From NCBI RefSeq assembly GCF_900537995.1, contig NZ_LR027880.1:2860001-2924000 (forward strand): 64,000 bases of DNA, given 5' to 3'. Made by a program: the position numbers and the translations under genes. Below, piece by piece: positions 1-64,000 of the stretch (its first letter is position 1; the number at the start of each line of letters is the position of its first letter). The stretch comes from Roseburia intestinalis L1-82. GTDB taxonomy: Bacteria > Bacillota > Clostridia > Lachnospirales > Lachnospiraceae. The notes below the pieces were generated by a model. That model ran no database searches. It was not told where the DNA came from and saw only the letters and a program-made list of their open reading frames with translations.

Positions 1-461
1 GATAACCAGTCAGGTAATTTTGTACCTTTGAATTTGTTGTAGCATGTTGCACCGATGATACCGGCAAGGATACCGATAAATGGGTTTGCAATCTTACTGA
101 ATGCAAGCACTTTTGTCTCATTCTCTGCAATTACCGGCATTAACGTTGTAACAACCCCTGTAGAAAGAAGGTTTGTCATCATTAACCATGATGCCAAAGC
201 TGCAAGAGCTGCTGTACCATCATTATCATCTGCCATACCAACGCCGACACCGATAACAAAAAGAATTGCCATGTTATCGATCAAAGCTCCTCCTGCTTTT
301 ACAAGGAAGAAACCGATCATCTGAACGATACCGGAAACATCGCCCCCCTGCATGGTAGATGGACATAGCGCATATCCAATACCCATTAAGATACCACAGA
401 TTGGAAGACACGCTACAGGAAGCATTAATGCTTTTCCCAATTTCTGTAAATACTTCATCAT
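1..461 (-). CDS. PTS glucose/N-acetylglucosamine-type EIIC, N-terminal part (cut by window edge)
   Basis: This is the start of a membrane permease (EIIC) of the glucose/N-acetylglucosamine PTS superfamily; about 153 residues are visible and the rest lies left of the window. The protein begins MMKYLQKLGKALMLPVACLP, the usual amphipathic start of this family, followed by hydrophobic segments and small-residue-rich stretches such as GVGVGMADDNDGTAALAAL. A strong AGGAGG ribosome site precedes the paired ATGs at 461/458. It follows an EIIA gene and a BglG-type antiterminator in the same direction, so it is probably the regulated permease of that operon, with EIIA supplying its phosphate. The substrate cannot be read from this fragment; glucose, N-acetylglucosamine or a glucoside are all possible. 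Confidence 0.85.
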   Translation of the reverse strand, partial: MMKYLQKLGKALMLPVACLPICGILMGIGYALCPSTMQGGDVSGIVQMIGFFLVKAGGALIDNMAILFVIGVGVGMADDNDGTAALAALASWLMMTNLLSTGVVTTLMPVIAENETKVLAFSKIANPFIGILAGIIGATCYNKFKGTKLPDWL

Positions 462-530
462 AATAAAAGCTCCTCCTTTTTTTTATCCCTTTTCATTTTA
501 TTTTATGCCGTTATAAGTACGGCTAAAATA

Positions 531-576
531 CATTTTAATCTCCATTCTTGCGTGTGAAAAATCTTATTTTTCACAC
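531..576. repeat. Dispersed intergenic repeat, copy 1
   Basis: The block CATTTTAATCTCCATTC followed by a GTGTGAAAAA / TTTTTCACAC hairpin lies between EIIA and EIIC. A close relative occurs at 15119-15157 and a more diverged one at 11345-11380. Here it forms a perfect 10-bp stem with a 5-base loop. Confidence 0.55.
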
Positions 577-596
577 TAACAACTGTATATTGCGCT

Positions 597-1079
597 TTAT
601 TTATTTAGAATCAATACTGTGTCGCCAGGTTCTACTTCCTGATCTGTCACTGTTTCCACTGTCTGATAATCTGATGTATTGCACACAACCACAGGCGTGA
701 TCACGTCATAACCGGCTTTTTTTACTGCATCAAGATCAGCCTCTATCAACAGTTCTCCCTTTTTCACAGAATCACCATTGCCTTTATATGCAGTAAAATG
801 TTCTCCCTTTAATGCAACCGTATCAAGTCCTATGTGTATGAGCAGTTCTACACCTTCTGAAGTCGTCATACTTACTGCATGCATCGTATCAAATAACATC
901 TCAATCGTACCATCGGCCGGTGCATATATCCTGCCTTCCGCAGGAATAATTGCAACACCTTTTCCTAAAATCTCCTCTCCAAAAGTTGGATCACTTACAT
1001 TACTGATCGCAACCGTTTTTCCTTTTACTGGTGAACCTATCTCAATCCCTTTTTCTTTTTTCTTAAAAAAATCAAACAT
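597..1079 (-). CDS. PTS EIIA, glucose family (Crr-like)
   Basis: This is a soluble EIIA of the glucose superfamily (160 aa), which takes phosphate from HPr and passes it to the EIIB of a sugar permease. The single-domain beta-sandwich length matches E. coli Crr. The two active-site histidines are present, H67 in DTMHAVS and H82 in LLIHIGLDTV, with the same 15-residue spacing as H75/H90 in Crr. The start at 1079 (MFDFFKKKEKG) is chosen over an upstream ATG because it has an AGAGGTG ribosome site and matches family N-termini. It lies 35 bp after the antiterminator gene and before the EIIC gene, so the three likely share one transcript. In Firmicutes this protein is a transport component and not a regulator of adenylate cyclase. 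Confidence 0.9.
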   Translation of the reverse strand: MFDFFKKKEKGIEIGSPVKGKTVAISNVSDPTFGEEILGKGVAIIPAEGRIYAPADGTIEMLFDTMHAVSMTTSEGVELLIHIGLDTVALKGEHFTAYKGNGDSVKKGELLIEADLDAVKKAGYDVITPVVVCNTSDYQTVETVTDQEVEPGDTVLILNK

Positions 1080-1114
1080 TTCCACACCTCTTTTCTGCTG
1101 TATTATTGTCAGGT

Positions 1115-1948
1115 TTATCCTGCCATACACACACGTTTTATATGTATCGCCAGAAACATGATTTCCTCGCTGGCAATTCCGCTGCCATATTCCTTTTCAA
1201 TATATTCAGCAATATGTTTACTGCATTCATATTCCTTCGGATACTTATTTTCCATCATCCTTGCAAATTCAATCTCCTCATCTTTCAACAATTCATGCCG
1301 GTAAAGGCGCTGTACCAAAAACTTAAGATGAGTGATAAATCTCTCATAATGCAGAGATTCCTCATCAAACTCAATTCCCATTTCCAGCCTGACCAGTTCT
1401 AAAATCTTCTGAATCATATTCGTCATTTCAAATGTATCATTGATCGTCGTGTTGTATTCTGCATTCACAAAATGCAGGGCTATAAATCCTGCTTCATCTT
1501 CCGTAAACTCTGTACCCAGCTTCTCATTCAAAAGATCAACTGCATATTTTCCCATCAGATATTCCTGATGGTAAAACTTCTTAGTCTCCCAAAGTAATGC
1601 ATTCTTCAATTGAATCCCCTGCGACTGTCTCTGGATTGCAAAATTAATATGATCTGTCAAAGTGATGTATATATTCTGATTCAGTTGTACATTCAGATTC
1701 TTTATTGCGTAGGATATAATATCACTGGTAAGCTGCATGTGCTCTAATGGAATATTTTCTAAAAGTTCCTGAAACTGTCTGGAAAGATTCTCATTCTCAA
1801 TACGAAAAACCTTCTCGATTTTGCTTTCATCAATCAGTTCTCCCGTATGCGCCTTAAACCCGATTCCCTTACCCATGATAACAATTTCCTGCTGATTCAC
1901 ATCATATGCTGATATTACATTGTTATTAATCACTTTCTGGATAACCAT
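1115..1948 (-). CDS. BglG/LicT-family transcriptional antiterminator
   Basis: A 277-aa RNA-binding antiterminator: an N-terminal CAT RNA-binding domain (about 1-55, MVIQKVINNNVISAYD) and two PTS regulation domains, PRD1 (about 70-170) and PRD2 (about 175-277). Conserved PRD histidines are visible in LTDHINFAI, LHFVNAE and LAIHIKR. Family members are phosphorylated by HPr and EII proteins on these histidines and, when active, bind a RAT hairpin and block termination. A RAT overlapping a terminator lies in this gene's own leader (1982-2051), so it should control itself and the downstream EIIA and EIIC. Length and domain order are normal. The inducing sugar is unknown. Confidence 0.92.
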   Translation of the reverse strand: MVIQKVINNNVISAYDVNQQEIVIMGKGIGFKAHTGELIDESKIEKVFRIENENLSRQFQELLENIPLEHMQLTSDIISYAIKNLNVQLNQNIYITLTDHINFAIQRQSQGIQLKNALLWETKKFYHQEYLMGKYAVDLLNEKLGTEFTEDEAGFIALHFVNAEYNTTINDTFEMTNMIQKILELVRLEMGIEFDEESLHYERFITHLKFLVQRLYRHELLKDEEIEFARMMENKYPKEYECSKHIAEYIEKEYGSGIASEEIMFLAIHIKRVCMAG

Positions 1949-1981
1949 ATTCCACTCCGTTTTTGTCCCTAAAAATTTAAA

Positions 1982-2051
1982 AAAACCAAATTTTACAAAA
2001 TCTAAGCCAGATATGTAAAATTTGGTTTTGCCTGCTTACCAGTAACAATCC
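1982..2051 (-). promoter_or_regulatory. RAT antiterminator overlapping an intrinsic terminator
   Basis: Read on the minus strand, the leader contains GGATTGTTACTG - GTAA - GCAGGCAAAACC (2024-2051), an excellent match to the ribonucleic antiterminator of LicT/SacY/BglG systems. Its last bases are shared with the terminator stem (arm 2014-2029 pairing perfectly with 1982-1997), which is followed by a T run. Binding of the antiterminator protein and formation of the terminator are therefore mutually exclusive. Confidence 0.92.
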
Positions 2052-2077
2052 AATGTACTCTGTTTCTATCTAAATAA

Positions 2078-2106
2078 ATTGTAGCATTCATTGTTTATTA
2101 TGTCAA
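2078..2106 (-). promoter_or_regulatory. Promoter of the antiterminator-EIIA-EIIC operon
   Basis: A consensus -35 TTGACA (2101-2106) is followed after exactly 17 bp by a -10 TACAAT (2078-2083), placing the start just upstream of the RAT. This is a strong vegetative promoter, so control is expected mainly at the antitermination step. Confidence 0.85.
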
Positions 2107-2186
2107 GTTTTATTCTTATTATTTTTGTTTTTTTGTTAATATCCACCATACTTTTTTCAAAAACCTGTACACAATAACTAATTATC

Positions 2187-2444
2187 TCACAAATTTGTTT
2201 CAAAGAAAGATTTTAATGCATCATATGCCGCATCTTCGTCAGCACCTTCCACTGTTATAGTCACAGTCTGGTCTTTTTTTACTCCCATACTCATAACTGC
2301 CATCAGACGGGTTGCATCAATTACTTTTCCGTCTTTTTCGAGAGTTACTTTACTTTTAAAATTTTTAACCTCTTTTACGAGCATTCCCGCCGGTCTTGCA
2401 TGAATACCCAACTCGTCCTTTACTGTGTAACTGAATGATTTCAT
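2187..2444 (-). CDS. ptsH: HPr phosphocarrier protein
   Basis: The 85-aa HPr carries phosphate from enzyme I to EIIA proteins. The active-site H15 lies in GIHARPAG, and length and fold signature are normal. It follows ptsI by 23 bp in the same direction, preceded by a good AGGAGG-type site. One oddity is that the position normally occupied by the regulatory Ser46 of Firmicutes HPr (in the NLKSIMGVMS context of B. subtilis) is Arg46 here (ATRLMAVMSMG). The phosphotransfer role should be intact, but classical HPr kinase/CcpA regulation through Ser46 could not act on this copy. The only nearby serine is Ser52. Confidence 0.95.
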   Translation of the reverse strand: MKSFSYTVKDELGIHARPAGMLVKEVKNFKSKVTLEKDGKVIDATRLMAVMSMGVKKDQTVTITVEGADEDAAYDALKSFFETNL

Positions 2445-2467
2445 TTTAATTTCCTCCTATGCTTAGA

Positions 2468-4081
2468 TTATGCATTTATTATTTTATTTCTTACAGGCAG
2501 CACCATTGCAGGTGATACCGATAATTCATCAATACCCATTTTCACAAATGTTTCTGTCAAAGTCAGGTCTGCTCCAAGTTCTCCGCAAATTCCTGCCCAG
2601 ATTCCTTCTTCATGGGCACTGTCAATAACCATCTGGATCATTTTGAGTACTGCCGGATGATGTGAATCATAGAAACGGTCAAGTTTTGCATTCTGCCTGT
2701 CAATAGCAAGCGTATACTGTGTCAGGTCATTGGTTCCAATACTAAAGAAATCCACCTCTTTTGCTAGATCATCTGCGATCATAACTGCTGCAGGAGTCTC
2801 GATCATAACTCCAAATTCAACTTCTTTATATGGCAATCCCTCTGTTGACAATTCCGTTTTCACTTCCTCCATGATTTCTTTTACTTTTTTCACTTCCCAT
2901 ACAGATGCGATCATAGGAACCATAATGGAAATATTGCCAAACATGCTTGCACGCAGCAACGCTCTTAACTGTGTTTTAAAAATTTCCGGCCGGTTCAGGC
3001 AGATTCTTACTGCACGATATCCCAATGCCGGATTATCCTCACGATCAAGCCCAAAATAATCTATCTTCTTGTCTGCTCCGATATCTAATGTGCGGATGAT
3101 CACCTTTTTTCCAGCCATCACTTCTGCAACCGTTTTATAGGCCTGGAACTGTTCTTCCTCTGTTGGGAAATGATCACTCTGCAAATATAAAAACTCACTT
3201 CTGAAAAGTCCGATTCCGGCTGCATCATTCTGTAAAACAGCTCCTAAATCTTTTACCTCACCAATATTAGCATAGAGTTTGATCTCTTTTCCATCTTTTG
3301 TAACAGTCGGTTTTCCCTTTAACTGCTGTAATAATTCCTGACGTTTCTTCTCATTCTGCTGTTTTTTCTCGTATTCTTTTAATATTTCTTCCTCTGGATC
3401 AAGGATCAAAATACCCTTAAATCCATCTATAATTGCATACTTTCCATTCACTCCTTTTGGAATTGCCGCTGATACCAATGCCGGAATATTCATCGTTCTG
3501 GCAAGAATGGCTGTATGAGAATTGGTAGAACCTTGTCTTGTCACAAATGCAAGCACTCTCTCACGTTCTAACTGAATTGTCTCGCTTGGAGCAAGGTCGT
3601 CCGCTGCTATAATATATTTTTCTTCATCGTCCGCATGCACAGTTTCTTCTTTCCGGGATAAAATACGGATCACACGTTCAGAAATATCTTTTACATCTGC
3701 TGCACGTTCTTTCATATAATCGTCATCCATATCCGCAAACATCCTTGCAAAATTATCTCCCGTCGTCGCTACAGCAAATTCTGCGTTCACAGACTGCACT
3801 GCTATGATATTACAAATAGAATCCAGATAATCTTCATCCTCTAACATCATCTGATGTACTTCAAAAATTGCTGCATTTGCTTCACCAACTTCTTTGACTG
3901 CCTTGTCATAAAGTGCCTTTAATTCTTCTGTTGCCTGATCTTTGGCTGCTCTAAAACGTGAAATTTCTGCCTGTGTGTCATCAATTTTCACACGTCTTAC
4001 CACATTGTTTTCTTTAAAAACTTCTTTGATTTTTCCAATCGCAATTCCTCCGAATGCAATCTTTCCATTAATTTGCTGCAT
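2468..4081 (-). CDS. ptsI: PTS enzyme I (phosphoenolpyruvate-protein phosphotransferase)
   Basis: Enzyme I (537 aa) moves phosphate from phosphoenolpyruvate to HPr in the cytoplasm. The HPr-interacting N-domain and swivelling phosphohistidine domain carry H189 in GSTNSHTAILA, the same number as in E. coli. The PEP-binding barrel follows, with RSEFLYL, RTLDIGADK and GICGELGAD. The start at 4081 is preferred over an ATG eight codons upstream because an AGAGGGGGG ribosome site lies at the right distance and the sequence then begins MQQINGKIAFGG like its relatives. It is first in a ptsI-ptsH operon with its own promoter and a leader terminator. Confidence 0.96.
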   Translation of the reverse strand: MQQINGKIAFGGIAIGKIKEVFKENNVVRRVKIDDTQAEISRFRAAKDQATEELKALYDKAVKEVGEANAAIFEVHQMMLEDEDYLDSICNIIAVQSVNAEFAVATTGDNFARMFADMDDDYMKERAADVKDISERVIRILSRKEETVHADDEEKYIIAADDLAPSETIQLERERVLAFVTRQGSTNSHTAILARTMNIPALVSAAIPKGVNGKYAIIDGFKGILILDPEEEILKEYEKKQQNEKKRQELLQQLKGKPTVTKDGKEIKLYANIGEVKDLGAVLQNDAAGIGLFRSEFLYLQSDHFPTEEEQFQAYKTVAEVMAGKKVIIRTLDIGADKKIDYFGLDREDNPALGYRAVRICLNRPEIFKTQLRALLRASMFGNISIMVPMIASVWEVKKVKEIMEEVKTELSTEGLPYKEVEFGVMIETPAAVMIADDLAKEVDFFSIGTNDLTQYTLAIDRQNAKLDRFYDSHHPAVLKMIQMVIDSAHEEGIWAGICGELGADLTLTETFVKMGIDELSVSPAMVLPVRNKIINA

Positions 4082-4143
4082 TTGTTTCCCCCCTCTAAAC
4101 AACAAGTCACATTACTCCACCACATCTGCATTCAAAATCAAAA

Positions 4144-4190
4144 AAACCGAAAAAGCACACGCAATCATAAGCGTCTTACTTTTTCGGTTT
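4144..4190 (-). terminator. Intrinsic terminator inside the ptsI leader
   Basis: On the minus strand AAACCGAAAAAG (4179-4190) pairs with CTTTTTCGGTTT (4144-4155) and a T run follows. It lies between the ptsI promoter and the ptsI start codon, so transcripts must read through it. This suggests attenuation; no RAT-like sequence overlaps it, so the controlling factor is unknown. Confidence 0.7.
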
Positions 4191-4229
4191 AGTACATTTG
4201 CATGTGAACTACCCTCTATATGTATTTTT

Positions 4230-4258
4230 ATTATACGTTTTTACCCTGTTTTTGTCAA
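4230..4258 (-). promoter_or_regulatory. ptsI promoter
   Basis: The sequence has -35 TTGACA (4253-4258), a 17-bp spacer and -10 TATAAT (4230-4235), a perfect consensus on both hexamers. The leader from the predicted start to the ptsI ATG is about 140 nt and contains the 4144-4190 terminator. Confidence 0.88.
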
Positions 4259-4428
4259 TACACAATTTCGTATTATGCTAATTATATACTTTGTATACAA
4301 TTATGATATAATTTTCGACATATTTTCACAGATATATCTTATCTATCGGACCGCCTGCTATCTGTTCCATGCTCCAGTTATAATCCTGTAACCAAAAGTT
4401 TATTTTATCACCAGCTTCTGACTTACAA

Positions 4429-4462
4429 AAAGCCCGAAAAGGCTTATACCTTTCCGGGCTTT
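4429..4462 (-). terminator. Terminator of the pyruvate:ferredoxin oxidoreductase gene
   Basis: A 14-bp stem AAAGCCCGGAAAGG / CCTTTTCGGGCTTT, with a TATAAG loop and trailing T bases on the minus strand, begins about 35 bp after the nifJ stop codon. Confidence 0.85.
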
Positions 4463-4496
4463 GGAAATTTACATCAATTCAGACAAGATCTGCAGC

Positions 4497-7400
4497 TTAT
4501 TTGTAAAGCTCAACCAGTCTCTGTAAGTGCTCATAACGAGCCTTTGCAGCTTCCTCAGATGCAGCAAAGAGTTTCTGTGCTCTCTCTGGGAAGGATCTTG
4601 TCAGACGGCTGTAACGTGTTTCGTTGTTCAGGAAATCCTGGTAAGAACCATCACCTGGCTTAGATGTCAGTGTGAATGGGTTCTTTCCTTCTGCTTTGAG
4701 TGCAGGATTGAAGGAGAATAAGTTCCAGTAACCAGCAGCTACTGCTTTCTTCATCTCATCCTGGCAGTGGTTCATTCCACCTTTAACACCGTGTAACTCA
4801 CATGGAGCATAACCGATGATTAAAGAAGGTCCGTTGTAAGCCTCTGCTTCAGCTAATACTTTAACAGCCTGAGCCATGTTTGCACCAAGAGCGATCTGTG
4901 CTACATATACATAGCCATAGCTCATAGCGATCTCTGCAAGGCTCTTCTTGCCGATATCTTTACCAGCAGCAGCGAACTGACAAACTTCACCGATGTTGGA
5001 AGCTTTAGAAGCCTGACCACCTGTATTGGAGTACATCTCAGTATCGAATACCATAACGTTTACATTATGTCCGGAAGCAAGAACATGGTCTAATCCACCG
5101 AATCCGATATCATATGCCCAACCATCACCACCGAAGATCCATACGGACTTCTTAGCGAGGTAATCTTTCTTATCAAGAGCTGCCTTAGCGTCTGGGCATC
5201 CAGCTGCTGCAGCTTTCTCTAACTCTGCTACAAGAGCTTCTGTTGCAGGTGTATTTGCTTTTGTATCGTTCTTTGTCTCAACGAATTTATCAAATGCAGC
5301 CTTTAACTCAGCGCTTGCTTTGTCAGAAGCAGCACATTTCTCAGCGCTTGCGATAGCCTGATCACGTAATACTTCCTGACCGATCTGCATACCTAAACCA
5401 TGCTCAGCGTTATCCTCGAATAAGGAGTTAGCCCAGGCCGGTCCTTTTTTGCTGTCTTTGTTTACTGTATATGGTGATGTAGCAGCCGGACCACCCCAGA
5501 TAGAGGAACATCCTGTTGCGTTGGAGATGTACATATGCTCACCAAATAACTGAGTAATTAAACGAGCGTATGATGTCTCTGCACATCCTGCACAAGAACC
5601 TGAGAACTCAAGTAATGGCTGGTTGAACTGAGAACCTTTTACAGTGTTGTCTGCTGGCATACCAGGTTTCTTGCTTACGTTAGCAACTAAGTAATCGAAT
5701 ACTGGCTGCTCGTCTGCCTGAGATTCCTGTGGAACCATCTCGATAGCACCAACCGGACATACTGTGATACACTCGCCGCATCCCATACAGTCTAATGGAG
5801 ATACGCTCATTGTGTATTTGTACTCGCTTGCCTTTGGTTTTGTATCAGCAACTTTGATATTGGAAGGAGCTGCTTTTACTTCATCCTCACTTAACATGAA
5901 CGGACGGATTGTTGCATGAGAACATACAAATGCACACTGGTTACACTGGATACATTTCTCTGCATTCCATGTAGGAACTGTTACAGCTGTACCACGTTTC
6001 TCGTATGCTGCTGCACCATGCTCGAACTGTCCATCAGGGTTGCCCATGAATGCAGAAACTGGTAATGAATCACCATCCATTAAGGAGATCGGGTTCATTA
6101 AATCTTCTACCATCTTAACTGTCTCTGGACGACCTGTTAATTTCTTAGGAGCCGGATCTGCTGCCGGGTTAGACCAGGAAGCCGGAACCTCTACTTTATG
6201 AACTGCATCAACACCAGCGTCGATTGCTTTGTAGTTCATCTCTACGACTGCATCACCCTTCTTACCATAGGATTTCTTAGCAGCCTGTTTCATGAAATCT
6301 ACAGCCTCTTCGATTGGCATTACGTTTGCTAATTTGAAGAATGCGGACTGTAAGATTGTGTTTGTACGTTTACCCATACCGATCTCGATAGCTTTATCGA
6401 TAGCGTTGATGGTGTATAACTGAATGTTGTTGTCAGCGATGTATTTCTTAGCAGCAGCATTTAAATGATGCTCTAATTCTTCATCTGACCACTGGCAGTT
6501 GATCATGAATACTCCGCCTGGTTTTACATCCTGTACCATCTTGAATCCTTTTGTTACATAAGATGGGTTGTGGCATGCTACGAAGTCAGCCTGATTGATG
6601 TAATACGGGCTTCTGATTGGCTTGTCACCAAATCTTAAGTGAGAAATTGTGATACCACCAGTTTTCTTAGAGTCATACTGGAAGTATGCCTGGATGTATT
6701 TATCTGTGTGGTCACCGATGATCTTGGTAGAGTTCTTGTTAGCACCTACAGTACCATCTCCGCCGAGACCCCAGAATTTACACTCAACTGTACCTTCTGC
6801 TGCAGTGATTGGAGCCGGTTTTACTTCCGGTAAGCTTAAGTTTGTAACATCATCAACGATACCGATAGTAAATCTGCTCTTTGGAGCATCTTTCTCTAAC
6901 TCTTTGTATACTGCGAATAAGCTTGAAGGTGGTGTATCTTTAGAACCTAATCCGTAACGGCCGCCTGTTAATACGATTGTATCAAGACCTGCCTCACGAA
7001 GTGTGGTTGCTACGTCTAAGTATAACGGATCACCGAGTGCACCTGGCTCTTTTGTTCTGTCAAGAACAGCAACTTTCTTAGCTGTCTTAGGAAGAACTTT
7101 TAAGAATGCCTCAGATACCCATGGACGATATAAACGAACTTTGATAAGACCGACTTTCTCGCCCTTAGCTGTTAAGTAATCAATTACCTCTTCAGCTACA
7201 TCATTAACAGAACCCATAGCTACGATAACACGGTCAGCATCTTCTGCTCCGTAGTAGTTGAATAAATCGTAGTTTGTTCCTAATTTCTCGTTGATCTTAG
7301 CCATGTATTTTTCAACGATTGCCGGTAACTCGTTGTAAGCTGTGTTACAAGCCTCACGATGCTGGAAGAAAACGTCTCCGTTCTCATGAGAACCACGCAT

Positions 7401-8042
7401 AGCCGGATGCTCCGGATTTAATGCATGTGCACGGAATGCTTCAACTGCGTCCATGTTGCACATTTCTTTTAAGTCAGCGTAATCCCATTTCTCGATCTTC
7501 TGGATCTCGTGGGATGTACGGAAACCATCGAAGAAGTTGATGAATGGAACTTTTCCTTCGATTGTTGCAAGATGTGCAACCGGGCTTAAGTCCATAACTT
7601 CCTGTGGGTTGGTCTCACATAACATAGCGAAACCTGTCTGACGGCAGGCATATACGTCACTGTGATCACCAAAAATATTTAAAGACTGTGTAGCAACTGT
7701 ACGTGCAGATACATCGAATACACATGGAAGCTGCTCACCTGCGATTTTGTACATATTCGGGATCATTAATAAAAGACCCTGTGAAGCTGTAAATGTAGTT
7801 GTTAAAGCACCTGCAGCAAGAGAACCGTGAACGGCACCTGCAGCACCTGCCTCAGACTCCATCTCTACGACTTTTACCTGATTACCAAAAATGTTCTCCT
7901 GTCCTGCTGCAGACCACTGATCTACGGTATCTGCCATCGGGCTGGATGGTGTAATTGGGTAAATAGCTGCAACATCAGTAAACGCATAAGCTACATGAGC
8001 TGCGGCTGTATTACCGTCCATTGACTGTTTTGCTCTGGACAT
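4497..8042 (-). CDS. nifJ: Pyruvate:ferredoxin (flavodoxin) oxidoreductase
   Basis: This 1181-aa single-chain enzyme oxidatively decarboxylates pyruvate with CoA to acetyl-CoA, reducing ferredoxin; it is a central enzyme of anaerobic gut Firmicutes. Domains in order are: pyrimidine-binding domain (AIYPITPSSPMAD), transketolase-C-like and gamma domains, a two-[4Fe-4S] ferredoxin domain (CIQCNQCAFVC and CMGCGECITVCP), and a C-terminal thiamine-diphosphate domain (GDGWAYDIGFGGLDH, EMYSNTGGQ). A further CxxC pair (SCAGCAE) supplies the third cluster. Length is normal. A GGAGG ribosome site precedes ATG 8042. It is monocistronic, with its own terminator. The codon use looks highly biased, as expected for an abundant protein. 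Confidence 0.97.
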   Translation of the reverse strand: MSRAKQSMDGNTAAAHVAYAFTDVAAIYPITPSSPMADTVDQWSAAGQENIFGNQVKVVEMESEAGAAGAVHGSLAAGALTTTFTASQGLLLMIPNMYKIAGEQLPCVFDVSARTVATQSLNIFGDHSDVYACRQTGFAMLCETNPQEVMDLSPVAHLATIEGKVPFINFFDGFRTSHEIQKIEKWDYADLKEMCNMDAVEAFRAHALNPEHPAMRGSHENGDVFFQHREACNTAYNELPAIVEKYMAKINEKLGTNYDLFNYYGAEDADRVIVAMGSVNDVAEEVIDYLTAKGEKVGLIKVRLYRPWVSEAFLKVLPKTAKKVAVLDRTKEPGALGDPLYLDVATTLREAGLDTIVLTGGRYGLGSKDTPPSSLFAVYKELEKDAPKSRFTIGIVDDVTNLSLPEVKPAPITAAEGTVECKFWGLGGDGTVGANKNSTKIIGDHTDKYIQAYFQYDSKKTGGITISHLRFGDKPIRSPYYINQADFVACHNPSYVTKGFKMVQDVKPGGVFMINCQWSDEELEHHLNAAAKKYIADNNIQLYTINAIDKAIEIGMGKRTNTILQSAFFKLANVMPIEEAVDFMKQAAKKSYGKKGDAVVEMNYKAIDAGVDAVHKVEVPASWSNPAADPAPKKLTGRPETVKMVEDLMNPISLMDGDSLPVSAFMGNPDGQFEHGAAAYEKRGTAVTVPTWNAEKCIQCNQCAFVCSHATIRPFMLSEDEVKAAPSNIKVADTKPKASEYKYTMSVSPLDCMGCGECITVCPVGAIEMVPQESQADEQPVFDYLVANVSKKPGMPADNTVKGSQFNQPLLEFSGSCAGCAETSYARLITQLFGEHMYISNATGCSSIWGGPAATSPYTVNKDSKKGPAWANSLFEDNAEHGLGMQIGQEVLRDQAIASAEKCAASDKASAELKAAFDKFVETKNDTKANTPATEALVAELEKAAAAGCPDAKAALDKKDYLAKKSVWIFGGDGWAYDIGFGGLDHVLASGHNVNVMVFDTEMYSNTGGQASKASNIGEVCQFAAAGKDIGKKSLAEIAMSYGYVYVAQIALGANMAQAVKVLAEAEAYNGPSLIIGYAPCELHGVKGGMNHCQDEMKKAVAAGYWNLFSFNPALKAEGKNPFTLTSKPGDGSYQDFLNNETRYSRLTRSFPERAQKLFAASEEAAKARYEHLQRLVELYK

Positions 8043-8204
8043 TACTTATTCCTCCTTATTTTTGAAAAAATAAATGTGATACTGCATCACCCCATACTCC
8101 TGTGTGAAAAGCACAAAATGATACAATTTATCGACTTGAGTCATATTTTAGCATAGAATTCACCAAAAGAAAAGGTCTTTGACTGTACAAAAACAAGTGC
8201 AATC

Positions 8205-11200
8205 TCACATATATTTTCTTTCAAATTCTTCCAGTGGAATCGGTCTGTCAAATAAATATCCCTGTCCGTACAAAAATCCACAGCCACGCAAAAACTGAAG
8301 CTGCTCTTCCGTTTCAATCCCTTCAAATATCACTTCTTCTTTTGCAGAGTGGATAAAGTTTCCCATCTGTGAAACAAAATTCCGCTGTTCTTTTAAATTA
8401 ATGCGGTCGGTAAAACTTTTATCGATTTTCACCACATCCGCCGGTATCTCAAGCAGCACGCCAAGCGAGGAGTATCCTGTTCCAAAATCATCGATCGCAA
8501 TGCGGAAACCGAATTTTTCAAGTTCTGAAAGCACCCTTTTTAACTCATCTACATTTTCTACCACAACGCTCTCCGTAACTTCCACCTCAATATACTTCGG
8601 ATCGATTCCATAATGATCCGCCATGCGTTTTAAGCGTCCGGCAAAATTTTTTCCACCGCTTTCAAAGTTGCGTCTCGAAAAATTGGTAGATATCGTAAAC
8701 AGTTCTTTTCCTGCCTTTTTCCATCTTTTCATCGCACGCAGAAGCTGCTCATAAATGTAAAAATCAAGATCCACCACATATCCGATGTTCTCAAGCGGAG
8801 GTACAAATCTTCCCGGCATGATCATCTCACCGGTCTTTGTACGCCATCTTGCTAATGCTTCTGCCCCATATATTTTACGTTCTTCCAGATTAAATTTCGG
8901 CTGCAGATAAACTTCAAGTTCCCCTTGCTGCATGGCACCATAAAAACGTCCTGTAATCTGGATCGCATCATCGCGTTTCGCTCGCATTTCTTCCCTATAT
9001 ACACAGATTCCGGAGCCACCCTGTTCTTTTACCAGTTTACGCGCCAGATTTGCGCTCTCCAATATCGTATCAAATTTTTCATTCAGATTTTCAATATGAC
9101 AAATTCCTACCGAAAGTCTCAGCGTGCCGGAAGGATAGCGTTTTTTTAATTTTTCCTCGTAATGTTCTGTGCTCCATGCAACGAGTTTTTCTATTTCACT
9201 CTGATCTTTTCCTTTTAAAAGGAGGATAAAATAGTCAGAATACATCCGGCATGCCAAAAGCACTCTTTCATTTGTCTGTATACCCCCAGCAAAATCTTTT
9301 AAGATGGCATCTCCGGTCTGTTGTCCGTAGTTTTCATTTACATATGAAAACTTATCAATATCTATATGGACGAGAGCATAGTGTTCCTGCCCCTGTTTTG
9401 CTTCTGCTAAAATATTTTTCAGTCTATATTTAAACGCCTCTAAATTGTACAGTCCGGTAAGCTGGTCACGATCCTGCAGATGACGGATTTCTTTCTGATC
9501 ATCCCTTAACTTATTGCGCAGTGATACAAAAACGGATGTTACTCTGGCAAGTTCACAAAACGTTGTTCTGTCCGCACTCTCAAAATAATTCTGTCTGTTT
9601 TGCACACCAAAATACAATCCTCCTGTCTTGCTGCCGGAATATTCAAATTTTGCTACTGCAATCTGCGTGATACGGTTTTCTCCTGTATTCCAGTTTTCAA
9701 ACGACAATCTTTTATAGTGTGTTTCATCCGTATCATTCAGTATGACAAAATCTCCGCTGCCCGCTTCCACAACTTCGGTACGAATCGGCTTTATAACATT
9801 TTTTTCATAAATCTGTCCAAATGTACTCCAGTAATTGGTCAGCGTCATCTGCGAAATTTTTTCATCATATTCAAAAACTGCCACCATATCCAGATGATAC
9901 CGCCTGCCGATTCTTTCAAGCAGCACATTCAGGGAACCATTCATATCTCTCGCATGAGATAAAAGCAGAAATGCCGTATTTAAAAATTCTTTGTCCATCC
10001 CCTGCTTTTTTTCATAATCTACATCTTTCCCACAGGTATCAATATTGCGTTTCATATGAACTGTCTTATTTTTCCCCGCAAATGCATAATTGCTTTTTCC
10101 ACTACGTTTGATCGCGTACATTGCACGGTCTGCCTGGTCAAACAGCTCTGTATAACAATTTCCATCCTGCCCGGACACCGCAAGTCCCACACTCATCGTC
10201 ACATGTATGACCGCATCATCCCCGACCAGTTTTTTTTCTCCATGTCTGCAGAGTTCTTTTGCCTTTTGTTCCGCCTGTTTTAAAGTCGTATTATCCATCA
10301 GTACAAGAAATTCATCCCCGCCGACTCTTCCCACCAGTTTATGATCCGGAAACTGTTCTTCTAAAGCCGAAGCAATATCTGAAATCACCGTATCCCCCAC
10401 CGTATGTCCGAACGTATCATTAATACTTTTAAAATTATCGATATCGATCAGAAACAATACATGTGTTCCTTCCGGATACTCCTTCAGTATTCTCTCCGCT
10501 TCCTCACCGGTTGCAACTTTATTGTAAAGATGCGTCAGCGGATCTCTGCGCATCTCTTCGGAAAGCTGCTCCTGTATCTTTCTGTCAGAACTGATATCAT
10601 AACTTCTTCCAATGATCTTTAAAATTTTTCCGTTTGTGCCCCGGATACTCCGGTACACGGTCCGGTACCAGCAATATTGTGGTATTCCTCCTCCAAGGGC
10701 TGTATTCATCCGGTAGTCAAATGAACCTGACATCTCCCTTTCGGATGCATTCTGAATCACTTCCCGGTATAACGTCTGTTCATCTTTATGGATAAAAGCA
10801 AGCCACTTTTCAATTTCCATATAATCCTGATCATCTTTTTGCAGACGTCCATTGATATGGTATTTGTGCGGAATCCGGAATCTTTTTCCTTTCACATCGT
10901 ACTCAAAAGGTACATCATCCGTCACTTCCTCTAACATGGAATACTGTTCATTTAATAAAAGCAGCTCATCTTCCAGTTCTTTCCTGTCATTGGTATTCTT
11001 ACAGATCAAAAGGTAATACGGCACGGCATCCTTATAATAATAGATACTGCACCAGAATTTTACCCAGCAGATCTGCCCCTGCCCTGAAATAATTCTTACC
11101 TCGATCTCTTCCGCCCTTTTCTGTTCCCGGCATTTTTCAATCATGTCTTCAAAGGCACCTGCATCCTGCAGATAAACACAGTCGTAAAAGTCACGGTTCC

Positions 11201-11345
11201 TGTCCGGTTCCGCCTGTTCCCCATGTCCTATCGCCTTCATAAACTCCGCATTTGCGATATCGATCTGCAATGAATGTCCACCTTTTAATACTGCAACCCC
11301 CATCGGAAACTCATAGATCAGTCCCTTTCTATTTTCCTTCTCCAT
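8205..11345 (-). CDS. Cyclic-di-GMP signalling protein with PAS, two GGDEF-type and EAL domains
   Basis: A 1046-aa cytoplasmic protein for making and degrading c-di-GMP. In order: an N-terminal PAS-like region (about 10-120) and a second PAS/PAC (about 130-255); a GGDEF domain (about 265-425) with an intact RVGGDEFLV motif; a GAF-like segment (about 450-600); a second GGDEF-type domain (about 625-770) whose signature is degenerate (CRMYSDYF at the GGDEF position); and a C-terminal EAL domain (about 785-1040) with EALARW, EVTES, DDFGTGYSS and EGIETEEQ. Both a cyclase and a phosphodiesterase are therefore plausible, with the second GGDEF probably sensory or GTP-binding. No membrane segment or signal peptide is seen. 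It appears monocistronic. Confidence 0.93.
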   Translation of the reverse strand: MEKENRKGLIYEFPMGVAVLKGGHSLQIDIANAEFMKAIGHGEQAEPDRNRDFYDCVYLQDAGAFEDMIEKCREQKRAEEIEVRIISGQGQICWVKFWCSIYYYKDAVPYYLLICKNTNDRKELEDELLLLNEQYSMLEEVTDDVPFEYDVKGKRFRIPHKYHINGRLQKDDQDYMEIEKWLAFIHKDEQTLYREVIQNASEREMSGSFDYRMNTALGGGIPQYCWYRTVYRSIRGTNGKILKIIGRSYDISSDRKIQEQLSEEMRRDPLTHLYNKVATGEEAERILKEYPEGTHVLFLIDIDNFKSINDTFGHTVGDTVISDIASALEEQFPDHKLVGRVGGDEFLVLMDNTTLKQAEQKAKELCRHGEKKLVGDDAVIHVTMSVGLAVSGQDGNCYTELFDQADRAMYAIKRSGKSNYAFAGKNKTVHMKRNIDTCGKDVDYEKKQGMDKEFLNTAFLLLSHARDMNGSLNVLLERIGRRYHLDMVAVFEYDEKISQMTLTNYWSTFGQIYEKNVIKPIRTEVVEAGSGDFVILNDTDETHYKRLSFENWNTGENRITQIAVAKFEYSGSKTGGLYFGVQNRQNYFESADRTTFCELARVTSVFVSLRNKLRDDQKEIRHLQDRDQLTGLYNLEAFKYRLKNILAEAKQGQEHYALVHIDIDKFSYVNENYGQQTGDAILKDFAGGIQTNERVLLACRMYSDYFILLLKGKDQSEIEKLVAWSTEHYEEKLKKRYPSGTLRLSVGICHIENLNEKFDTILESANLARKLVKEQGGSGICVYREEMRAKRDDAIQITGRFYGAMQQGELEVYLQPKFNLEERKIYGAEALARWRTKTGEMIMPGRFVPPLENIGYVVDLDFYIYEQLLRAMKRWKKAGKELFTISTNFSRRNFESGGKNFAGRLKRMADHYGIDPKYIEVEVTESVVVENVDELKRVLSELEKFGFRIAIDDFGTGYSSLGVLLEIPADVVKIDKSFTDRINLKEQRNFVSQMGNFIHSAKEEVIFEGIETEEQLQFLRGCGFLYGQGYLFDRPIPLEEFERKYM

Positions 11346-11380
11346 TTTTTCTCCATTCGCGTATGTAAAAACCTGTTTTC
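11345..11380. repeat. Dispersed intergenic repeat, diverged copy
   Basis: On the minus strand the sequence around GCGAATGGAGA, preceded by TTTTTACATA, resembles the repeats at 531-576 and 15119-15157. Here it spans the start and ribosome-binding region of the GGDEF/EAL gene. Confidence 0.35.
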
Positions 11381-11382
11381 AA

Positions 11383-11411
11383 GCATGTTGACTCTCTTGC
11401 GTTCATTATAT
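11383..11411 (+). repeat. 29-bp direct repeat, copy 1 (promoter-like)
   Basis: The copy contains TTGACTCTCTTGCGTTCAT and is identical over 29 bp to 11462-11490. TTGACT (11388-11393) is followed by TATCAT at 11409-11414 with a 15-bp spacer, short for a vegetative promoter. Confidence 0.7.
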
Positions 11412-11461
11412 CATGCGCAGAACCAGCACATGATCCCATTCACCGTTCGTCAATCATGCAG

Positions 11462-11490
11462 GCATGTTGACTCTCTTGCGTTCATTATAT
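11462..11490 (+). repeat. 29-bp direct repeat, copy 2 (promoter of the ABC-F gene)
   Basis: This is identical to 11383-11411, with a period of 79 bp. Two extra bases after the repeat put TATCAT (11490-11495) exactly 17 bp from TTGACT (11467-11472), so this copy has optimal spacing. It reads toward the ABC-F gene at 11673. The rest of the 11346-11672 gap holds no gene. Confidence 0.65.
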
Positions 11491-11672
11491 ATCATCCTTC
11501 TTCCAAAATCCATGTAATTTCCAAAACTTGGTGTTTTCCCATAAAAATAGGAAGTTTCGGTTGCAATCTCCCCACTTTTCTAGTATGATACGAATTGGTG
11601 CAATTACGGTATAATGGCGGTTTGCAACAGCATCCGCACAATCAATATTAACAAATCAGGAGAATAACAACT

Positions 11673-13313
11673 ATGATCAGTGCAAATAACGTTACGCTTC
11701 GGATCGGCAAAAAAGCCCTGTTCGAGGACGTCAATATTAAGTTTACTGAGGGAAACTGTTACGGTCTTATCGGTGCAAACGGTGCCGGAAAGTCCACCTT
11801 TTTAAAAATTTTATCCGGTCAGTTAGAACCAACCGGAGGTGACGTTACGATCACACCCGGCCAGCGTCTTTCTTTCCTGCAGCAGGATCACTTCAAATAT
11901 GATGAATATACGGTTCTCGATACTGTCATCATGGGTAACAAACGCCTCTATGACATCATGAAAGAAAAAGATGCCATTTACATGAAAGAAGACTTTACGG
12001 ATGAGGATGGTATCCGTGCGAGTGAACTTGAAGCAGAGTTTGCCGATATGGACGGATGGAATGCAGAATCTGACGCTGCAACACTTCTCAACGGTCTTGG
12101 TATTCCGACCGAAGAACATTATACACAGATGGGCGATATGCCTGGTCCTTTAAAAGTCAAGGTCTTACTCGCACAGGCATTGTTCGGTAATCCGGATATC
12201 CTTCTTTTAGATGAGCCGACCAACCACTTAGATCTCGATGCGATCAACTGGTTAGAGGAGTTTTTGATCAACTTCGAAAATACAGTCATCGTGGTATCCC
12301 ATGACCGTTATTTCTTAAACAAAGTCTGCACCAATATTGCAGATATTGATTACGGCAAGATCCAGCTGTATGCAGGTAACTACGATTTCTGGTATGAGTC
12401 CAGCCAGCTTCTTGTAAAACAGATGAAAGAAGCCAACAAGAAGAAAGAAGAAAAAATCAAAGAGTTACAGGACTTTATCTCCCGTTTCTCTGCAAACGCT
12501 TCCAAATCCAAACAGGCTACTTCCAGAAAACGTGCTTTAGAGAAGATCCAGTTAGATGAGATCCGTCCTTCCAGCCGTAAATATCCATACATCGATTTCC
12601 GTCCGAGCCGTGAGATCGGTAATGAGGTTTTGTCGGTAGAAGGCATCACAAAAACCATCGATGGTGTTAAAGTTCTTGATAATGTATCTTTTATCGTTGG
12701 ACACGATGACAAGATCGCCTTTGTCGGCGGCAACGAGCTTGCAAAAACAACACTATTTAAGATCCTGACCGGTGAAATGGAGCCGGATTCCGGTTCTTAC
12801 AAATGGGGTGTTACCACAAGCCAGTCCTATTTCCCGAAAGATAACACAGAGATCTTTGATACCGATCTTCTGATCGTTGACTGGCTGACACAATACTCCG
12901 AAATCAAAGATGCAACTTATGTACGTGGATTCCTTGGCCGTATGCTTTTCGCAGGCGAAGACGGAACGAAAAAGATGCGTGTTCTCTCCGGTGGTGAGAA
13001 GGTGCGTGTACTGCTCTCCCGCATGATGATCATGGCTACGAACGTCCTGATCTTAGATGAGCCGACTGACCATCTGGATATGGAATCTATCACCGCATTA
13101 AACAACGGACTGATCAAATTCCCGGGTGTTGTACTTTTTGCTTCCCGTGACCATCAGGTCGTTCAGACAACTGCAAACAGGATCATCGAGTTCCTGCCGG
13201 ACGGAACATTCATCGATAAAGTTTCTACTTACGATGAGTATCTTGAAAATGATGAGATGGCAAGAAAACGTCAGGTATATAATATGTCTTCTGACGATGA
13301 GAACGATAACTAA
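11673..13313 (+). CDS. ABC-F family ATPase (YkpA/YbiT-like)
   Basis: A 546-aa soluble ABC-F protein with two ATPase domains and no membrane segments; the family acts on the ribosome, either in translation quality control or antibiotic protection. Domain 1 has Walker A GANGAGKST and Walker B LLLDEPTNHLD, but the signature position reads GDMPGPLKVKVLL instead of LSGGQ. Between the domains lies the charged P-site linker (about 240-290, KKKEEKIKELQDF). Domain 2 has an unusual Walker A (GGNELAKTTL), a normal signature LSGGEKVRVLL and Walker B LILDEPTDHLD. These deviations suit the YkpA/YbiT group as I remember it. The ATG at 11673 follows an AGGAG site. A single-gene unit with its own terminator. 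Confidence 0.9.
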   Translation: MISANNVTLRIGKKALFEDVNIKFTEGNCYGLIGANGAGKSTFLKILSGQLEPTGGDVTITPGQRLSFLQQDHFKYDEYTVLDTVIMGNKRLYDIMKEKDAIYMKEDFTDEDGIRASELEAEFADMDGWNAESDAATLLNGLGIPTEEHYTQMGDMPGPLKVKVLLAQALFGNPDILLLDEPTNHLDLDAINWLEEFLINFENTVIVVSHDRYFLNKVCTNIADIDYGKIQLYAGNYDFWYESSQLLVKQMKEANKKKEEKIKELQDFISRFSANASKSKQATSRKRALEKIQLDEIRPSSRKYPYIDFRPSREIGNEVLSVEGITKTIDGVKVLDNVSFIVGHDDKIAFVGGNELAKTTLFKILTGEMEPDSGSYKWGVTTSQSYFPKDNTEIFDTDLLIVDWLTQYSEIKDATYVRGFLGRMLFAGEDGTKKMRVLSGGEKVRVLLSRMMIMATNVLILDEPTDHLDMESITALNNGLIKFPGVVLFASRDHQVVQTTANRIIEFLPDGTFIDKVSTYDEYLENDEMARKRQVYNMSSDDENDN

Positions 13314-13319
13314 AAAAAT

Positions 13320-13357
13320 AGCACTGACCAGAATAAGATCTGGCAGTGCTGTTTTTA
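13320..13357. terminator. Bidirectional terminator between convergent genes
   Basis: AGCACTGACCAG (13320-13331) pairs with CTGGCAGTGCT (13340-13350). T runs follow on both strands (GTTTTTAATTTTT on plus, ATTTTTTTAG on minus), so it can end both the ABC-F gene and the secreted-protein gene. Confidence 0.85.
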
Positions 13358-13364
13358 ATTTTTC

Positions 13365-14234
13365 CTAAAATGTGGTCCATTTTAATGTATAAGAACCAGA
13401 TGACGCTTTGCTCATACGCTCTACCTTGATGTAGTATGTACCAGACGGCAGATCAAATTTTGTTCCACCATTTGCCAAACTGATATACCATCCATCTTCC
13501 GGATATAATCTGGTAACTTTTGAAATAGCAGAAACTTTTTTTCCATTGTTTTTACCAGAAAATACTTTTCCATCTTTATTATAGAAAGTTATCTTAAAAC
13601 CATTTTTTTCATTTGTTCCATTTGTGTTTGCGAGATAATACAGATTCAATTTAGCACTCTTAGTCAGTTTGATTTTATACCAGTCTGCCTTACTGTCACC
13701 GTATGCAATAACACCTGTCACTTTCTTTCCTTTTGAAAGTGTTTTTGCTTTTGATTTTGAACTTGCAGATGAATCTTTAATAGCTTTTACAGTAGCTGTG
13801 ATTTTTGTACCTGCATTACACTGCACTGCAAAATAATATGTAGTATTCTTCTTTACACCATACGTTGTGGTATTGTAAATCTTGCCGGCATAATCATTTC
13901 TCCAGATTTCATTTTTCTGACCGATCGTCTTTTTATTTTTATTGCAAAATGTAACATACCCCTGGGAATTATTGTAATAAGAAGAACTGCAGTCAAACTT
14001 TAAAGTTACCGTACCAGTCACGGATGGTTTGAATTTGATATAATTTACCTTCAAATTCCGTCCGCTATAACACTGTGTATCTTTAATTGTAACTGTAGAC
14101 TTTCCATTCCCTTTAAAAGAAAGTCCGGCTGCCTGTGCTTCTGTCGGAGCTGCCACTGTAAATAACGTAACTGCCATAACTGCTGTCAAAAACATGCAAA
14201 CAGCTCTGTGAAAAAATGTTTTTCTGGTTTTCAT
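13365..14234 (-). CDS. Secreted protein with pre-peptidase-C-like beta-sandwich repeats
   Basis: A 289-aa exported protein of unknown role. A signal peptide is clear: positive N-terminus (MKTRKTFFHRAVCMF), hydrophobic core, and a likely cleavage in AQAAG near residue 35. The mature part is rich in Lys, Thr, Tyr and Asn and contains two similar beta-rich halves. Each carries a stretch of the type KVTGVIAYGDSKADWYKIKL or KFKPSVTGTVTLKF and ends with YYIKVE-like strands, which resembles bacterial pre-peptidase C-terminal domains. ATG 14234 is chosen because AAGGAGG sits 7 bp upstream; an in-frame TTG at 14240 is less likely. No catalytic motif is recognised, so a binding or surface-attachment role is a guess. 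Confidence 0.75.
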   Translation of the reverse strand: MKTRKTFFHRAVCMFLTAVMAVTLFTVAAPTEAQAAGLSFKGNGKSTVTIKDTQCYSGRNLKVNYIKFKPSVTGTVTLKFDCSSSYYNNSQGYVTFCNKNKKTIGQKNEIWRNDYAGKIYNTTTYGVKKNTTYYFAVQCNAGTKITATVKAIKDSSASSKSKAKTLSKGKKVTGVIAYGDSKADWYKIKLTKSAKLNLYYLANTNGTNEKNGFKITFYNKDGKVFSGKNNGKKVSAISKVTRLYPEDGWYISLANGGTKFDLPSGTYYIKVERMSKASSGSYTLKWTTF

Positions 14235-14367
14235 AACCAATCCTCCTTGTTTTGCGGAGCAAAATGCGACTGCCTTTGCAGGAGCAGAGGATTTTCCTCC
14301 TTGTTTTGTAAATAATCATTTTCATTTTACCACAGTACTCTGCTGCCGTCAAGTTCTTTTATATGAT

Positions 14368-15045
14368 TCAGTACCATTTTCCCATATATTTAGTTGTGAT
14401 TTTAGCTAATTTTACTTTCAATTCATTCACATCCGCAACAATACAGTCTGCCCCGGCAGTTTCAAGTTCCATTCTGTCACCATAGCCATACAAAACACCG
14501 ATCACATACATGCCATTTTCTTTTGCACCAATCACATCATGTTTTCTGTCTCCCACCATTACTGCCTGATCAGCAGTGATTTTAAGTGAATCCAGGGCGT
14601 AGCGGATCACATCACCTTTTTTACTTCTGCTGCCGTCTAATGTACTTCCTGCAACAAAATAAAAATATTGCTCAATTTCAAAATACTTAAGGATCTGTAC
14701 AGTATATACTTCCGGCTTCGATGTGGCAATCGCGATCTTTTTTCCGTGTGAAACAACTGCTGCAAGCAATTCTTTCATTCCGTCGTACAAAACATTTTCA
14801 AAAAGCCCCTGGCTGCCGAAATATTCCCTGTATTTTCCGACTGCCTCCCGGCTCTGTTCCTCTGAAAATCCATAAAAATCCTGAAAAGAATCCAGAAGCG
14901 GTGGTCCAATAAACTTCTCTAATGTATCTAAATTTTCAACCTGGATTCCATAATACGAAAGTGCATGTGCCACCGCCTTTGTGATTCCCTCTTTCGGATC
15001 TGAAATCGTTCCATCCAGATCCATAAAAATATATTCCGGTCTCAT
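14368..15045 (-). CDS. HAD-superfamily phosphatase (phosphoglycolate/5'-nucleotidase type)
   Basis: A 225-aa haloacid-dehalogenase phosphatase of subfamily IA. Motif I is FMDLDGTISDP (nucleophile Asp near residue 9), motif II is AIATSKPE, and motifs III/IV are SKKGDVIRYAL and MVGDRKHDVIGA. The cap domain between motifs I and II has the GPPLLDSF signature common in Gph/PynA-like enzymes. It hydrolyses a small phosphorylated metabolite, but the substrate cannot be told from sequence. The ATG at 15045 is preferred over 15057 because GGAG sits 6 bp upstream of it while the upstream ATG has no spaced ribosome site. No obvious operon partner. Confidence 0.85.
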   Translation of the reverse strand: MRPEYIFMDLDGTISDPKEGITKAVAHALSYYGIQVENLDTLEKFIGPPLLDSFQDFYGFSEEQSREAVGKYREYFGSQGLFENVLYDGMKELLAAVVSHGKKIAIATSKPEVYTVQILKYFEIEQYFYFVAGSTLDGSRSKKGDVIRYALDSLKITADQAVMVGDRKHDVIGAKENGMYVIGVLYGYGDRMELETAGADCIVADVNELKVKLAKITTKYMGKWY

Positions 15046-15118
15046 TCTGCTCTCCATCCTCTTTTGTTTGTTCTATTGTAACATACACAGCTCTTTTCTG
15101 TCCGTTTTTTTACATTTT

Positions 15119-15157
15119 CATTTTAATCTCCATTCGTACATGTGAAAAGTCTTATTT
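15119..15157. repeat. Dispersed intergenic repeat, copy 2
   Basis: CATTTTAATCTCCATTC (15119-15135) is identical to 531-547 and is followed by an imperfect ATGTGAAAAGTCTTATTTTTTA hairpin-like block, ending next to the cysteine desulfurase stop codon. As at copy 1, it lies directly downstream of a minus-strand gene. Confidence 0.55.
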
Positions 15158-15158
15158 T

Positions 15159-16319
15159 TTAGTCTCTCAGTCTATCGATATTGCGTTTCAAGGACTCTAC
15201 CGCCGCATCGATATCCGACCGACCCGTATCTCTGCTGAGTGTCATCCTGACCGTTCCTGCTGCATAATCCTCCGGCACCCCAAGTTCTTTTATCACATAA
15301 GAAATCCTGCTTTCACCTGTATTACATGCAGAACCCCCGGAGGCACAGATCCCATCCTCATCTAAAAGGATCAGCAAAGATGCCCCGTCCACTCCCTTGA
15401 AACTGACAGATACATTTCCGGGAAGTCTTTTCGTCCTGTGACCGTTGACACGGACATCCGGAATCTCATGCACGATCTTTTCGATCAGATAATTACGCAG
15501 CATCGTCTCCCGGTACATTCCGGCCCGCATACCTTTCGCAGCAAGCTCCGCCGCCTTCCCCATCCCGACGATCCCGGCAATATTCTCCGTTCCGGCACGT
15601 TTTCCTTTTTCCTGTGAACCACCGTGGATAAAGGATGGGATCTGCACGCCTTCCCTGATATATAAAAACCCAACACCTTTTGGCCCGTGAAATTTATGGG
15701 CACTCGCACTCAAAAGATCCACCGGATAATGACGCACTGAGATTGGCACCTGCGCATATGCCTGCACGGCATCCGTGTGAAACAGTACATCCTTTTCCCG
15801 CGCGATTTTGCCGATAGAAAAAACCGGTTCGATCGTCCCCACCTCATTATTTCCAAACATGATCGTAATCAGTGTCGTATCCTCCCGGATTGCACGATAT
15901 ACTGCTTCCGGTGATACCATTCCATATTCATCCACGTCCAGATAGGTCACTTCATATCCTAGTTCCTCTAAATATTTACAGGAATTTAAGATTGCATGAT
16001 GTTCTATTTTGCTTGTAATGATGTGTTTTCCCTTGTGCTTATACTCTCCTGCAATACATTTTACTGCCCAGTTGTCCGACTCCGAACCACCGGATGTAAA
16101 AAAAATTTCTGACGGTTTTGCCTCCAGTGTACCGGCAATTGTTTTCCTTGCCTTTTCTAACGCCTGTCTTGATGTTTCCCCATATCCATACATTGTGGAT
16201 GCGTTTCCAAATTTTTCTTCCAGATACGGATCCATCGCCTCTTTTACTTCCTCTGACATCTTTGTTGTCGCGGCATTATCTAAATAAATTACCTTTCCTT
16301 TATTTTCAATCGAACTCAT
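15159..16319 (-). CDS. Cysteine desulfurase (NifS/IscS family)
   Basis: A 386-aa pyridoxal-phosphate enzyme that takes sulfur from cysteine as a persulfide for Fe-S cluster, tRNA or cofactor synthesis. The N-terminus has YLDNAATTK; the PLP lysine is K209 in SASAHKFHGPKG; the catalytic cysteine is C332 in CASGGSACNTG. The loop around the cysteine looks like the NifS/IscS (group I) class. No scaffold (iscU/nifU) gene is adjacent, so it may supply sulfur generally or to tRNA thiolation. The start at 16319 has a GTGGAG site. It is divergent from the flippase gene at 16391. Confidence 0.92.
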   Translation of the reverse strand: MSSIENKGKVIYLDNAATTKMSEEVKEAMDPYLEEKFGNASTMYGYGETSRQALEKARKTIAGTLEAKPSEIFFTSGGSESDNWAVKCIAGEYKHKGKHIITSKIEHHAILNSCKYLEELGYEVTYLDVDEYGMVSPEAVYRAIREDTTLITIMFGNNEVGTIEPVFSIGKIAREKDVLFHTDAVQAYAQVPISVRHYPVDLLSASAHKFHGPKGVGFLYIREGVQIPSFIHGGSQEKGKRAGTENIAGIVGMGKAAELAAKGMRAGMYRETMLRNYLIEKIVHEIPDVRVNGHRTKRLPGNVSVSFKGVDGASLLILLDEDGICASGGSACNTGESRISYVIKELGVPEDYAAGTVRMTLSRDTGRSDIDAAVESLKRNIDRLRD

Positions 16320-16390
16320 TTTCTCTCCACTTCCTTCATATATTAAAATGAACTAAGTCCGGATTTTCCGGCAGACTTTGGAGGTTTCTA

Positions 16391-17758
16391 TTGAAAAAAT
16401 TATATTCCACCAAAAGTACGCTTTTAACCGGAACCCTCTTTCTCACCCTCGCCGGAATCCTCACCCGCATTATAGGTTTCTTCTATAGGATATTCTTATC
16501 GCGTACCATTGGTGCAGAAGGTCTCGGCATTTATCAGCTCATCGCTCCTGTAACCGCCATCTGTTTTGCATTTACCGCTGCAGGGATCCAGACCTCCATA
16601 TCCAAATTCGTTTCCATGGAAGTTGGAAGAAAAAATGATGCCGGTGCCAAAACCTATCTTTCGATCGGGCTTTTTATCTCCTTATGCCTTTCCACACTCT
16701 GCAGCTTTTTTCTCTATCATTATGCGGATTTTATTGCTGTTTCCTGGCTTGGTGATAAGCGGTGCACGCCGCTCCTTGCTGTGCTCTCCTTTTCCTTTAT
16801 CCCATGCTGTATCCATGCCTGTATCAACGGTTATTATTATGGTCTGAAAAAAACGGCTGTCCCTTCACTCTGCCAGTTGACCGAACAGTTCGCCCGCGTT
16901 GGAAGCGTTTACCTGATGTACCAGATCGCCGTCAGCCAAGGAAAATCTTTAACGCTTTCCATGGTCGTCTGGGGAATCGTCTGCGGCGAGGCGGCGAGCA
17001 CACTGGTATCGGTCAGTGTTTTCCGGATCTCCGATGGAAACCGGCGCACCCCCGGCAAAAGCAGGAAAAATCTCTATACCTGCACCAAAAATCTGCTCTC
17101 CATGGCAGTTCCCTTAACCTCAAACAGGATCGTTCTAAATTTATTTGCAGGGTTTGAAAATGTCATGCTGCCAAACCGCCTGTTAGCTTTCGGCTATACC
17201 CAGTCGGAAGCACTCAGTGTTTATGGGATTCTCACCGGAATGGCAATGTCTGTCATCATGTTTCCGTCCGTGATCACAAACTCCGTGTCTGTTCTTCTGC
17301 TCCCGACGATATCAGAGGCACAGGCCGCCGGGAAAAGAAATAAGATCCTCTACACCATAAAAAAAACGATCGAGTCCTGCCTTTTACTTGGCTTTCTCTC
17401 GACCGCGGGATTTCTTGTCACCGGAAATTTTCTCGGCAATTTTTTATTTAACAATGCGCTTGTCGGGACCTTTATCGCAACGCTCGGCTGGCTCTGTCCG
17501 TTTCTGTATCTCAGTTCTACCTTAAGCAGTATCCTGCATGGGCTTGGTCATCCCGGCATCACCTTTGAATTAAACCTGGTCTCCTGCACGATCCGGATCC
17601 TGTTTGTCCTGCTCGCTGTCCCGGTCTGGGGAATCAGAAGCTATCTTTGGGGAATCCTTGTCAGTCAGGCGGTCACGGCACTGTTGTCCATCTTTATACT
17701 TTTAAGGAAAACCGCCGGATACACATTCGGCAGGAATAATATAAAGACACAAAAATAA
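16391..17758 (+). CDS. SpoVB-like polysaccharide flippase (MOP superfamily)
   Basis: A 455-aa polytopic membrane protein with about 12-14 hydrophobic segments, related to SpoVB/MurJ-type lipid-linked oligosaccharide flippases. The N-terminal signature LTLAGILTRIIGFFYRIFLS followed by IGAEGLGIYQL is diagnostic of the SpoVB branch. SpoVB members act in spore cortex synthesis, and vegetative paralogues flip cell-wall or capsule precursors; which applies here is unknown. The start codon is TTG at 16391 with a TTGGAGG ribosome site. A strong terminator follows within 1 bp of the stop. Confidence 0.88.
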   Translation: MKKLYSTKSTLLTGTLFLTLAGILTRIIGFFYRIFLSRTIGAEGLGIYQLIAPVTAICFAFTAAGIQTSISKFVSMEVGRKNDAGAKTYLSIGLFISLCLSTLCSFFLYHYADFIAVSWLGDKRCTPLLAVLSFSFIPCCIHACINGYYYGLKKTAVPSLCQLTEQFARVGSVYLMYQIAVSQGKSLTLSMVVWGIVCGEAASTLVSVSVFRISDGNRRTPGKSRKNLYTCTKNLLSMAVPLTSNRIVLNLFAGFENVMLPNRLLAFGYTQSEALSVYGILTGMAMSVIMFPSVITNSVSVLLLPTISEAQAAGKRNKILYTIKKTIESCLLLGFLSTAGFLVTGNFLGNFLFNNALVGTFIATLGWLCPFLYLSSTLSSILHGLGHPGITFELNLVSCTIRILFVLLAVPVWGIRSYLWGILVSQAVTALLSIFILLRKTAGYTFGRNNIKTQK

Positions 17759-17783
17759 CCGCACAGTCTGGTAAACCGTGCGG
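17759..17783. terminator. Bidirectional terminator
   Basis: CCGCAC (17759-17764) pairs with GTGCGG (17778-17783) around a loop of about 13 nt. CATTTTTG follows on the plus strand and TTATTTTTG on the minus strand, so it can serve both the flippase gene and the convergent J-protein gene. Confidence 0.75.
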
Positions 17784-17824
17784 CATTTTTGTCAAACCAT
17801 ATGTCGGACTAACAGCTGTTTTCT

Positions 17825-18778
17825 TTAACACATCATGCTGTATTCCTGTAATTTTTTCTTTGCCTCCGGGCTTAAGTATTTCGGAACCTGGATCTGTACT
17901 TTCACATACTGGTCTCCGTGTATGGACGGATTCTTTCTGGAAACGATCCCTTTTCCGCGCAGCCTGATCTTGCTTCCATCCTGCGTTCCGCCCTTGATAT
18001 TGCAGTCCACATCCCCGTAGAGTGTATGGATTCTTGCTTTTCCGCCAAGTGCTGCTGTCACATACGGGATCGTAACGGTCGTATAAACATCAAGTCCTTT
18101 CCGCTCGCAGCCATTCTTTGGACGGATCTTTATCTTTAAGAACAGATCGCCGGTGGTACCGTCAGCACCGGTATGACCTTTGCCTTTCAGCCTTAACTGT
18201 TCCCCGTCATCCATGCCCGCCGGTATGCGCACTTTAAATGACTGGATTTTTCCGTCACTGCCACTTAATCTTATGACCTTCTCACAGCCAAGTGCTGCCT
18301 CATCAAAATCCACCGTCACCTCCGCTTCCACATCGCGCCCTCCGCGAAAGTGGCTGCCGCTGTTTCCTCCGGTAAATTCCCGGTAAAACCTGTCTCCGCC
18401 AAAGCCATGCCCCGATGCATTACCCCTGCTGTTTCCTCCAAAGAACTGGCCAAACATATCGTCCCAGAAATCACCCGCCTCGCCGTTTTCAAAATGAAAC
18501 CCGGAAAATCCTCCTCCATTTGCAGCACGCCTTGCCTGCTCCTCCGAGAATCCTTCCTCAAATGCAGCCATTCCGTACTGATCGTAAAGTTTCTTTTTCT
18601 CCGGATCATTTAACACAGAATATGCTTCCGTGACTTCCTTAAACTTCTGTTCTGCGTTCGGATCGTCTTTATTCGTATCCGGATGATATTTTTTTGCAAG
18701 TTTCCGATATGCTTTCTTTATCGCGGACGCATCCGCATTTTTATCAATTCCAAGTACCTCATAATAATCTCTTTTCAT
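17825..18778 (-). CDS. DnaJ-family co-chaperone without zinc finger (CbpA type)
   Basis: A 317-aa J-domain protein. The J domain (about 1-68) has the invariant HPD at 32-34 ([10 protein letters not shown]); a Gly/Phe-rich linker follows (about 85-135), then two C-terminal substrate-binding beta domains ([13 protein letters not shown] onwards). The Cys-rich zinc domain of class I DnaJ is absent, making this a class II (CbpA-like) protein that stimulates DnaK. Translation from 18778 ([11 protein letters not shown]) matches the family and has GGAGG 10 bp upstream. A perfect CIRCE overlaps its promoter, so HrcA repression and heat induction are expected. It is not next to grpE/dnaK. Confidence 0.92.
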
Positions 18779-18804
18779 GATCGCACTACCTCCAATCAAA
18801 ACAA

Positions 18805-18838
18805 AAACAGAGAGACATCACGCATCGCCTCTCTGTTT
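18805..18838 (-). terminator. Terminator-like hairpin in the J-protein leader
   Basis: AAACAGAGAG and CTCTCTGTTT form a 10-bp stem followed by TTGTTTTG on the minus strand, just upstream of the ribosome site of the J-protein gene. Upstream leader sequence contains CATCGCC and GGGAGAGATA, which could pair with parts of this hairpin as an alternative fold. Confidence 0.6.
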
Positions 18839-18928
18839 TCCCCGGTCATCCCGGTAATCTATCTCTCCCATGGCGATGTGCTTCGCTTTCCTGTTTGGGA
18901 TTTTAGTTTTTATTTTTATTGCAATCAT

Positions 18929-18957
18929 ACTATAGCACTTGTTTTAGCACTCGTCAA
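18929..18957 (-). promoter_or_regulatory. Heat-shock operon promoter
   Basis: The -35 TTGACG (18952-18957) and -10 TATAGT (18929-18934) have a 17-bp spacer. The -35 lies in the spacer of the CIRCE element, so HrcA bound there would occlude RNA polymerase. Confidence 0.85.
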
Positions 18958-18970
18958 TAGAGAGTGCTAA
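18944..18970. promoter_or_regulatory. CIRCE operator (HrcA site)
   Basis: TTAGCACTC - 9 bp - GAGTGCTAA is a perfect match to the CIRCE consensus. It overlaps the promoter of the class II J-protein gene. Confidence 0.96.
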
Positions 18971-18985
18971 TAGTTTATAAATATT

Positions 18986-19624
18986 TTATTCATAATTATT
19001 TCTCACTTCATCCGCACCCATATAGATCACATTTCTCTGTGGAACAATGCCGCTCTTTCGAAACAGATCCCTGACTGTGACAAATTCATAGCCCTGTTCT
19101 TTTAAAGCAGGAATGATCGTCTTTATTGCCTCAACTGTCTGCGTATTGCCTTCCATATCATGCAGTAAGATAATAAATCCGGGCTTCGCATCCCGAAGGA
19201 TCCTGTCTGCCCGCTCTTTCGCTGTCACAGAAGGCTCCCAGTCCTCACAGCCATATCCGCAGATAAAAGTAAGATCAATCAGATCATACATTTTCTGGTT
19301 ATAACTGATATACGGAGGCCGGAAGAACTCCGGTTTTTCTCCCGTAATACGCACGATCTGTTCCGTCGTATAGCTGACCTCGTCCAAAATCTCCCGGTCA
19401 TTAAGTTCCGGCATCCCCGGATGCGTTTTGGAGTGATTTTCGATTGAACACCCCATATCATATGCACGCCGGATCAGGTACTCCGACTGCTCTGTAATTT
19501 TCTGTCCAATCAGAAAAAAACTTGCCACGATATCGTTTTCCTTAAGCACATCCAATACCTGATCCGTAATTCCCGGTGTCGGTCCGTCATCAAAGGTCAG
19601 TGCCACAAATTTTTTCTCCGTCAT
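18986..19624 (-). CDS. Polysaccharide deacetylase (carbohydrate esterase family 4)
   Basis: A 212-aa NodB-homology deacetylase. All CE4 motifs are present: LTFDDGP (D12, D13), the metal histidines H64 and H68 in ENHSKTHPGM, RPPY, and LLHDMEGN near the end. These enzymes remove acetyl groups from peptidoglycan or chitin-like N-acetylglucosamine polymers. No signal peptide or membrane anchor is seen, so either it works inside the cell or export is by another route; this is unusual for a peptidoglycan-directed enzyme. The start at 19624 has an AGAGGAG site. It lies about 100 bp after feoAB in the same direction but probably has its own promoter. Confidence 0.88.
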   Translation of the reverse strand: MTEKKFVALTFDDGPTPGITDQVLDVLKENDIVASFFLIGQKITEQSEYLIRRAYDMGCSIENHSKTHPGMPELNDREILDEVSYTTEQIVRITGEKPEFFRPPYISYNQKMYDLIDLTFICGYGCEDWEPSVTAKERADRILRDAKPGFIILLHDMEGNTQTVEAIKTIIPALKEQGYEFVTVRDLFRKSGIVPQRNVIYMGADEVRNNYE

Positions 19625-19724
19625 ACAACTCCTCTTTTCTGAGCCATTTACACACTACTGCCTCATTCTCGCCTTTTCTATACCATATATTAATACAGTC
19701 TCACACAGACTGCAATCCACTTTC

Positions 19725-22061
19725 TTAGAAAAGCAGAGCAAGCCCGTGCACGAGAAATGCTGCCACCCAGGCGACAAGGCACTGCCATACGATCACACCT
19801 GCCACCCATTTTCTTCCAAGTTCACGGCGGATTGACGCAAGTGCCGCAACACACGGTGTATAAAGCAGACTGAATACCAGAAGTGATGCTGCTGCCGCAT
19901 CAGATAGCGCTGCCTGCACATTACCTCCAAATAAAATCTCAAGCGTTGAGATCACACTCTCCTTTGCCATCACACCACTGATCAGGGATGTACAGATACG
20001 CCAGTCCCCCAGTCCCAACGGGGCAAACAGCGGTACAAGGCCGTTCGATATCAGCGCAAGCATGCTGTCCTTTGAATCGGCCACGATATTAAAGTGGATA
20101 TCAAATTTCTGCAAAAACCAGATACAGATCGTTGCAAGGAAAATAACCGTAAACGCTTTCTGTAAAAAGTCTTTTGCTTTTTCCCATAAAAGCTGCATGA
20201 CATTTTTTAACCCCGGCAGACGGTAATTCGGCAGTTCCATGACAAACGGAACCGCATCCCCGCGAAACAGTGTCTTGCGGTAAAGCAGTGCCACCAAAAT
20301 ACCGATCACAATTCCGCCTAAATACAGTGCACACATCACAAGTGCTCCATACTCCGGGAAAAATGCGCTGACGAAAAACGCATAGATCGGAAGTTTTGCC
20401 GAACAGCTCATAAATGGTGTAAGCAGAATCGTCATCTTTCTGTCACGCTCACTTGGCAGTGTACGTGTCGCCATTACTGCCGGAACCGTACAGCCAAAAC
20501 CGATCAGCATCGGAACGATACTTCTTCCAGAGAGTCCGATCTTTCGTAATAACTTATCCATAAAAAATGCAACACGGGCAATATATCCACTGTCCTCCAT
20601 CAGAGACAGGAAGAAAAACAGCGTCACAACGATCGGAAGAAAACTTAAAATGCTTCCAACTCCTGTAAAAATACCATCAATTATAAGGTCATGCAACACT
20701 TCATTGACACCTGCAGCAGAAAGGAGCTGATCCACTGCTGCTGTCAGCGCATCAATCCCCATCTGTAAAAGATTCTGAAGTCCGGCGCCTATCACATGAA
20801 ACGTCAGATAAAATACGATCAGCATGATACCGATAAAACATGGGATTGCTGTATATTTTCCAGTCAGAATTCGGTCAATCTTCTCACTTCGTATCCGCTC
20901 TCTGCTCTCTTTTGGTTTCACCACCGTCTTTTCACAGACTTTTTCAATAAATGTAAACCGCATATCGGCAATAGCCGCACTCCGGTCAAGTCCGCGCTCT
21001 TTTTCCATCTGTACGATCAGATGTTCGATCGCTTCTTTTTCGTTTTCATCCAGGCGAAGTTTTTCTAAGATCAGGTGATCTCCCTCAATGATTTTTGATG
21101 CTGCAAAACGGATCGGGATCTGTGCCTCTTTTGCATGGTCCTCGATCAGATGCGAAACTGCATGGATACAGCGGTGCACGGCTCCTCCAAAGTCACTCTC
21201 ATCACAAAAATCCTGCCTTCCCGGACGTTCCTGATATTTTGCAATGTGAAGCGCATGACGTACCAGCTCATCCACACCTTCATTTTTTGCCGCTGAGATC
21301 GGTACGACCGGCACTCCAAGCATTGCCTCCATCCCGTTGACATCCACGGAACCCGAATTCCCGGTCATCTCATCCATCATATTTAATGCGATGACCATCG
21401 GAATATCCATCTCTAAAAGCTGCATGGTCAGATATAGATTTCGTTCAATGTTTGTCGCATCAATGATATTGATCATCGCCTTTGGCTTATCATCAAGTAC
21501 AAAATTCCTCGAAACGATCTCCTCACTGCTATATGGCGACATCGAATAAATACCCGGAAGATCTGTCACCGAGGTATTCGGATGCCCTTTTATCGCCCCG
21601 TCCTTTCGGTCAACTGTCACTCCCGGGAAATTTCCGATATGCTGGTTTGAACCGGTTAACTGATTAAACAATGTAGTTTTTCCACAATTCTGGTTACCGA
21701 CAAGTGCATAGGTCAGTTTTTCCTGCTCCGGCAGTGGTCTTCCATCTCCCTTCACATGGTATTTCCCCTCTTCTCCGAGTCCCGGATGCACGGACTGATT
21801 GATGTTTTTTGCACCTTCATGTCTGCGCGAGCGCTCACTGATCAGTTCAATTTCAATCTGCTCCGCATCCGAAAGCCGCAGTGTCAGCTCATATCCATGA
21901 ATCTGCAGTTCCATCGGATCTCCCATCGGTGCAAATTTAATGACGGTTACCTCTGCCCCCGGTATTACTCCCATATCTAAAAAATGCTGTCTTAATGCCC
22001 CTTCTCCCCCGACTACTTTAATCACAGCACTTTTTCCGATTTCTAATTCTTTTAGCGTCAT
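19725..22061 (-). CDS. feoB: Ferrous iron transporter FeoB with fused FeoA domain
   Basis: A 778-aa iron(II) uptake protein. Residues 1-75 form a FeoA (SH3-like) domain (MTLKELEIGKSAVIK, HFLDMGVIPGAEV), followed by a charged linker and the FeoB G domain: G1 GNQNCGKTT (122-130), G2 around NFPGVTVDRK, G3 DLPG and G4 NMMDE. The membrane part (about 400-778) carries two Gate-type segments with GFGCTVPAVMATRTL and SCSAKLPIYAFF, where Cys residues of the iron path sit. FeoA and FeoB are usually separate; fusion is a known clostridial variant. A Fur-like box overlaps its promoter region. Confidence 0.94.
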   Translation of the reverse strand: MTLKELEIGKSAVIKVVGGEGALRQHFLDMGVIPGAEVTVIKFAPMGDPMELQIHGYELTLRLSDAEQIEIELISERSRRHEGAKNINQSVHPGLGEEGKYHVKGDGRPLPEQEKLTYALVGNQNCGKTTLFNQLTGSNQHIGNFPGVTVDRKDGAIKGHPNTSVTDLPGIYSMSPYSSEEIVSRNFVLDDKPKAMINIIDATNIERNLYLTMQLLEMDIPMVIALNMMDEMTGNSGSVDVNGMEAMLGVPVVPISAAKNEGVDELVRHALHIAKYQERPGRQDFCDESDFGGAVHRCIHAVSHLIEDHAKEAQIPIRFAASKIIEGDHLILEKLRLDENEKEAIEHLIVQMEKERGLDRSAAIADMRFTFIEKVCEKTVVKPKESRERIRSEKIDRILTGKYTAIPCFIGIMLIVFYLTFHVIGAGLQNLLQMGIDALTAAVDQLLSAAGVNEVLHDLIIDGIFTGVGSILSFLPIVVTLFFFLSLMEDSGYIARVAFFMDKLLRKIGLSGRSIVPMLIGFGCTVPAVMATRTLPSERDRKMTILLTPFMSCSAKLPIYAFFVSAFFPEYGALVMCALYLGGIVIGILVALLYRKTLFRGDAVPFVMELPNYRLPGLKNVMQLLWEKAKDFLQKAFTVIFLATICIWFLQKFDIHFNIVADSKDSMLALISNGLVPLFAPLGLGDWRICTSLISGVMAKESVISTLEILFGGNVQAALSDAAAASLLVFSLLYTPCVAALASIRRELGRKWVAGVIVWQCLVAWVAAFLVHGLALLF

Positions 22062-22081
22062 TTTTCTTTATCCTTCGTGTT

Positions 22082-22107
22082 GATATTGATAATCTTTATC
22101 GATTATA
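22082..22107 (-). promoter_or_regulatory. Fur-like box and -10 element of feoAB
   Basis: GATATTGATAATCTTTATC (22082-22100) matches 17 of 19 bases of the Fur consensus GATAATGATAATCATTATC. A TATAAT -10 (22102-22107, minus strand) abuts it upstream; the matching -35 is weak. Iron repression of feoAB is the natural reading. Confidence 0.75.
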
Positions 22108-22245
22108 CACTGTTTCCATGAAAAAACAAAGAATTATTTTTTTATTATTATGGAAAAACCGTGACTAAGGTGCTAGAATAACCTTCGGAAAATATATAAG
22201 GAAGAAATTTGTCTTTCAAAAAATCATATAGATATGGAGATTGGT

Positions 22246-23619
22246 GTGAAAAATAAGATCTTTACGAAAACGAGTACATCTGATGCACATTTATACAGCA
22301 ATCAGGATCTGCGGAAACTATTGGTTCCGATCATCGTTGAGCAGCTGCTTTCCTCCCTGATGGGAACTGCCGACACAATGATGGTCAGCAACGTCGGCTC
22401 TGCCGCCATTTCTGCAGTATCCCTCGTGGATTCCATCAATATTTTAGTCATTCAGGCACTCTCCGCACTCGCTGCAGGAGGTGCGATCCTGTGTTCCCAG
22501 TATCTTGGGAGCAGCAACAAAAAAGCTGCCAATGAATCGGCCAGACAGGTGCTTTTTGTCATGACCGTTTTTTCCGTGACATTGTCTGCCATCTGCCTTT
22601 TATTCCGTGGTCCGCTGCTTCACGCCATTTTCGGTGCCGTGGAGACAGATGTCATGACAAATTCTCAAATTTATTTTCTATTTACCCTGTTATCCTTTCC
22701 TTTTATCGGACTGTATGATGCCGGGGCCTCGATCATGCGCGCCCAGAATAACAGCAGGGAACCAATGATCATTTCCATCATTTCCAATTTCTTAAACATC
22801 GGTGGAAATGCTATTTTGATTTTTGTTTTCGGGATGGGCGTGGAGGGTGCCGCAATTTCAACCCTCGTATCCCGCATCTTCTGCGCTGTTGTCGTGATCT
22901 ACAAGCTGCGCAGTGAAGAGGAACCGATCTTTATTAAAAATTATGCCGCAATCCGTCCTGATTTTTCACTCATCAAAAAAATACTGTTCATCGGCATCCC
23001 GTCCGGGATCGAAAACAGTATGTTCCAGTTCGGTAAACTCGCGATCCAGTCTACGGTCTCCACACTTGGAACCGTCGCCATCGCTGCACAGGCAATGACA
23101 AATATCCTCGAAAATCTAAACGGTGTCGCCGCAATCGGTGTCGGCATTGGACTGATGACTGTGGTTGGACAGTGTCTCGGTGCCGGCAGAAAAGACGAGG
23201 TCATTTATTACATCAAAAAACTTTCCTGGCTCGCCGAGGCAGCGATCGTGATCAGCTGTCTTACTGTGCTTGCCCTGACAAAACCAATCACCCTGTTAGG
23301 CGGCATGGAAGCGGAAAGTGCTGACCTGTGTTTTAAAATGGTCATCTTTATCACGATTACCAAACCGATCTCCTGGGTATTATCTTTTATCCCGGCATAC
23401 GGCATGCGTGCAGCCGGAGATGTCAAATTCTCCATGATCACCTCCTGCTGCACCATGTGGCTCTGCCGTGTGAGCCTTTGTGTCTATCTCTGCCGTGTTT
23501 GGGGATTTGGCCCGATTGCAGTCTGGATCGGTATGTTTGCCGACTGGACGCTCCGCGCCATCGTATTTTCGATACGCTTCCACGGAAGGAAATGGTTAAA
23601 CCACCACATTATCGACTAA
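22246..23619 (+). CDS. MATE family efflux transporter
   Basis: A polytopic transporter of about 457 aa and 12 hydrophobic segments in two homologous halves, typical of MATE proteins (VPIIVEQLLSSLMGTADTMM near the start; VPSVET-like second half with FIGIPSGIENSMFQFGKL). These exchange Na+ or H+ for cationic drugs or metabolites; the substrate is unknown. The start is uncertain. ATG 22234 lacks a ribosome site, while GTG 22246 has ATGGAG six bases upstream, so the GTG is preferred. Its stop overlaps by 4 bp the stop of the convergent NUDIX gene. Confidence 0.88.
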   Translation: MKNKIFTKTSTSDAHLYSNQDLRKLLVPIIVEQLLSSLMGTADTMMVSNVGSAAISAVSLVDSINILVIQALSALAAGGAILCSQYLGSSNKKAANESARQVLFVMTVFSVTLSAICLLFRGPLLHAIFGAVETDVMTNSQIYFLFTLLSFPFIGLYDAGASIMRAQNNSREPMIISIISNFLNIGGNAILIFVFGMGVEGAAISTLVSRIFCAVVVIYKLRSEEEPIFIKNYAAIRPDFSLIKKILFIGIPSGIENSMFQFGKLAIQSTVSTLGTVAIAAQAMTNILENLNGVAAIGVGIGLMTVVGQCLGAGRKDEVIYYIKKLSWLAEAAIVISCLTVLALTKPITLLGGMEAESADLCFKMVIFITITKPISWVLSFIPAYGMRAAGDVKFSMITSCCTMWLCRVSLCVYLCRVWGFGPIAVWIGMFADWTLRAIVFSIRFHGRKWLNHHIID

Positions 23620-24128
23620 ACAAACGCCTGTCTGATGCTGTCATAATGAAGGAATTTTCCTTCCTCCCCAAGTTTTTTGATCTCCTCAGCGGAAGCAAAC
23701 AGATATCCATCTGTTTCTTCCTCCTGGAGCTTGAGATCTGACTCGTCAAAATCAGCAGAAAAACGATACACATCCACAAAATAGTTATCCCCTTCTCCCG
23801 GATTATCTCTACGGTAGGTAAACAGATATCCGCCATCCCACGCAGCAACATCCAGTCCGGTCTCCTCCCTGATCTCACGGAGTACTGCAGTCTTAGAATC
23901 CTCTCCCGCCATCGCAGCACCGCCGGAAACCTCCCAGCAGCCCGGTGCCCACGCTTTTGTCATAACGCGTTTGGTGATCAGGAAACGTCCATCCGTTCTT
24001 TTTATCACGCCAAGTACGGTTAGATGATATTCGCCATCCTTTAAACACCAGTCATTCCGTTTCATCGTTCTGCCGGTGCGCTCTTTTTTTTCATTGTAAA
24101 TATCCCAGAATTCCTGTTTTTCTGTCAT
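23616..24128 (-). CDS. NUDIX hydrolase
   Basis: A 170-aa NUDIX protein. The Nudix box is complete, with REIREETGLDV following GGAAMAGEDSKTAV. The N-terminal part (EFWDIYNEKKERTGRTMKRN) resembles the isopentenyl-diphosphate isomerase-like/YfcD branch of the superfamily. It hydrolyses a nucleoside diphosphate-X compound or similar; substrate not predictable. The start at 24128 is chosen over upstream ATGs because GAGG lies 9 bp before it and it fits family length. It is convergent with the MATE gene. Confidence 0.86.
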   Translation of the reverse strand: MTEKQEFWDIYNEKKERTGRTMKRNDWCLKDGEYHLTVLGVIKRTDGRFLITKRVMTKAWAPGCWEVSGGAAMAGEDSKTAVLREIREETGLDVAAWDGGYLFTYRRDNPGEGDNYFVDVYRFSADFDESDLKLQEEETDGYLFASAEEIKKLGEEGKFLHYDSIRQAFV

Positions 24129-24293
24129 CTGTATTTTCCTCATTTCATTTTTCTCGTGCTGCTTCGATATTTTTATCATAACAAACCTCACGTCCCTCAG
24201 ACAGATCTGTTATTTTATATCCCGTTACTATCACACGGTAGCACGTCAAAGTGCCCTTATCTCTATTATAAACAAAAATCCGGTTTCGGCAAC

Positions 24294-24713
24294 TTATTTA
24301 AAAAAAACAAATTCACCGATCAGATAAAAAATACCACTCAGCCAGAACGCCATGCCTAAAATAAAGGTCAGCAGATCTTCCATCTGAAAATTTTTCCGCA
24401 GATAACACAGTTTTTTTGGATTCTCCTCATTAATCCGGATCGTATAAATTTTTCCTTTTTCCAGCGATTTTTTTTCTTTCCGCGTAATCCTCTCCATCGT
24501 GCACTGGCGGAATTTTTTTTCCTGATAATGATAGGAAAACAGCGCATACGTTCTGACACGATCGCCCATTTTCTTTGTCACTGTTTTCTCAAATACCGCA
24601 TCCACAGGCACCCTGCAATGGATGCGCGCACGCCATTTCCGAAATTCGATTCCAACTAACAGTGTCCCATACACTACCCCGATTATCCCCAGTAAAATAA
24701 ATGTTATATTCAT
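24294..24713 (-). CDS. Small membrane protein, DUF3592-like
   Basis: A 139-aa protein with an N-terminal hydrophobic segment (about 2-20, ITFILLGIIGVVYGTLLVG) and a second near the C-terminus (about 112-135, LLTFILGMAFWLSGIFYLIG). Between them lies a basic, beta-rich soluble part (VFEKTVTKKMGDRVRTYALF, IYTIRINEENP), the layout of DUF3592-type proteins. No catalytic motif. The start at 24713 has a GGGAG site. It is the last ordinary chromosomal gene before the accessory island. Function unknown. Confidence 0.6.
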   Translation of the reverse strand: MNITFILLGIIGVVYGTLLVGIEFRKWRARIHCRVPVDAVFEKTVTKKMGDRVRTYALFSYHYQEKKFRQCTMERITRKEKKSLEKGKIYTIRINEENPKKLCYLRKNFQMEDLLTFILGMAFWLSGIFYLIGEFVFFK

Positions 24714-24790
24714 ACTGGTCTCCCTTCCCAAAACCTCCTGTGTCACCCCGGCAGACTCTGTGCTACGCAGAGTGCACCCCAGCCCTCTTA

Positions 24791-24915
24791 TGTCAAGTTA
24801 ATGTCAACAACTTTTTTGAGTCAAAATAGCTGAAAGCCGCATAACTTCGTTGGGGTTATGGTAAGTTAGTGTCAAGTCAGAGTGAATTGGTGGTAAATTA
24901 GTGTCAAGTTGCTTT
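24791..24915. mobile_element. IS21-like terminal sequence with multiple TGTCAAGT repeats (left edge of island)
   Basis: TGTCAAGTTAATGTCAAC starts the block, and two near-identical repeats, GTAAGTTAGTGTCAAGT (24861-24877) and GTAAATTAGTGTCAAGT (24893-24909), follow at a 32-bp period. The segment ending AGCCGCATA aligns with 44637-44700 in the same orientation. Repeated ends of this kind are typical of IS21-family elements, but no istA/istB genes are present, so this is a remnant or a solo end. Confidence 0.5.
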
Positions 24916-24923
24916 GGGGAGGT

Positions 24924-26504
24924 TTACTCCTCCCCAAAAGCATAATTCCATTCAATCTCTACTCTCTTATCCCTGTATATGATAACCTTTTTAATGAATA
25001 CATCCACCGCTTCCTGCGTCAGCTTTTCCATCTGAGAAAACCGGATAATCTCTTTTATATCCTGTTTCGGTCGGTTGTATTCCTCCGTAAACCTGCCAAA
25101 TGCAAGCTCTGCTTCTTCTATTTTACATGACAGCTCCTCCATCTGTAAAGCGATTCCATCCGCCCTGCTGCAGTATTCTCCTGCTTCTATCTGCTTTACA
25201 GCATAGTTTTCGTACAATGTATCTTTCTCTGTCTGCAAACTCCGATACTGCATCCGATAATTACCCAGCTCTTTATTTAGTCTGCTCAATTCCACTTTCT
25301 GAAATTGTTCAAGACTCTCACGCTGTTTTATCAAATCTCCACGGCGCATCAACTCCCGGTACAATTCCGTCAACACAATCTCTTCCAGAATGTCTGCCCT
25401 AAAATAAGTACAGCAGTCCGGTATCTGCAGCAGGGAATGTTTCCTGCACCAGAAATGATTTGGCATCTTACCATTGTTTCTCTGCGGTTTATAGTTGATC
25501 GCATATCCACACCCGCCACAATATATTTTCCCTGTCAGTGGGTGTTTTTCCCGTTTCCTTTTCGTGGACTGTTCCGGGCGGTAAGCAGATGCAAGTGCAA
25601 ATACCTCCGGCGTTACCAGCGGCTCGTGATGATCCGTAATTACTTTCCACTCCTCCTTTGGCACAGCAATCCCGTTTTTACTTCCAACAGACTTGCGGAC
25701 TGATTTACCGTAAGCCATTTCGCCCAGATAGAAACGATTATTCAGGATTCTCCTCACTGCCGTATTGCTCCATGTATGATGCTCCCTTTCCATTTTCCTC
25801 TCAGGATGACGCATCTGTGTAACAGTCGGCGTCTGCTTGGCAATCAGCTCCTTTGCTATCTGCGTACTGCTCATTCCTTTTTCTGCCAATGAGAAGATAT
25901 GGCGGACGATTTCTGCCTCCTTTTCATTGACAATCACCGTATTTTTTTCAATTTCACTCTTGGCATAACCAAAAGGAACCTGTCCGAATACATATTCCCC
26001 ATTTGCACATTTATTTTGAAATGATGTTTTTACTTTGACCGATATATCCTTACTGTAAAGGTCATAGAGAAGCGTCTGGAAAGCAGTATCCAGCGGGGTG
26101 GTACTTCCTTCATGCTCCCTGCTGTCATAATGGTCATTTACGGCAATGAACCGCACTCCCATAAAGGGGAAAATCTGGTTGAGATAATCACCCAGTTCTA
26201 TGTAATCCCTTGCAAACCGGGACATATCCTTTACCAGAATACAACTGATTTTACTCTGCTTTACCTGTTTTAACATCTCCTGCAGCCCCGGTCTGTCCAT
26301 ATTCGTACCGGAAAAACCGTCATCACAAAATTCTGCAACCTCCTGTCCCATTAGTTCAGCATCATTTCTGATATAATCTAAAAGCATTTTCCGCTGATTG
26401 GAAATACTGTTGCTTTCCCGCTGCTCTGTGGAAGCTTTACCGTCCAGGGCATCATCCTCTATGGAAAGGCGGAGATAGATTGCAATCTTCCTGCTGTCTG
26501 TCAT
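24924..26504 (-). CDS. Large serine recombinase 1
   Basis: A 526-aa site-specific serine recombinase. The resolvase/invertase catalytic domain (about 5-160) has the nucleophile S14 in IYLRLSIED and the DMSRFARDYIE motif. It is followed by the recombinase domain, a zinc-ribbon segment (CGGCGYAINY with later CRKH and CCTYF) and a C-terminal coiled coil. It resembles TnpX-type recombinases of clostridial integrative elements. Its start overlaps the stop of recombinase 2 by 4 bp (ATGA), showing translational coupling. A GGGGAGG hairpin overlaps its stop codon. It is last of the three-gene set. Confidence 0.92.
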   Translation of the reverse strand: MTDSRKIAIYLRLSIEDDALDGKASTEQRESNSISNQRKMLLDYIRNDAELMGQEVAEFCDDGFSGTNMDRPGLQEMLKQVKQSKISCILVKDMSRFARDYIELGDYLNQIFPFMGVRFIAVNDHYDSREHEGSTTPLDTAFQTLLYDLYSKDISVKVKTSFQNKCANGEYVFGQVPFGYAKSEIEKNTVIVNEKEAEIVRHIFSLAEKGMSSTQIAKELIAKQTPTVTQMRHPERKMEREHHTWSNTAVRRILNNRFYLGEMAYGKSVRKSVGSKNGIAVPKEEWKVITDHHEPLVTPEVFALASAYRPEQSTKRKREKHPLTGKIYCGGCGYAINYKPQRNNGKMPNHFWCRKHSLLQIPDCCTYFRADILEEIVLTELYRELMRRGDLIKQRESLEQFQKVELSRLNKELGNYRMQYRSLQTEKDTLYENYAVKQIEAGEYCSRADGIALQMEELSCKIEEAELAFGRFTEEYNRPKQDIKEIIRFSQMEKLTQEAVDVFIKKVIIYRDKRVEIEWNYAFGEE

Positions 26505-28243
26505 TTTTTCACCTGCCTTTCCATCAGTGCATCACTGTATGTAAATAAGACTTCCACCATTTTCCCCGGATACACATAGATTTTATCTATCAGCGATTCA
26601 ATAAGCTCCCTGGTAAGTACCTGTTCATTCTTTAGTTTTATCAATGCACGGACTGCTTTCAGATAGGTTTCTCCGTCACGCTCAAGGCTTACTTCCTGCT
26701 CTCTGAAGTTCTTCTCCTGCTTCTCCAAATCCCGCAGCCTGTTTTCCTTACACATTTTATACTCCACATAGTCTTTCTGCGAAAGACCGCCCGTGCGGTA
26801 TGCCATATACTTCCCGCTTTCTTCCTCTGCAAGCCGGAGCTTTGTGCAGACCACGGCATGAAGGCTCTGCTCCAGTTCCTGCTTTTTTTGCCGGATGATT
26901 GCTCTTGCAGTATCTAAATACATTCTCTGTTTTTTCAAGTCCACATCAAATTCTTTTTCAAACAGTACAAAAAGGATATCCGTCAACGCATTTTTCGAGA
27001 TACGGTTAGAGGACGGACAGTTATCTGTTTTGGTTGCTCCGCCATTCCTACAAAAATAACCATCCATACGGTTTTTACTATCATCCGCATAGTGCTTCAC
27101 ATAGCTGTGTCTTGTCATTTTCCGCCCGCATACACCACAGTACAGCACCTTGTCAAAAATATTTTCTCCGATTGGGCAGCCTTCCGTTGGATGAGCATGG
27201 CTTTTTGTCTGCTCCCGCAGTTTCTTCCTTACTCCGGCCGCTTCCTTCCCAATCTCCGGCGTGATCAGCGGCTCATGGGCTTCTTCTTTTACCACCCAGT
27301 CATCTTCCGGCTTGTGAATGCGGTTATTTTCATCCCTTGCAGTAATGCTGGTCTTTCCCTGTACCAGCTTTCCAGCGTAAGTGTCACTTTTAATAATGCG
27401 TTCCACACCACTTTTATCCCATCCTTTGTAAGCTGCATCCGGTGGGCAGTAGACCTCTCCCGTTTTGTGATAGACCGCCGGCGGATTGATCTTACGAGTG
27501 TTCAGATCATCCGCAACTGCCGTATAGCTTTCCGTCTCAATAAATTTCTGAAAAATGTATCTGACAATCTCCTCCGTATTTTCATCCGGTATCAGCCTGC
27601 GTACTTTGCCCTCCCAGACTGCCTTATACCCATAAGGTGCAGGACCGCCCACATAGGAGCCTTCTTTTCTTCTCTGTGCCAGAGAAGCTTTCGCTTTCAC
27701 GGAAAAATCCTTAGCATACATATCATTTACCAGATTCTTGATTTCCGATACCATCTGTTTCGTTTCATTGCCGCCTGCCCCGGTATCAAAGCCATCCGCC
27801 ACGGCTATGAAACGCACACCAAGGAACGGGAAAATCTTCTCTATATAATTTCCGGCTTCCAGATAATTTCTGCCAAAACGGGACAGGTCTTTTACGATCA
27901 CACAGTTAATGTCTCCCATGCGGACATCCTGCATCAGCCGCTGAAACGCACCCCGGTTAAAATTGGTTCCCGTCTTTCCCAAGTCGATATAACAGTCTAC
28001 AACTTCGATTTTATCCGTATGTTCTCCGTTCCATTCCTCAATGAATTTCCTGGCGATCTCTATCTGCACCTCTACTGATTCATTCTTTGAAGTTTGCCTG
28101 CAAACTTTTTTGTCTATATCTGCGGAGAGTCTGGCATAAATACCAGCCTTATACTGCCTGCTCTTTTGATTCTTAGCAGCACTCGTGGGTGTGTCCGAAC
28201 CTTTTCCCGCTGACTGCCTCTTTGATGTTCTTCCCATACTCAT
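26501..28243 (-). CDS. Large serine recombinase 2
   Basis: A 580-aa serine recombinase. An extra basic N-terminal tail of about 30 residues precedes the catalytic domain with S40 in IYARLSADI and VKDLSRFGRNYLE. The recombinase and zinc-ribbon regions follow (CGVCGRKMTRH, CRNGG, CPSS) and a coiled coil ends the protein. It overlaps genes on both sides by 4 bp, so the trio is translated in series. The three proteins differ considerably from each other, which argues against a recent tandem duplication and for distinct roles, such as the two strands or the excision and integration directions. Confidence 0.92.
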   Translation of the reverse strand: MSMGRTSKRQSAGKGSDTPTSAAKNQKSRQYKAGIYARLSADIDKKVCRQTSKNESVEVQIEIARKFIEEWNGEHTDKIEVVDCYIDLGKTGTNFNRGAFQRLMQDVRMGDINCVIVKDLSRFGRNYLEAGNYIEKIFPFLGVRFIAVADGFDTGAGGNETKQMVSEIKNLVNDMYAKDFSVKAKASLAQRRKEGSYVGGPAPYGYKAVWEGKVRRLIPDENTEEIVRYIFQKFIETESYTAVADDLNTRKINPPAVYHKTGEVYCPPDAAYKGWDKSGVERIIKSDTYAGKLVQGKTSITARDENNRIHKPEDDWVVKEEAHEPLITPEIGKEAAGVRKKLREQTKSHAHPTEGCPIGENIFDKVLYCGVCGRKMTRHSYVKHYADDSKNRMDGYFCRNGGATKTDNCPSSNRISKNALTDILFVLFEKEFDVDLKKQRMYLDTARAIIRQKKQELEQSLHAVVCTKLRLAEEESGKYMAYRTGGLSQKDYVEYKMCKENRLRDLEKQEKNFREQEVSLERDGETYLKAVRALIKLKNEQVLTRELIESLIDKIYVYPGKMVEVLFTYSDALMERQVKK

Positions 28244-29925
28244 GCACTCCTTTCCCTGCCGCTTTCCTGCCCCGAAAGTGCAGTGACATATTCCTGCATG
28301 ATCCGGTATTCATCCCGAAAATAAAACTCTATCTCAAGTCTTTTATCCTCGAACACATAAATCCGCTTTACCAGACTCGTCAAAGTATGCCGGTCAATTT
28401 CAGCAAGCTTCAGGGAATCCTGAAATTTTGCCAGCCTTGAAGCACTGACTACACCTTTCTGCAGCATCCGCCGTATCATGTCCTGTTGCTGTTCCTGTGC
28501 TTTCTCCAGTTCTTGTGCCTTGCGCTGAAACTCCTTGTGCAGACGTTCAAATTCTTCCTTTGTTACGACATTCTGCCTTAGATCGTCATAGAGTCCTGCG
28601 CAGAGACCGTAATACTTATCCTGCTCCTGTTTCAGCCGTGTAAGCTCCTTCTGGCATCCCGCAACTGCTTCCAGATTTGTCTCTTTTTCTTTCGCCTGTT
28701 CAAAAAGTTTACTCTGCGCTAAAAAGTCATTGGCATATCTGCGAACCGCAATGCCCACCAATTCCTTTAAAGTATTTTCCTCTATGCTGTGGCGGCTGCA
28801 TCCCTCGCCCCGGTTTTTTGTGGAACAGATATAGTACACCTTATTGGATTCCTTATACCGGACTCTGCGCCGCACCATCTGTTCTCCGCAGTCCCCGCAA
28901 AACAGAAGTCCCATGAATGGACTTAAGCTTTTGCTTTCCGGGCTTACCCGTCCGTCCGTCTGAAGAAGATTCTGTACCGCTTCAAAATCACTGTCTGAAA
29001 TAATAGGCTCATGGGTATTTTCCGCACGCACCCATTCTTCCTTTGGTTTCTCAACACTCTTTTTCACCTTATAATTGACTTTCTCTGTCTTGCCTTGCAG
29101 CAGGTGCCCCAGATAAACTTCATTGGTCAGGATACGCTTTACCGATGAACTGCTCCACTGTGAACCGGAGCCGCCGGTAAACCCGCCCCGGTAGTTAAGC
29201 CCCGTAGACTTTTTATATTCTTTCGGGGAAAGAATGTGCAGCTCGTTCAGCTTCTTTGCAATGGCAGACACCGCCATTCCCTCAATTTTCCACCGGAATA
29301 TCCTGCGTACAATCTCTGCCGCATAATCATCCACCACCAGCTTGTTCTTATTCTCCGGAGACTTGCGATAGCCATATGCGGCAAAAGGTGATAAGCATTC
29401 CCCGGCTTTCCGTTTCACTGCAAGCTGGCTTTTTACCTTGGTGGAAATGTCCCGGCAATAAGAATCATTGATAAAATTCTTGACCGGAATCACGATCTGG
29501 CGTTCTCCGGTGTCTGCCGATATGCTGTCGTAATGATCAGTTAAGGCAATGAAACGCACACCAAGAACCGGGAATATCTTTTCCAGATACCTCCCGGCTT
29601 CAATGTAATCGCGCCCAAAACGGGACAGGTCTTTCACAACCACGCAGTTAACCCTGCCCGCTTCAATATCTTTCATCATTCTGTTAAATTCTGGTCTGTC
29701 GAAATTACTGCCGGAAAAGCCATCATCTACATAAATGTCATAGAGTTCCATATCCTCCTGTTCATTTAAAAAGGAACGGATCAACTCCCTCTGACTTCCT
29801 ATGCTGTTGCTTTCGGCTTTAGATACGCCATTTATCATGGCGTTGCCATCATGCTCCGCTTTCACATTGTCATCTCTGGAAAGACGCAGATACATGGCGG
29901 CAAAGAATTTAGATTGTTCTTTCAT
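28240..29925 (-). CDS. Large serine recombinase 3
   Basis: A 561-aa serine recombinase, first in the trio. The catalytic S16 lies in MYLRLSRDD, with VVKDLSRFGRDYIEA further on; then the recombinase domain, zinc ribbon (CGDCGEQMVRRR and CSTKNRGEGCSRH) and a long coiled coil (about 440-530). The start at 29925 has a CAGGAGTG site; the longer in-frame extension upstream has no ribosome site and is rejected. Serine recombinases of this size integrate and excise clostridial mobilizable elements. Confidence 0.92.
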   Translation of the reverse strand: MKEQSKFFAAMYLRLSRDDNVKAEHDGNAMINGVSKAESNSIGSQRELIRSFLNEQEDMELYDIYVDDGFSGSNFDRPEFNRMMKDIEAGRVNCVVVKDLSRFGRDYIEAGRYLEKIFPVLGVRFIALTDHYDSISADTGERQIVIPVKNFINDSYCRDISTKVKSQLAVKRKAGECLSPFAAYGYRKSPENKNKLVVDDYAAEIVRRIFRWKIEGMAVSAIAKKLNELHILSPKEYKKSTGLNYRGGFTGGSGSQWSSSSVKRILTNEVYLGHLLQGKTEKVNYKVKKSVEKPKEEWVRAENTHEPIISDSDFEAVQNLLQTDGRVSPESKSLSPFMGLLFCGDCGEQMVRRRVRYKESNKVYYICSTKNRGEGCSRHSIEENTLKELVGIAVRRYANDFLAQSKLFEQAKEKETNLEAVAGCQKELTRLKQEQDKYYGLCAGLYDDLRQNVVTKEEFERLHKEFQRKAQELEKAQEQQQDMIRRMLQKGVVSASRLAKFQDSLKLAEIDRHTLTSLVKRIYVFEDKRLEIEFYFRDEYRIMQEYVTALSGQESGRERSA

Positions 29926-30058
29926 GTTATCACTCCTGACTTTTTTGTTAGGGGGAAGCCGGTGGCTTTTCCATTCCATAAAATCAGGAGTTACGCTGAT
30001 TTGTCCTGATATTAGGTTAGCATAGATAAGAGGATTTTTCAATCCAAATATAAATTTT

Positions 30059-30328
30059 TCAAATATGAATTTCGGATAACCTTTGCAGATATTCCGCCAT
30101 TTTATCATCTATGCTGGCTCCGTCTTTTTGGAACCTGACCTTAACTACATAATCACCGATCCGATTGACATAGACATTGTTCGTCTGCCTTGCAAACGCA
30201 TCCAGCTTCTTCTCCACAGGCAGGGATGTATCAATCTCTATGTCCCTCAAATCAGTCAGAGTGGAAATATCTACCGTCCTTATATCCACGGCAGCCATTT
30301 CTTCAAGTCTTTCCTTTGTCAGTTCCAA
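30059..30328 (-). CDS. DUF6870-like small protein of mobile elements
   Basis: An 89-aa acidic protein, no signal or membrane segment, with a charged helical start (LTKERLEEMAAVDIRTVDIS) and a beta-rich end (NRIGDYVVKVRFQKDG). I recognise it as the DUF6870 type seen beside serine recombinases in Lachnospiraceae elements; the function is unknown. The start codon is TTG at 30328, directly after AGGAGAG. It lies between the recombinase trio and the helicase, all on the minus strand. Confidence 0.65.
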   Translation of the reverse strand: MELTKERLEEMAAVDIRTVDISTLTDLRDIEIDTSLPVEKKLDAFARQTNNVYVNRIGDYVVKVRFQKDGASIDDKMAEYLQRLSEIHI

Positions 30329-30419
30329 GGCTTCTCTCCTTTCCGGACAGCATAATCTTGCTGCTATCTAAGTCTATTCTTTTACCGGATTGTCCTATGC
30401 TATAGCATTTTTCACAGCA

Positions 30420-30548
30420 TTACATCCCTGTTATTTCTTCCAATGCTCTCATACATTCTATAGCCCCAGCAACTGCAATACAGGCCGCCAGAAACATAAC
30501 AGCAAGGGCGCCTGCTGCAGCGCCCACAACGATCAACACGATTTTCAT
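30420..30548 (-). CDS. 42-aa single-pass membrane protein
   Basis: A tiny ORF beginning MKIVLIVVGAAAGALAVMFL and ending with a short charged tail (ECMRALEEITGM). The N-terminal 30 residues are a glycine/alanine-rich membrane helix. Its ATG overlaps the helicase stop codon (ATGA), the same coupling used in the recombinase trio, which supports its being translated. No homologue is recalled. It could be a toxin-like or accessory membrane peptide of the element. Confidence 0.5.
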   Translation of the reverse strand: MKIVLIVVGAAAGALAVMFLAACIAVAGAIECMRALEEITGM

Positions 30549-32554
30549 TCTTCTTCCCACTCCTTATCCATAAAATAACTGTCTGCTTTCTTCCTTATAA
30601 TAAAGTCTGCCACATCCATGAGCCTGTCCGTGACCGGCATGGTCGGCAGGGTATTCAGAATTTCCGCCCGGTATCTGCCACGCAGGGATGCCCTGCTGTC
30701 TAAAATGGAAAATACCGCTGTATCCTTTTCCCTGCGGATACCGCGCCCGAACCACTGCCTTAGTTTAATCAGCATTTCCGGGATGATGATGTCCCTGCGG
30801 TATAAATCAAAGTCCTCATACAGGTTTCTCTGGTATTCCATGACCGGATCCGGCACGGGAAACGGCAGTTTTACTACAATTAGGCTGGAAAGTATATCCC
30901 CTGCAAGGTCAATTTCCTCTCCGGCACTGTCACTGGCAAACAGCACTCCGTTTCCGCTTCTTCTAAAGCTACTTATTACATCCAGTCTGCCTCTGCCCAT
31001 AAGAAACAACGGATAATCAGAAAGCTGCTCCTTCAGACCATAGAACACCCTTTCCATGAGCCAATAGGATGTAAAAAGGATCAGGGTATGCCCATGAGTG
31101 GCAGACACTATCTGCAATATTTCCGCCATGACCGCCTGTATGTAACTGTCATCCCAGATATTCGGAAACGGCATACGCTCCGGTATATAGAGCAGACCGT
31201 TACTCTGAAAATCAAAGGGTGAGGGCTTGCTGGTTTCCATGATTCTTGATAAAGCTGCAAAGGAAAGCCCTGTCATTCTCTTAAAGTGCCCAAAATCCCC
31301 CCGGACTGACATTGTGCCGGACGTAATAATAACCGGTATCGGTCTGCTCCAGATGTCACGGAATAAAACCTGTTCCAGTTCCATTGGAACCGCACACAGG
31401 GCAAGCCTGCCGTTCTCCCTCTTTTCCATCCAGCAGATTGAATTTCCGCTGTTTAGAAATACGGTCAGCTTGTCCGTCAGCTCCTGACAACGCTTTTTCA
31501 GGCCCTGCATCCGCATTTTTTGTCCGCTGTTTTCCTGATAGGATAAGGGAAGCTGCTCTAAAGCCTTTGCCATGTGCCTTATGTAAATTTTTTCCATGGA
31601 ACCTATCACTATTTCAATCCTGCTTCCCTCTCTGGTGTGGTTTCCTGCTAAATCTCCCGCCAGTCTGTCAAATATCTGTCTGTTATATTCCGCAAGCTGA
31701 CTCCGCAATACAGTAAGTTCATCCATGCCTGTGGTTCTTCTGTTCACTTCACTCAAACCCACGATAAATTCCGCATCCTGCTCGTCCCAGACTGTGCTGT
31801 ACATCTGTCTTGCGGCATCTATCAGCTTGTGGGACTCATCAAACACCATTGCCCCATATCCCGGAAAAAGAGGTTTTCTGCCCTGCTTCTGTCCAATCAG
31901 ATCGGCAAGGATATAATTATGGTTCGTAATCTGAAAATCAAAATTATCCGTCATGCACTTTTTCTTAAAATTCATAAATCTGCATAAAAGCGAATAAGGA
32001 CATGACTTATTGCAGCGAAACACGTTGATTCTGCCTTTTACATATGGTGTCAGCACGGCATCATCCAAATCAATCCTGTCAAATTCCTGCTCCCTAAGCC
32101 TTGCCAGTTCCAGTATCAGATTGGCATCCACTTCTCTCTGCAATTTTTTTATGGATGTCTCATATATCTTCAATCTGGAGTCACAGACATAATGCCGTTT
32201 TCCTTTCCGCACCACAAAAGATAATGGTTTGTCAATTATATGGTGTTCTAAAAGGATCCCGGATATCTGCGGTATGTATTCCTCTGTCAATGCTTTCTGC
32301 AGGGCTATGGTGGATGTTGATATGACTGCCGGAATCTTCTTATCTGAATAAATGTTATGTACCGTCAGTGCAAGGATATATGCGTGAGTTTTTCCTGTCC
32401 CCACTTCCGCCTCACATAAAGCCAGTTTGTTTTCCTGCAATACCCGGAGCATTTCAAGAGAAAGTTCTTTCTGCTTTACCCTCAGATTCATTCCATGTTT
32501 CGGTAAAATCTCATCAAATAAATAAATTAATAATTCTTCTGCACTCTTTGCCAT
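30545..32554 (-). CDS. DinG/XPD-type ATP-dependent helicase
   Basis: A 669-aa superfamily 2 helicase. Walker A is EVGTGKTHAY (about residue 50); the Walker B/DEAH box reads FDESHK; four cysteines (YVCDSR, FRCNKSCPYSLLCR) form the expected Fe-S cluster of the XPD/DinG group. The C-terminal helicase half has GVLFASDSAGEEIDLAG and ends with an arginine-rich QWFGRGIRRE motif VI. DinG-type helicases unwind 5'-3', acting on recombination or replication intermediates. Here it belongs to the mobile element. Upstream lies an unusual 340-bp structured leader. Confidence 0.88.
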   Translation of the reverse strand: MAKSAEELLIYLFDEILPKHGMNLRVKQKELSLEMLRVLQENKLALCEAEVGTGKTHAYILALTVHNIYSDKKIPAVISTSTIALQKALTEEYIPQISGILLEHHIIDKPLSFVVRKGKRHYVCDSRLKIYETSIKKLQREVDANLILELARLREQEFDRIDLDDAVLTPYVKGRINVFRCNKSCPYSLLCRFMNFKKKCMTDNFDFQITNHNYILADLIGQKQGRKPLFPGYGAMVFDESHKLIDAARQMYSTVWDEQDAEFIVGLSEVNRRTTGMDELTVLRSQLAEYNRQIFDRLAGDLAGNHTREGSRIEIVIGSMEKIYIRHMAKALEQLPLSYQENSGQKMRMQGLKKRCQELTDKLTVFLNSGNSICWMEKRENGRLALCAVPMELEQVLFRDIWSRPIPVIITSGTMSVRGDFGHFKRMTGLSFAALSRIMETSKPSPFDFQSNGLLYIPERMPFPNIWDDSYIQAVMAEILQIVSATHGHTLILFTSYWLMERVFYGLKEQLSDYPLFLMGRGRLDVISSFRRSGNGVLFASDSAGEEIDLAGDILSSLIVVKLPFPVPDPVMEYQRNLYEDFDLYRRDIIIPEMLIKLRQWFGRGIRREKDTAVFSILDSRASLRGRYRAEILNTLPTMPVTDRLMDVADFIIRKKADSYFMDKEWEEE

Positions 32555-32630
32555 CGTTACGCCTCCTAAAATTTCTTAGTGCCATAAAGCAGCACAGGAA
32601 TAGGCTGGAAGGTATCGGTTTGGCTTTTTA

Positions 32631-32985
32631 CTAACAAAAATGAGCTTCCATCCAGCCCATGATTTCTACTGCTTTATAAAAAGGTGCATCAGCCATCCTG
32701 CCGGTAAGCAGGCATCATAAAAGCCGCCCACATTCTTTCTCAAACGTGGGTGTGCATTTTCCCGTCACTTATGCGGGCCACTGGCGTGGAAGTATCATTA
32801 TTTCCGACCGGTATCATCGCATCCTGCCCCACCACGGGCAGTAAAGCCACAGGTAGTTCCCGCTCAGGATAGTGCGGTTCTTTTCACACTGATCCGTCAT
32901 GGCGTATCCTGACTTGTGCTTTCCGGCTCTCCGGCCGGTCGGATGTGTGCCTGATGCACAGATATGAAGTTGTCAAAGTGCAGTA
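32631..32985 (-). ncRNA. Candidate structured leader RNA / micro-ORF region upstream of the helicase
   Basis: This gene-free stretch is more GC-rich than nearby intergenic DNA and full of hairpins on the minus strand: an 8-bp stem TCAGGATA/TATCCTGA (32905-32912 with 32864-32871) enclosing AGTGTG/CGCACT, CCGGC/GCCGG (32934-32938 with 32923-32927), CCCAC/GTGGG (32746-32750 with 32727-32731) and CCTGC/GCAGG (32708-32712 with 32697-32701). It also carries four very short ORFs in series: 32814-32900 (28 aa, MTDQCEKNRTIL...), 32740-32817 (25 aa, MIPVGNNDTSTP...), 32689-32733 (14 aa) and 32631-32696 (21 aa, MADAPFYKAVEI...). The first pair and last pair overlap stop-to-start. A structured RNA, a translational leader, or both, is possible. 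Confidence 0.5.
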
Positions 32986-33013
32986 AAAGGGGAATATTTT
33001 AGACAAAAGAAAA

Positions 33014-33046
33014 CCCCTTCACCTAATTCGCCGCTAGGTAAAGGGG
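33014..33046 (-). terminator. Terminator between the helicase leader and the radical SAM cassette
   Basis: CCCCTTCACCTA (33014-33025) pairs with TAGGTAAAGGGG (33035-33046), and TTTTCTTTTG follows on the minus strand. It would stop leftward transcription arriving from the cassette and so insulates the helicase region. Confidence 0.75.
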
Positions 33047-33073
33047 GCTGCCGAAAAAATTTTCATTTTATTT

Positions 33074-33200
33074 TAATATGGTAACGATAATTAGGAATTA
33101 TGGGGTGGATTTCAGCAATCATGTAGATGAGATGGGAGAGAATCTATCGTTATCTGTTGGAAATACAATAGAATTTCGATATAAGATAATACACAATTAT
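33074..33200 (+). repeat. 127-bp inverted repeat, left copy
   Basis: This is 95% identical (6 mismatches counted) to the reverse complement of 35962-36088. It starts at TAATATGG and ends at CACAATTAT. Both copies keep a reading frame open and contain the perfect palindrome ATAATTAGGAATTAT (33087-33101 here). No recognisable promoter lies upstream of this copy. Confidence 0.9.
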
Positions 33201-33239
33201 CTAATTTCATTGTTTACAGTTTTACGTGGGAGGGCTAAC

Positions 33240-34325
33240 ATGGAATATTTTGTTTATATGACAAACGACTGCAATTTAAAATGTGAATATTGCTCTGTTT
33301 TACTGGATTGTGAAAAAAACAACCTGCCAATTAAGCCTGCATACAGTAATGGTGAACTTATAGAATTTATAAAACAGACGCAGATGTTAACTGGAGATAA
33401 TGAAATTTCTATATATTTTTTTGGTGGAGAACCATCACTGGAATATGATGACATAGAAAGACTCATTGATATTGCAAAAAAGGAATTATCTAGTTTTTCT
33501 TTAAAGTTTGTACTGCATACAAATGGATTACGTCTTGATGTTTTGCCGGATAAAATTCTCAATGAATTAACACTAATAATGTTTTCTATAAACTATGAAA
33601 AAATTCCGCATCATATCCTACATCCGAGTTATTTTTCTACTATTATTGATAACGCTTTATCGATAAAGGAAAGAAGACCCATACCTATTATTGCCCGTCT
33701 CACTGTTACAGAAAAGACAAGTATATTTACTGAACTTTTACAAGTAAGTAATTTTTTTGATTATGTTTATTGGCAGATTGAGAACTGCGACACTTTTAAC
33801 AATGCAACCGTATTTAAGAATACATACATATATGAAGTAGAAAAAACATTTGAATATTGGCTTAAATATTTAGAACAAGGAGTTATGCTTAAATATATTC
33901 CTTTTATGGCTGTTTTAAAATTCATGTTTTTTCATGATAGAAATGATAATGAATTTTCTTGCGGTTATAGCCGAGGGATGATTTATATTCAAACAAATGG
34001 AATGTGTTATGCATGTAGTGATAATGTTGAAGGAAACGTTCATTATATGGGAGATATTCATAAAGGAGTGACTCTTCCACATCATAAACTGACTGAATTT
34101 AAATGCAACAAATGTCCTTATCGCTCTCTTTGCATGGGAAGATGCGGAAGAATGCACGTAGAATTTTCAATAGAGCATATTAATGATTATTGTCAAATGA
34201 ATCAAGCTATGTTTAAACTTTTCCTGAATAACAAAGAACTTTTGGAACAAATAATAGAACGAAATCCTACATTCAAAGATGAATTAGAAAATTGGATATT
34301 GGAATACACAGAATTTACACCATGA
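33240..34325 (+). CDS. Radical SAM/SPASM-type protein
   Basis: A 361-aa iron-sulfur radical SAM enzyme. The CxxxCxxC cluster motif is at the extreme N-terminus (C11, C15, C18 in TNDCNLKCEYC); FFGGEPSLE follows as the SAM-binding GGEP. The C-terminal part has a SPASM-like cysteine set (SCGYSRGM, CYACSDN, KCNKCPYRSLCMGRCG, DYC) that would bind auxiliary clusters, as in peptide-modifying maturases. ATG 33240 has a perfect GGGAGGG site; the frame is open 54 codons further up through the inverted repeat, but that stretch has no ribosome site. No precursor peptide is evident nearby. AT-rich compared with flanking chromosome. It converges on the TIR-GNAT gene, and no promoter is visible in its present orientation. 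Confidence 0.85.
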   Translation: MEYFVYMTNDCNLKCEYCSVLLDCEKNNLPIKPAYSNGELIEFIKQTQMLTGDNEISIYFFGGEPSLEYDDIERLIDIAKKELSSFSLKFVLHTNGLRLDVLPDKILNELTLIMFSINYEKIPHHILHPSYFSTIIDNALSIKERRPIPIIARLTVTEKTSIFTELLQVSNFFDYVYWQIENCDTFNNATVFKNTYIYEVEKTFEYWLKYLEQGVMLKYIPFMAVLKFMFFHDRNDNEFSCGYSRGMIYIQTNGMCYACSDNVEGNVHYMGDIHKGVTLPHHKLTEFKCNKCPYRSLCMGRCGRMHVEFSIEHINDYCQMNQAMFKLFLNNKELLEQIIERNPTFKDELENWILEYTEFTP

Positions 34326-34341
34326 CAAAAACAATACAGAC

Positions 34342-34379
34342 AATACCTCAGATTAGCCTAAACGGTAATTTGAGGTATT
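34342..34379. terminator. Terminator between the two convergent cassette genes
   Basis: AATACCTCAGATTA (34342-34355) pairs with TAATTTGAGGTATT (34366-34379), with one mismatch, and ATCTGTTTTTTCG follows on the plus strand. It separates the radical SAM and TIR-GNAT genes. Confidence 0.75.
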
Positions 34380-34414
34380 ATCTGTTTTTTCGTAGATTGT
34401 ACTGAGTATCAGTG

Positions 34415-35893
34415 TCAAAAAAGGTCTTTTAATTCTTCATATTTTTCCTTATAATATTTCATTAATTTACTTCCAAAAGAAGATCTTAACTGCCATGAGG
34501 GCGGTAATAATGTTGCACCATATATTTTTGTTTCAATTTCCGTGTTAAGCATACAATTCAAACCTAATATTTTACAAAATTTCTCTCCTTGCAGGGTTGA
34601 GGCTTCTGTTATAATATTTGTGATATAAATTTCTCTTTCAACCGCCAGGTCCATCATCATTTGCAATAGCGCATTATATAATTTTCGAAAAGCGGAAGTA
34701 TTTTGATAATCCGGGTGTATACATACGCATGCAATATACAATTTATAAAAATCAGGGACATCATATTTTCTTAAATTATCAGTATTTAAATCATTATCTT
34801 TAAAATAACCTGACTGTATATCCTCATAAAGCTGATCTGTCACCGGGAGGACCGTAAAATATCCAACAATTCTATTTGTTTCTGTACTACGAACGGCAAT
34901 ATGTGTATAATTATTATACTGATACCAAGCATATGTAATACTAGGTGGAGCAATTAAATCTTCTCTAAGAACTAAACAATCAATTTCATACATGGTAATG
35001 AAATCTTCATATGAAAGGTCATCAGGCCATACTATTTCAAATCTGTCTTGAGGTATTATTTTGTTATGCAATAAATATTTTGAGTACCATTCCAGGATTG
35101 CCGTCATGCTCATTTCAGCAAGCTTTCTGCGATCCAAATCATTAGTCAATAATGACATATTTGTATCTAATGCCGGAGTGCTTAAAAGTTTTAAATGCTC
35201 ATATACATTTTCTGTTAACCCGATAGATGAAACTTTTATTAAATCTAATTTTCCAATTGTCGTATCAACAGAATTTCCTTTAATCGGGAGACGCATAAAT
35301 AAATCATTGATAATAGTAATTGCTATTTGAGATGCATGTAAAACAGCAGTGCGTACATTTATCTCAACAATTTGTTCATATTCACTTAACAGTATGCTAA
35401 TGGTGTTTGCTGTAGGCGTATCACATGAATGAAATTTTTTTACAGCTTTGTGGAAAGATATTTCGGGAAAATCTTTTTCATATTTTTTCTTAATCTGAAT
35501 GATATTACTACATAATTCATCGACGCAAAGATCTATGTTATCGGGATCTAATTTGATGTATTTCAACGACAGCAGCATAGGAAATCGTTGGGCAATATCT
35601 TCAACTGAAACATTACATAATACAGGAATTAATTTATGATTATTATTTTGTCCTATTGCAAGACCAATTTCGACAGGTGTCCAAAAACTTTCAAAAAAAG
35701 CGGGTGTAATGATAAGGATTGTGCATAATGCTGTTGCTACCCCTTTTTCCACTGCATCCAAGATAGTATCTCCTGCTAATATTTCGTTAGCATCTAGCCA
35801 AACATCAATATTATTTTTTTCTAATTTTTGCACTAATTCAAGCACGATTTTCTCTTTATCTTTTGACGAATGTGATATAAAAGCATCGAACAT
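34415..35893 (-). CDS. TIR-domain protein with C-terminal GNAT-like domain
   Basis: A 492-aa fusion. Residues 1-140 form a TIR domain (MFDAFISHSSKDKE, DVWLDANEILAGD, ITPAFFESFWTPVEIGLA); E75 in TPVEIG aligns with the catalytic glutamate of NAD-consuming TIR domains. A middle helical region (about 145-270) follows. The C-terminal part (about 280-450) looks like a GNAT acetyltransferase, with a beta-strand RIVGYFTVLPV and an acetyl-CoA-loop-like segment CIHPDYQNTSAFRKLY. TIR proteins often act as NADases or signalling enzymes in phage defence. The GNAT fusion is unusual, and whether it is catalytic is unknown. ATG 35893 has an AGAGG site. A near-consensus promoter lies upstream, beyond the inverted repeat. 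Confidence 0.82.
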   Translation of the reverse strand: MFDAFISHSSKDKEKIVLELVQKLEKNNIDVWLDANEILAGDTILDAVEKGVATALCTILIITPAFFESFWTPVEIGLAIGQNNNHKLIPVLCNVSVEDIAQRFPMLLSLKYIKLDPDNIDLCVDELCSNIIQIKKKYEKDFPEISFHKAVKKFHSCDTPTANTISILLSEYEQIVEINVRTAVLHASQIAITIINDLFMRLPIKGNSVDTTIGKLDLIKVSSIGLTENVYEHLKLLSTPALDTNMSLLTNDLDRRKLAEMSMTAILEWYSKYLLHNKIIPQDRFEIVWPDDLSYEDFITMYEIDCLVLREDLIAPPSITYAWYQYNNYTHIAVRSTETNRIVGYFTVLPVTDQLYEDIQSGYFKDNDLNTDNLRKYDVPDFYKLYIACVCIHPDYQNTSAFRKLYNALLQMMMDLAVEREIYITNIITEASTLQGEKFCKILGLNCMLNTEIETKIYGATLLPPSWQLRSSFGSKLMKYYKEKYEELKDLF

Positions 35894-35961
35894 ATTGAAC
35901 CTCTACATTAACCATGTTTTATTCCTAAAAGCTAAATTATCTTTCTTTTCATCAATAAAGA

Positions 35962-36088
35962 ATAATTGTGTATTATCTTATATCGAAATTCTATTGTATT
36001 TCCAACAGCTAACGATAGATTGTCTTCCATCTCATCTACTTGATTGCTGAAATCCACCCAATAATTCCTAATTATCATTACCATATTA
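35962..36088 (-). repeat. 127-bp inverted repeat, right copy
   Basis: This is the partner of 33074-33200 in inverted orientation. It forms the 5' untranslated region of the TIR-GNAT gene; the -10 of the promoter ends 1 bp outside it. The palindrome ATAATTAGGAATTAT is at 36061-36075. A 50-codon reading frame (to 35932) crosses it but has no ribosome site and its ATG lies at the predicted transcription start. Confidence 0.9.
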
Positions 36089-36117
36089 ATTATACAAATT
36101 TTCCCAAGATTTAGCAA
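36089..36117 (-). promoter_or_regulatory. Promoter facing into the inverted-repeat cassette
   Basis: The -35 TTGCTA (36112-36117), a 17-bp spacer and -10 TATAAT (36089-36094) sit between the tyrosine recombinase stop codon and the right inverted repeat. They read leftward into the cassette. The equivalent position outside the left repeat (TTATTT) has no such elements. Confidence 0.75.
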
Positions 36118-36119
36118 TC

Positions 36120-37058
36120 TTAATATACCAAATTATCGAAATTTTCTCCTATATTTATCTTATTTCTCGGATGTCTTGTCTGCAGTATCTCTTTTTCCTT
36201 CTCAGTCGTTACATATGTATATATCTGCGTTGTGGTAATCGAAGCATGTCCCAGCATTTTTTGTATGTATCTGATATTTACGTCCTCCTCCATCAGATAG
36301 GTCGCAAAGGAATGCCGGAACATATGCGGTGTAATATTTATATCTGCCTGAATTTCACCGGCATATTTATGTATCATGCTCCTGGCTGATTGCTCAGACA
36401 GCGCATTTCCATAACGATTGACAAAAAAATATCCCTGCTTCTTTATCTCATCTTCAAAGGACTTTTTGTAGGCATTCAGTATAGACAGTACGTCATTATT
36501 TCCTATTTGAAGATATCGCTCCTTTCCTCCCTTGCCCTGAATACACAACACACCGTTTTTTAAGTCTACATATTTATTTTGCAAATGGCACAATTCCGAG
36601 ATGCGCAGCCCTGTAGAAAAAAGCGTCTCCACTACTGCGATATCTCTTAAAATGATTTTTTTACGCCACTCTGAATATTCTTTAATACTTCTTTCCTTAT
36701 AAAGATGATTCAGCAACTGCTCTATAATATCTCTCGGAATAATTTTGGGTAAAATCACTTCCTCCCGAAACTTTGTCTTTACTTTATGGAATGGATTTAT
36801 CTCTATCAGTTCTTCTTCCTCTAAATAATGAAACAGTGCCTTCACGCTGGCAATTTTCCTCTTGACTGTTTTTTGCTTATACATACGGTGAAGGTATACA
36901 AGATATGCATTCAGCACTTCTTTATCTGGATTATTTTCTCCTATCACTGTAATAAACTGTTCCAAATCCGCCTTATATGCCTTTATCGTCTTATCCTTAA
37001 GTTCCTTTTGAAATTTACAATAGTTCAAATATTTATTGATTTCTTCTTTTAAAAGCAT
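36120..37058 (-). CDS. Tyrosine recombinase (XerC/XerD type)
   Basis: A 312-aa tyrosine site-specific recombinase with a SAM-like N-terminal DNA-binding domain (about 1-95) and a catalytic domain. All catalytic residues are visible: R152 in STGLRISEL, K176/K179 in GKGGKE, H245 and R248 in HMFRHSF, H271 in LGHASI, and the nucleophile Y280 in QIYTY. Length and layout match Xer-like enzymes, including those that flip invertible promoters, rather than large phage integrases. ATG 37058 follows AGGAGG by 8 bp. Its stop lies immediately outside the promoter and the inverted repeat of the cassette, so it is the prime candidate to invert it. It could alternatively be the integrase of an element. Confidence 0.9.
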   Translation of the reverse strand: MLLKEEINKYLNYCKFQKELKDKTIKAYKADLEQFITVIGENNPDKEVLNAYLVYLHRMYKQKTVKRKIASVKALFHYLEEEELIEINPFHKVKTKFREEVILPKIIPRDIIEQLLNHLYKERSIKEYSEWRKKIILRDIAVVETLFSTGLRISELCHLQNKYVDLKNGVLCIQGKGGKERYLQIGNNDVLSILNAYKKSFEDEIKKQGYFFVNRYGNALSEQSARSMIHKYAGEIQADINITPHMFRHSFATYLMEEDVNIRYIQKMLGHASITTTQIYTYVTTEKEKEILQTRHPRNKINIGENFDNLVY

Positions 37059-37163
37059 TGCAAAAACCTCCTGTTTTATTTTGTATATAAGACATATGGT
37101 AATATTTTGTATATATGTCTGCAATCATACATTTTTAGCTTCCATATTCTTTATATTTTCAGC

Positions 37164-37194
37164 ATGGTAATTGTCTTTATAATTGAATTACCAT
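37164..37194. repeat. Hairpin ATGGTAATT / AATTACCAT
   Basis: A 9-bp perfect inverted repeat lies in the gap between the tyrosine recombinase and the sigma-factor pseudogene. A second one (ATTGCCCCTTCAT / ATGAAGAGGCAAT) lies at about 37229-37267. Neither has a T run, so they may be structural sites or decayed terminators. Confidence 0.4.
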
Positions 37195-37270
37195 CAAGAA
37201 TCTGCTGATTTATTATATAACTGATTATTGCCCCTTCATCTACTTAGCCAATAAATGAAGAGGCAATAGT

Positions 37271-37709
37271 TTACAATAATTTTCTCAATTTCTCTAAAAT
37301 CTTATATTTTCGTGACTATAAGGTTGTTCTGGCTATTCCTAATCTTTTCGCCAGTTCCACCTCACTGATTTCCTTATAGAATAGGTCATGGATGATTGCT
37401 GCCTCCTCACCCGTAAGTGTATGTAGTGCCTCATTCAGTCTCTCCAGCATAACTGCCCGAACTGCCGCATCCTCTACCTCTTCGGCATCCTCGGCAAACT
37501 GTTTCCAGAAGCCGCTCATAAGAATCTTCCCTGCTGGGAATGACAATCATCTCTCCGGTTTCCTTATCCACCTTTGTATGTTCCTGCTTCAGATCATGGG
37601 TAAAGTATTTCTCCTAGCGCTACCCTTTGTAATATGTCTCGTAAAGTTCCTTACTGACTTCAAAGATTTGTCCGTTCAATCCGATATAATATTTTTCTCT
37701 TTCTGCCAT
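37271..37709 (-). pseudogene. Degenerate sigma-70-like factor of a conjugative element
   Basis: Reading from ATG 37709 (AAGGAG site present) the start MAEREKYYIGLNGQIFEVSK continues to stops at YYKG*R*EKYF, then resumes through DKETGEMIVIPSREDSYERL. A frameshift then leads into KQFAEDAEEVEDAAVRAV, LTGEEAAIIHDLF and a helix-turn-helix LAKRLGIARTTL, where another stop interrupts before SRKYKILEKLRKLL. Three in-frame stops plus one frameshift mark it as dead. Proteins with this layout are sigma-like regulators of Tn916-type and related conjugative elements, so this is a relic of one. Confidence 0.8.
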
Positions 37710-38090
37710 CTTTGACTTGCTCCTTTCCGATTTTGTAAATTTTCAAAATCGAAAAGGGCAGCGCCCGGATATTACACTTCATGAACTTCATGAAAAACAA
37801 CGAGTGACACGCTTCGCGAGCCACTCTTATGTCAAACAAAAAAAGCAGTGTATGATGAAATTAACAAGCATTTTGGCATTTGCCTTTTTACTTGTTTCTT
37901 CCATATCTCATACACCGCTTTTTGAGCAGTACTTTTTATCAGTCTTCTCATGTTTACTGGGATATGCTGCATTTTCCTCCATTTTTCTTCTGTAGGTTAC
38001 TGCGTATATCCCAAAGTATATGGCTTTCTTGTTTTTCTCCCTATTTTTGTAAAAAACTTCATTGTTACTTGTAACTTTTTGTTTTCAGGC
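37710..38090. other. Gap downstream of the AgrC-like kinase operon
   Basis: No convincing gene. A GAGTG...CACTC hairpin with a GCTTCGCGAGC core lies at about 37802-37826. On the minus strand a 39-codon ORF (37832-37951, starting MRRLIKSTAQKAVYEIW with one cysteine near the end) vaguely recalls an AgrD-type autoinducer precursor, but it has no ribosome site and no Pro/acidic tail. A hydrophobic plus-strand frame is also open but lacks a ribosome site. Confidence 0.3.
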
Positions 38091-38130
38091 AAAAAAACAG
38101 GTGCCAAAATCTGCTTGATTTCAACACCTG
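38091..38130 (-). terminator. Terminator of the kinase/regulator operon
   Basis: CAGGTG and CACCTG close a 27-base hairpin that also contains an inner ATC/GAT stem, and TTTTTTT follows on the minus strand, about 45 bp after the kinase stop. Confidence 0.82.
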
Positions 38131-38175
38131 GGTTCCGCAACACACATATTACGACAGTCGCTCTTATTTCTAATA

Positions 38176-39465
38176 CTATTTTCCAATATTATAAAGAAGC
38201 ACTTTTATTCTAAAATAATTCTCTTTATCATCTATAATCATTTGACCGCTATGACGGTTGATAATATTTTCTACAATTCTAAGCCCCAATCCATGTTCAT
38301 TCTTATCCCCTTTTGTTGTAAGATAATTCTGCCCCTGTTTTCTCAGATTGCCAGTATAGGGGTTCTCCATTTCCAAATACAAATTATTTCCAGACATTTT
38401 TGCCAGCAGTTTTATCTCTCGCTCTTCTATGTCTACTTTACTAGCTGCTTCAATCGCATTATCAAACAGATTTCCCAACAGACTGTATAAATCGACGTCC
38501 TCTAATTTCATATCATACGGAATCATGGTATCCAATTTTACATTTATATGGTTCTTCTGCGCAACTGCAGCCTTGTAATTGACTATTGTGTCAAAACTTA
38601 CATTCCCTGTCTTTGCAAGATTGTCCTCTTCTGTTAAAGTCTCTACACTTTGCTGATATAGTTCCCGTATCTTTTCATATTCATTTCGATTTAAATAGGA
38701 TTCAATCAAAAGATACCTTTGCTTCATATCATGACGGTACTCCCGTGCCTGCTGCCATGTTTTACTCATTTCCTGAAGCTGAACCGCATAATTTTCCACC
38801 TGCTGCGTCAAGAACTGCCTTTCCGCCTGATACAATGCTTTTTCCTGTAATTCATTATAATTATAAAATGTAAAAAGATTTACAATCAATATCAATATGG
38901 ATGCAATCAATTTCGCCCATACATACTCATCTGTCAATGGTACAAATATCGCCATAACAATAAAAATACTGCTCACCGGAACAATAAACACCTCTAGCCA
39001 GTCCATATTTCTGATTACTATATTTTTATTCTTTTTCAAAAACAGCAGCGCAATCTTGATTTCAACAAACCAGACTAATTTTGATAAAATCGTATACATG
39101 ATTGCGACCTCTGTATTTCCCATCATATGTATAATATCTATGCCGCACAAAATTCCGATGAAGCAAACCATCACCTCTGACAGCATTCCTATCAGACACA
39201 AAAACAGAACCAGCACAAGTTTGATTCTAATAGAACCTTCATATAACCAGGTTAAAACGCCAAAAAAGGTCACTGAAAAAATTACCATATTTAGCCATGA
39301 CGGCAATTCAAAAAAATATGTAGTCACATTTGAAATGATATAAAAAGCTGCCCATACCATGACCTGTACCGCTGTTCCTGCCGGTTTTCGGTCAAATGCT
39401 TTTTCACATACATTTCTCTGCATAATCACTGTAAATATTTCTACCAATATTAATGCGATTGTCAT
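38176..39465 (-). CDS. AgrC-like GHKL sensor histidine kinase
   Basis: A 429-aa membrane kinase. The N-terminal half (1-200) has about six hydrophobic segments, as in AgrC/peptide-pheromone sensors. The cytoplasmic part has a coiled coil (LYQAERQFLTQQVENYAVQL), the phosphoacceptor H in AREYRHDMKQRYL, and a GHKL ATPase with N-box LLGNLFDNAIEA and G-box HGLGLRIVENI. It should sense an extracellular peptide and phosphorylate the LytTR regulator encoded just upstream. The start at 39465 follows GGAAGG. No agrB/agrD pair is recognisable here. The partner regulator is frameshifted, so the pathway may be broken. Confidence 0.88.
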   Translation of the reverse strand: MTIALILVEIFTVIMQRNVCEKAFDRKPAGTAVQVMVWAAFYIISNVTTYFFELPSWLNMVIFSVTFFGVLTWLYEGSIRIKLVLVLFLCLIGMLSEVMVCFIGILCGIDIIHMMGNTEVAIMYTILSKLVWFVEIKIALLFLKKNKNIVIRNMDWLEVFIVPVSSIFIVMAIFVPLTDEYVWAKLIASILILIVNLFTFYNYNELQEKALYQAERQFLTQQVENYAVQLQEMSKTWQQAREYRHDMKQRYLLIESYLNRNEYEKIRELYQQSVETLTEEDNLAKTGNVSFDTIVNYKAAVAQKNHINVKLDTMIPYDMKLEDVDLYSLLGNLFDNAIEAASKVDIEEREIKLLAKMSGNNLYLEMENPYTGNLRKQGQNYLTTKGDKNEHGLGLRIVENIINRHSGQMIIDDKENYFRIKVLLYNIGK

Positions 39466-39483
39466 TTTCCTTCCTCTCTCTCC

Positions 39484-40193
39484 CTATTTTCCAAGTTTCC
39501 TCATGTACATCAAACGTGTATTCTCCCTCTTTGCCCTGCTGATTTCCAATGATATGCCATTCTGCAGAACAACTTTGTCGTAATGGTACTCTTCTATATA
39601 CCTCGGATTAACCAAAACGAATGATGTATCCTCCAGAAGTCCACCTGCTTCTTCCTCAAATTTATTTCTACATCATTCATTTTACCATAAAATGTACAAA
39701 TTTTATCTATAAAATATACATTTGTAATTGTTTTTTCACTTATAAAATACATAATTTTATTCAGACTAATATTGTAGTATGTTTTGTTAGATTTAAAGGC
39801 AAATTTATCATCAATCTGTAATTTTTCGTAAACATCACTGATAAGCTTTTCCATTTGTGCATATGTAATAGGTTTATCAACAAATGCAAAGGGGTGTACG
39901 CTGATTGCTTCCTTACTGTATTGTTCAAAGGACGTGATGAAAATAATATTACAATTTACATCGCTCTCCCTGATCTGGCGTGCCGTCTCAATGCCATTCA
40001 TCCCACCAAGTTCAATATCCAGCAAGATAATATCGAATTGTCCGCTCAGTTCTATTTCCATCAAAAGATCCATACCTGAATAACATTTTCTGATGTCTGC
40101 CCGGATTCCTATCTGATATGTAATTTGCCGTACCTGTTTTTCCTGTTTTTCAACCTCTTCTCTTATGTCATCACAAATACCTATCCTCAACAT
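39484..40193 (-). pseudogene. AgrA-like LytTR response regulator, frameshifted in the DNA-binding domain
   Basis: The receiver domain (about 1-120) is intact, with acidic DD and phosphoacceptor Asp in DIILLDIELGG. The LytTR DNA-binding domain starts normally (FKSNKTYYNISLNKIMYF) but a single-base deletion in the AAATTT run near 39658-39666 sends the frame to an early stop at 39594 (199 aa). In the shifted frame the missing C-terminus follows cleanly for 58 codons (FEEEAGGLLEDTSFVLVNPR ... SRAKRENTRLMYMRKLGK) to a stop at 39484, 18 bp before the kinase start. The restored length of about 236 aa is normal. The truncated protein should not bind DNA. Confidence 0.82.
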
Positions 40194-40223
40194 ATTTCCT
40201 CACCACTTTAATCTTTGATACAA

Positions 40224-40258
40224 CAAAAAAAGCCTAACACTCACACCGTGCAGGCTTT
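40224..40258 (-). terminator. Terminator of the XRE regulator gene
   Basis: AAAGCCT and AGGCTTT close the hairpin, which begins at the stop codon of the regulator; TTTTTTTGTTG follows on the minus strand. Confidence 0.7.
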
Positions 40259-40559
40259 ATATTACACCCATCAATTCCAATAACACTTTCCTCTGTTCTG
40301 CGCTCAACTGTTTCCATCTTGAAATCAGTTCTTTCTCTTCGTCTGTTAATTCAATTAGATTTCCATCTTCGCAGAAAAATTGAGATAACGTCATTTGAAA
40401 TGCGTTGCATATTGCTTCTAATGTTGGAAAAGTCGGCGCATTGTTCCGGTTAAACATATTTGCCACTGTGGAATGCGACAAATTTGCTTCTTTGGCTAAG
40501 CGGTATTCCGTCCAACTGCGCTCTTCCATTAATTCACGTATTCTACCTTGTATATCCAC
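40257..40559 (-). CDS. XRE-family helix-turn-helix regulator
   Basis: A 100-aa Cro/CI-type DNA-binding protein. The helix-turn-helix is at about 10-45 (YRLAKEANLSHSTVANMF), followed by the typical TFPTLEAICNAFQMTLSQFF and an acidic C-terminus. A GTG at 40559 is taken as the start since it gives the usual family N-terminus and no ATG with a ribosome site lies nearby. A TATAAT -10 lies about 25 bp upstream. It probably regulates itself or the adjacent AgrC/AgrA-like operon. It is located between that operon and the immunity-like genes. Confidence 0.82.
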   Translation of the reverse strand: MDIQGRIRELMEERSWTEYRLAKEANLSHSTVANMFNRNNAPTFPTLEAICNAFQMTLSQFFCEDGNLIELTDEEKELISRWKQLSAEQRKVLLELMGVI

Positions 40560-40729
40560 CCTAACACCTACCCATCTGTGTCTATTATACTGCCCAATTT
40601 GATGGTATGATATGATTAATAAGTAGATATATTGTTGCCATTTTGGGTTGTATATTAAAGATTGCAAAGTAGCTTGTTCTAATCTTCTAGTTCAACCTAA
40701 TAATTTAAAAGTCAGAATAACCAACATAT

Positions 40730-41134
40730 TCATTTTTTCCACTCTTTCGTCCTTTCTTCTGAAAGACAACGATATCGTGGATACACTGGCATACAATAAA
40801 TTTCTGCAAAGCCGTTCACTCCATCAAGCAAAACCATTTCTTTTCCCCTGACCGGCACTTTATACATTTTTGATACATCCCAAAACATTTTCGACACCAG
40901 CAAAAACGGTTTTTCTATCACATCAGAAAACAGTGTATCCTGATTTTCTTCCAAAAAAAGAATGGTTCGCTCCGGTAACTTCGCCAATTCTCTTCTTTGA
41001 ACTGCCTGATAATCCAGTCTCTCCATCCAGTTTCGGATCCTCGGCACCGGATTCCCTGTTTCTTCCCAATTCAGCCGATATTTTTTCAATTTTACTTTGG
41101 TTAAATCATGTAGTTTCACGTCAACTTGATTCAT
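40730..41134 (-). CDS. Hypothetical protein, possibly an immunity protein
   Basis: A 134-aa soluble protein of unknown family. It is basic at the start (LTKVKLKKYRLNWEETGNPV) and mixed alpha/beta later (FSDVIEKPFLLVSKMFWDVS, KEMVLLDGVNGFAEIYCMPV). The overall layout recalls Imm11/DUF1629-like immunity proteins, but the resemblance is weak. The start at 41134 (MNQVDVKL) is the best ATG although its ribosome site is poor. It stands among other immunity-like genes and remnants. The AT-rich gap 41174-41375 next to it holds no gene. Confidence 0.45.
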   Translation of the reverse strand: MNQVDVKLHDLTKVKLKKYRLNWEETGNPVPRIRNWMERLDYQAVQRRELAKLPERTILFLEENQDTLFSDVIEKPFLLVSKMFWDVSKMYKVPVRGKEMVLLDGVNGFAEIYCMPVYPRYRCLSEERTKEWKK

Positions 41135-41375
41135 TTTTCTTACACGCATAAAAACGCAGCTCTTTCGCAACAAAAAATTGTTTTGAAAGTAGTGCGTTAA
41201 TATCAGCTTATTGGAACTAAATATTCAGTTTTGATTTCGGATGTCCTTAAGTGCACCCAAATGGAAAATTTCGCCCTAGGGTCTTCAAATTAATCTACAT
41301 GGATTACATCACCTTCGGTGAGAGCCATTCCGATTAATTTAATGACCGTGATTAATTTTTAGGTGGTTGGTGGCC

Positions 41376-41726
41376 TTAACATACATCAGCATATAATGGA
41401 ATTTCCTCATTAAGAAATTTGTCAAATGTACAAGGAATTTCTAATACATCATTAGTTCCTATTTCAAACATCAAAATATTTCCATATGTACTTTTCCTTA
41501 AATCAATTCCAAAACAACGTCCAAGCCAATCATAACCAAAAATTTTAAACAAATTCTGGAATTCTGGATATGCTTCACTGACAATTTCTGTCCATTTCTT
41601 TACATTATCCTTTGAAAATGAATTAAACAGCCCATGTCCAAATCTTTTTCCACCTAATTGCATGATAAAATCATTATACAAATCTTCTGAGTACTCAATC
41701 ACGATGTTCTCATTAAAAAACAACAA
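41376..41726 (-). CDS. Immunity-like protein (DUF1851/Tdi1-type C-terminal domain)
   Basis: A 116-aa protein. The C-terminal half (FGYDWLGRCFGIDLRKSTYG, ILMFEIGTNDVLEIPCTFDK, FLNEEIPLYAD) matches the pattern of DUF1851/T6SS-immunity-like domains found in polymorphic-toxin immunity proteins. The start is uncertain (TTG at 41726), and the N-terminal part looks shorter than usual, so it may be slightly truncated. No cognate toxin is adjacent, making it an orphan immunity gene. Confidence 0.55.
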   Translation of the reverse strand: MLFFNENIVIEYSEDLYNDFIMQLGGKRFGHGLFNSFSKDNVKKWTEIVSEAYPEFQNLFKIFGYDWLGRCFGIDLRKSTYGNILMFEIGTNDVLEIPCTFDKFLNEEIPLYADVC

Positions 41727-41801
41727 GAAATCTCTAATTATATCACTCTCCTTACTTTATCGTAAATTGTCCGAATACCGTTCCATCTGCTTAAAATAAT
41801 A

Positions 41802-42040
41802 TCACATATCTGCCATTTTCATCATATATTTTCGCCAACATTTTCCACTGCTGGCAGTTGGTACTCCATACCACTTTTTAACATTCCATATATAATACTG
41901 ATTTACCTTCTTCTTTACGCTTCTCGTAATACGCACAAAAAGCTGGATGGGTGTACCCTTTGAGGATATCTGTATCATCTGAACCGCAAAAAAGTATATC
42001 GTCGCTTGCAATCTTCTATTACCTTGCTTGGTAGCCATAT
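41802..42040 (-). pseudogene. Degenerate transposase fragment (uncertain)
   Basis: In one minus-strand frame the segment reads DILKGYTHPAFCAYYEKRKE followed by EGK and a stop, then continues. This has the flavour of the C-terminus of an IS110-like transposase, but the frame is broken and no ends are visible. It abuts the IS4 fragment at 42028. Confidence 0.3.
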
Positions 42041-42453
42041 CCTTACCTTTACCGCTGGAGCGTTATGCAGATATCGGCATATGGCAGATCGAGGTTTTCT
42101 TCAAAACCTGTAAATCCATGCTGAACCTGATTGGAGAATGCCACAGCTTATCTTATGATGCACTGACAGCCCATGTGGCCATTGTGTTTACCAGATATAT
42201 GTTACTTGCAATGGAGCAACGTCAAAATAAAGATCAGAGAACGCTTGGGAAGTTGTTCTTCCTTCTTGTCGATGAAATGGCAGATATTACTTTCAACAGA
42301 TCACTTGGTATTCTGATGGCTGCCTTAATGGCAAGCCTTCAGGAAATCTTAAAGCTCAGTGACGAACAACTGACTGCTTTTACTGCTGATTTTGAAGCAA
42401 GATTACCAGAATATCTGCGCAATGCACTCCACCCAGAGATTGCAATGGCATAA
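42028..42453 (+). pseudogene. C-terminal fragment of an IS4-family transposase
   Basis: About 135 residues match the end of IS4-family transposases: the conserved WQIEVFFKTCKSMLNL (containing the catalytic Glu of the YREK-like region) and ECHSLSYDALTAHVAIVFTR. The first two thirds, with the two catalytic Asp residues, are missing; the sequence upstream of about 42045 is unrelated. It is therefore a dead remnant. Confidence 0.75.
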
Positions 42454-42542
42454 ATTACTATTTTGTTAGCTGAAATATTGAATTTTCAAGGTACGAACCC
42501 CATTTTAGGTATGGGAAGTCTTAGTATCTAATTTATAAGGTG

Positions 42543-43033
42543 TTACATATTAGTCACATTGAAATTGTAAATGTCCTCTCTTGGATTTTTAAATCCGCTA
42601 AACTCATCAACTTTTACAAGAGAAAATAAAAATCCTGAATTTGGATTAGGAAATCCTTTTTTTTCCTTTCTCAAAAAACCTTTTACTGATAATAAGTATT
42701 TTCCGGCAGGAACATCATATTTAAAATCTGAATATTGTATGTCACCATCCCCCGTCTTAAACGATATTGCTTCCCCACAAAATTCACCTTCATTGAATGT
42801 ATAGAAGGAACCTATATCTGAAATCCAAAGTCCACCTTCTATTTTTAAATTAAATCCTTCAATCTCAAACTTTTGTTCCCACTCATCATTAAATGTATTA
42901 TCATATCCTTCCAGTTTAATAAGATGTTGTCCCGAATTTATTTTCGAAATAGGAAACCAAATCCCTTCTTTTTGCATAGCTAAATATAATTTTTTATCCT
43001 TTTGAAATTTATGTAATAATTTTTTTGATCTAA
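42543..43033 (-). pseudogene. Immunity-like gene split by IS5 insertion: 3' part
   Basis: This is the C-terminal 160 residues of a soluble protein (SKKLLHKFQKDKKLYLAMQK, FPISKINSGQHLIKLEGYDN, YDVPAGKYLLSVKGFLRKEK). The frame runs open up to the IS5 left end at 43034. Joining it to 44256-44344 across the element, minus one CTAA copy, restores a continuous frame of about 190 codons with a good ribosome site, proving the insertion. Family not recognised; single soluble beta-rich domain, consistent with an immunity protein. An ATG at 42977 could still start a shorter product. Confidence 0.75.
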
Positions 43034-44255
43034 GGAAACGCTGATTAATTCATGCATCTCCTTGTGATTTTTGATATAATATAGGTATCAACTGAAAGGT
43101 CGTATACCTATGAATCAACTAACATTTTCCGACATGGAATACTCCAACCGCAAGAAGAAAACCAAGCGTGAGGAATTTCTTGATGCCATGGAAGAAATCA
43201 TCCCATGGTCATATTGGGTAGAAATGATTCGCCCATATTATTTCGCTAACAAGCGCGGTCGCAAACCTATTGGTATTGAAACCATGCTTCGCATGTATCT
43301 CATGCAGATTTGGTTTAATCTGTCCGATGAAGGAATCGAGGATTCTATCTACGACAGTTACGCCATGCGTTCATTTATGCATATAGATTTCAATGAACAA
43401 CAAGTACCGGATGCAACTACATTGCTTAAGTTCAGACATATGCTTGAAGCAAATAAACTTGGTGAGAAGATTTTTGCTGATGTCAACAATCGTCTCGACA
43501 AAGCAGGCCTTATGATGCATGGTGGCACTATTGTTGACGCCAGCCTTATAGCAGCACCTAAATCCACTAAAAACCAGAATGGCAAGCGTGATCCTGAAAT
43601 GCATCAGACAAAGAAGGGCAATGAATGGTACTTCGGAATGAAGGTACATGCCGGTGTTGATGCAGGCAGTGGGTATGTTCATACAATAACCGGTACATCT
43701 GCAAATATGCATGATGTTTCAGAAACTGCAAATCTTATCAGAGAAGATGATGAGGTTGTATATGGTGACTCCGGTTATCTTGGAGCTGTTAATCAACCCG
43801 CAATTAAGGATGACGAGAAGAAATCAAGGATTGAATTCCGAATAAATAAGCGTCCTTCCAGCCTCAAAATGGCAGATGATTTTAAAGGTCTTAACTGGGA
43901 CAAAAAAATGGAACATGAAAAGTCCGCAGTTCGCTGTAAAGTCGAGCATCCATTTCTCATTGTAAAGAAACAGATGGGATACTCAAAAGTTGTATATCGT
44001 GGAATCGCAAAAAACATGCATCGATTCCATATGTTGTTTGCCAGTGCAAATCTGTTAATGTGTAGCAGAGCTGGCAGAACAAAAGACTTTGTTGGGTGCA
44101 CAGTATAACTGTGTCCATTTTGGGGAAATATCCTCAAAAAAGGATAAATAGCAAGAGGATATAACAGGTATATGAGGAAAAAATCCTCTTGGTTTTTATA
44201 AAAACTTGACAAACTGGGATAATGCTGAAAACAAAGCTAATTAATCAGCGTTTCC
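43034..44255 (+). mobile_element. Complete IS5-family insertion sequence (1222 bp)
   Basis: The ends are 16-bp perfect inverted repeats, GGAAACGCTGATTAAT (43034-43049) and its complement (44240-44255). A 4-bp CTAA target duplication flanks it (43030-43033 and 44256-44259), fitting the YTAR target of the IS5 subgroup. One intact transposase gene lies inside. The element should be active or very recently arrived. Confidence 0.92.
43110..44108 (+). CDS. IS5-family transposase
   Basis: A 332-aa DDE transposase. An N-terminal DUF772-type domain (WSYWVEMIRPYYFANKRGRK, FNLSDEGIEDSIYDSYAMR) precedes the catalytic core: D in GGTIVDASLIAAP, D in VVYGDSGYLGA and E in CKVEHPFLIVKK. Length, order and spacing are those of the IS5 subgroup. 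ATG 43110 lies 76 bp inside the left end. The gene is intact. Confidence 0.94.
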   Translation: MNQLTFSDMEYSNRKKKTKREEFLDAMEEIIPWSYWVEMIRPYYFANKRGRKPIGIETMLRMYLMQIWFNLSDEGIEDSIYDSYAMRSFMHIDFNEQQVPDATTLLKFRHMLEANKLGEKIFADVNNRLDKAGLMMHGGTIVDASLIAAPKSTKNQNGKRDPEMHQTKKGNEWYFGMKVHAGVDAGSGYVHTITGTSANMHDVSETANLIREDDEVVYGDSGYLGAVNQPAIKDDEKKSRIEFRINKRPSSLKMADDFKGLNWDKKMEHEKSAVRCKVEHPFLIVKKQMGYSKVVYRGIAKNMHRFHMLFASANLLMCSRAGRTKDFVGCTV

Positions 44256-44344
44256 CTAATTTTTTCTTTTTTCAAAAAATCTTGTAGAACTTCCATTGAA
44301 AATAAACAAATACCATAACTATATGTACTTAAAATCCTATCCAT
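44256..44344 (-). pseudogene. Immunity-like gene split by IS5 insertion: 5' part
   Basis: Starting at ATG 44344 with AAAGGAG upstream, the frame MDRILSTYSYGICLFSMEVL then QDFLKKEKI runs to the IS5 right end. It joins in frame with the part at 42543-43033. The start lies 13 bp after the stop of the truncated gene at 44358, as in toxin-immunity pairs. Confidence 0.75.
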
Positions 44345-44357
44345 AGCACTTCTCCTT

Positions 44358-44636
44358 TTATATTAATAATTTACTTTTACAGAAGCTTTTTGTGCTTTTT
44401 GTGCTTCCTGTAATTCTCTTATTTTCCTCAATGCTTCCCTGTGGTGTCAAGTCGTTATAAATCTTAGAATTCTTGCTAAATGGAACCTTTAGATACCCCT
44501 TAACATCAATACTCTCATAAGCTTTGTCTCCTAGCTCCCAAAAATCTTCCAGTGTTCCCATAAATTTGCTTCCGTGGAAAGGTACTCCTTGCTCAATAAG
44601 AAGACGATGAAGTTTTTGATGAAGCGCCCCCGAGGA
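44358..44636 (-). pseudogene. C-terminal remnant of an unknown gene, possibly a toxin tail
   Basis: About 90 residues (LHQKLHRLLIEQGVPFHGSK, FMGTLEDFWELGDKAYESID, GYLKVPFSKNSKIYNDLTPQ) remain in frame to a stop at 44358. The 5' part was removed where the IS21-like end begins at 44637. The frame continues into the IS sequence only by chance. No family recognised. The very tight spacing to the downstream immunity-like gene suggests that this was the C-terminal domain of a polymorphic toxin. Confidence 0.45.
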
Positions 44637-44770
44637 TGTCAAGTCATTGCTACAAAAAATATGCGGCTTTTTTACCACGAAAATGGCTTAAAACCGCATA
44701 TTTCTGTATAGAGGACGTTATATAATTGTCACAAAGTAAGTGGGGAGGATGTTACGTCATTGTCACAAAA
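44637..44770. mobile_element. IS21-like terminal sequence (right edge of island)
   Basis: TGTCAAGTCATTGCTACAAA, a hairpin with arms ATATGCGG (44660-44667) and CCGCATAT, and repeated GTCATTGTCACAAA / TAATTGTCACAAA units follow. It aligns with the block at 24791 in the same orientation (TGTCAAGT ... CCGCATA). No transposase genes are present. Confidence 0.5.
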
Positions 44771-45199
44771 TTCTTTCAGTATCATTCCCATCAATTCCTG
44801 TACAATGCTTTCTGATTTAATTCTTATCAGATTATCCCATGCGTCCACTTTGCCTAACAAATTCATTTTTTCTATCAAAATCAGATAAAAATCTGTATTC
44901 CCATAGCATCTATTTTCTGGCTTTGTTAGAATTACACTTACTTTTGCTCTCTGCAGTCTCTTTGTCCATTCCGCAACCAGAATCCCGAACTGTCACACAG
45001 ACAACATTTTCTTTCACTTCCGATATAAAACATTAAACTACCTGGGAAAAATTGGAACTTCCTCTCCGTTTACATATGCCGCCATCTCATCTCTGATTAA
45101 CACAATATCTCCAGACGGTTTTCATTTTTCATCTAATGCTGTAATAAACAATTTGCCATACTCCAGTCCTCTGTATATCTCTCTTTAAAGTATAGAAAA
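44771..45199 (-). other. Zone of gene remnants, including a histidine-kinase fragment
   Basis: No intact gene. At 44910-45030 (minus) the frame SEVKENVVCVTVRDSGCGMD is the N/G1-box part of a histidine-kinase ATPase domain, quickly terminated. A 45-codon ORF (44729-44866, MNLLGKVDAWDNLIRIKSES) runs into the IS21-like end. At 45050-45185 a frame interrupted by a stop reads YRGLEYGKLFITALDEK and IVLIRDEMAAYVNGEEVPIF. These are debris at the island edge. Confidence 0.45.
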
Positions 45200-46325
45200 T
45201 TAGTATTTAAATGTCTCTATTCTAAAACATCCCGGCATATTATATAAGACTGATACGATTTTTTCATCGCCGTTCTGTCTCTGCTCACATACCCATTTAC
45301 CAACATGGAAAGTCCCTGCTTCTTTTGTGAGAAAGTCTACTCTCCTATGATCCCCGGGTTTCGTATGGAAACGGATACTGCACATCATTCCTATGATCAG
45401 AAACGTATTTTCATCCAGTTCAAAGACGACTCCTGCGGCTGCCGGTGCACCGTCTGTCCTCGGGAGATACTGTATTTCTATATCATAGTTCTTAAACTTC
45501 AGATAGCATCCCTGCTCTCCATCTGACTGTTTCAGAAAACACTTCATATGTTCTGTCCCACGGTATTTCAAGTACAGCGGTCTGATCTCTTCCAGTAGCC
45601 GGTACACCTCGCCCAATGTCTCTTTAGTCCCGCTCAGATTAAAGGAAAGCGGATCCAGTTTCAGAGCGTCTATCACTTCTGCCGAAAGATCCGAAGGCTG
45701 GTCTGCCCACAGATCTTCCACTCCAAAAGGCGCATAGCATAACGCATGAAAATGCAGGAATGCATAAAGGGCATAGGAAGCTGTAACTGCATCTTTCCGC
45801 ACTTCGGGGATTAAAAGCGGATTATCCGGCCGGCTGTACGTCTTCATGATGTCAGAGACATATGGCACATAGATGTCCGGACCGATGGTAAAAAGTGAAG
45901 GCGCCGCTGCTTTCCATACCCACAGCATATCCTCTACCGGTCCTCCGGACGGATAGGAACCCGGATACCACGGAAACTGCTTCAGCCATACGTTCGTAAA
46001 GCAGGGAAGCGGACTCTGCGTTCTTCCAGAGACCGAACCAGAGCAGGATCAATTTCTTTTTATATTTGTCCGCCTGCTTTATAAGCGCATCCACAAGGGT
46101 GAAATCAAACTTTCCTTCTTCCGGCTCCAGCGTTTCCCAATACACCGGCACAATCAGCGTATTCAGATTACTCTGCTCCATCTTCTCCCAGATTTCTATT
46201 TCCATCCTTTCCGGATCATACGCAGCGGAATTATGTACCTCGCCTGCAAATGCCTGAAAGGGTTGACCGTCTACATATAATGTAGAAATTCCGTTGTCAT
46301 TTCTTATCTCTGCCATGTGCTTCAT
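45200..46325 (-). pseudogene. GH42/GH35-like (DUF5597-type) beta-galactosidase with internal deletion
   Basis: The N-terminus (MKHMAEIRNDNGISTLYVDG, IVPVYWETLEPEEGKFDFTL, LILLWFGLWKNAES) is the start of a TIM-barrel glycosidase. It breaks near 46000 and, in another frame, continues as PLPCFTNVWLKQFPWYPGSY, SLFTIGPDIYVPYVSDIMKT and a C-terminal beta domain to the stop at 45200. Compared with DUF5597-type proteins (about 500 aa or more) roughly 200-300 residues, including the acid/base region, are missing, and the junction is frameshifted. The gene is dead. It was the last member of the glycosidase operon. Confidence 0.75.
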
Positions 46326-46343
46326 TCCATTATTTTCCTTTCT

Positions 46344-46484
46344 TTAGAAAAGAATCTTAGTACGGGCAAGCCAAAGGCGTATTCCACTTATAAGCGCAGA
46401 AATCCCAACTGCGATCGCAAATGCTCCTGCCACGATATTCATGATTCCTGAACTTTTCACTGTATGATACATTTTTTCTTCCAT
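46344..46484 (-). CDS. 46-aa single-pass membrane protein
   Basis: MEEKMYHTVKSSGIMNIVAG followed by a hydrophobic helix (AFAIAVGISALISGIRLWL) and KILF at the end. I recall similar tiny proteins (YHTVKxxGIxxIxxG ... KxxILF) in Lachnospiraceae, so it is probably a real conserved family of unknown function. An AGGTAGG sequence precedes ATG 46484. It sits between the permuted GH3 gene and the decayed galactosidase gene. Confidence 0.5.
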   Translation of the reverse strand: MEEKMYHTVKSSGIMNIVAGAFAIAVGISALISGIRLWLARTKILF

Positions 46485-46539
46485 ATACCTACCTGTTTCA
46501 TCTACATCCTATTATCACATTTACTCGTTACCCTAACCA

Positions 46540-49050
46540 TCAATCTGCCAGCCTGATTCTCTTTATCATAATCAGCAGATGACGCACTGCCTGTTCCAAT
46601 TCTTCTCTCGTCACTCTGCCTTCTTCGTATCCTTTTAATATCTGGCGGATTACCGGAGGACCGCCGGGCATTACGATATCGTTTCCTGCCGCAACAGCGT
46701 CCGCGCCGTCCACAACCATATCCATATCTCCCCAATCCGTTACAACAGCCCCTTCAAATCCCCATTCCTCACGCAGGATATGTGTGCACAGGTCATGGCT
46801 GCCGCCGGAAAATGACCCGTTGATCTTATTGAAGGAGGTCATGATGCATGCGATCCCGGCATCTTTGACTAACATCTCGAACGGCTTTAAATACTGTTCT
46901 CTAAGTGCCCTTTCTGTCAGGATTGAGTCCACTGCATCTACATTTTTCCCTGCATTTCCGCGGCGGAATGTCTCCTGCTCATTTGCCGCGAAGTGCTTCG
47001 GGCACACAATAACCGGACGGCTATTCTGTACGCCTTTTGTAATCTCGCAGGCGCAGACCCCTGTCAGGTACGGATCTTCAGAAAAATATTCAAAATTTCT
47101 TCCGCACAGCGGATTCCTGTGGAGATTCACAGCAGGAGCAAGCCAGACATTCACCTGCTGTTCTTCACATTCTTTCCCTACTGCATCTCCAAACATCTGC
47201 CACAGTTTTTTGTCAAAGGAGCACGCAATGAGCATCTCTGTTGGCCATGCAACACCGCCAATCCCGGCAGGGCCGTCTTTATAGAAAACGGACTTGATTC
47301 CTTTTTCCTCAATTGCCGGTGAAACATATCCCGGGTATCCTGTCGGATGGCTGTTTGTTGTCATAGGTTTTCCTTCATCATCAAAAATTGTAGATGGATC
47401 ACTGCGGTCACCGACAGCTGCAAAGGGTGTGCCCGGTCCATAGCCCACACAGAGAGCGGCCAGTTCTTTAATCGACAATTCTGCCAGATTCCGTTCTTTT
47501 TCCCTTTCGGAAACGGTCGTTTCTGCTTTCGATATAGTCTCCTTGCCGCACTTTCTATTTTCCTGAACATCATGAACGTCCTCCGGTGTAACAAAAATTA
47601 TGTTTTGGCCGGATACATCTTTGTTTTGTTCAGTTATATTCAAAACAGAAGCCATCTCTGCATCGTTTTCTTTTTGTGTCAGAAATTCAATCTTACCATT
47701 GTTGCACTCTGTAATATTAAGGCAGTTTGTACACTGTTCTGCAAGGATTGTTTTTTCTACGCAAATCAATCCTTTTACAAACGTATCTCTGGAAGAATTT
47801 CCCATCTTCAGGAGATAATCGCCTGACTCGATGACCCAAGCGGCTCTTTCCTCATCATAAACCGCCAGTTCTCTCCATGGGATCCAGATCTTAACCTGCT
47901 CTTTTTCACCCGGAGCGAGGTCAGACGTTTTCTCGAATCCTTTCAATTCCTGATAAGGACGCTCCACGCCCTCTGCTGGATATACCTTAGACAGATAAAT
48001 CTGGATTACCTCTTTCCCCGACATTTCCCCAATATTTTTCACATCGGCTGTCACCAGAATACCGCCGTTTTGCTTCTTGACCAATGCATCGCTGATCGCA
48101 AATGCAGTGTAAGATAGTCCATAACCAAAGGGGTAAAGCACTTGTTTTCCGAATGTATCGAAATAACGATATCCCGTATATATATCTTCCCAATACACGG
48201 TTACCGGACTCTTCGTAAAACCTGTACTTCCGTTTTCTTCTGACGAAAGACCGTAACTCTCATAGTCCAGAATATTCTCCAGATGCTCCTTATCCCACGA
48301 GAAATGATCTGCCGACGGATAATCTTCATAGTGTTCCGCTATAGTCACCGCCAGTTTCCCGGAAGGATTAATCTCCCCTGTCAAAATACCAGCCAGCGCA
48401 GAAGCCCCTTCTTCCCCCGGGATTCCAATAAACAGAAGGCTTTTTATGCTCGCATATTTTTTCATCCACGACAGATCAATCAGTCCGTTTACATTCAGGA
48501 CTATCACTACATTAGCAAAATGGGTACAAATATCCTTTAACAGGCTTTCTTCTGATCTGGTCAGGTAATAATCCTCCGGCAGATGACGGTCACACTCTTC
48601 TCCACCGGAGTTTCTGCCGATCACGAAGATTGCTGTGTCTGTTTTTTCCGCCGCCTGAAAGATAAGTGTCTCCGGCACATCATATTCATCAAGCGGAGCC
48701 TTGTATTTCCCAAATATTTCGTACATGATTCCGCTGTTTACCATTTCGCTGACCTTCGTCCAGTCAAACTCATCCTCTTCCGTTACCTGTTCTGCACTTG
48801 CTTTATACTCATAAAATTCTTTCAGCAGCGATTCAGGTTTTATCCCTCTCTTTTCACATTCTTCCAGAATTGTGCCGCACCCGGCTATATTAGCACCACC
48901 GGATCCATTTCCGGAATACAAAGTGCCTATCTGTGTCCTTCCGAAAAATGTAATCTCTTTCTTCTCTTTTAAAGGGAGTATATGATCCGCATTTTTAAGC
49001 AGAACAATCGATTCTTCTGCTATTTTTCTGGCAATCTTTTTTTTATCCAT
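46540..49050 (-). CDS. GH3 beta-glucosidase-type enzyme with permuted domain order
   Basis: An 836-aa cytoplasmic GH3 enzyme whose domains are in reversed order. Residues 1-270 are the GH3 C-terminal (alpha/beta sandwich) domain, with SIVLLKNADHILPL and GEEGASALAGILTGEINPSG. A fibronectin-III-like domain (about 300-430, YEDIYTGYRYFDTF-type YPFGYGLSYT) follows, then a low-similarity linker, then the TIM-barrel N-terminal domain at 560-836 with KHFAANEQET and the nucleophile D772 in AVVTDWGDMD. Such permuted GH3 enzymes are known from rumen and gut clostridia. No signal peptide, so it acts on imported glycosides. The acid/base Glu should be supplied by the first domain. Confidence 0.9.
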   Translation of the reverse strand: MDKKKIARKIAEESIVLLKNADHILPLKEKKEITFFGRTQIGTLYSGNGSGGANIAGCGTILEECEKRGIKPESLLKEFYEYKASAEQVTEEDEFDWTKVSEMVNSGIMYEIFGKYKAPLDEYDVPETLIFQAAEKTDTAIFVIGRNSGGEECDRHLPEDYYLTRSEESLLKDICTHFANVVIVLNVNGLIDLSWMKKYASIKSLLFIGIPGEEGASALAGILTGEINPSGKLAVTIAEHYEDYPSADHFSWDKEHLENILDYESYGLSSEENGSTGFTKSPVTVYWEDIYTGYRYFDTFGKQVLYPFGYGLSYTAFAISDALVKKQNGGILVTADVKNIGEMSGKEVIQIYLSKVYPAEGVERPYQELKGFEKTSDLAPGEKEQVKIWIPWRELAVYDEERAAWVIESGDYLLKMGNSSRDTFVKGLICVEKTILAEQCTNCLNITECNNGKIEFLTQKENDAEMASVLNITEQNKDVSGQNIIFVTPEDVHDVQENRKCGKETISKAETTVSEREKERNLAELSIKELAALCVGYGPGTPFAAVGDRSDPSTIFDDEGKPMTTNSHPTGYPGYVSPAIEEKGIKSVFYKDGPAGIGGVAWPTEMLIACSFDKKLWQMFGDAVGKECEEQQVNVWLAPAVNLHRNPLCGRNFEYFSEDPYLTGVCACEITKGVQNSRPVIVCPKHFAANEQETFRRGNAGKNVDAVDSILTERALREQYLKPFEMLVKDAGIACIMTSFNKINGSFSGGSHDLCTHILREEWGFEGAVVTDWGDMDMVVDGADAVAAGNDIVMPGGPPVIRQILKGYEEGRVTREELEQAVRHLLIMIKRIRLAD

Positions 49051-49121
49051 TTTTTATCCTCTCCTGTTTTCTCATTTCCTGCCGAACCTGACAGCCGACC
49101 TGCTGTATAAATCTAACGGAT

Positions 49122-51581
49122 TTATAGTCTTACTTCCCGTGCTTTCGCATAAAATGCCCTTTCCATTCCATTGATCCATTTATCTTCTGTGATTCGGTAT
49201 GTTCCTTTTAACCGGATATCCTCAGAAGAACTTCCAATTTCTGCATCTATATCCCCTTTTTCCACCTTCCAGCGCATCTGCCTGTCAAGAAATGCTGACT
49301 GATCCGCCTGCACTGTAAATGTGACCCGCACTTTTTCTTCCGGCTCCATATGGATCCGCTTAAATCCGGCAAGCTCTTTCACCGGACGTGTCATACTTGC
49401 GAATCTGTCCCTGAGATAAAGCTGTACTACCTCATCCCCGGCACAGTTTCCTGCATTCTTTACCACACAGCTAATCTGTACCGATTCTTCTGCTCCAATC
49501 TCTGCTGCCGATATATGAATTTCTGAATACTCAAACCGTGTATAAGACAATCCATGCCCGAAGCAATATCGCGGTGTATGGGGAAGATCCACATAGTTGA
49601 CAAATCCGATACTCTCCTGCTGGTGCCATGCAGAACCGTTCGGGTGATTATAATAAATTGGAATCTGTCCGGCGTGATATGCCACGGATACCGGCAGCTT
49701 ACCGCCCGGGTTATATGCACCCAGCAGGACATCCGCCACAGCCTGCGCTCCCGTTTCCGCTGGGTTCCAGGCTTCTATGATGGCATCCAGATATTGGTCT
49801 GCTGTGTCACTGGAGATTGGTCTTCCATCAAAATGAACCCCAATCAAAGGCTTACCACATGCAGCGGCAGCCTGAATAAATGCATCCTGACATTCCGGCA
49901 GATTGATGTCGGCAGCGTCCACACCTTCGCCCATGGTCGCCATAGAGCATGTGCCGTGCTTTCCTCCCAGAGTCAGGATCACAGCATCTGCTTCCCTGAC
50001 TGCCTGCAGCGCTTCTTCAAATCTGCCCTGATCCTTTCCGGCAACCGGATACCCGTATGCATACAGAATCTCCGTGTCTGTCATCCGCTCCTTCAGTTCT
50101 TCTAACAGGCTTCTGCAGTCCGGCTTCTGCAGGCGCAGGATATCATCAAAAAGCTCCGCTTCGTCTGACTGGATCTTTGTACCTGGGACATAATTCACCG
50201 GCTCACCATTTGGCAGCATTGCTCCGCTGATCTGCCCGGACTCCGGGCTGCCCTCTACCCCTGCGATGGAGCTTGCGACAGCGTAGACCGACTCCATCAT
50301 GCACAGATGGGTATATCCGCCGAAGAACTTTCGGGCACAGTCTGCATGAGGCCCGATCAGGGCAAGCTTCTTTATCTTACCTGACAAAGGAAGTATCCCG
50401 TTGTTTTTCAGGAGTACCATGGACTCTCTTGCTGACCGGAAAGATAACTCCGCCCCCTCTTTCTCTTCAAAAATCTTTTGACAGGACTCACCATCCATGG
50501 CGAACGGATGCTCAAACAGACCCATGCGGAACTTGGCTTCCAACACCCGCAGAACGGTCCGGTCCAACAGTTCTGTATCCGCCTGCCCGCTTCGGAACAT
50601 TTCTTTGAGTTCTTCTCCATATCCGGTCGCTTTCGGCATCTCTATGTCCATCCCTGCTTCCATGGCAAGAAGCCCTGTTTCTCCGATAGTCTCCCCGATT
50701 CGCTGGACCTCGTGGGCATTGTTAATGCCGCCGTAGTCGCTGACACACAGACCGTCAAACCCCATCTTTTCTCTGAGAAGTTCCGTGAGCAGCCTGTGTG
50801 AAACGGAAGCCGGCTCGCCATCGATAGAATTATAACAGGGCATGACCCCTTTCAGCTCGGATTCAGAAATCGCAGACTGGAAAGGCTTGCCGTATATTTC
50901 TTCCATGAGCCGGGACGGCGTATCACTGTTCGTTCCGTGAATACCGCCCTGTGAATTGTGAAATCCGAGAAAATGCTTGGCGACACTTTCCGGTCTTCTT
51001 CCGCCTGCCTCTGTTGTCTGGATTCCTTTCGTATATGCCGCTCCCAGAGCTGCCGCCAGAGCCGGGTCTTCCCCGTAGGTCTCTCCCTGTCTTCCCATGC
51101 GGGAATCCCTTGAAATATCCAGCACCGGAGCCAGAATGTGAGTGATGCCGCAGGCTGCTTCCTGTTTTGCCACCACTTTGGCTATCTTCTCTTCCAGCTC
51201 CGGATCCCATCCTGAGCCTCTGGCGATTCCGGATGGGAAACTGGTTCCTTCCTGAATAAATGCTCCGCACAGTCCCTCCATATGAAAGATTGCCGGGATA
51301 TGATGAGGGCTTTGTCTCATCACAGTCTCCTGCATCTTCCTCTGCCATCCGGCGGCCTCTTCCAGCGTGCCTATCCTGCGCATTTCCAGAGTACTCACCT
51401 GTCCAATCCCGTAAGGCATCTCCAAAGCCTGCTGTTCCATATCATCATAGCTGTCGCCAAATGGGAAAATGCAGCCAAGCTGCGCCATCTTCTCGTCTAA
51501 AGTCATTTCTTCGAGAAGTGCCCGTGCCCGTTCAGCCGGAGTTCTCTCGGTGTCTGTATATTTTACCTTCTGCTGTACCAT
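49122..51581 (-). CDS. GH3 beta-glucosidase/beta-xylosidase, canonical order
   Basis: An 819-aa GH3 enzyme in the normal order: TIM barrel (about 10-370), alpha/beta sandwich (about 390-620) and fibronectin-III-like domain (about 650-800). The nucleophile is D282 in GLCVSDYGG. KHFLGFHNSQGG and GRQGETYGEDP are typical substrate-site motifs; the latter resembles beta-xylosidase/glucosidase members acting on xylo- or gluco-oligosaccharides. No signal peptide. It lies 16 bp downstream of the GH78 gene in the same direction. Beta-1,4-xylosidase or beta-glucosidase activity cannot be separated by eye. Confidence 0.9.
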   Translation of the reverse strand: MVQQKVKYTDTERTPAERARALLEEMTLDEKMAQLGCIFPFGDSYDDMEQQALEMPYGIGQVSTLEMRRIGTLEEAAGWQRKMQETVMRQSPHHIPAIFHMEGLCGAFIQEGTSFPSGIARGSGWDPELEEKIAKVVAKQEAACGITHILAPVLDISRDSRMGRQGETYGEDPALAAALGAAYTKGIQTTEAGGRRPESVAKHFLGFHNSQGGIHGTNSDTPSRLMEEIYGKPFQSAISESELKGVMPCYNSIDGEPASVSHRLLTELLREKMGFDGLCVSDYGGINNAHEVQRIGETIGETGLLAMEAGMDIEMPKATGYGEELKEMFRSGQADTELLDRTVLRVLEAKFRMGLFEHPFAMDGESCQKIFEEKEGAELSFRSARESMVLLKNNGILPLSGKIKKLALIGPHADCARKFFGGYTHLCMMESVYAVASSIAGVEGSPESGQISGAMLPNGEPVNYVPGTKIQSDEAELFDDILRLQKPDCRSLLEELKERMTDTEILYAYGYPVAGKDQGRFEEALQAVREADAVILTLGGKHGTCSMATMGEGVDAADINLPECQDAFIQAAAACGKPLIGVHFDGRPISSDTADQYLDAIIEAWNPAETGAQAVADVLLGAYNPGGKLPVSVAYHAGQIPIYYNHPNGSAWHQQESIGFVNYVDLPHTPRYCFGHGLSYTRFEYSEIHISAAEIGAEESVQISCVVKNAGNCAGDEVVQLYLRDRFASMTRPVKELAGFKRIHMEPEEKVRVTFTVQADQSAFLDRQMRWKVEKGDIDAEIGSSSEDIRLKGTYRITEDKWINGMERAFYAKAREVRL

Positions 51582-51597
51582 TTACTTTCTTCTCCTT

Positions 51598-54339
51598 TTA
51601 CATCTGCGCATTCAATTCTTTTAGTACGGCTTCATAAACCGCTTTTACCTCTGGGGCAGAGCTGATTCCTTCAGCCAGAGTCATTTGCCTTGCATACTCG
51701 ATCATTGGATTGTGTACAAGCTCCGGCAGCATCTCTTCCATCATCTTCATGCCAAGAGGTTCGTCCAGAATCTCTCCCAGTGTACTGTCCAGAGTGAATT
51801 TCAGCTCTTTTAAACTTGTGTTTGTGTCATATTCATACACATGTGTTCCCGATCCCACCTCAAAGGATTCCTCTTTTTCCGGCAGGAACAGATCCGCCCT
51901 CGTATTGGCAGGTACGCTGACCTCCACACGGATCTTTCCATTGCGGCAGCTCCAACAGGAAACAATCTTTCCGTAAGGAGACTCCAGCTCTGTCCTTGCC
52001 TCTTCGATTCCCCTTACAAACATCGGCTTTACATAAAATCTCCTGTATCCGGCTTTCGTCTGGTTTATACCGCCGATTTTCCGATACATCCAATCGCCGA
52101 TCGCTCCATTTGCATAGTGGTTCATAGAATTAAGCCCCGGATCCTGCATGGTGCCGTCCGGCAGGACGGCGTCCCACCTCTCCCAAAGCGTCGTCGCGCC
52201 CTTATTCACAGCATACAGCCATGATGGCAGATCCTCTCTCATAAACAGGAGTCCGGCCGTATCATGCGCTTTGTTCTCAGACAAGGCATGACATAAATAC
52301 GGCGTCCCTACAAATCCTGTGGTCAAATGATTCTGATGATCTTCTATATTGCTCACCAGCATTTGTACAATATTTTCCCTATCCTTTTCATATGCCAGGT
52401 TAAAATAGAGAGACAGCGCGCATGCAGTCTGAGTCTCGCTGACGATCCTGCCTCTTGCGGTGTAATATTCTTTCCTGAAAGAGTCCAGCGTCTTTTCACG
52501 GAGCACTTCATAATATGCCGCCTCTTCATATTTTCCCAGCACATGAGCCGTCTTTGCCACAAGCTCTGTGACGTATATATAGTAAGCGTTTGCCACAAAG
52601 TAAACATCTGTAGCTCCAACGCTTTTATCTCCCATCTCACGATCCAGTGCCAGCCAGTCGCCATACTGGTAATTGGTCATCCACAGCCCGTTTTCATTTA
52701 CATGATTGTGAATATAATCTACCCACTCGTGCATACATTTCCATGATTCTTCTAAAATACGTGTGTCTCCATACGTCTGGTAGACTACCCATGGTATGAT
52801 CACTGCCGCATCGCTCCACGCCGCGGAACTGTAAGTTTCCTGTATGTCCGGTACTATATGAGGCACTCCCCGTTCCAGTGAAGATGCCGCCGATACATCC
52901 CTCATCCATTTTGTAAAAAACAGAGCCGTCTCCCGGTTGAACGCTGCTGTCCACGAGAATACCTGCGCATCTCCCATCCATCCAAGCCGCTCATCCCTTT
53001 GAGGACAGTCGGAGGGGATATCAAAGAAATTATCACGCAGACTCCAGGAAATATTGCTCTGGAGCTGGTTCACTTTTTCATTGGAGCAGTGGAACTCCCC
53101 GGTCTTTCTCATATCTGAATGCATTACGCAGGCTGTAAACATCTCAGGTCGGGGATTCTCTATTCCCTCCACGGCAGCATACCGGAATCCATGGAATGTA
53201 AAGTGGGGCATGAGAACCTGTTCTTCCCCGTTTAGGATATAGGTGTCCTCGGATTTTGCCGTCCGCAGAGTGTCCGGGTAAAATACACCGTCCTGATCCA
53301 GAGTCTCCGCATGGCGGACAGTGATTTTCTGGCCTTTTTCTCCCCGGATTCTGATTTCTACAAGACCTGTAAGGTTCTGGCCGAAATCTACAAGTATATT
53401 CCCTTTGGGATCCGTGAAAACACTCTTTGCCTTCAAGCACTCAGTCACCCGCACCGGTTCATTTAGCTGCGGCGTCAATACAGTCGAATGAAATACGGCT
53501 TCTGGCACGGCAGATACTTTTCCCTCTCTGATATCAGGGGCATTTGTATCAATTGTCTCTCCCATGTAAATCTCACTGTAACGAATCTGGCCAGTACGCA
53601 CATGCCATGTCTCATCCGTAGTAATTACCTCTTCTGTCCCGTCTGTATAACGCACATGAAGCTCTGCCCAAACAGCAGTCCGATCCCCATACCTGTCCGG
53701 CTTACAGTCAAAGCTGAGAATCCCTTTATACCAGCCATTGCCCACGGTCAATTCCAGGACATTTTCCTTTCCTGTCCCTTGCAGCCTGTCTGTCACATCA
53801 TAATATTGATACTGCAAAATCTTATGGTAATCTGTCCAGCCGGGTGCCATGTAATAATCTTCTACCCTTTTTCCGTTCAGAGTAATCTCATAAACACCAA
53901 GTGCCGTGGCGTAAATGCAGGCAGATGATACTTCCTTGTCCGAAGAAAATTTCCGGAAGAATACCGGGCACGCCGTCTCCTCAGGAGGGAAATCATGTGT
54001 GATCATCTTAGCCTGAAAATCTCCGGTATCAAAAATACCTGTTGTAAAAGCTGTTTCTGCTTTTGCTCTATTTCCATAATTGTCCCAGATTTCGAGAGAA
54101 ACCTGATACTCCTGTTCTCTGGTAAGCGCTTGTCCGGCATAAGGAACCAGCACAGACTGATCACTCTCAATCTTTCCACTGTCCCAGAAGCATTTTTCTG
54201 CACTGCTCACAATCAGATGCCATGCTGTCTGCACCACATTGTTGTCACCTGATGCGATCTTCCATGAAAAGCGGGGAATCTTCACAGCCAGTCCTTTGGG
54301 CTGTTCCCTGTATTCTATCCTGAAATCATAAATTTTCAT
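51598..54339 (-). CDS. GH78 alpha-L-rhamnosidase
   Basis: A 913-aa alpha-L-rhamnosidase removing terminal rhamnose from plant glycosides. N-terminal beta domains (MKIYDFRIEYREQPKGLAVK) are followed by the (alpha/alpha)6 barrel with the family signature DCPQRDERLGWMGDAQVF (catalytic Asp/Glu region) and a C-terminal beta domain (NSMNHYANGAIGDWMYRKIG just before). No signal peptide, hence intracellular. The start at 54339 has a GAAGGAGA site. Together with the GH3 and GH94 genes it implies rhamnosylated glucosides as substrate. Confidence 0.93.
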   Translation of the reverse strand: MKIYDFRIEYREQPKGLAVKIPRFSWKIASGDNNVVQTAWHLIVSSAEKCFWDSGKIESDQSVLVPYAGQALTREQEYQVSLEIWDNYGNRAKAETAFTTGIFDTGDFQAKMITHDFPPEETACPVFFRKFSSDKEVSSACIYATALGVYEITLNGKRVEDYYMAPGWTDYHKILQYQYYDVTDRLQGTGKENVLELTVGNGWYKGILSFDCKPDRYGDRTAVWAELHVRYTDGTEEVITTDETWHVRTGQIRYSEIYMGETIDTNAPDIREGKVSAVPEAVFHSTVLTPQLNEPVRVTECLKAKSVFTDPKGNILVDFGQNLTGLVEIRIRGEKGQKITVRHAETLDQDGVFYPDTLRTAKSEDTYILNGEEQVLMPHFTFHGFRYAAVEGIENPRPEMFTACVMHSDMRKTGEFHCSNEKVNQLQSNISWSLRDNFFDIPSDCPQRDERLGWMGDAQVFSWTAAFNRETALFFTKWMRDVSAASSLERGVPHIVPDIQETYSSAAWSDAAVIIPWVVYQTYGDTRILEESWKCMHEWVDYIHNHVNENGLWMTNYQYGDWLALDREMGDKSVGATDVYFVANAYYIYVTELVAKTAHVLGKYEEAAYYEVLREKTLDSFRKEYYTARGRIVSETQTACALSLYFNLAYEKDRENIVQMLVSNIEDHQNHLTTGFVGTPYLCHALSENKAHDTAGLLFMREDLPSWLYAVNKGATTLWERWDAVLPDGTMQDPGLNSMNHYANGAIGDWMYRKIGGINQTKAGYRRFYVKPMFVRGIEEARTELESPYGKIVSCWSCRNGKIRVEVSVPANTRADLFLPEKEESFEVGSGTHVYEYDTNTSLKELKFTLDSTLGEILDEPLGMKMMEEMLPELVHNPMIEYARQMTLAEGISSAPEVKAVYEAVLKELNAQM

Positions 54340-54398
54340 TCTTGTCTTCTCCTTCCTGCCTGTCCATTTCCCTATTACTATTTTCCGCCTATAACTCA

Positions 54399-54432
54399 AG
54401 CCGGCGCTCCGATTCCGACGGAAGCGCCGGCT
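54399..54432. repeat. Intercistronic GC-rich hairpin
   Basis: AGCCGGCGCT and AGCGCCGGCT form a perfect 10-bp stem with a 14-base loop, between the transporter and rhamnosidase genes. No T run follows on the minus strand, so partial termination or mRNA stabilisation, rather than a full stop, is likely. Confidence 0.7.
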
Positions 54433-54487
54433 CTCATAATTACAATGTTTCTTTCAGCTTTGCCTGCTTCTTGATAATATCTGTTTC

Positions 54488-55918
54488 TTATTTTTCAATG
54501 GTCTTTCCTGCTCTGCGCGCAGCGATTTCCTCGCGCATCTTCGGCAGCTTTTCTTCCAGATCGAATTTCAGGAAGATTACAAACATCACAAGGTTGATCA
54601 CAACCGGAAGATAATTTGAGAATCCATAGATGGAATATATCATGGATGTACTTGCGACTTCCAGCGTGGCATCATATGCACCGATTGCCAGGAACGCCGA
54701 CAGTATTGCTGCACCAAGGCCATTTCCAACCTTACTGCCAAAGCCGATTGCTCCGCCCGACATTGCCACCAGCTTCTTATCATATTTCCACTCATTGTAA
54801 TCAATGGTCATGGATGTCAGCACGCCATACAGACTCATCATCGGAATCTGTACAAAGCTGCCTAATAGACCGGTCACCACACAAACTGTAAAGTTCGTCG
54901 GTATAAAGCAGCGAATGCCTGCGAGTATCGCCGCTCCTAAGAGCCCGATGGAGATTGTCCTCTTGATTCCAAGTCCAGCAATAATCGGCTTGGATAAGAT
55001 GAATCCCACTACGGTAGCCAACATACCTGCTGCTCCGATTATTCCGACCAGATTATCATTTCCGAAAATCCATTTACAGTAGTATATACTGCCAGATGCC
55101 GCGATACCGCTCGTAACACTTGTGGTCAAGTTAAAGAGCAGGATGATCACCCAGTATTTATTCTTCAGAAGCATTGTCATTGCTTCTTTGAAAGGAACCG
55201 GCTCTTCCTCTTCTTCAGCAGCTCCCTCGGTTTCTTCTTCTTCGTAATCACATGCAAATTTGGCTTTGCGGCCGTTATGGCAGCAGATTGCAAACAGAAC
55301 AAATACCAGTACACCAAGTACCACGCCGTATTTGATCCATGCGGACTGTGTGCCGCCCAGCATATTTGTCACCGGGATCGTGAGAATGGAGATCAGCATT
55401 CCAGCGCCATAATTGGCAACCGCACGGAACAGCCCGATACTTCCTCTCTCGCTCAAGCTTCTGCTTCGTACAGTCATAACTGCCGCAAACGGGGTCGCAA
55501 TAAAGGTATAAAGACCTGCGGACAATACCAGATTCGTAATCAGCGCGTAGATTACGCCCGGAATCTGTCCTGCCTGAATCGGTACGGTAAACATCAGAAC
55601 CATAATCAAGGCTGCCGGAATAATCTGCGGCAGGATCCATCTGAAATACTTATGGTCGCCTCCTTTTGAATGATCGATAAAATTCCCCGCAATCACATCC
55701 GTGAATGCATCAATCACCTTTGAGATTGCCAATACAATACCAACACTTCCGACAGCCAGTCCTACCTTGTCCGTGTAGAAATAATTGAGCTGTCCGACCA
55801 GATTCGCCATCAGCCCTAATGCGAGCTGTCCGCCGAGATCTGCCAAATAATCTCTTTTGCGCATTACGCGCCTTGCGCCCTGCTTGTCGTAACGGGGTGC
55901 GTTTTTGTCTTTTGCCAT
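54488..55918 (-). CDS. GPH-family sugar:cation symporter (MelB-like)
   Basis: A 476-aa permease with about 12 membrane helices, glycoside-pentoside-hexuronide:cation symporter type. The N-terminal signature YLADLGGQLALGLM and the cytoplasmic KVIDAFTDVIAGNFIDHSKG (Asp residues of the cation/sugar site) are characteristic. A long acidic loop (YEEEETEGAAEEEEEPVP) separates the two halves. It should import the glycoside degraded by the neighbouring enzymes with Na+ or H+. A CAGGAGGAG site precedes ATG 55918. Confidence 0.92.
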   Translation of the reverse strand: MAKDKNAPRYDKQGARRVMRKRDYLADLGGQLALGLMANLVGQLNYFYTDKVGLAVGSVGIVLAISKVIDAFTDVIAGNFIDHSKGGDHKYFRWILPQIIPAALIMVLMFTVPIQAGQIPGVIYALITNLVLSAGLYTFIATPFAAVMTVRSRSLSERGSIGLFRAVANYGAGMLISILTIPVTNMLGGTQSAWIKYGVVLGVLVFVLFAICCHNGRKAKFACDYEEEETEGAAEEEEEPVPFKEAMTMLLKNKYWVIILLFNLTTSVTSGIAASGSIYYCKWIFGNDNLVGIIGAAGMLATVVGFILSKPIIAGLGIKRTISIGLLGAAILAGIRCFIPTNFTVCVVTGLLGSFVQIPMMSLYGVLTSMTIDYNEWKYDKKLVAMSGGAIGFGSKVGNGLGAAILSAFLAIGAYDATLEVASTSMIYSIYGFSNYLPVVINLVMFVIFLKFDLEEKLPKMREEIAARRAGKTIEK

Positions 55919-55974
55919 CTTTACTCTCCTCCTGTATCATTGATGATAGGTTTACTATACTGTTTTTCTATAGA

Positions 55975-55987
55975 TAATTATTGTAAA
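55975..55987. promoter_or_regulatory. Shared motif TAATTATTGTAAA, copy upstream of the transporter
   Basis: This 13-mer sits in a TTGTAAATTAATTTACAA palindrome upstream of the transporter gene and recurs at 60956-60968 in the regulator/operon divergent region. It may be a binding site of the AraC-type regulator or an internal promoter element. Confidence 0.4.
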
Positions 55988-56009
55988 TTAATTTACAAAA
56001 TTGTAAATT

Positions 56010-58346
56010 TCATCCTCGTTTTATTAAAACGTCTATCCTATGCTGCTTAGCATCCTGATAGTCTGGTATCAGCCCGGAATCGCAGATTGAACCGTCAGCA
56101 TAAACCTCGGCTTTTCCATTCTTAATATGTTCGGGATTGCGGATGATAATATGATAATCCGCACCTCTGAAGTATCTCGTCACTTCTGCCTCTTCCCATT
56201 CTTCCGGAAAGCAGGGACTGATCCTAAGCCCTTCATAATCCCGTTTTACACCCAGAATACCTTCATACAGCCCCATCATGCACCATGCGGAAGTTCCTGT
56301 TGTCCATGACTGATAGGATTTTCCGTAATATTCCGGGTTCGTGGAATAGCAGTTGGTAAATACATAAGGTTCTGCCCCGGACTTCGCCGACGGGTTCTCT
56401 TCGCTGTCAGGCATAATCTTTTTCAGCGTTTTCAGTGCCTTTTCCCCTCTGCCTGTACAGCAATCCATGAGGATCTTAAAGCCGGTAGCATGACAGTACA
56501 CTCCACCGTTCTCAAAAAGTCCCGGCAGCATACCGGACATCCTTCCCACATGGGCATCATACTCCGGGTACGGCGGCAGATTTAAGGGGAAGCCAAAATC
56601 CTGCTCCATGCTGTCCACAGCTTCCAACACGTAGGCCAGCCTTTCTCTGTCCGCGACTCCTGCCAGTACAGCCCATGTTTGTGCGTTCAAATAGATTTTG
56701 CTTCCGGCGCTGTCCTGCGTTCCTACGTTTCCCTTGCTGCTTAAGGCCCTAGCATACCATTTCCCATCCCATGCATAGCGGTTGATATCTTCCTTCAGCT
56801 GTTCATATTCCTTCTCCAGAAATCCGGCATATTGTGTATCCCCCGCATACTCCATCATTCTCTTTAATTCTCTCAGAGCCAGACAGAACTGGTGGGACAG
56901 CATCACAGACTCTGCCTCCGGATCATCCGTAATATTTAAGGCGTCATTCCAGTCGGCGAAATAAATCTTCACCAAACCATGCTCCCCTTTATCAAGAATT
57001 AAGCGATTAACCGCAGCCTTTACATGTTCCAGCACGGATGCTTTGCCGCCGTCCTGCCATTCAATCTCCGTATCAAGAATTGACAGATCTCCCGTCTCCT
57101 TGATCAGTTCGCACACCGCCCAGATGATCCAGAATGGTTGGTCTGAATAACGCATATCATCATAGGGATACCATGTAAGCACTCCGTGCCCGTCCTGGAA
57201 CTGATGGCGCAGACATTCCAGGATTTCTTCTTTTGCTTTCTCCTGACGGTAATTCAACAGCGCTACAGAAATCTGCAGGTTGTCACGGACACCTTTCTTT
57301 CCTACGATACAGAAATCTGCCTGCTTTTTTACCCAGTTGTTCATCATATGATTAATCTTTTGGTCCGGTGTTTTCACAGACAAAGAGCTAATCTTCTCAT
57401 AGTTATACGCCTCCGACTCTGCGAACTCCCGTTCTGTGGATTCTGCATCTGCATACCGTTTTACTGCACTGCATGCCTCTTCACAGGAAGAGCTGATCCC
57501 GAATACCACCTGAATCTCTTTCTCCTCTCCCGGCATCAGCGTGATCTTATGCTGCAGCACCCCGCCAAGAATGAACAGCGAGGCTTCGGAATTTGTACAG
57601 TCTTTTCCATTCACGACAATATCCGGTCGCTGGAACAGGGCGCAGGTCGATGCATCCGGAAGTGTCAGTGTACTTGTGGAACCGCAGAACTTCGTCAGGT
57701 CACCGTCCCATGCATAAACCGGCTCGGATGAGGCCAGAAACCCATGATACAGTTCATGGGGCGCGAAGGGATGGGCGGAATCACAGTAGATTCCGTTCAG
57801 TTCCCGTTTGAATTCTGTCTTCATGCAGCGGTACATTTCGTAGTATCTGGGATAAGAGAAGCCTTCCAGATAGAAACTGACCGCAGAGAACATGCTTAAC
57901 CTTTTCTCTTGCTCTGCTGTATTGCGAAGTTTCAGTGTCCACACCTCATGAAACCCTTTCTTGGGCACGAAAATCCTCCAGGATCCCTCGATTCCGTTTT
58001 TCCTTGAGCAAATCTGTGTGTGCCCGATACTATGTGTACAGCAGTAGTCTTCCACCTCTGTGTTAAGCGGCCCCTTCCCGATATTCCAGCATGTTCCGTC
58101 TGCATCATCTCTTAAATATACGTATCTGGCATCATCCCGGTTGATCATACACATATCTGCTTTTTCGCTCAGATAATAACTGCGCCCGTGTCCTACCTGT
58201 GATATCTGAGCGCAGTAGCGGTCTTCATTCCACAGGTAATTATACCAATAACGCGGTGTTTCCGCATGATAGATCCGGCAGCCGTTCCCGTCCGGTGCGA
58301 ACTCATACAATCCATTTTGTGCACTTTTCTTTAACTCAGAATTCAT
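56010..58346 (-). CDS. GH94-family glycoside phosphorylase
   Basis: A 778-aa enzyme of the cellobiose-phosphorylase type, which splits a beta-linked glucoside with inorganic phosphate to glucose-1-phosphate. N-terminal beta-sandwich domain (about 1-280), helical linker, (alpha/alpha)6 catalytic barrel (about 330-700) with the acid Asp in FADWNDALNI, and small C-terminal beta domain (about 705-778). Phosphate-site residues are plausible in YSTNPEYYGKSYQSWTTGTS. Substrate within GH94 (cellobiose, cellodextrin, laminaribiose, others) is not clear. Intracellular. The strand and the spacing (62 bp after the GH-A gene) put it in the operon. Confidence 0.87.
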   Translation of the reverse strand: MNSELKKSAQNGLYEFAPDGNGCRIYHAETPRYWYNYLWNEDRYCAQISQVGHGRSYYLSEKADMCMINRDDARYVYLRDDADGTCWNIGKGPLNTEVEDYCCTHSIGHTQICSRKNGIEGSWRIFVPKKGFHEVWTLKLRNTAEQEKRLSMFSAVSFYLEGFSYPRYYEMYRCMKTEFKRELNGIYCDSAHPFAPHELYHGFLASSEPVYAWDGDLTKFCGSTSTLTLPDASTCALFQRPDIVVNGKDCTNSEASLFILGGVLQHKITLMPGEEKEIQVVFGISSSCEEACSAVKRYADAESTEREFAESEAYNYEKISSLSVKTPDQKINHMMNNWVKKQADFCIVGKKGVRDNLQISVALLNYRQEKAKEEILECLRHQFQDGHGVLTWYPYDDMRYSDQPFWIIWAVCELIKETGDLSILDTEIEWQDGGKASVLEHVKAAVNRLILDKGEHGLVKIYFADWNDALNITDDPEAESVMLSHQFCLALRELKRMMEYAGDTQYAGFLEKEYEQLKEDINRYAWDGKWYARALSSKGNVGTQDSAGSKIYLNAQTWAVLAGVADRERLAYVLEAVDSMEQDFGFPLNLPPYPEYDAHVGRMSGMLPGLFENGGVYCHATGFKILMDCCTGRGEKALKTLKKIMPDSEENPSAKSGAEPYVFTNCYSTNPEYYGKSYQSWTTGTSAWCMMGLYEGILGVKRDYEGLRISPCFPEEWEEAEVTRYFRGADYHIIIRNPEHIKNGKAEVYADGSICDSGLIPDYQDAKQHRIDVLIKRG

Positions 58347-58408
58347 CTTTCTTTCAATCTCCTGTTTTATTATTTTGTAATCTCAAAGCACTCCCTTGGG
58401 AACTATGC

Positions 58409-60841
58409 TTATTCACCGACCACAAGTCTGTACTGGATGCCCGGAACAGAACCGTCCATTGCAAACCGTATTTCATCTCCTGTTTTTTCTCCATTCATTT
58501 CGGCAATTACTTCCCCGATCGGATTTAACACCTCCAGTTTCGCATTCTCCGCTTTCACACGGATGCAGCCTTCCAGTGTCTCTGCGTACAGTTTGCCTTT
58601 GAACTCCACAGCGGCAAACGGAATCCCCATCAGCTCCGGTCCTTTGCCAAATGTTGTCTCGTCCATACCGGTTGTCCCCATTGCCGTCAAAATATATTCT
58701 GACGCGCCATCCATCTTAATTTCATCTTTTGCGATCAGAGCCAGTGTAATCCTTTCGTTTTCCGCCTCCACACAGATCTTGTCAGAAAGGGAAATCTCTT
58801 CTTCCGGTGCGCCGCTGAAATAGCCGCAGTAAGGTGTGTGGATAGAGAAGCGTGCGTGATCCGGGTCAAAAACGATTTCTTTTGTGTCTGAAATCAGCCT
58901 TCCTTCCACATAGCCGGTATCTTCCGGCAGAATACCCCACTCTTTCATCGCACTGTCCATGATTTCGGCAAACGTCCGGTAATCTCCGTTGCCCGATGTC
59001 TCTCTGATCCGGTCGAACACAAGTGCTTTTTCTCCAAGATGCACTCCCGGCTGAATCTCTTTCGTGTCTTTCACAGCATTTTCCAGACGGTTTTCTTCTT
59101 TATAACACCGGAACGCATCCCTGTACTCAGACCATGCATAATATACTCCATGTTCCGCATCTGAGAGATCAGCTCCGTTTAAGAACCCGGCATTTACCGC
59201 TATGTCCGCATTGCCCTGATACTTGTCTCCTCCGTCCAGAAATACATTGCGCATGGACGTGATATACGGGAAAAATGTAGTCGGCATTGCATGGAAAAGA
59301 GGCAGCGTTTTCAGGTCATTCTGTGTGTAGACCACATCCACGCAGTTCTTTGCCACGGATACAAGCCCCTTCAGGAAAACAGAGACCATGAATCCCCACT
59401 GACAGATTACTGCCGGATCGTTATATACATCGAAAACATTCAGTATCTCATCTGCCGGCTGGTCATCCCAGTTCTCGGAGGTATGGTGATTATAAAGGAT
59501 CAGTCCGTCCCAGTCGTTTAAGCAGGCATATGCTGCCATCTGCACAAACGCCGTGGAATGGAAAGGATGCTCCCCATACTCGTTCCACTCGCTGAGCATA
59601 AAAGGTTTTCCTTTCACAATCGCCAGTGATCCCAGACTTAAAAGGGTTGTTGCCGCCGATCCCACGCCGGTCTGCATGGTCAGAGGATTCGTAGAGACAT
59701 ATTCCATGGGGCCGGCCACCAGGTATGTATTATTCTCTACCGGAAGGAGAGGATGGTTAAAATAGCTGTTATTCTCCATCAGGTCGCCGTCTGTATGCCC
59801 ATACACATCCGCTGCCCCGGCAATTAAATTGCTGGTAACGACAGGAACTTTTGCCCCGAGGAAATGGATATAGTCTTTCATATCCTGATAGAACTTCCGG
59901 TTCATATAGATGCCGAACTCCATAAAGTCGGCATATCTTGCCGGTCCTTCCGGTGCATCCCACTCTCCTTCCGGGTCGCTGACCGGCTGGTAGAAACTGC
60001 CTTCAATCCCCCGGACGGTTCCCCGAGCCGGATCTTCTTCCTCCCCCAGTGCGCAGCAACCGTCCTTTGTCCACGCTTCTTCCAGATGCTCCCGTGTGTG
60101 GTACTTCATCAGCAGGAAGTCGTTAAAGCGCTCCTGTACTTCTGCCCGGTAGGGTTTCATCTCTTCCCCTGCATCGTCGCCCATATTACCCTTGATAGCA
60201 GTGTCCTCGTTGTTGATTTGGATTGTCACTACCGCCGGATCATCGATAAGCGCCAGTCCCGTATAGGGATTCACATGGCAGAGTAGCTCCTTTGCATACT
60301 CTTTCTGTAGTTCAATCATCCGCTGGTTGTACAGACAGTACCGTTTGATACAGGAGGGTGCACCGCCCGGATACTCCATGCCGTCTCCCTCTTCAAACTT
60401 TCTCGCTACAATCAGGTCTATATGGAGATAGATGCCCTTCTCTTTCAGCTTCGCCGCAAAGTAATCGAACCGGTCCAACCCATCCGGGTTGAATTTCCTG
60501 CTGGTACCGGATGCATAGTCCAGAAGAGGTGCTTCCTTGCAGCTGCTCCAGCTTCCCGGCTCCTCTCCCACAGGGGCGTCCGCCGCATGGAGACGGATGA
60601 TGTTCACTCCCATGCTGGCGAACCGTTCCGCCATTCTGTCCGCCGTCTCATGATCCGGCGTATTGGAACGCGCCGCCACATTGAATCCTAAAAACCGCGC
60701 TCTCGTACCATCTTCAAAATAAAGATGCCCCTTTTTCGCTTCGACAAACCCATGTTTTCCCGCAGGCGCATCCAGCAGATGAGAGTAATTGAGGACTCCC
60801 GTATTCGGTTCTGCCTTGTGTATCCTGATTCGTTGTTTCAT
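58409..60841 (-). CDS. Clan GH-A glycoside hydrolase (GH5-like)
   Basis: An 810-aa intracellular hydrolase. A TIM barrel (about 35-480) begins after a short lead (FEDGTRARFLGFNVAARSNT, GVNIIRLHAADAP). The likely acid/base is Glu in TIQINNEDT, and the nucleophile Glu in FMLSEWNEYGEH, the strand 4/7 arrangement of clan GH-A. A long beta-rich C-terminal half (about 500-810) follows. The family number is uncertain (GH5-like; others possible). The start at 60841 follows GGAGG; a 30-codon upstream extension is not supported. It is the first gene of the operon, divergent from the AraC regulator. Confidence 0.82.
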   Translation of the reverse strand: MKQRIRIHKAEPNTGVLNYSHLLDAPAGKHGFVEAKKGHLYFEDGTRARFLGFNVAARSNTPDHETADRMAERFASMGVNIIRLHAADAPVGEEPGSWSSCKEAPLLDYASGTSRKFNPDGLDRFDYFAAKLKEKGIYLHIDLIVARKFEEGDGMEYPGGAPSCIKRYCLYNQRMIELQKEYAKELLCHVNPYTGLALIDDPAVVTIQINNEDTAIKGNMGDDAGEEMKPYRAEVQERFNDFLLMKYHTREHLEEAWTKDGCCALGEEEDPARGTVRGIEGSFYQPVSDPEGEWDAPEGPARYADFMEFGIYMNRKFYQDMKDYIHFLGAKVPVVTSNLIAGAADVYGHTDGDLMENNSYFNHPLLPVENNTYLVAGPMEYVSTNPLTMQTGVGSAATTLLSLGSLAIVKGKPFMLSEWNEYGEHPFHSTAFVQMAAYACLNDWDGLILYNHHTSENWDDQPADEILNVFDVYNDPAVICQWGFMVSVFLKGLVSVAKNCVDVVYTQNDLKTLPLFHAMPTTFFPYITSMRNVFLDGGDKYQGNADIAVNAGFLNGADLSDAEHGVYYAWSEYRDAFRCYKEENRLENAVKDTKEIQPGVHLGEKALVFDRIRETSGNGDYRTFAEIMDSAMKEWGILPEDTGYVEGRLISDTKEIVFDPDHARFSIHTPYCGYFSGAPEEEISLSDKICVEAENERITLALIAKDEIKMDGASEYILTAMGTTGMDETTFGKGPELMGIPFAAVEFKGKLYAETLEGCIRVKAENAKLEVLNPIGEVIAEMNGEKTGDEIRFAMDGSVPGIQYRLVVGE

Positions 60842-60955
60842 TCTGATCTTCCTCCTATCTCTTCCGGCTCCTGCTACCTTATCATTTTTCTTGCACAGCA
60901 ACCTTTCTGATGTCAGACTATCACATGACAATTTATAAATATTGTAATATTCTTT

Positions 60956-60968
60956 TAATTATTGTAAA
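60956..60968. promoter_or_regulatory. Shared motif TAATTATTGTAAA in the divergent control region
   Basis: This is identical to 55975-55987. A partial relative ATATTGTAATA lies at about 60939-60949. The AT-rich stretch 60905-61000 separates the AraC-type regulator from the glycosidase operon and must contain both promoters, though no consensus -35/-10 pair is clear. Confidence 0.45.
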
Positions 60969-61006
60969 ATAGAATATATAATTTTAGTTTAAGGAGAGAA
61001 TGACCT

Positions 61007-62209
61007 ATGGAAACAGATTATCTATCTATGTGTAAGAATTTTTATGCGGCGACAAAAATCCCGGTCACATTACTGAAAGGCAAATATGCAGTCTATACTT
61101 CTTTTAATGATATCACTGGCACATCTCCTGCATACTTCCGTGAGGATCTCTTTCCCATGAGCGATCATAATCCGACCTTTTGCAGTGATTCTCCGGATAT
61201 CGGCTACGGACGCCTTTTAATCGAGAATACCGACTATAATCTGATTCTCGGCCCGGTATTCAACGTTCCTGTCACCGAAGAACTAATTCGCTATTCCTCC
61301 AGAGAGAGTGGAGTCTCTTTAGAGAACAGGGAACAGTACGCAGAATTGCTCTATGCAATCCCCCTGCTTGGTCAGGCACAGTTTGCCAATTATCTGGTAT
61401 TTCTCCATCAGTGCATCAACCACAAGACTGTCCCCGCAGAACAGCTCTTTCTGGAAAATGACAAGCTCACACTGGAGCGCTTTAACCAACAGACGGATCA
61501 AATGGTAGAAGATAAGGAAGAAGGAAATGTTCATAACACCTACTATTTTGAACTGGAATTGTATCAGATAATCAAGAATGGGAATACAGACGCCCTGAAG
61601 AAATTTCTCTCTGCCACCCGTGCTCCCCTCAAGGAAGGGAAGATGGCAGGCGCACCCTTGCGGCATGCCAAAAACCTCTTTATCAGCGCTGTAGTAAAAG
61701 CCGGTATCATGGGTGCAATCCCGGGCGGTGTGGATATCGAAAAAACATACCAGCTCATAGACTATTACATTCAAGAGTGTGAACAGCTGCGCACAATTGA
61801 GAAAATCAATCAGCTCCAGTATGTCATGCTTCTGGATTTCTGTCAGCGTGCCGAAGAAACACGCATCCCGGAAGGTATCTCCCCGGATGTCTATCAATGT
61901 ATGACCTATATCCGGAACCACACAAATGAGCCTATCTCTGTAGAAGCTGCCGCCGCTCATACAGGGCGCAGTGCCTCTTATATGATGAAACACTTTAAAG
62001 GTGAACTCGGCATCCGGATGGGCGCTTACATTATGCGCTGCAAGCTGGAAGAAGCAAAAAGTCTTCTGACCTACAGCGAAAAAAGTCTGGCTGAAATCAG
62101 CAGCTATCTCTGCTTTTCCAGCCAGTCCTATTTTCAGAATGTATTCAAAAAGCAATACGGTGTCACACCGCTCCAATACCGGAAACAGACAAAAGGACGG
62201 TCAAACTGA
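61007..62209 (+). CDS. AraC-family transcriptional regulator
   Basis: A 400-aa regulator with a C-terminal AraC DNA-binding domain (about 300-396): helix-turn-helix 1 in VEAAAAHTGRSASYMMKHFK and helix-turn-helix 2 in LAEISSYLCFSSQSYFQNVF, ending in KKQYGVTPLQYRK. The N-terminal 280 residues are a YSIRK/YesN-like ligand-sensing region (FYAATKIPVTLLKGKYAVYT) without a recognisable receiver domain. It is divergent from the glycosidase operon and most likely activates it when a plant glycoside or its product is present. ATG 61007 follows AAGGAGAG. Its 3' end overlaps the convergent GH3 gene by 9 bp. Confidence 0.9.
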   Translation: METDYLSMCKNFYAATKIPVTLLKGKYAVYTSFNDITGTSPAYFREDLFPMSDHNPTFCSDSPDIGYGRLLIENTDYNLILGPVFNVPVTEELIRYSSRESGVSLENREQYAELLYAIPLLGQAQFANYLVFLHQCINHKTVPAEQLFLENDKLTLERFNQQTDQMVEDKEEGNVHNTYYFELELYQIIKNGNTDALKKFLSATRAPLKEGKMAGAPLRHAKNLFISAVVKAGIMGAIPGGVDIEKTYQLIDYYIQECEQLRTIEKINQLQYVMLLDFCQRAEETRIPEGISPDVYQCMTYIRNHTNEPISVEAAAAHTGRSASYMMKHFKGELGIRMGAYIMRCKLEEAKSLLTYSEKSLAEISSYLCFSSQSYFQNVFKKQYGVTPLQYRKQTKGRSN

Positions 62210-64000
62210 AGCGCCTGCGAGTTCCACAGCCATCCGGCAGATCCGGATGGCATTTTTTATCAATTCCTCTCTTGTAATATGACCGTTCTTGAGAGCTGCC
62301 GTAAGGTTATCAATTTCCTGCTGGCTTCCCGGCATAAAAAGATCATTTCCTGCGAGAGCCACCTTGTATGCCTCGGGTGCAGGATATTTCGCATCAGCAC
62401 TTAATATATCAGAGGATGTTACCCAGTCTGTCATTACAATGCCGTCAAATTCAAATTCACAGCGGAGCACATCCTCAAGAAGTTCTCTATGCTCAGAGGT
62501 ATGCTTCCCGTTTAACAGATTATAAGATGTCATCAGGGCTTTAGGCTGTGCCAGACGAACACAGATTTCAAACCCTTTTAGATAGATTTCCCTCAGCGCA
62601 CGTTCACTGACTATACTGTTATTGTTATACCGATTTGTCTCCTGATTATTCGCCGCAAAATGCTTGATGGTAACCCCACATCCGGGATGGCTCTGCACCC
62701 CTTTCGTAAGTGCTGCCGCGAATACGCCGCTTATCAGCGGGTCTTCTGAAAAATATTCATAATTCCTGCCGCATCGTATGGACCGATGGATGTTAAGAGC
62801 TGGAGCCAGCCACAGATGAATGCCAAACCGCTCCATTTCGCTTCCTACGATATCCCCGCAGCGTTCTGCAAGCAATGGATTCCAGCTTTGGGCGATCGCG
62901 GTGCCGATGGGAATTGCCGTCGCATACTGCTCAAAGATCTCACTGTCCTCTCCGGGCTGCGGAATCATGCTGTTCATATATGCGCGCTCATCCTCGGTCA
63001 GAAGATTCTGCATTGTCTCCGGCATTGTACTCCCCAGACTATGTATTCCATTCTCATCCCGGAAGCACTTTTGAGAAAGCCGCAGTCCTGCCGGTCCGTC
63101 TGCCATAACGATCACGGGGATTTCTCCCACTTTTGCCGTCTCGCCTGCCGCGCCTGCAACCGACATAGAAGCATTACCGATGATGCCTGTCACTCCGCCT
63201 CCTGCAACGAAAGCACCCACATTCAGGCTAATCAGTTCTTCATCGGAAAATCCCTCCATCTCCGGCATTGGCTCATCTTTATGCTCATAGACTACTTTCA
63301 CTATATCCACGCTGGAAATATCTGCTTCCAAAGATTGTATCTTTTTTCCTACTCTGTCCTTTCTCTTTCTTTCCGGCTTCCAGTCTGTGAAATCCGGTTT
63401 TCCAAAACAGTTTTTTACTGATTTTATAACCAAAGTTTCCGGTACTGATATGACACCGCAGACTTCCGTATCTCTGCTGCTGTTTCCCATTCGGAGGGTA
63501 TATTCCCCTTGTTCCAGAATCCATGCCGCCTGTTCTTCGTCGTAAGATGCCAGATCCGTCAGTAAGAATGAAAGTTCAACTGTCTGTTTCTCCCCCGGTT
63601 TTAATTCTTCTGTCTTTTTCCATGAAGCCAGAGTCTGATAAGGCTGATCCAGCTTTCCTTCCGGCACAGAAACGTATAACTGTACGACCTCTTTTCCACA
63701 GAAATCACCTATATTCACCACTTCTGCACCTATTTCGGCAGTCATTTTATCCAGTTTCAGACCCTTAAAACGGACTTCAAAATTTGTATAGGAGACACCG
63801 TATCCAAACGGAAACAGTACCTCTTTATCCACACTGTCAAAATATCGGTATCCCACATAAATTCCTTCCTGATACCGGGTATCATCCTGTTCTCCAAATG
63901 ACGCAAAATCCGGATAATCCTTCCATTTTGTCCAGGTAGTCGTCAATTTGCCGGAGGGATATGTTTTCCCAAGAACAAGATCCGCAAGAGCGCTTCCTGT
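62201..64000 (-). CDS. Second permuted GH3 enzyme (N-terminus beyond window)
   Basis: About 599 C-terminal residues of a GH3 enzyme with the same permuted order as 46540-49050. The visible part starts inside the alpha/beta sandwich domain (ALADLVLGKTYPSGKLTTTW), then comes the fibronectin-like domain (VLFPFGYGVSYTNFE) and the TIM barrel at the end with TIKHFAANNQETNRY and the nucleophile Asp in FDGIVMTDWVTSSD. Beta-glucosidase-type activity is expected, but the substrate is unknown. It is a paralogue and not a close copy of the first permuted GH3. The start codon lies to the right of the window. Confidence 0.88.
   Translation of the reverse strand, partial: TGSALADLVLGKTYPSGKLTTTWTKWKDYPDFASFGEQDDTRYQEGIYVGYRYFDSVDKEVLFPFGYGVSYTNFEVRFKGLKLDKMTAEIGAEVVNIGDFCGKEVVQLYVSVPEGKLDQPYQTLASWKKTEELKPGEKQTVELSFLLTDLASYDEEQAAWILEQGEYTLRMGNSSRDTEVCGVISVPETLVIKSVKNCFGKPDFTDWKPERKRKDRVGKKIQSLEADISSVDIVKVVYEHKDEPMPEMEGFSDEELISLNVGAFVAGGGVTGIIGNASMSVAGAAGETAKVGEIPVIVMADGPAGLRLSQKCFRDENGIHSLGSTMPETMQNLLTEDERAYMNSMIPQPGEDSEIFEQYATAIPIGTAIAQSWNPLLAERCGDIVGSEMERFGIHLWLAPALNIHRSIRCGRNYEYFSEDPLISGVFAAALTKGVQSHPGCGVTIKHFAANNQETNRYNNNSIVSERALREIYLKGFEICVRLAQPKALMTSYNLLNGKHTSEHRELLEDVLRCEFEFDGIVMTDWVTSSDILSADAKYPAPEAYKVALAGNDLFMPGSQQEIDNLTAALKNGHITREELIKNAIRICRMAVELAGASV

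What the first reader, a model, noticed from the sequence alone, without database searches (positions are those of the whole stretch)
33074..37058. Candidate phase-variable cassette: radical SAM and TIR-GNAT genes between inverted repeats, with a tyrosine recombinase alongside
Seen: 127-bp inverted repeats (33074-33200 and 35962-36088, 6 mismatches) enclose two convergent genes, each starting just inside its repeat. A good promoter (TTGCTA-17-TATAAT, 36089-36117) lies immediately outside the right repeat, whose edge coincides with the predicted transcription start; the left flank has no promoter and carries an outward insulating terminator (33014-33046). A terminator (34342-34379) separates the two genes. 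A complete Xer-type recombinase ends 3 bp before the promoter. Inference: inversion would place the radical SAM gene behind the promoter and silence TIR-GNAT, giving two alternative states. I know of no described system pairing TIR-GNAT with a radical SAM enzyme this way.
Basis: partly seen in the sequence, partly recalled or inferred. Interest (0 to 1): 0.85.

Follow-up and report, generated by a model that had tools for sequence, protein, structure and literature searches.

The report
Flip-flop cassette: TIR-acetyltransferase versus radical-SAM gene
A bacterium of the family Lachnospiraceae carries two tail-to-tail genes, an immune-type TIR-acetyltransferase and a radical-SAM enzyme, between inverted copies of a site that the neighbouring recombinase likely cuts, so the segment is predicted to flip and would switch which gene is on; the same layout recurs in related bacteria, once in the opposite orientation.

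Summary
In detail: 128-nt inverted repeats (95%) around convergent radical-SAM/SPASM and TIR-GNAT genes, an Xer-type recombinase alongside, a candidate inward promoter. Each repeat has a dif-like dyad, RATAA-N7-TTAT; in nine complete cassettes the 7-nt spacer is identical within the outer pair and different between loci, as expected of recombination sites. The motif, defined on the TIR loci, also lies near 8 of 9 other relatives of the recombinase (10 sites, 0.35 expected); four of those are complete cassettes with other convergent cargo, including STAND-like NTPases (mostly sub-threshold matches) opposite enzyme genes. Metagenomic contigs with either gene peak at cassette length. Not shown: inversion within a strain, and exclusive expression; promoter evidence is weak, and some loci have promoter-like sequence on both flanks. 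Best reading: a two-state switch working like the phage Mu G segment but run by an Xer-type recombinase. Biochemical roles are unknown.

The parts
33014..33046 (-). intrinsic-terminator-like hairpin just outside the left repeat, would stop leftward transcription leaving the cassette
33073..33200 (+). left arm of the inverted repeat (5' leader of the radical-SAM gene)
33086..33102 (.). outer recombinase core-like dyad GATAA-TTAGGAA-TTATG, left copy
33185..33201 (.). inner core-like dyad GATAA-TACACAA-TTATC, left copy
33240..34325 (+). radical SAM/SPASM protein, 361 aa, peptide-maturase-like fold
34342..34379 (.). strong hairpin between the convergent genes, likely bidirectional terminator
   Evidence: z -5.6 and -6.2 for 34326-34414
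34415..35893 (-). TIR-GNAT fusion protein, 492 aa (TIR about 1-138, GNAT about 284-462)
35961..35977 (.). inner core-like dyad, right copy
35962..36089 (-). right arm of the inverted repeat (5' leader of TIR-GNAT)
36060..36076 (.). outer recombinase core-like dyad, right copy, same spacer TTAGGAA
36089..36117 (-). promoter-like sequence TTGCTA-17-TATAAT pointing into the cassette
   Evidence: such matches are not above chance density
36120..37058 (-). Xer-type tyrosine recombinase, 312 aa, 3' end pointing into the cassette, 44 bp from the outer core

Best explanation
This is a two-gene DNA cassette bounded by inverted copies of a short dyad that is likely the target site of the Xer-type recombinase encoded next to it, and the recombinase is predicted to flip the cassette so that transcription entering from the recombinase side would drive TIR-GNAT (present orientation) or the radical-SAM enzyme (other orientation). 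Shown by sequence: the convergent gene pair, the inverted sites with matching spacers, the recombinase placed outside one site and transcribed towards it, the hairpin between the genes, the recurrence of this layout with other repeats and other cargo, and opposite orientation in A. woodii. Inferred: strand exchange at the outer dyad, reversible flipping in the living population, and one-at-a-time expression. Inferred from families: TIR-GNAT is a NAD-processing, acetyltransferase-linked conflict effector, and the radical-SAM/SPASM protein modifies a peptide or protein. The cassette would then give a clonal population two standing subpopulations, one armed with the TIR effector, the other with the enzyme.
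For: Convergent TIR-GNAT and rSAM between inverted repeats in 5 of 5 loci found with both genes: window, L015, L016, L019, L022. Repeat sequences differ between loci, while the arms match at 91-100% within L015, L016, L019 and L022. Recombinase-proximal gene: TIR-GNAT in window and L016, rSAM in L019. A RATAA-N7-TTAY dyad in every arm; outer-site spacers identical within all 9 complete pairs and different between all 9 loci; in L064 and L103 the repeat is only 19-20 nt, i.e. the dyad itself. Motif tested on recombinase loci not chosen for TIR-GNAT: 10 strict sites, 0.35 expected from shuffles, in the 9-15-kb stretches around 8 of 9 recombinases. The exact outer core occurs without mismatch only at the two repeats in the genome. 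The recombinase 3' end faces the site in 7 of 7 complete cassettes with a linked recombinase, at -4 to 613 bp. Contigs of 2-5 kb: 32 of 68 TIR-GNAT and 30 of 72 rSAM contigs fall at 2.5-3.0 kb, the cassette size, against 4 of 29 for the recombinase control. Intergenic hairpins z -4.4 to -10.7 in window, L016, L022.
Against: No reads, so inversion within a strain is not shown. Promoter-like sites are no denser than chance, and a 9/12 match points at the left repeat too; A. woodii (L019) and L022 have promoter-like sequence on the TIR side, so exclusive expression is not general. L015 has no recombinase match in the 13.5 kb fetched, L022 none on its 6.5-kb contig. At whole-genome level the motif GATAATN5RTTATC does not separate genomes carrying the recombinase or a cassette (12 of 13 have a match) from those without a close recombinase (36 of the 53 given, of 80 available). 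Sites near the other recombinases are not all adjacent: 3.7 kb away in L067, 5.4 kb in L072. No hairpin between the genes in L019 or L103, no gap in L015, L064, L068. The window's outer dyad lacks the final C of the consensus, and L015's inner pair differs at one spacer base. The contig-length peak would also arise from repeats longer than the assembly k-mer. The opposite orientation in A. woodii is a between-species difference at 49% identity.
Confidence: 0.68

Rival explanations
1. The segment inverts, but both genes are expressed in either orientation from promoters on both flanks or inside the repeats; flipping only changes levels or regulation.
For: A. woodii TIR-side flank carries an extended -10 (TGCTATAAT, read) and the recombinase side TAAACA-16-TATTAT; L022 TIR side reads TTGAAA-17-TATAAT; the window's left flank has a 9/12 match at 32970-32998. 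Each repeat is also a shared leader; in A. woodii it ends in the likely ribosome-binding site of both genes.
Against: In the window only the recombinase flank has a 10/12 match directly at the repeat; hairpins insulate the genes in three loci.
Confidence: 0.22
2. The repeats are not recombined: they are duplicated leader/operator sequences that let one regulator control two convergent genes, and the dyads are its binding sites.
For: Dyads lie in the leader of both genes; similar dyads exist in genomes without a close relative of the recombinase (36 of 53 given).
Against: The spacer is identical within each outer pair and different between loci, also where the matching part is only the 19-20-nt dyad, which an operator does not need; the same dyad flanks unrelated cargo beside the same recombinase family; orientation differs in A. 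woodii.
Confidence: 0.06
3. The inverted sites are the ends of a mobile unit that the recombinase excises or moves, with no regulatory switch.
For: Recombinase lineages and cargo are not clearly co-inherited: the three TIR-cassette recombinases are not recovered as one clade (weak support); three large serine recombinases lie nearby in the window.
Against: Sites are inverted, which in tyrosine recombination gives inversion, not excision (general knowledge); the recombinase lies outside the sites in all 7 linked cassettes; the cargo is convergent in 9 of 9 complete cassettes, which mobility does not require.
Confidence: 0.04

Closest known systems
Phage Mu G segment / P1 C segment (Gin, Cin)
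   Same: About 3-kb segment between inverted sites, invertase gene alongside, two alternative gene sets reading inwards (layout recalled; passages of PMC12529663 seen give the 3-kb and 4.2-kb segments and the host-range role)
   Different: Gin and Cin are serine recombinases acting on tail-fibre genes; here the enzyme is an Xer-type tyrosine recombinase and the products are TIR-GNAT and a radical-SAM enzyme
Gut-bacterial invertons with nearby tyrosine recombinases (for example inverton group 139 with invertase group 35, mostly Clostridia)
   Same: Inverted repeats of Clostridia linked to a nearby tyrosine recombinase family (PMC11892184: abstract, section 8 and passages)
   Different: The passages seen describe intergenic and gene-overlapping invertons, not two-gene cassettes; whether group 139 has this dyad could not be checked (supplement not readable)
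XerC/XerD-dif
   Same: The recombinase is an Xer paralogue; the site has the ATAA-spacer-TTAT layout of dif (dif recalled)
   Different: Below the XerC/XerD cut-offs, spacer 7 not 6, sites in inverted pairs beside the gene
C. difficile RecV switches (Cdi1, Cdi4)
   Same: Clostridial phase variation by a tyrosine recombinase (PMC5903667 passages)
   Different: Short invertible regions controlling adjacent genes; no alternative gene pair inside (partly recalled)
TIR defence proteins (Thoeris ThsB, TIR-APAZ, AbTir)
   Same: TIR fold with invariant Glu75 and Trp71
   Different: Fused to a helical middle part and a GNAT domain; no known partner of those systems among the cassette proteins scanned

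Membership tests
Site-specific invertible element (inverton) of a tyrosine recombinase | inverted repeats around the segment | tested here: met
   also L015, L016, L019, L022, L064, L068, L069, L103
Site-specific invertible element (inverton) of a tyrosine recombinase | core site with spacer identical in both copies | tested here: met
   9 of 9 complete outer pairs; the weaker inner pair of L015 differs at one spacer base
Site-specific invertible element (inverton) of a tyrosine recombinase | recombinase encoded nearby | tested here: met
   window 44 bp away; 7 of 9 complete cassettes; not in fetched DNA of L015 and L022
Site-specific invertible element (inverton) of a tyrosine recombinase | both orientations occur | tested here: inconclusive
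   opposite orientation only between species; no reads available
Mu G-segment-type two-way gene switch | two alternative gene sets reading inwards with promoter outside | tested here: inconclusive
   inward convergent sets met in 9 of 9 complete cassettes; outside promoter only predicted
Mu G-segment-type two-way gene switch | serine invertase (Gin family) | tested here: not met
   PF00589 tyrosine recombinase
XerC / XerD | NCBIfam curated cut-off | tested here: not met
   230 against 335.15 and 226.5 against 329.6 bits
TIR NADase | catalytic glutamate | tested here: met
   E75 invariant in 40 rows; that this is the catalytic residue is inferred from family knowledge
TIR NADase | NAD cleavage | not testable with these tools
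   -
Thoeris | ThsB with ThsA partner | tested here: inconclusive
   only the TIR part matches ThsB models; no ThsA among the proteins scanned, whole neighbourhood not scanned
Radical SAM/SPASM peptide maturase | CxxxCxxC and SPASM cysteines | tested here: met
   C11, C15, C18 and C241, C256, C259, C289, C292, C298, C302, C318 invariant in 37 rows; fold near anSMEcpe and sactipeptide maturases
Radical SAM/SPASM peptide maturase | a precursor peptide gene | not tested
   no systematic search for small peptides was made
PapB family | NCBIfam cut-off | tested here: not met
   81 against 340 bits
TIGR04084 (AF0577) family | NCBIfam cut-off | tested here: not met
   157 against 225 bits
Prokaryotic viperin | NCBIfam cut-off | tested here: not met
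   39.1 against 180 bits

The most novel reading that the evidence does not exclude
An Xer-type recombinase and its GGATAA-N7-TTATCC site form a reusable 'either-or' chassis in Clostridia that makes clonal populations alternate between an immune-type effector or sensor (TIR-GNAT, STAND- or NB-ARC-like NTPase) and a chemically unrelated enzyme module (radical SAM, glycosyltransferases, carbamoyltransferase, GNAT-PLP/dehydrogenase): a phase-variable choice between two conflict strategies, never both in one cell.
Probability: 0.38. Interest if true: 0.88.

Novelty: new variant of a known kind. Interest (0 to 1): 0.74.

Why it matters
From general knowledge, phase variation by inversion is mostly known for surface structures, restriction specificity and regulators. 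A switch that exchanges a TIR effector for a radical-SAM enzyme, kept across distant Clostridia and built on a site/recombinase pair that carries other STAND-like cargo, would mean that some immune-type genes are held as alternative states within a clone. The report gives a concrete site, recombinase and set of loci, so inversion and exclusivity can be tested with sequencing reads and a two-plasmid assay.

Tried and rejected
Repeat as coding sequence or precursor peptide: the frame from 33078 reads through the left repeat into the rSAM, but the ORFs of L015, L016 and L022 start at MEYF/MEYY and the other loci's repeats are unrelated in sequence; rejected. The translation of the right copy was one base out of frame and is not used.

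Not phage- or plasmid-borne in what was found.

Known defence system: PADLOC matches of TIR-GNAT lie in its TIR part, the rSAM matches viperin models weakly, the L015 kinase one model at E 0.003; none for 8 other cargo proteins at E 1e-4.

One recombinase clade for TIR cassettes: not recovered (most forks weak). The recombinase family itself is very common (7,276 of 8,000 scored candidates at E <= 1e-30), so it is not specific to these cassettes.

Genome-wide presence of the motif as a marker of the recombinase: failed.

Literature: ten searches listed no paper that I recognised as being about the TIR-GNAT/radical-SAM pair or this cassette; the one paper holding all three words (PMC10853773) uses them in unrelated passages. 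PMC7159879 and PMC8195603 were searched for terms only: PMC7159879 has one passage on a radical-SAM effector of another conflict system.

Full report
CHECK OF THE OBSERVATION. The repeats are real: 33073-33200 and 35962-36089, 128 nt, 95% complementary, 2,761 nt apart, with no other match in the 4,493,348-bp genome at E <= 0.001. They enclose a radical-SAM gene (33240-34325, +) and a TIR-GNAT gene (34415-35893, -), convergent; a 312-aa Xer-type tyrosine recombinase (36120-37058, -) ends just outside. The inward promoter TTGCTA-17-TATAAT is there, one of three 10/12 matches, but promoter-like matches are as frequent as in shuffles (27 against 25.8, sd 4.9), and a 9/12 match at 32970-32998 (+) points at the left repeat. 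The outward terminator at 33046-33014 is there. The hairpin between the genes folds on both strands with z -5.6 and -6.2.

THE SAME PAIR ELSEWHERE. One scan of the species-genome contigs with the TIR-GNAT sequence had 68 pattern matches and returned two relatives, both full-length: L015 (86%) and L016 (80%). Among 145 near relatives, 10 genomes had a match at E <= 1e-3, full-length only in the own genome. Profile searches of 397 family, 391 class, 40 A. woodii-family, 392 order and 398 phylum genomes (sets overlap) gave at E <= 1e-40 only the own genome, G241 (the L016 genome), G598, G1085 and G935; the rSAM profile found only G1085 among 48 genomes of its family. So the pair is rare. G598 is taken as Acetobacterium woodii because its single contig has the length listed for the A. 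woodii protein P0078, 4,044,777. G935 has a distant TIR-GNAT (23%) with no rSAM match in the 15 kb fetched. In all five loci with both genes (window, L015, L016, L019 = G598, L022 = G1085) the genes converge between inverted repeats: 128 nt 95%; 210 nt 98.6%; 57 nt 91% (45 perfect); 48 nt 100%; 53 nt 100%. The repeat sequences are unlike between loci apart from the dyad below. Divergence reaches 36% (TIR-GNAT) and 44% (rSAM). L015 has one extra gene on each arm (TIM-barrel protein after TIR-GNAT, APH-like kinase after rSAM), L016 one.

ORIENTATION. Where the recombinase is linked, the gene next to it is TIR-GNAT in the window and L016 but rSAM in A. woodii. This is what a flipping segment would leave, though it is a comparison between species.

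THE SITE. Each repeat arm has, at its outer end, a dyad: GATAA-TTAGGAA-TTAT (window), GATAA-TCGTGTA-TTATC (L015), (G/A)ATAA-TTTTTAG-TTATC (L016), GATAA-TTTGTAA-TTATC (L019), GATAA-TTAAAAG-TTATC (L022). The only four ATAA-N7-TTAT sites in the 64-kb window are an outer and an inner dyad in each arm. The exact outer core is found twice in the genome, both here, plus one place with 2 mismatches. The motif was then tested on recombinase loci not chosen for TIR-GNAT. Of 90 genomes of the family (Lachnospiraceae, by the title of L016), 10 have a match at E <= 1e-60, the own genome and nine others at 50-53%. In the nine stretches fetched, GATAA-N7-TTATC occurs 10 times against 0.35 expected from dinucleotide shuffles, in 8 of 9; the distance to the recombinase runs from overlap to 5.4 kb. 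Four are complete cassettes: L064, L068, L069 and L103 (the last fetched after one search showed the partner site outside the first stretch, L070). Four show a single strict site in the fetched DNA (L065, L067, L071, L072), one none (L066). Over nine complete cassettes the two outer spacers are identical in nine of nine pairs and differ between all nine loci; in L064 and L103 the repeat is just the 19-20-nt dyad. That pattern fits the homology rule for strand exchange and not a regulator's operator. The inner pair of L015 departs at one spacer base.

A CHASSIS WITH OTHER CARGO. All nine complete cassettes hold two gene sets that meet tail to tail. The four without TIR-GNAT: L064, 506 aa against 337 aa, no Pfam match at E 1e-3; L068, an 815-aa protein with a sub-threshold nSTAND6 match against an alcohol-dehydrogenase-like and a GNAT-SHMT-like protein; L069, a carbamoyltransferase (N-terminal part short as called) against a 968-aa AAA_22 protein with a sub-threshold NB-ARC match, with a small extra gene; L103, two glycosyltransferases (one also matching GT4-conflict) against a 1,023-aa protein with sub-threshold AAA and STAND matches. 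In seven of seven cassettes with a linked recombinase its 3' end faces the site. The three TIR-cassette recombinases are not recovered as one group, with weak support, which suggests that cargo and recombinase have been re-paired.

ASSEMBLY EVIDENCE. Among the 120 listed clusters each, contigs of 2-5 kb fall at 2.5-3.0 kb in 32 of 68 cases for TIR-GNAT and 30 of 72 for rSAM, against 4 of 29 for the recombinase outside the repeats; 30 contig lengths are shared between the TIR-GNAT and rSAM lists, 2 and 1 with the recombinase list (lengths copied). So the two genes are often linked and assemblies often break at about cassette length. Three of eleven draft-genome loci with a dyad have a contig end within 85 bp of it (L022, L067, L071). 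Long repeats alone can also break assemblies; for 50-nt repeats mixed orientation is the likelier cause, but assembler settings are unknown.

HOW IT LIKELY WORKS. The recombinase would bind the dyads as Xer proteins bind dif-like arms, exchange strands in the 7-nt spacer and invert the 3-kb segment. Transcription from the recombinase side (own promoter or read-through) would enter the proximal gene; the hairpin would stop it before it runs antisense into the other. In the present orientation that gives TIR-GNAT. Flipping, promoter activity and exclusivity are inference. In L015 the recombinase would have to act from elsewhere.

AGAINST. Promoter-like sequence lies on the far flank too in A. 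woodii, L022 and, weakly, the window. Across 66 genomes the motif is found in 12 of 13 with the recombinase or (G1085) a cassette and in 36 of 53 without a close recombinase (53 of the 80 such genomes were given), so it is not a genome-wide marker. Hairpins are absent between the genes of L019 and L103. No orientation mixture was seen directly.

NOVELTY. In layout this works like the G segment of phage Mu (3-kb invertible segment and its invertase: passages of PMC12529663; inward gene sets recalled) but with a tyrosine recombinase and conflict-type cargo; it is not a member of that family. No paper on the pair turned up in the listings of ten searches of the open library; subscription papers and supplements were not readable.

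Noticed in passing
window 24924-30108 (-): Three large serine recombinases in tandem followed by a helicase (30545-32554): the cassette sits beside a probable integrative-element module.
   Followed up: partly
L066 5464-5788 / 7276-7600: A related recombinase (6313-7203) lies between 325-nt inverted repeats (91%) and its stretch has no GATAA-N7-TTATC dyad: possibly a different kind of shuffling locus.
   Followed up: no
G000:C1:1661653 and 1673426: Two identical dyads GATAATTTCTGGTTATC in the same orientation 11.8 kb apart in the own genome; direct rather than inverted, perhaps a duplicated element.
   Followed up: no
L015 5724-10529: TIR-GNAT/rSAM cassette enlarged by one gene per arm (TIM-barrel, APH-like kinase) with no recombinase in 13.5 kb; several metagenome contigs of 4,352-4,404 nt carry TIR-GNAT or rSAM relatives, close to its 4,376-nt spacing.
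   Followed up: partly
L023 7333-8730: Distant TIR-GNAT-like protein (23%) without an rSAM match or long inverted repeats nearby.
   Followed up: no
L103 113-4832: Glycosyltransferase with a match to GT4-conflict (PF20706) opposite a STAND-like protein, next to what looks by eye like a split HerA-type ATPase (no Pfam match at E 1e-5 for 760-1479).
   Followed up: partly
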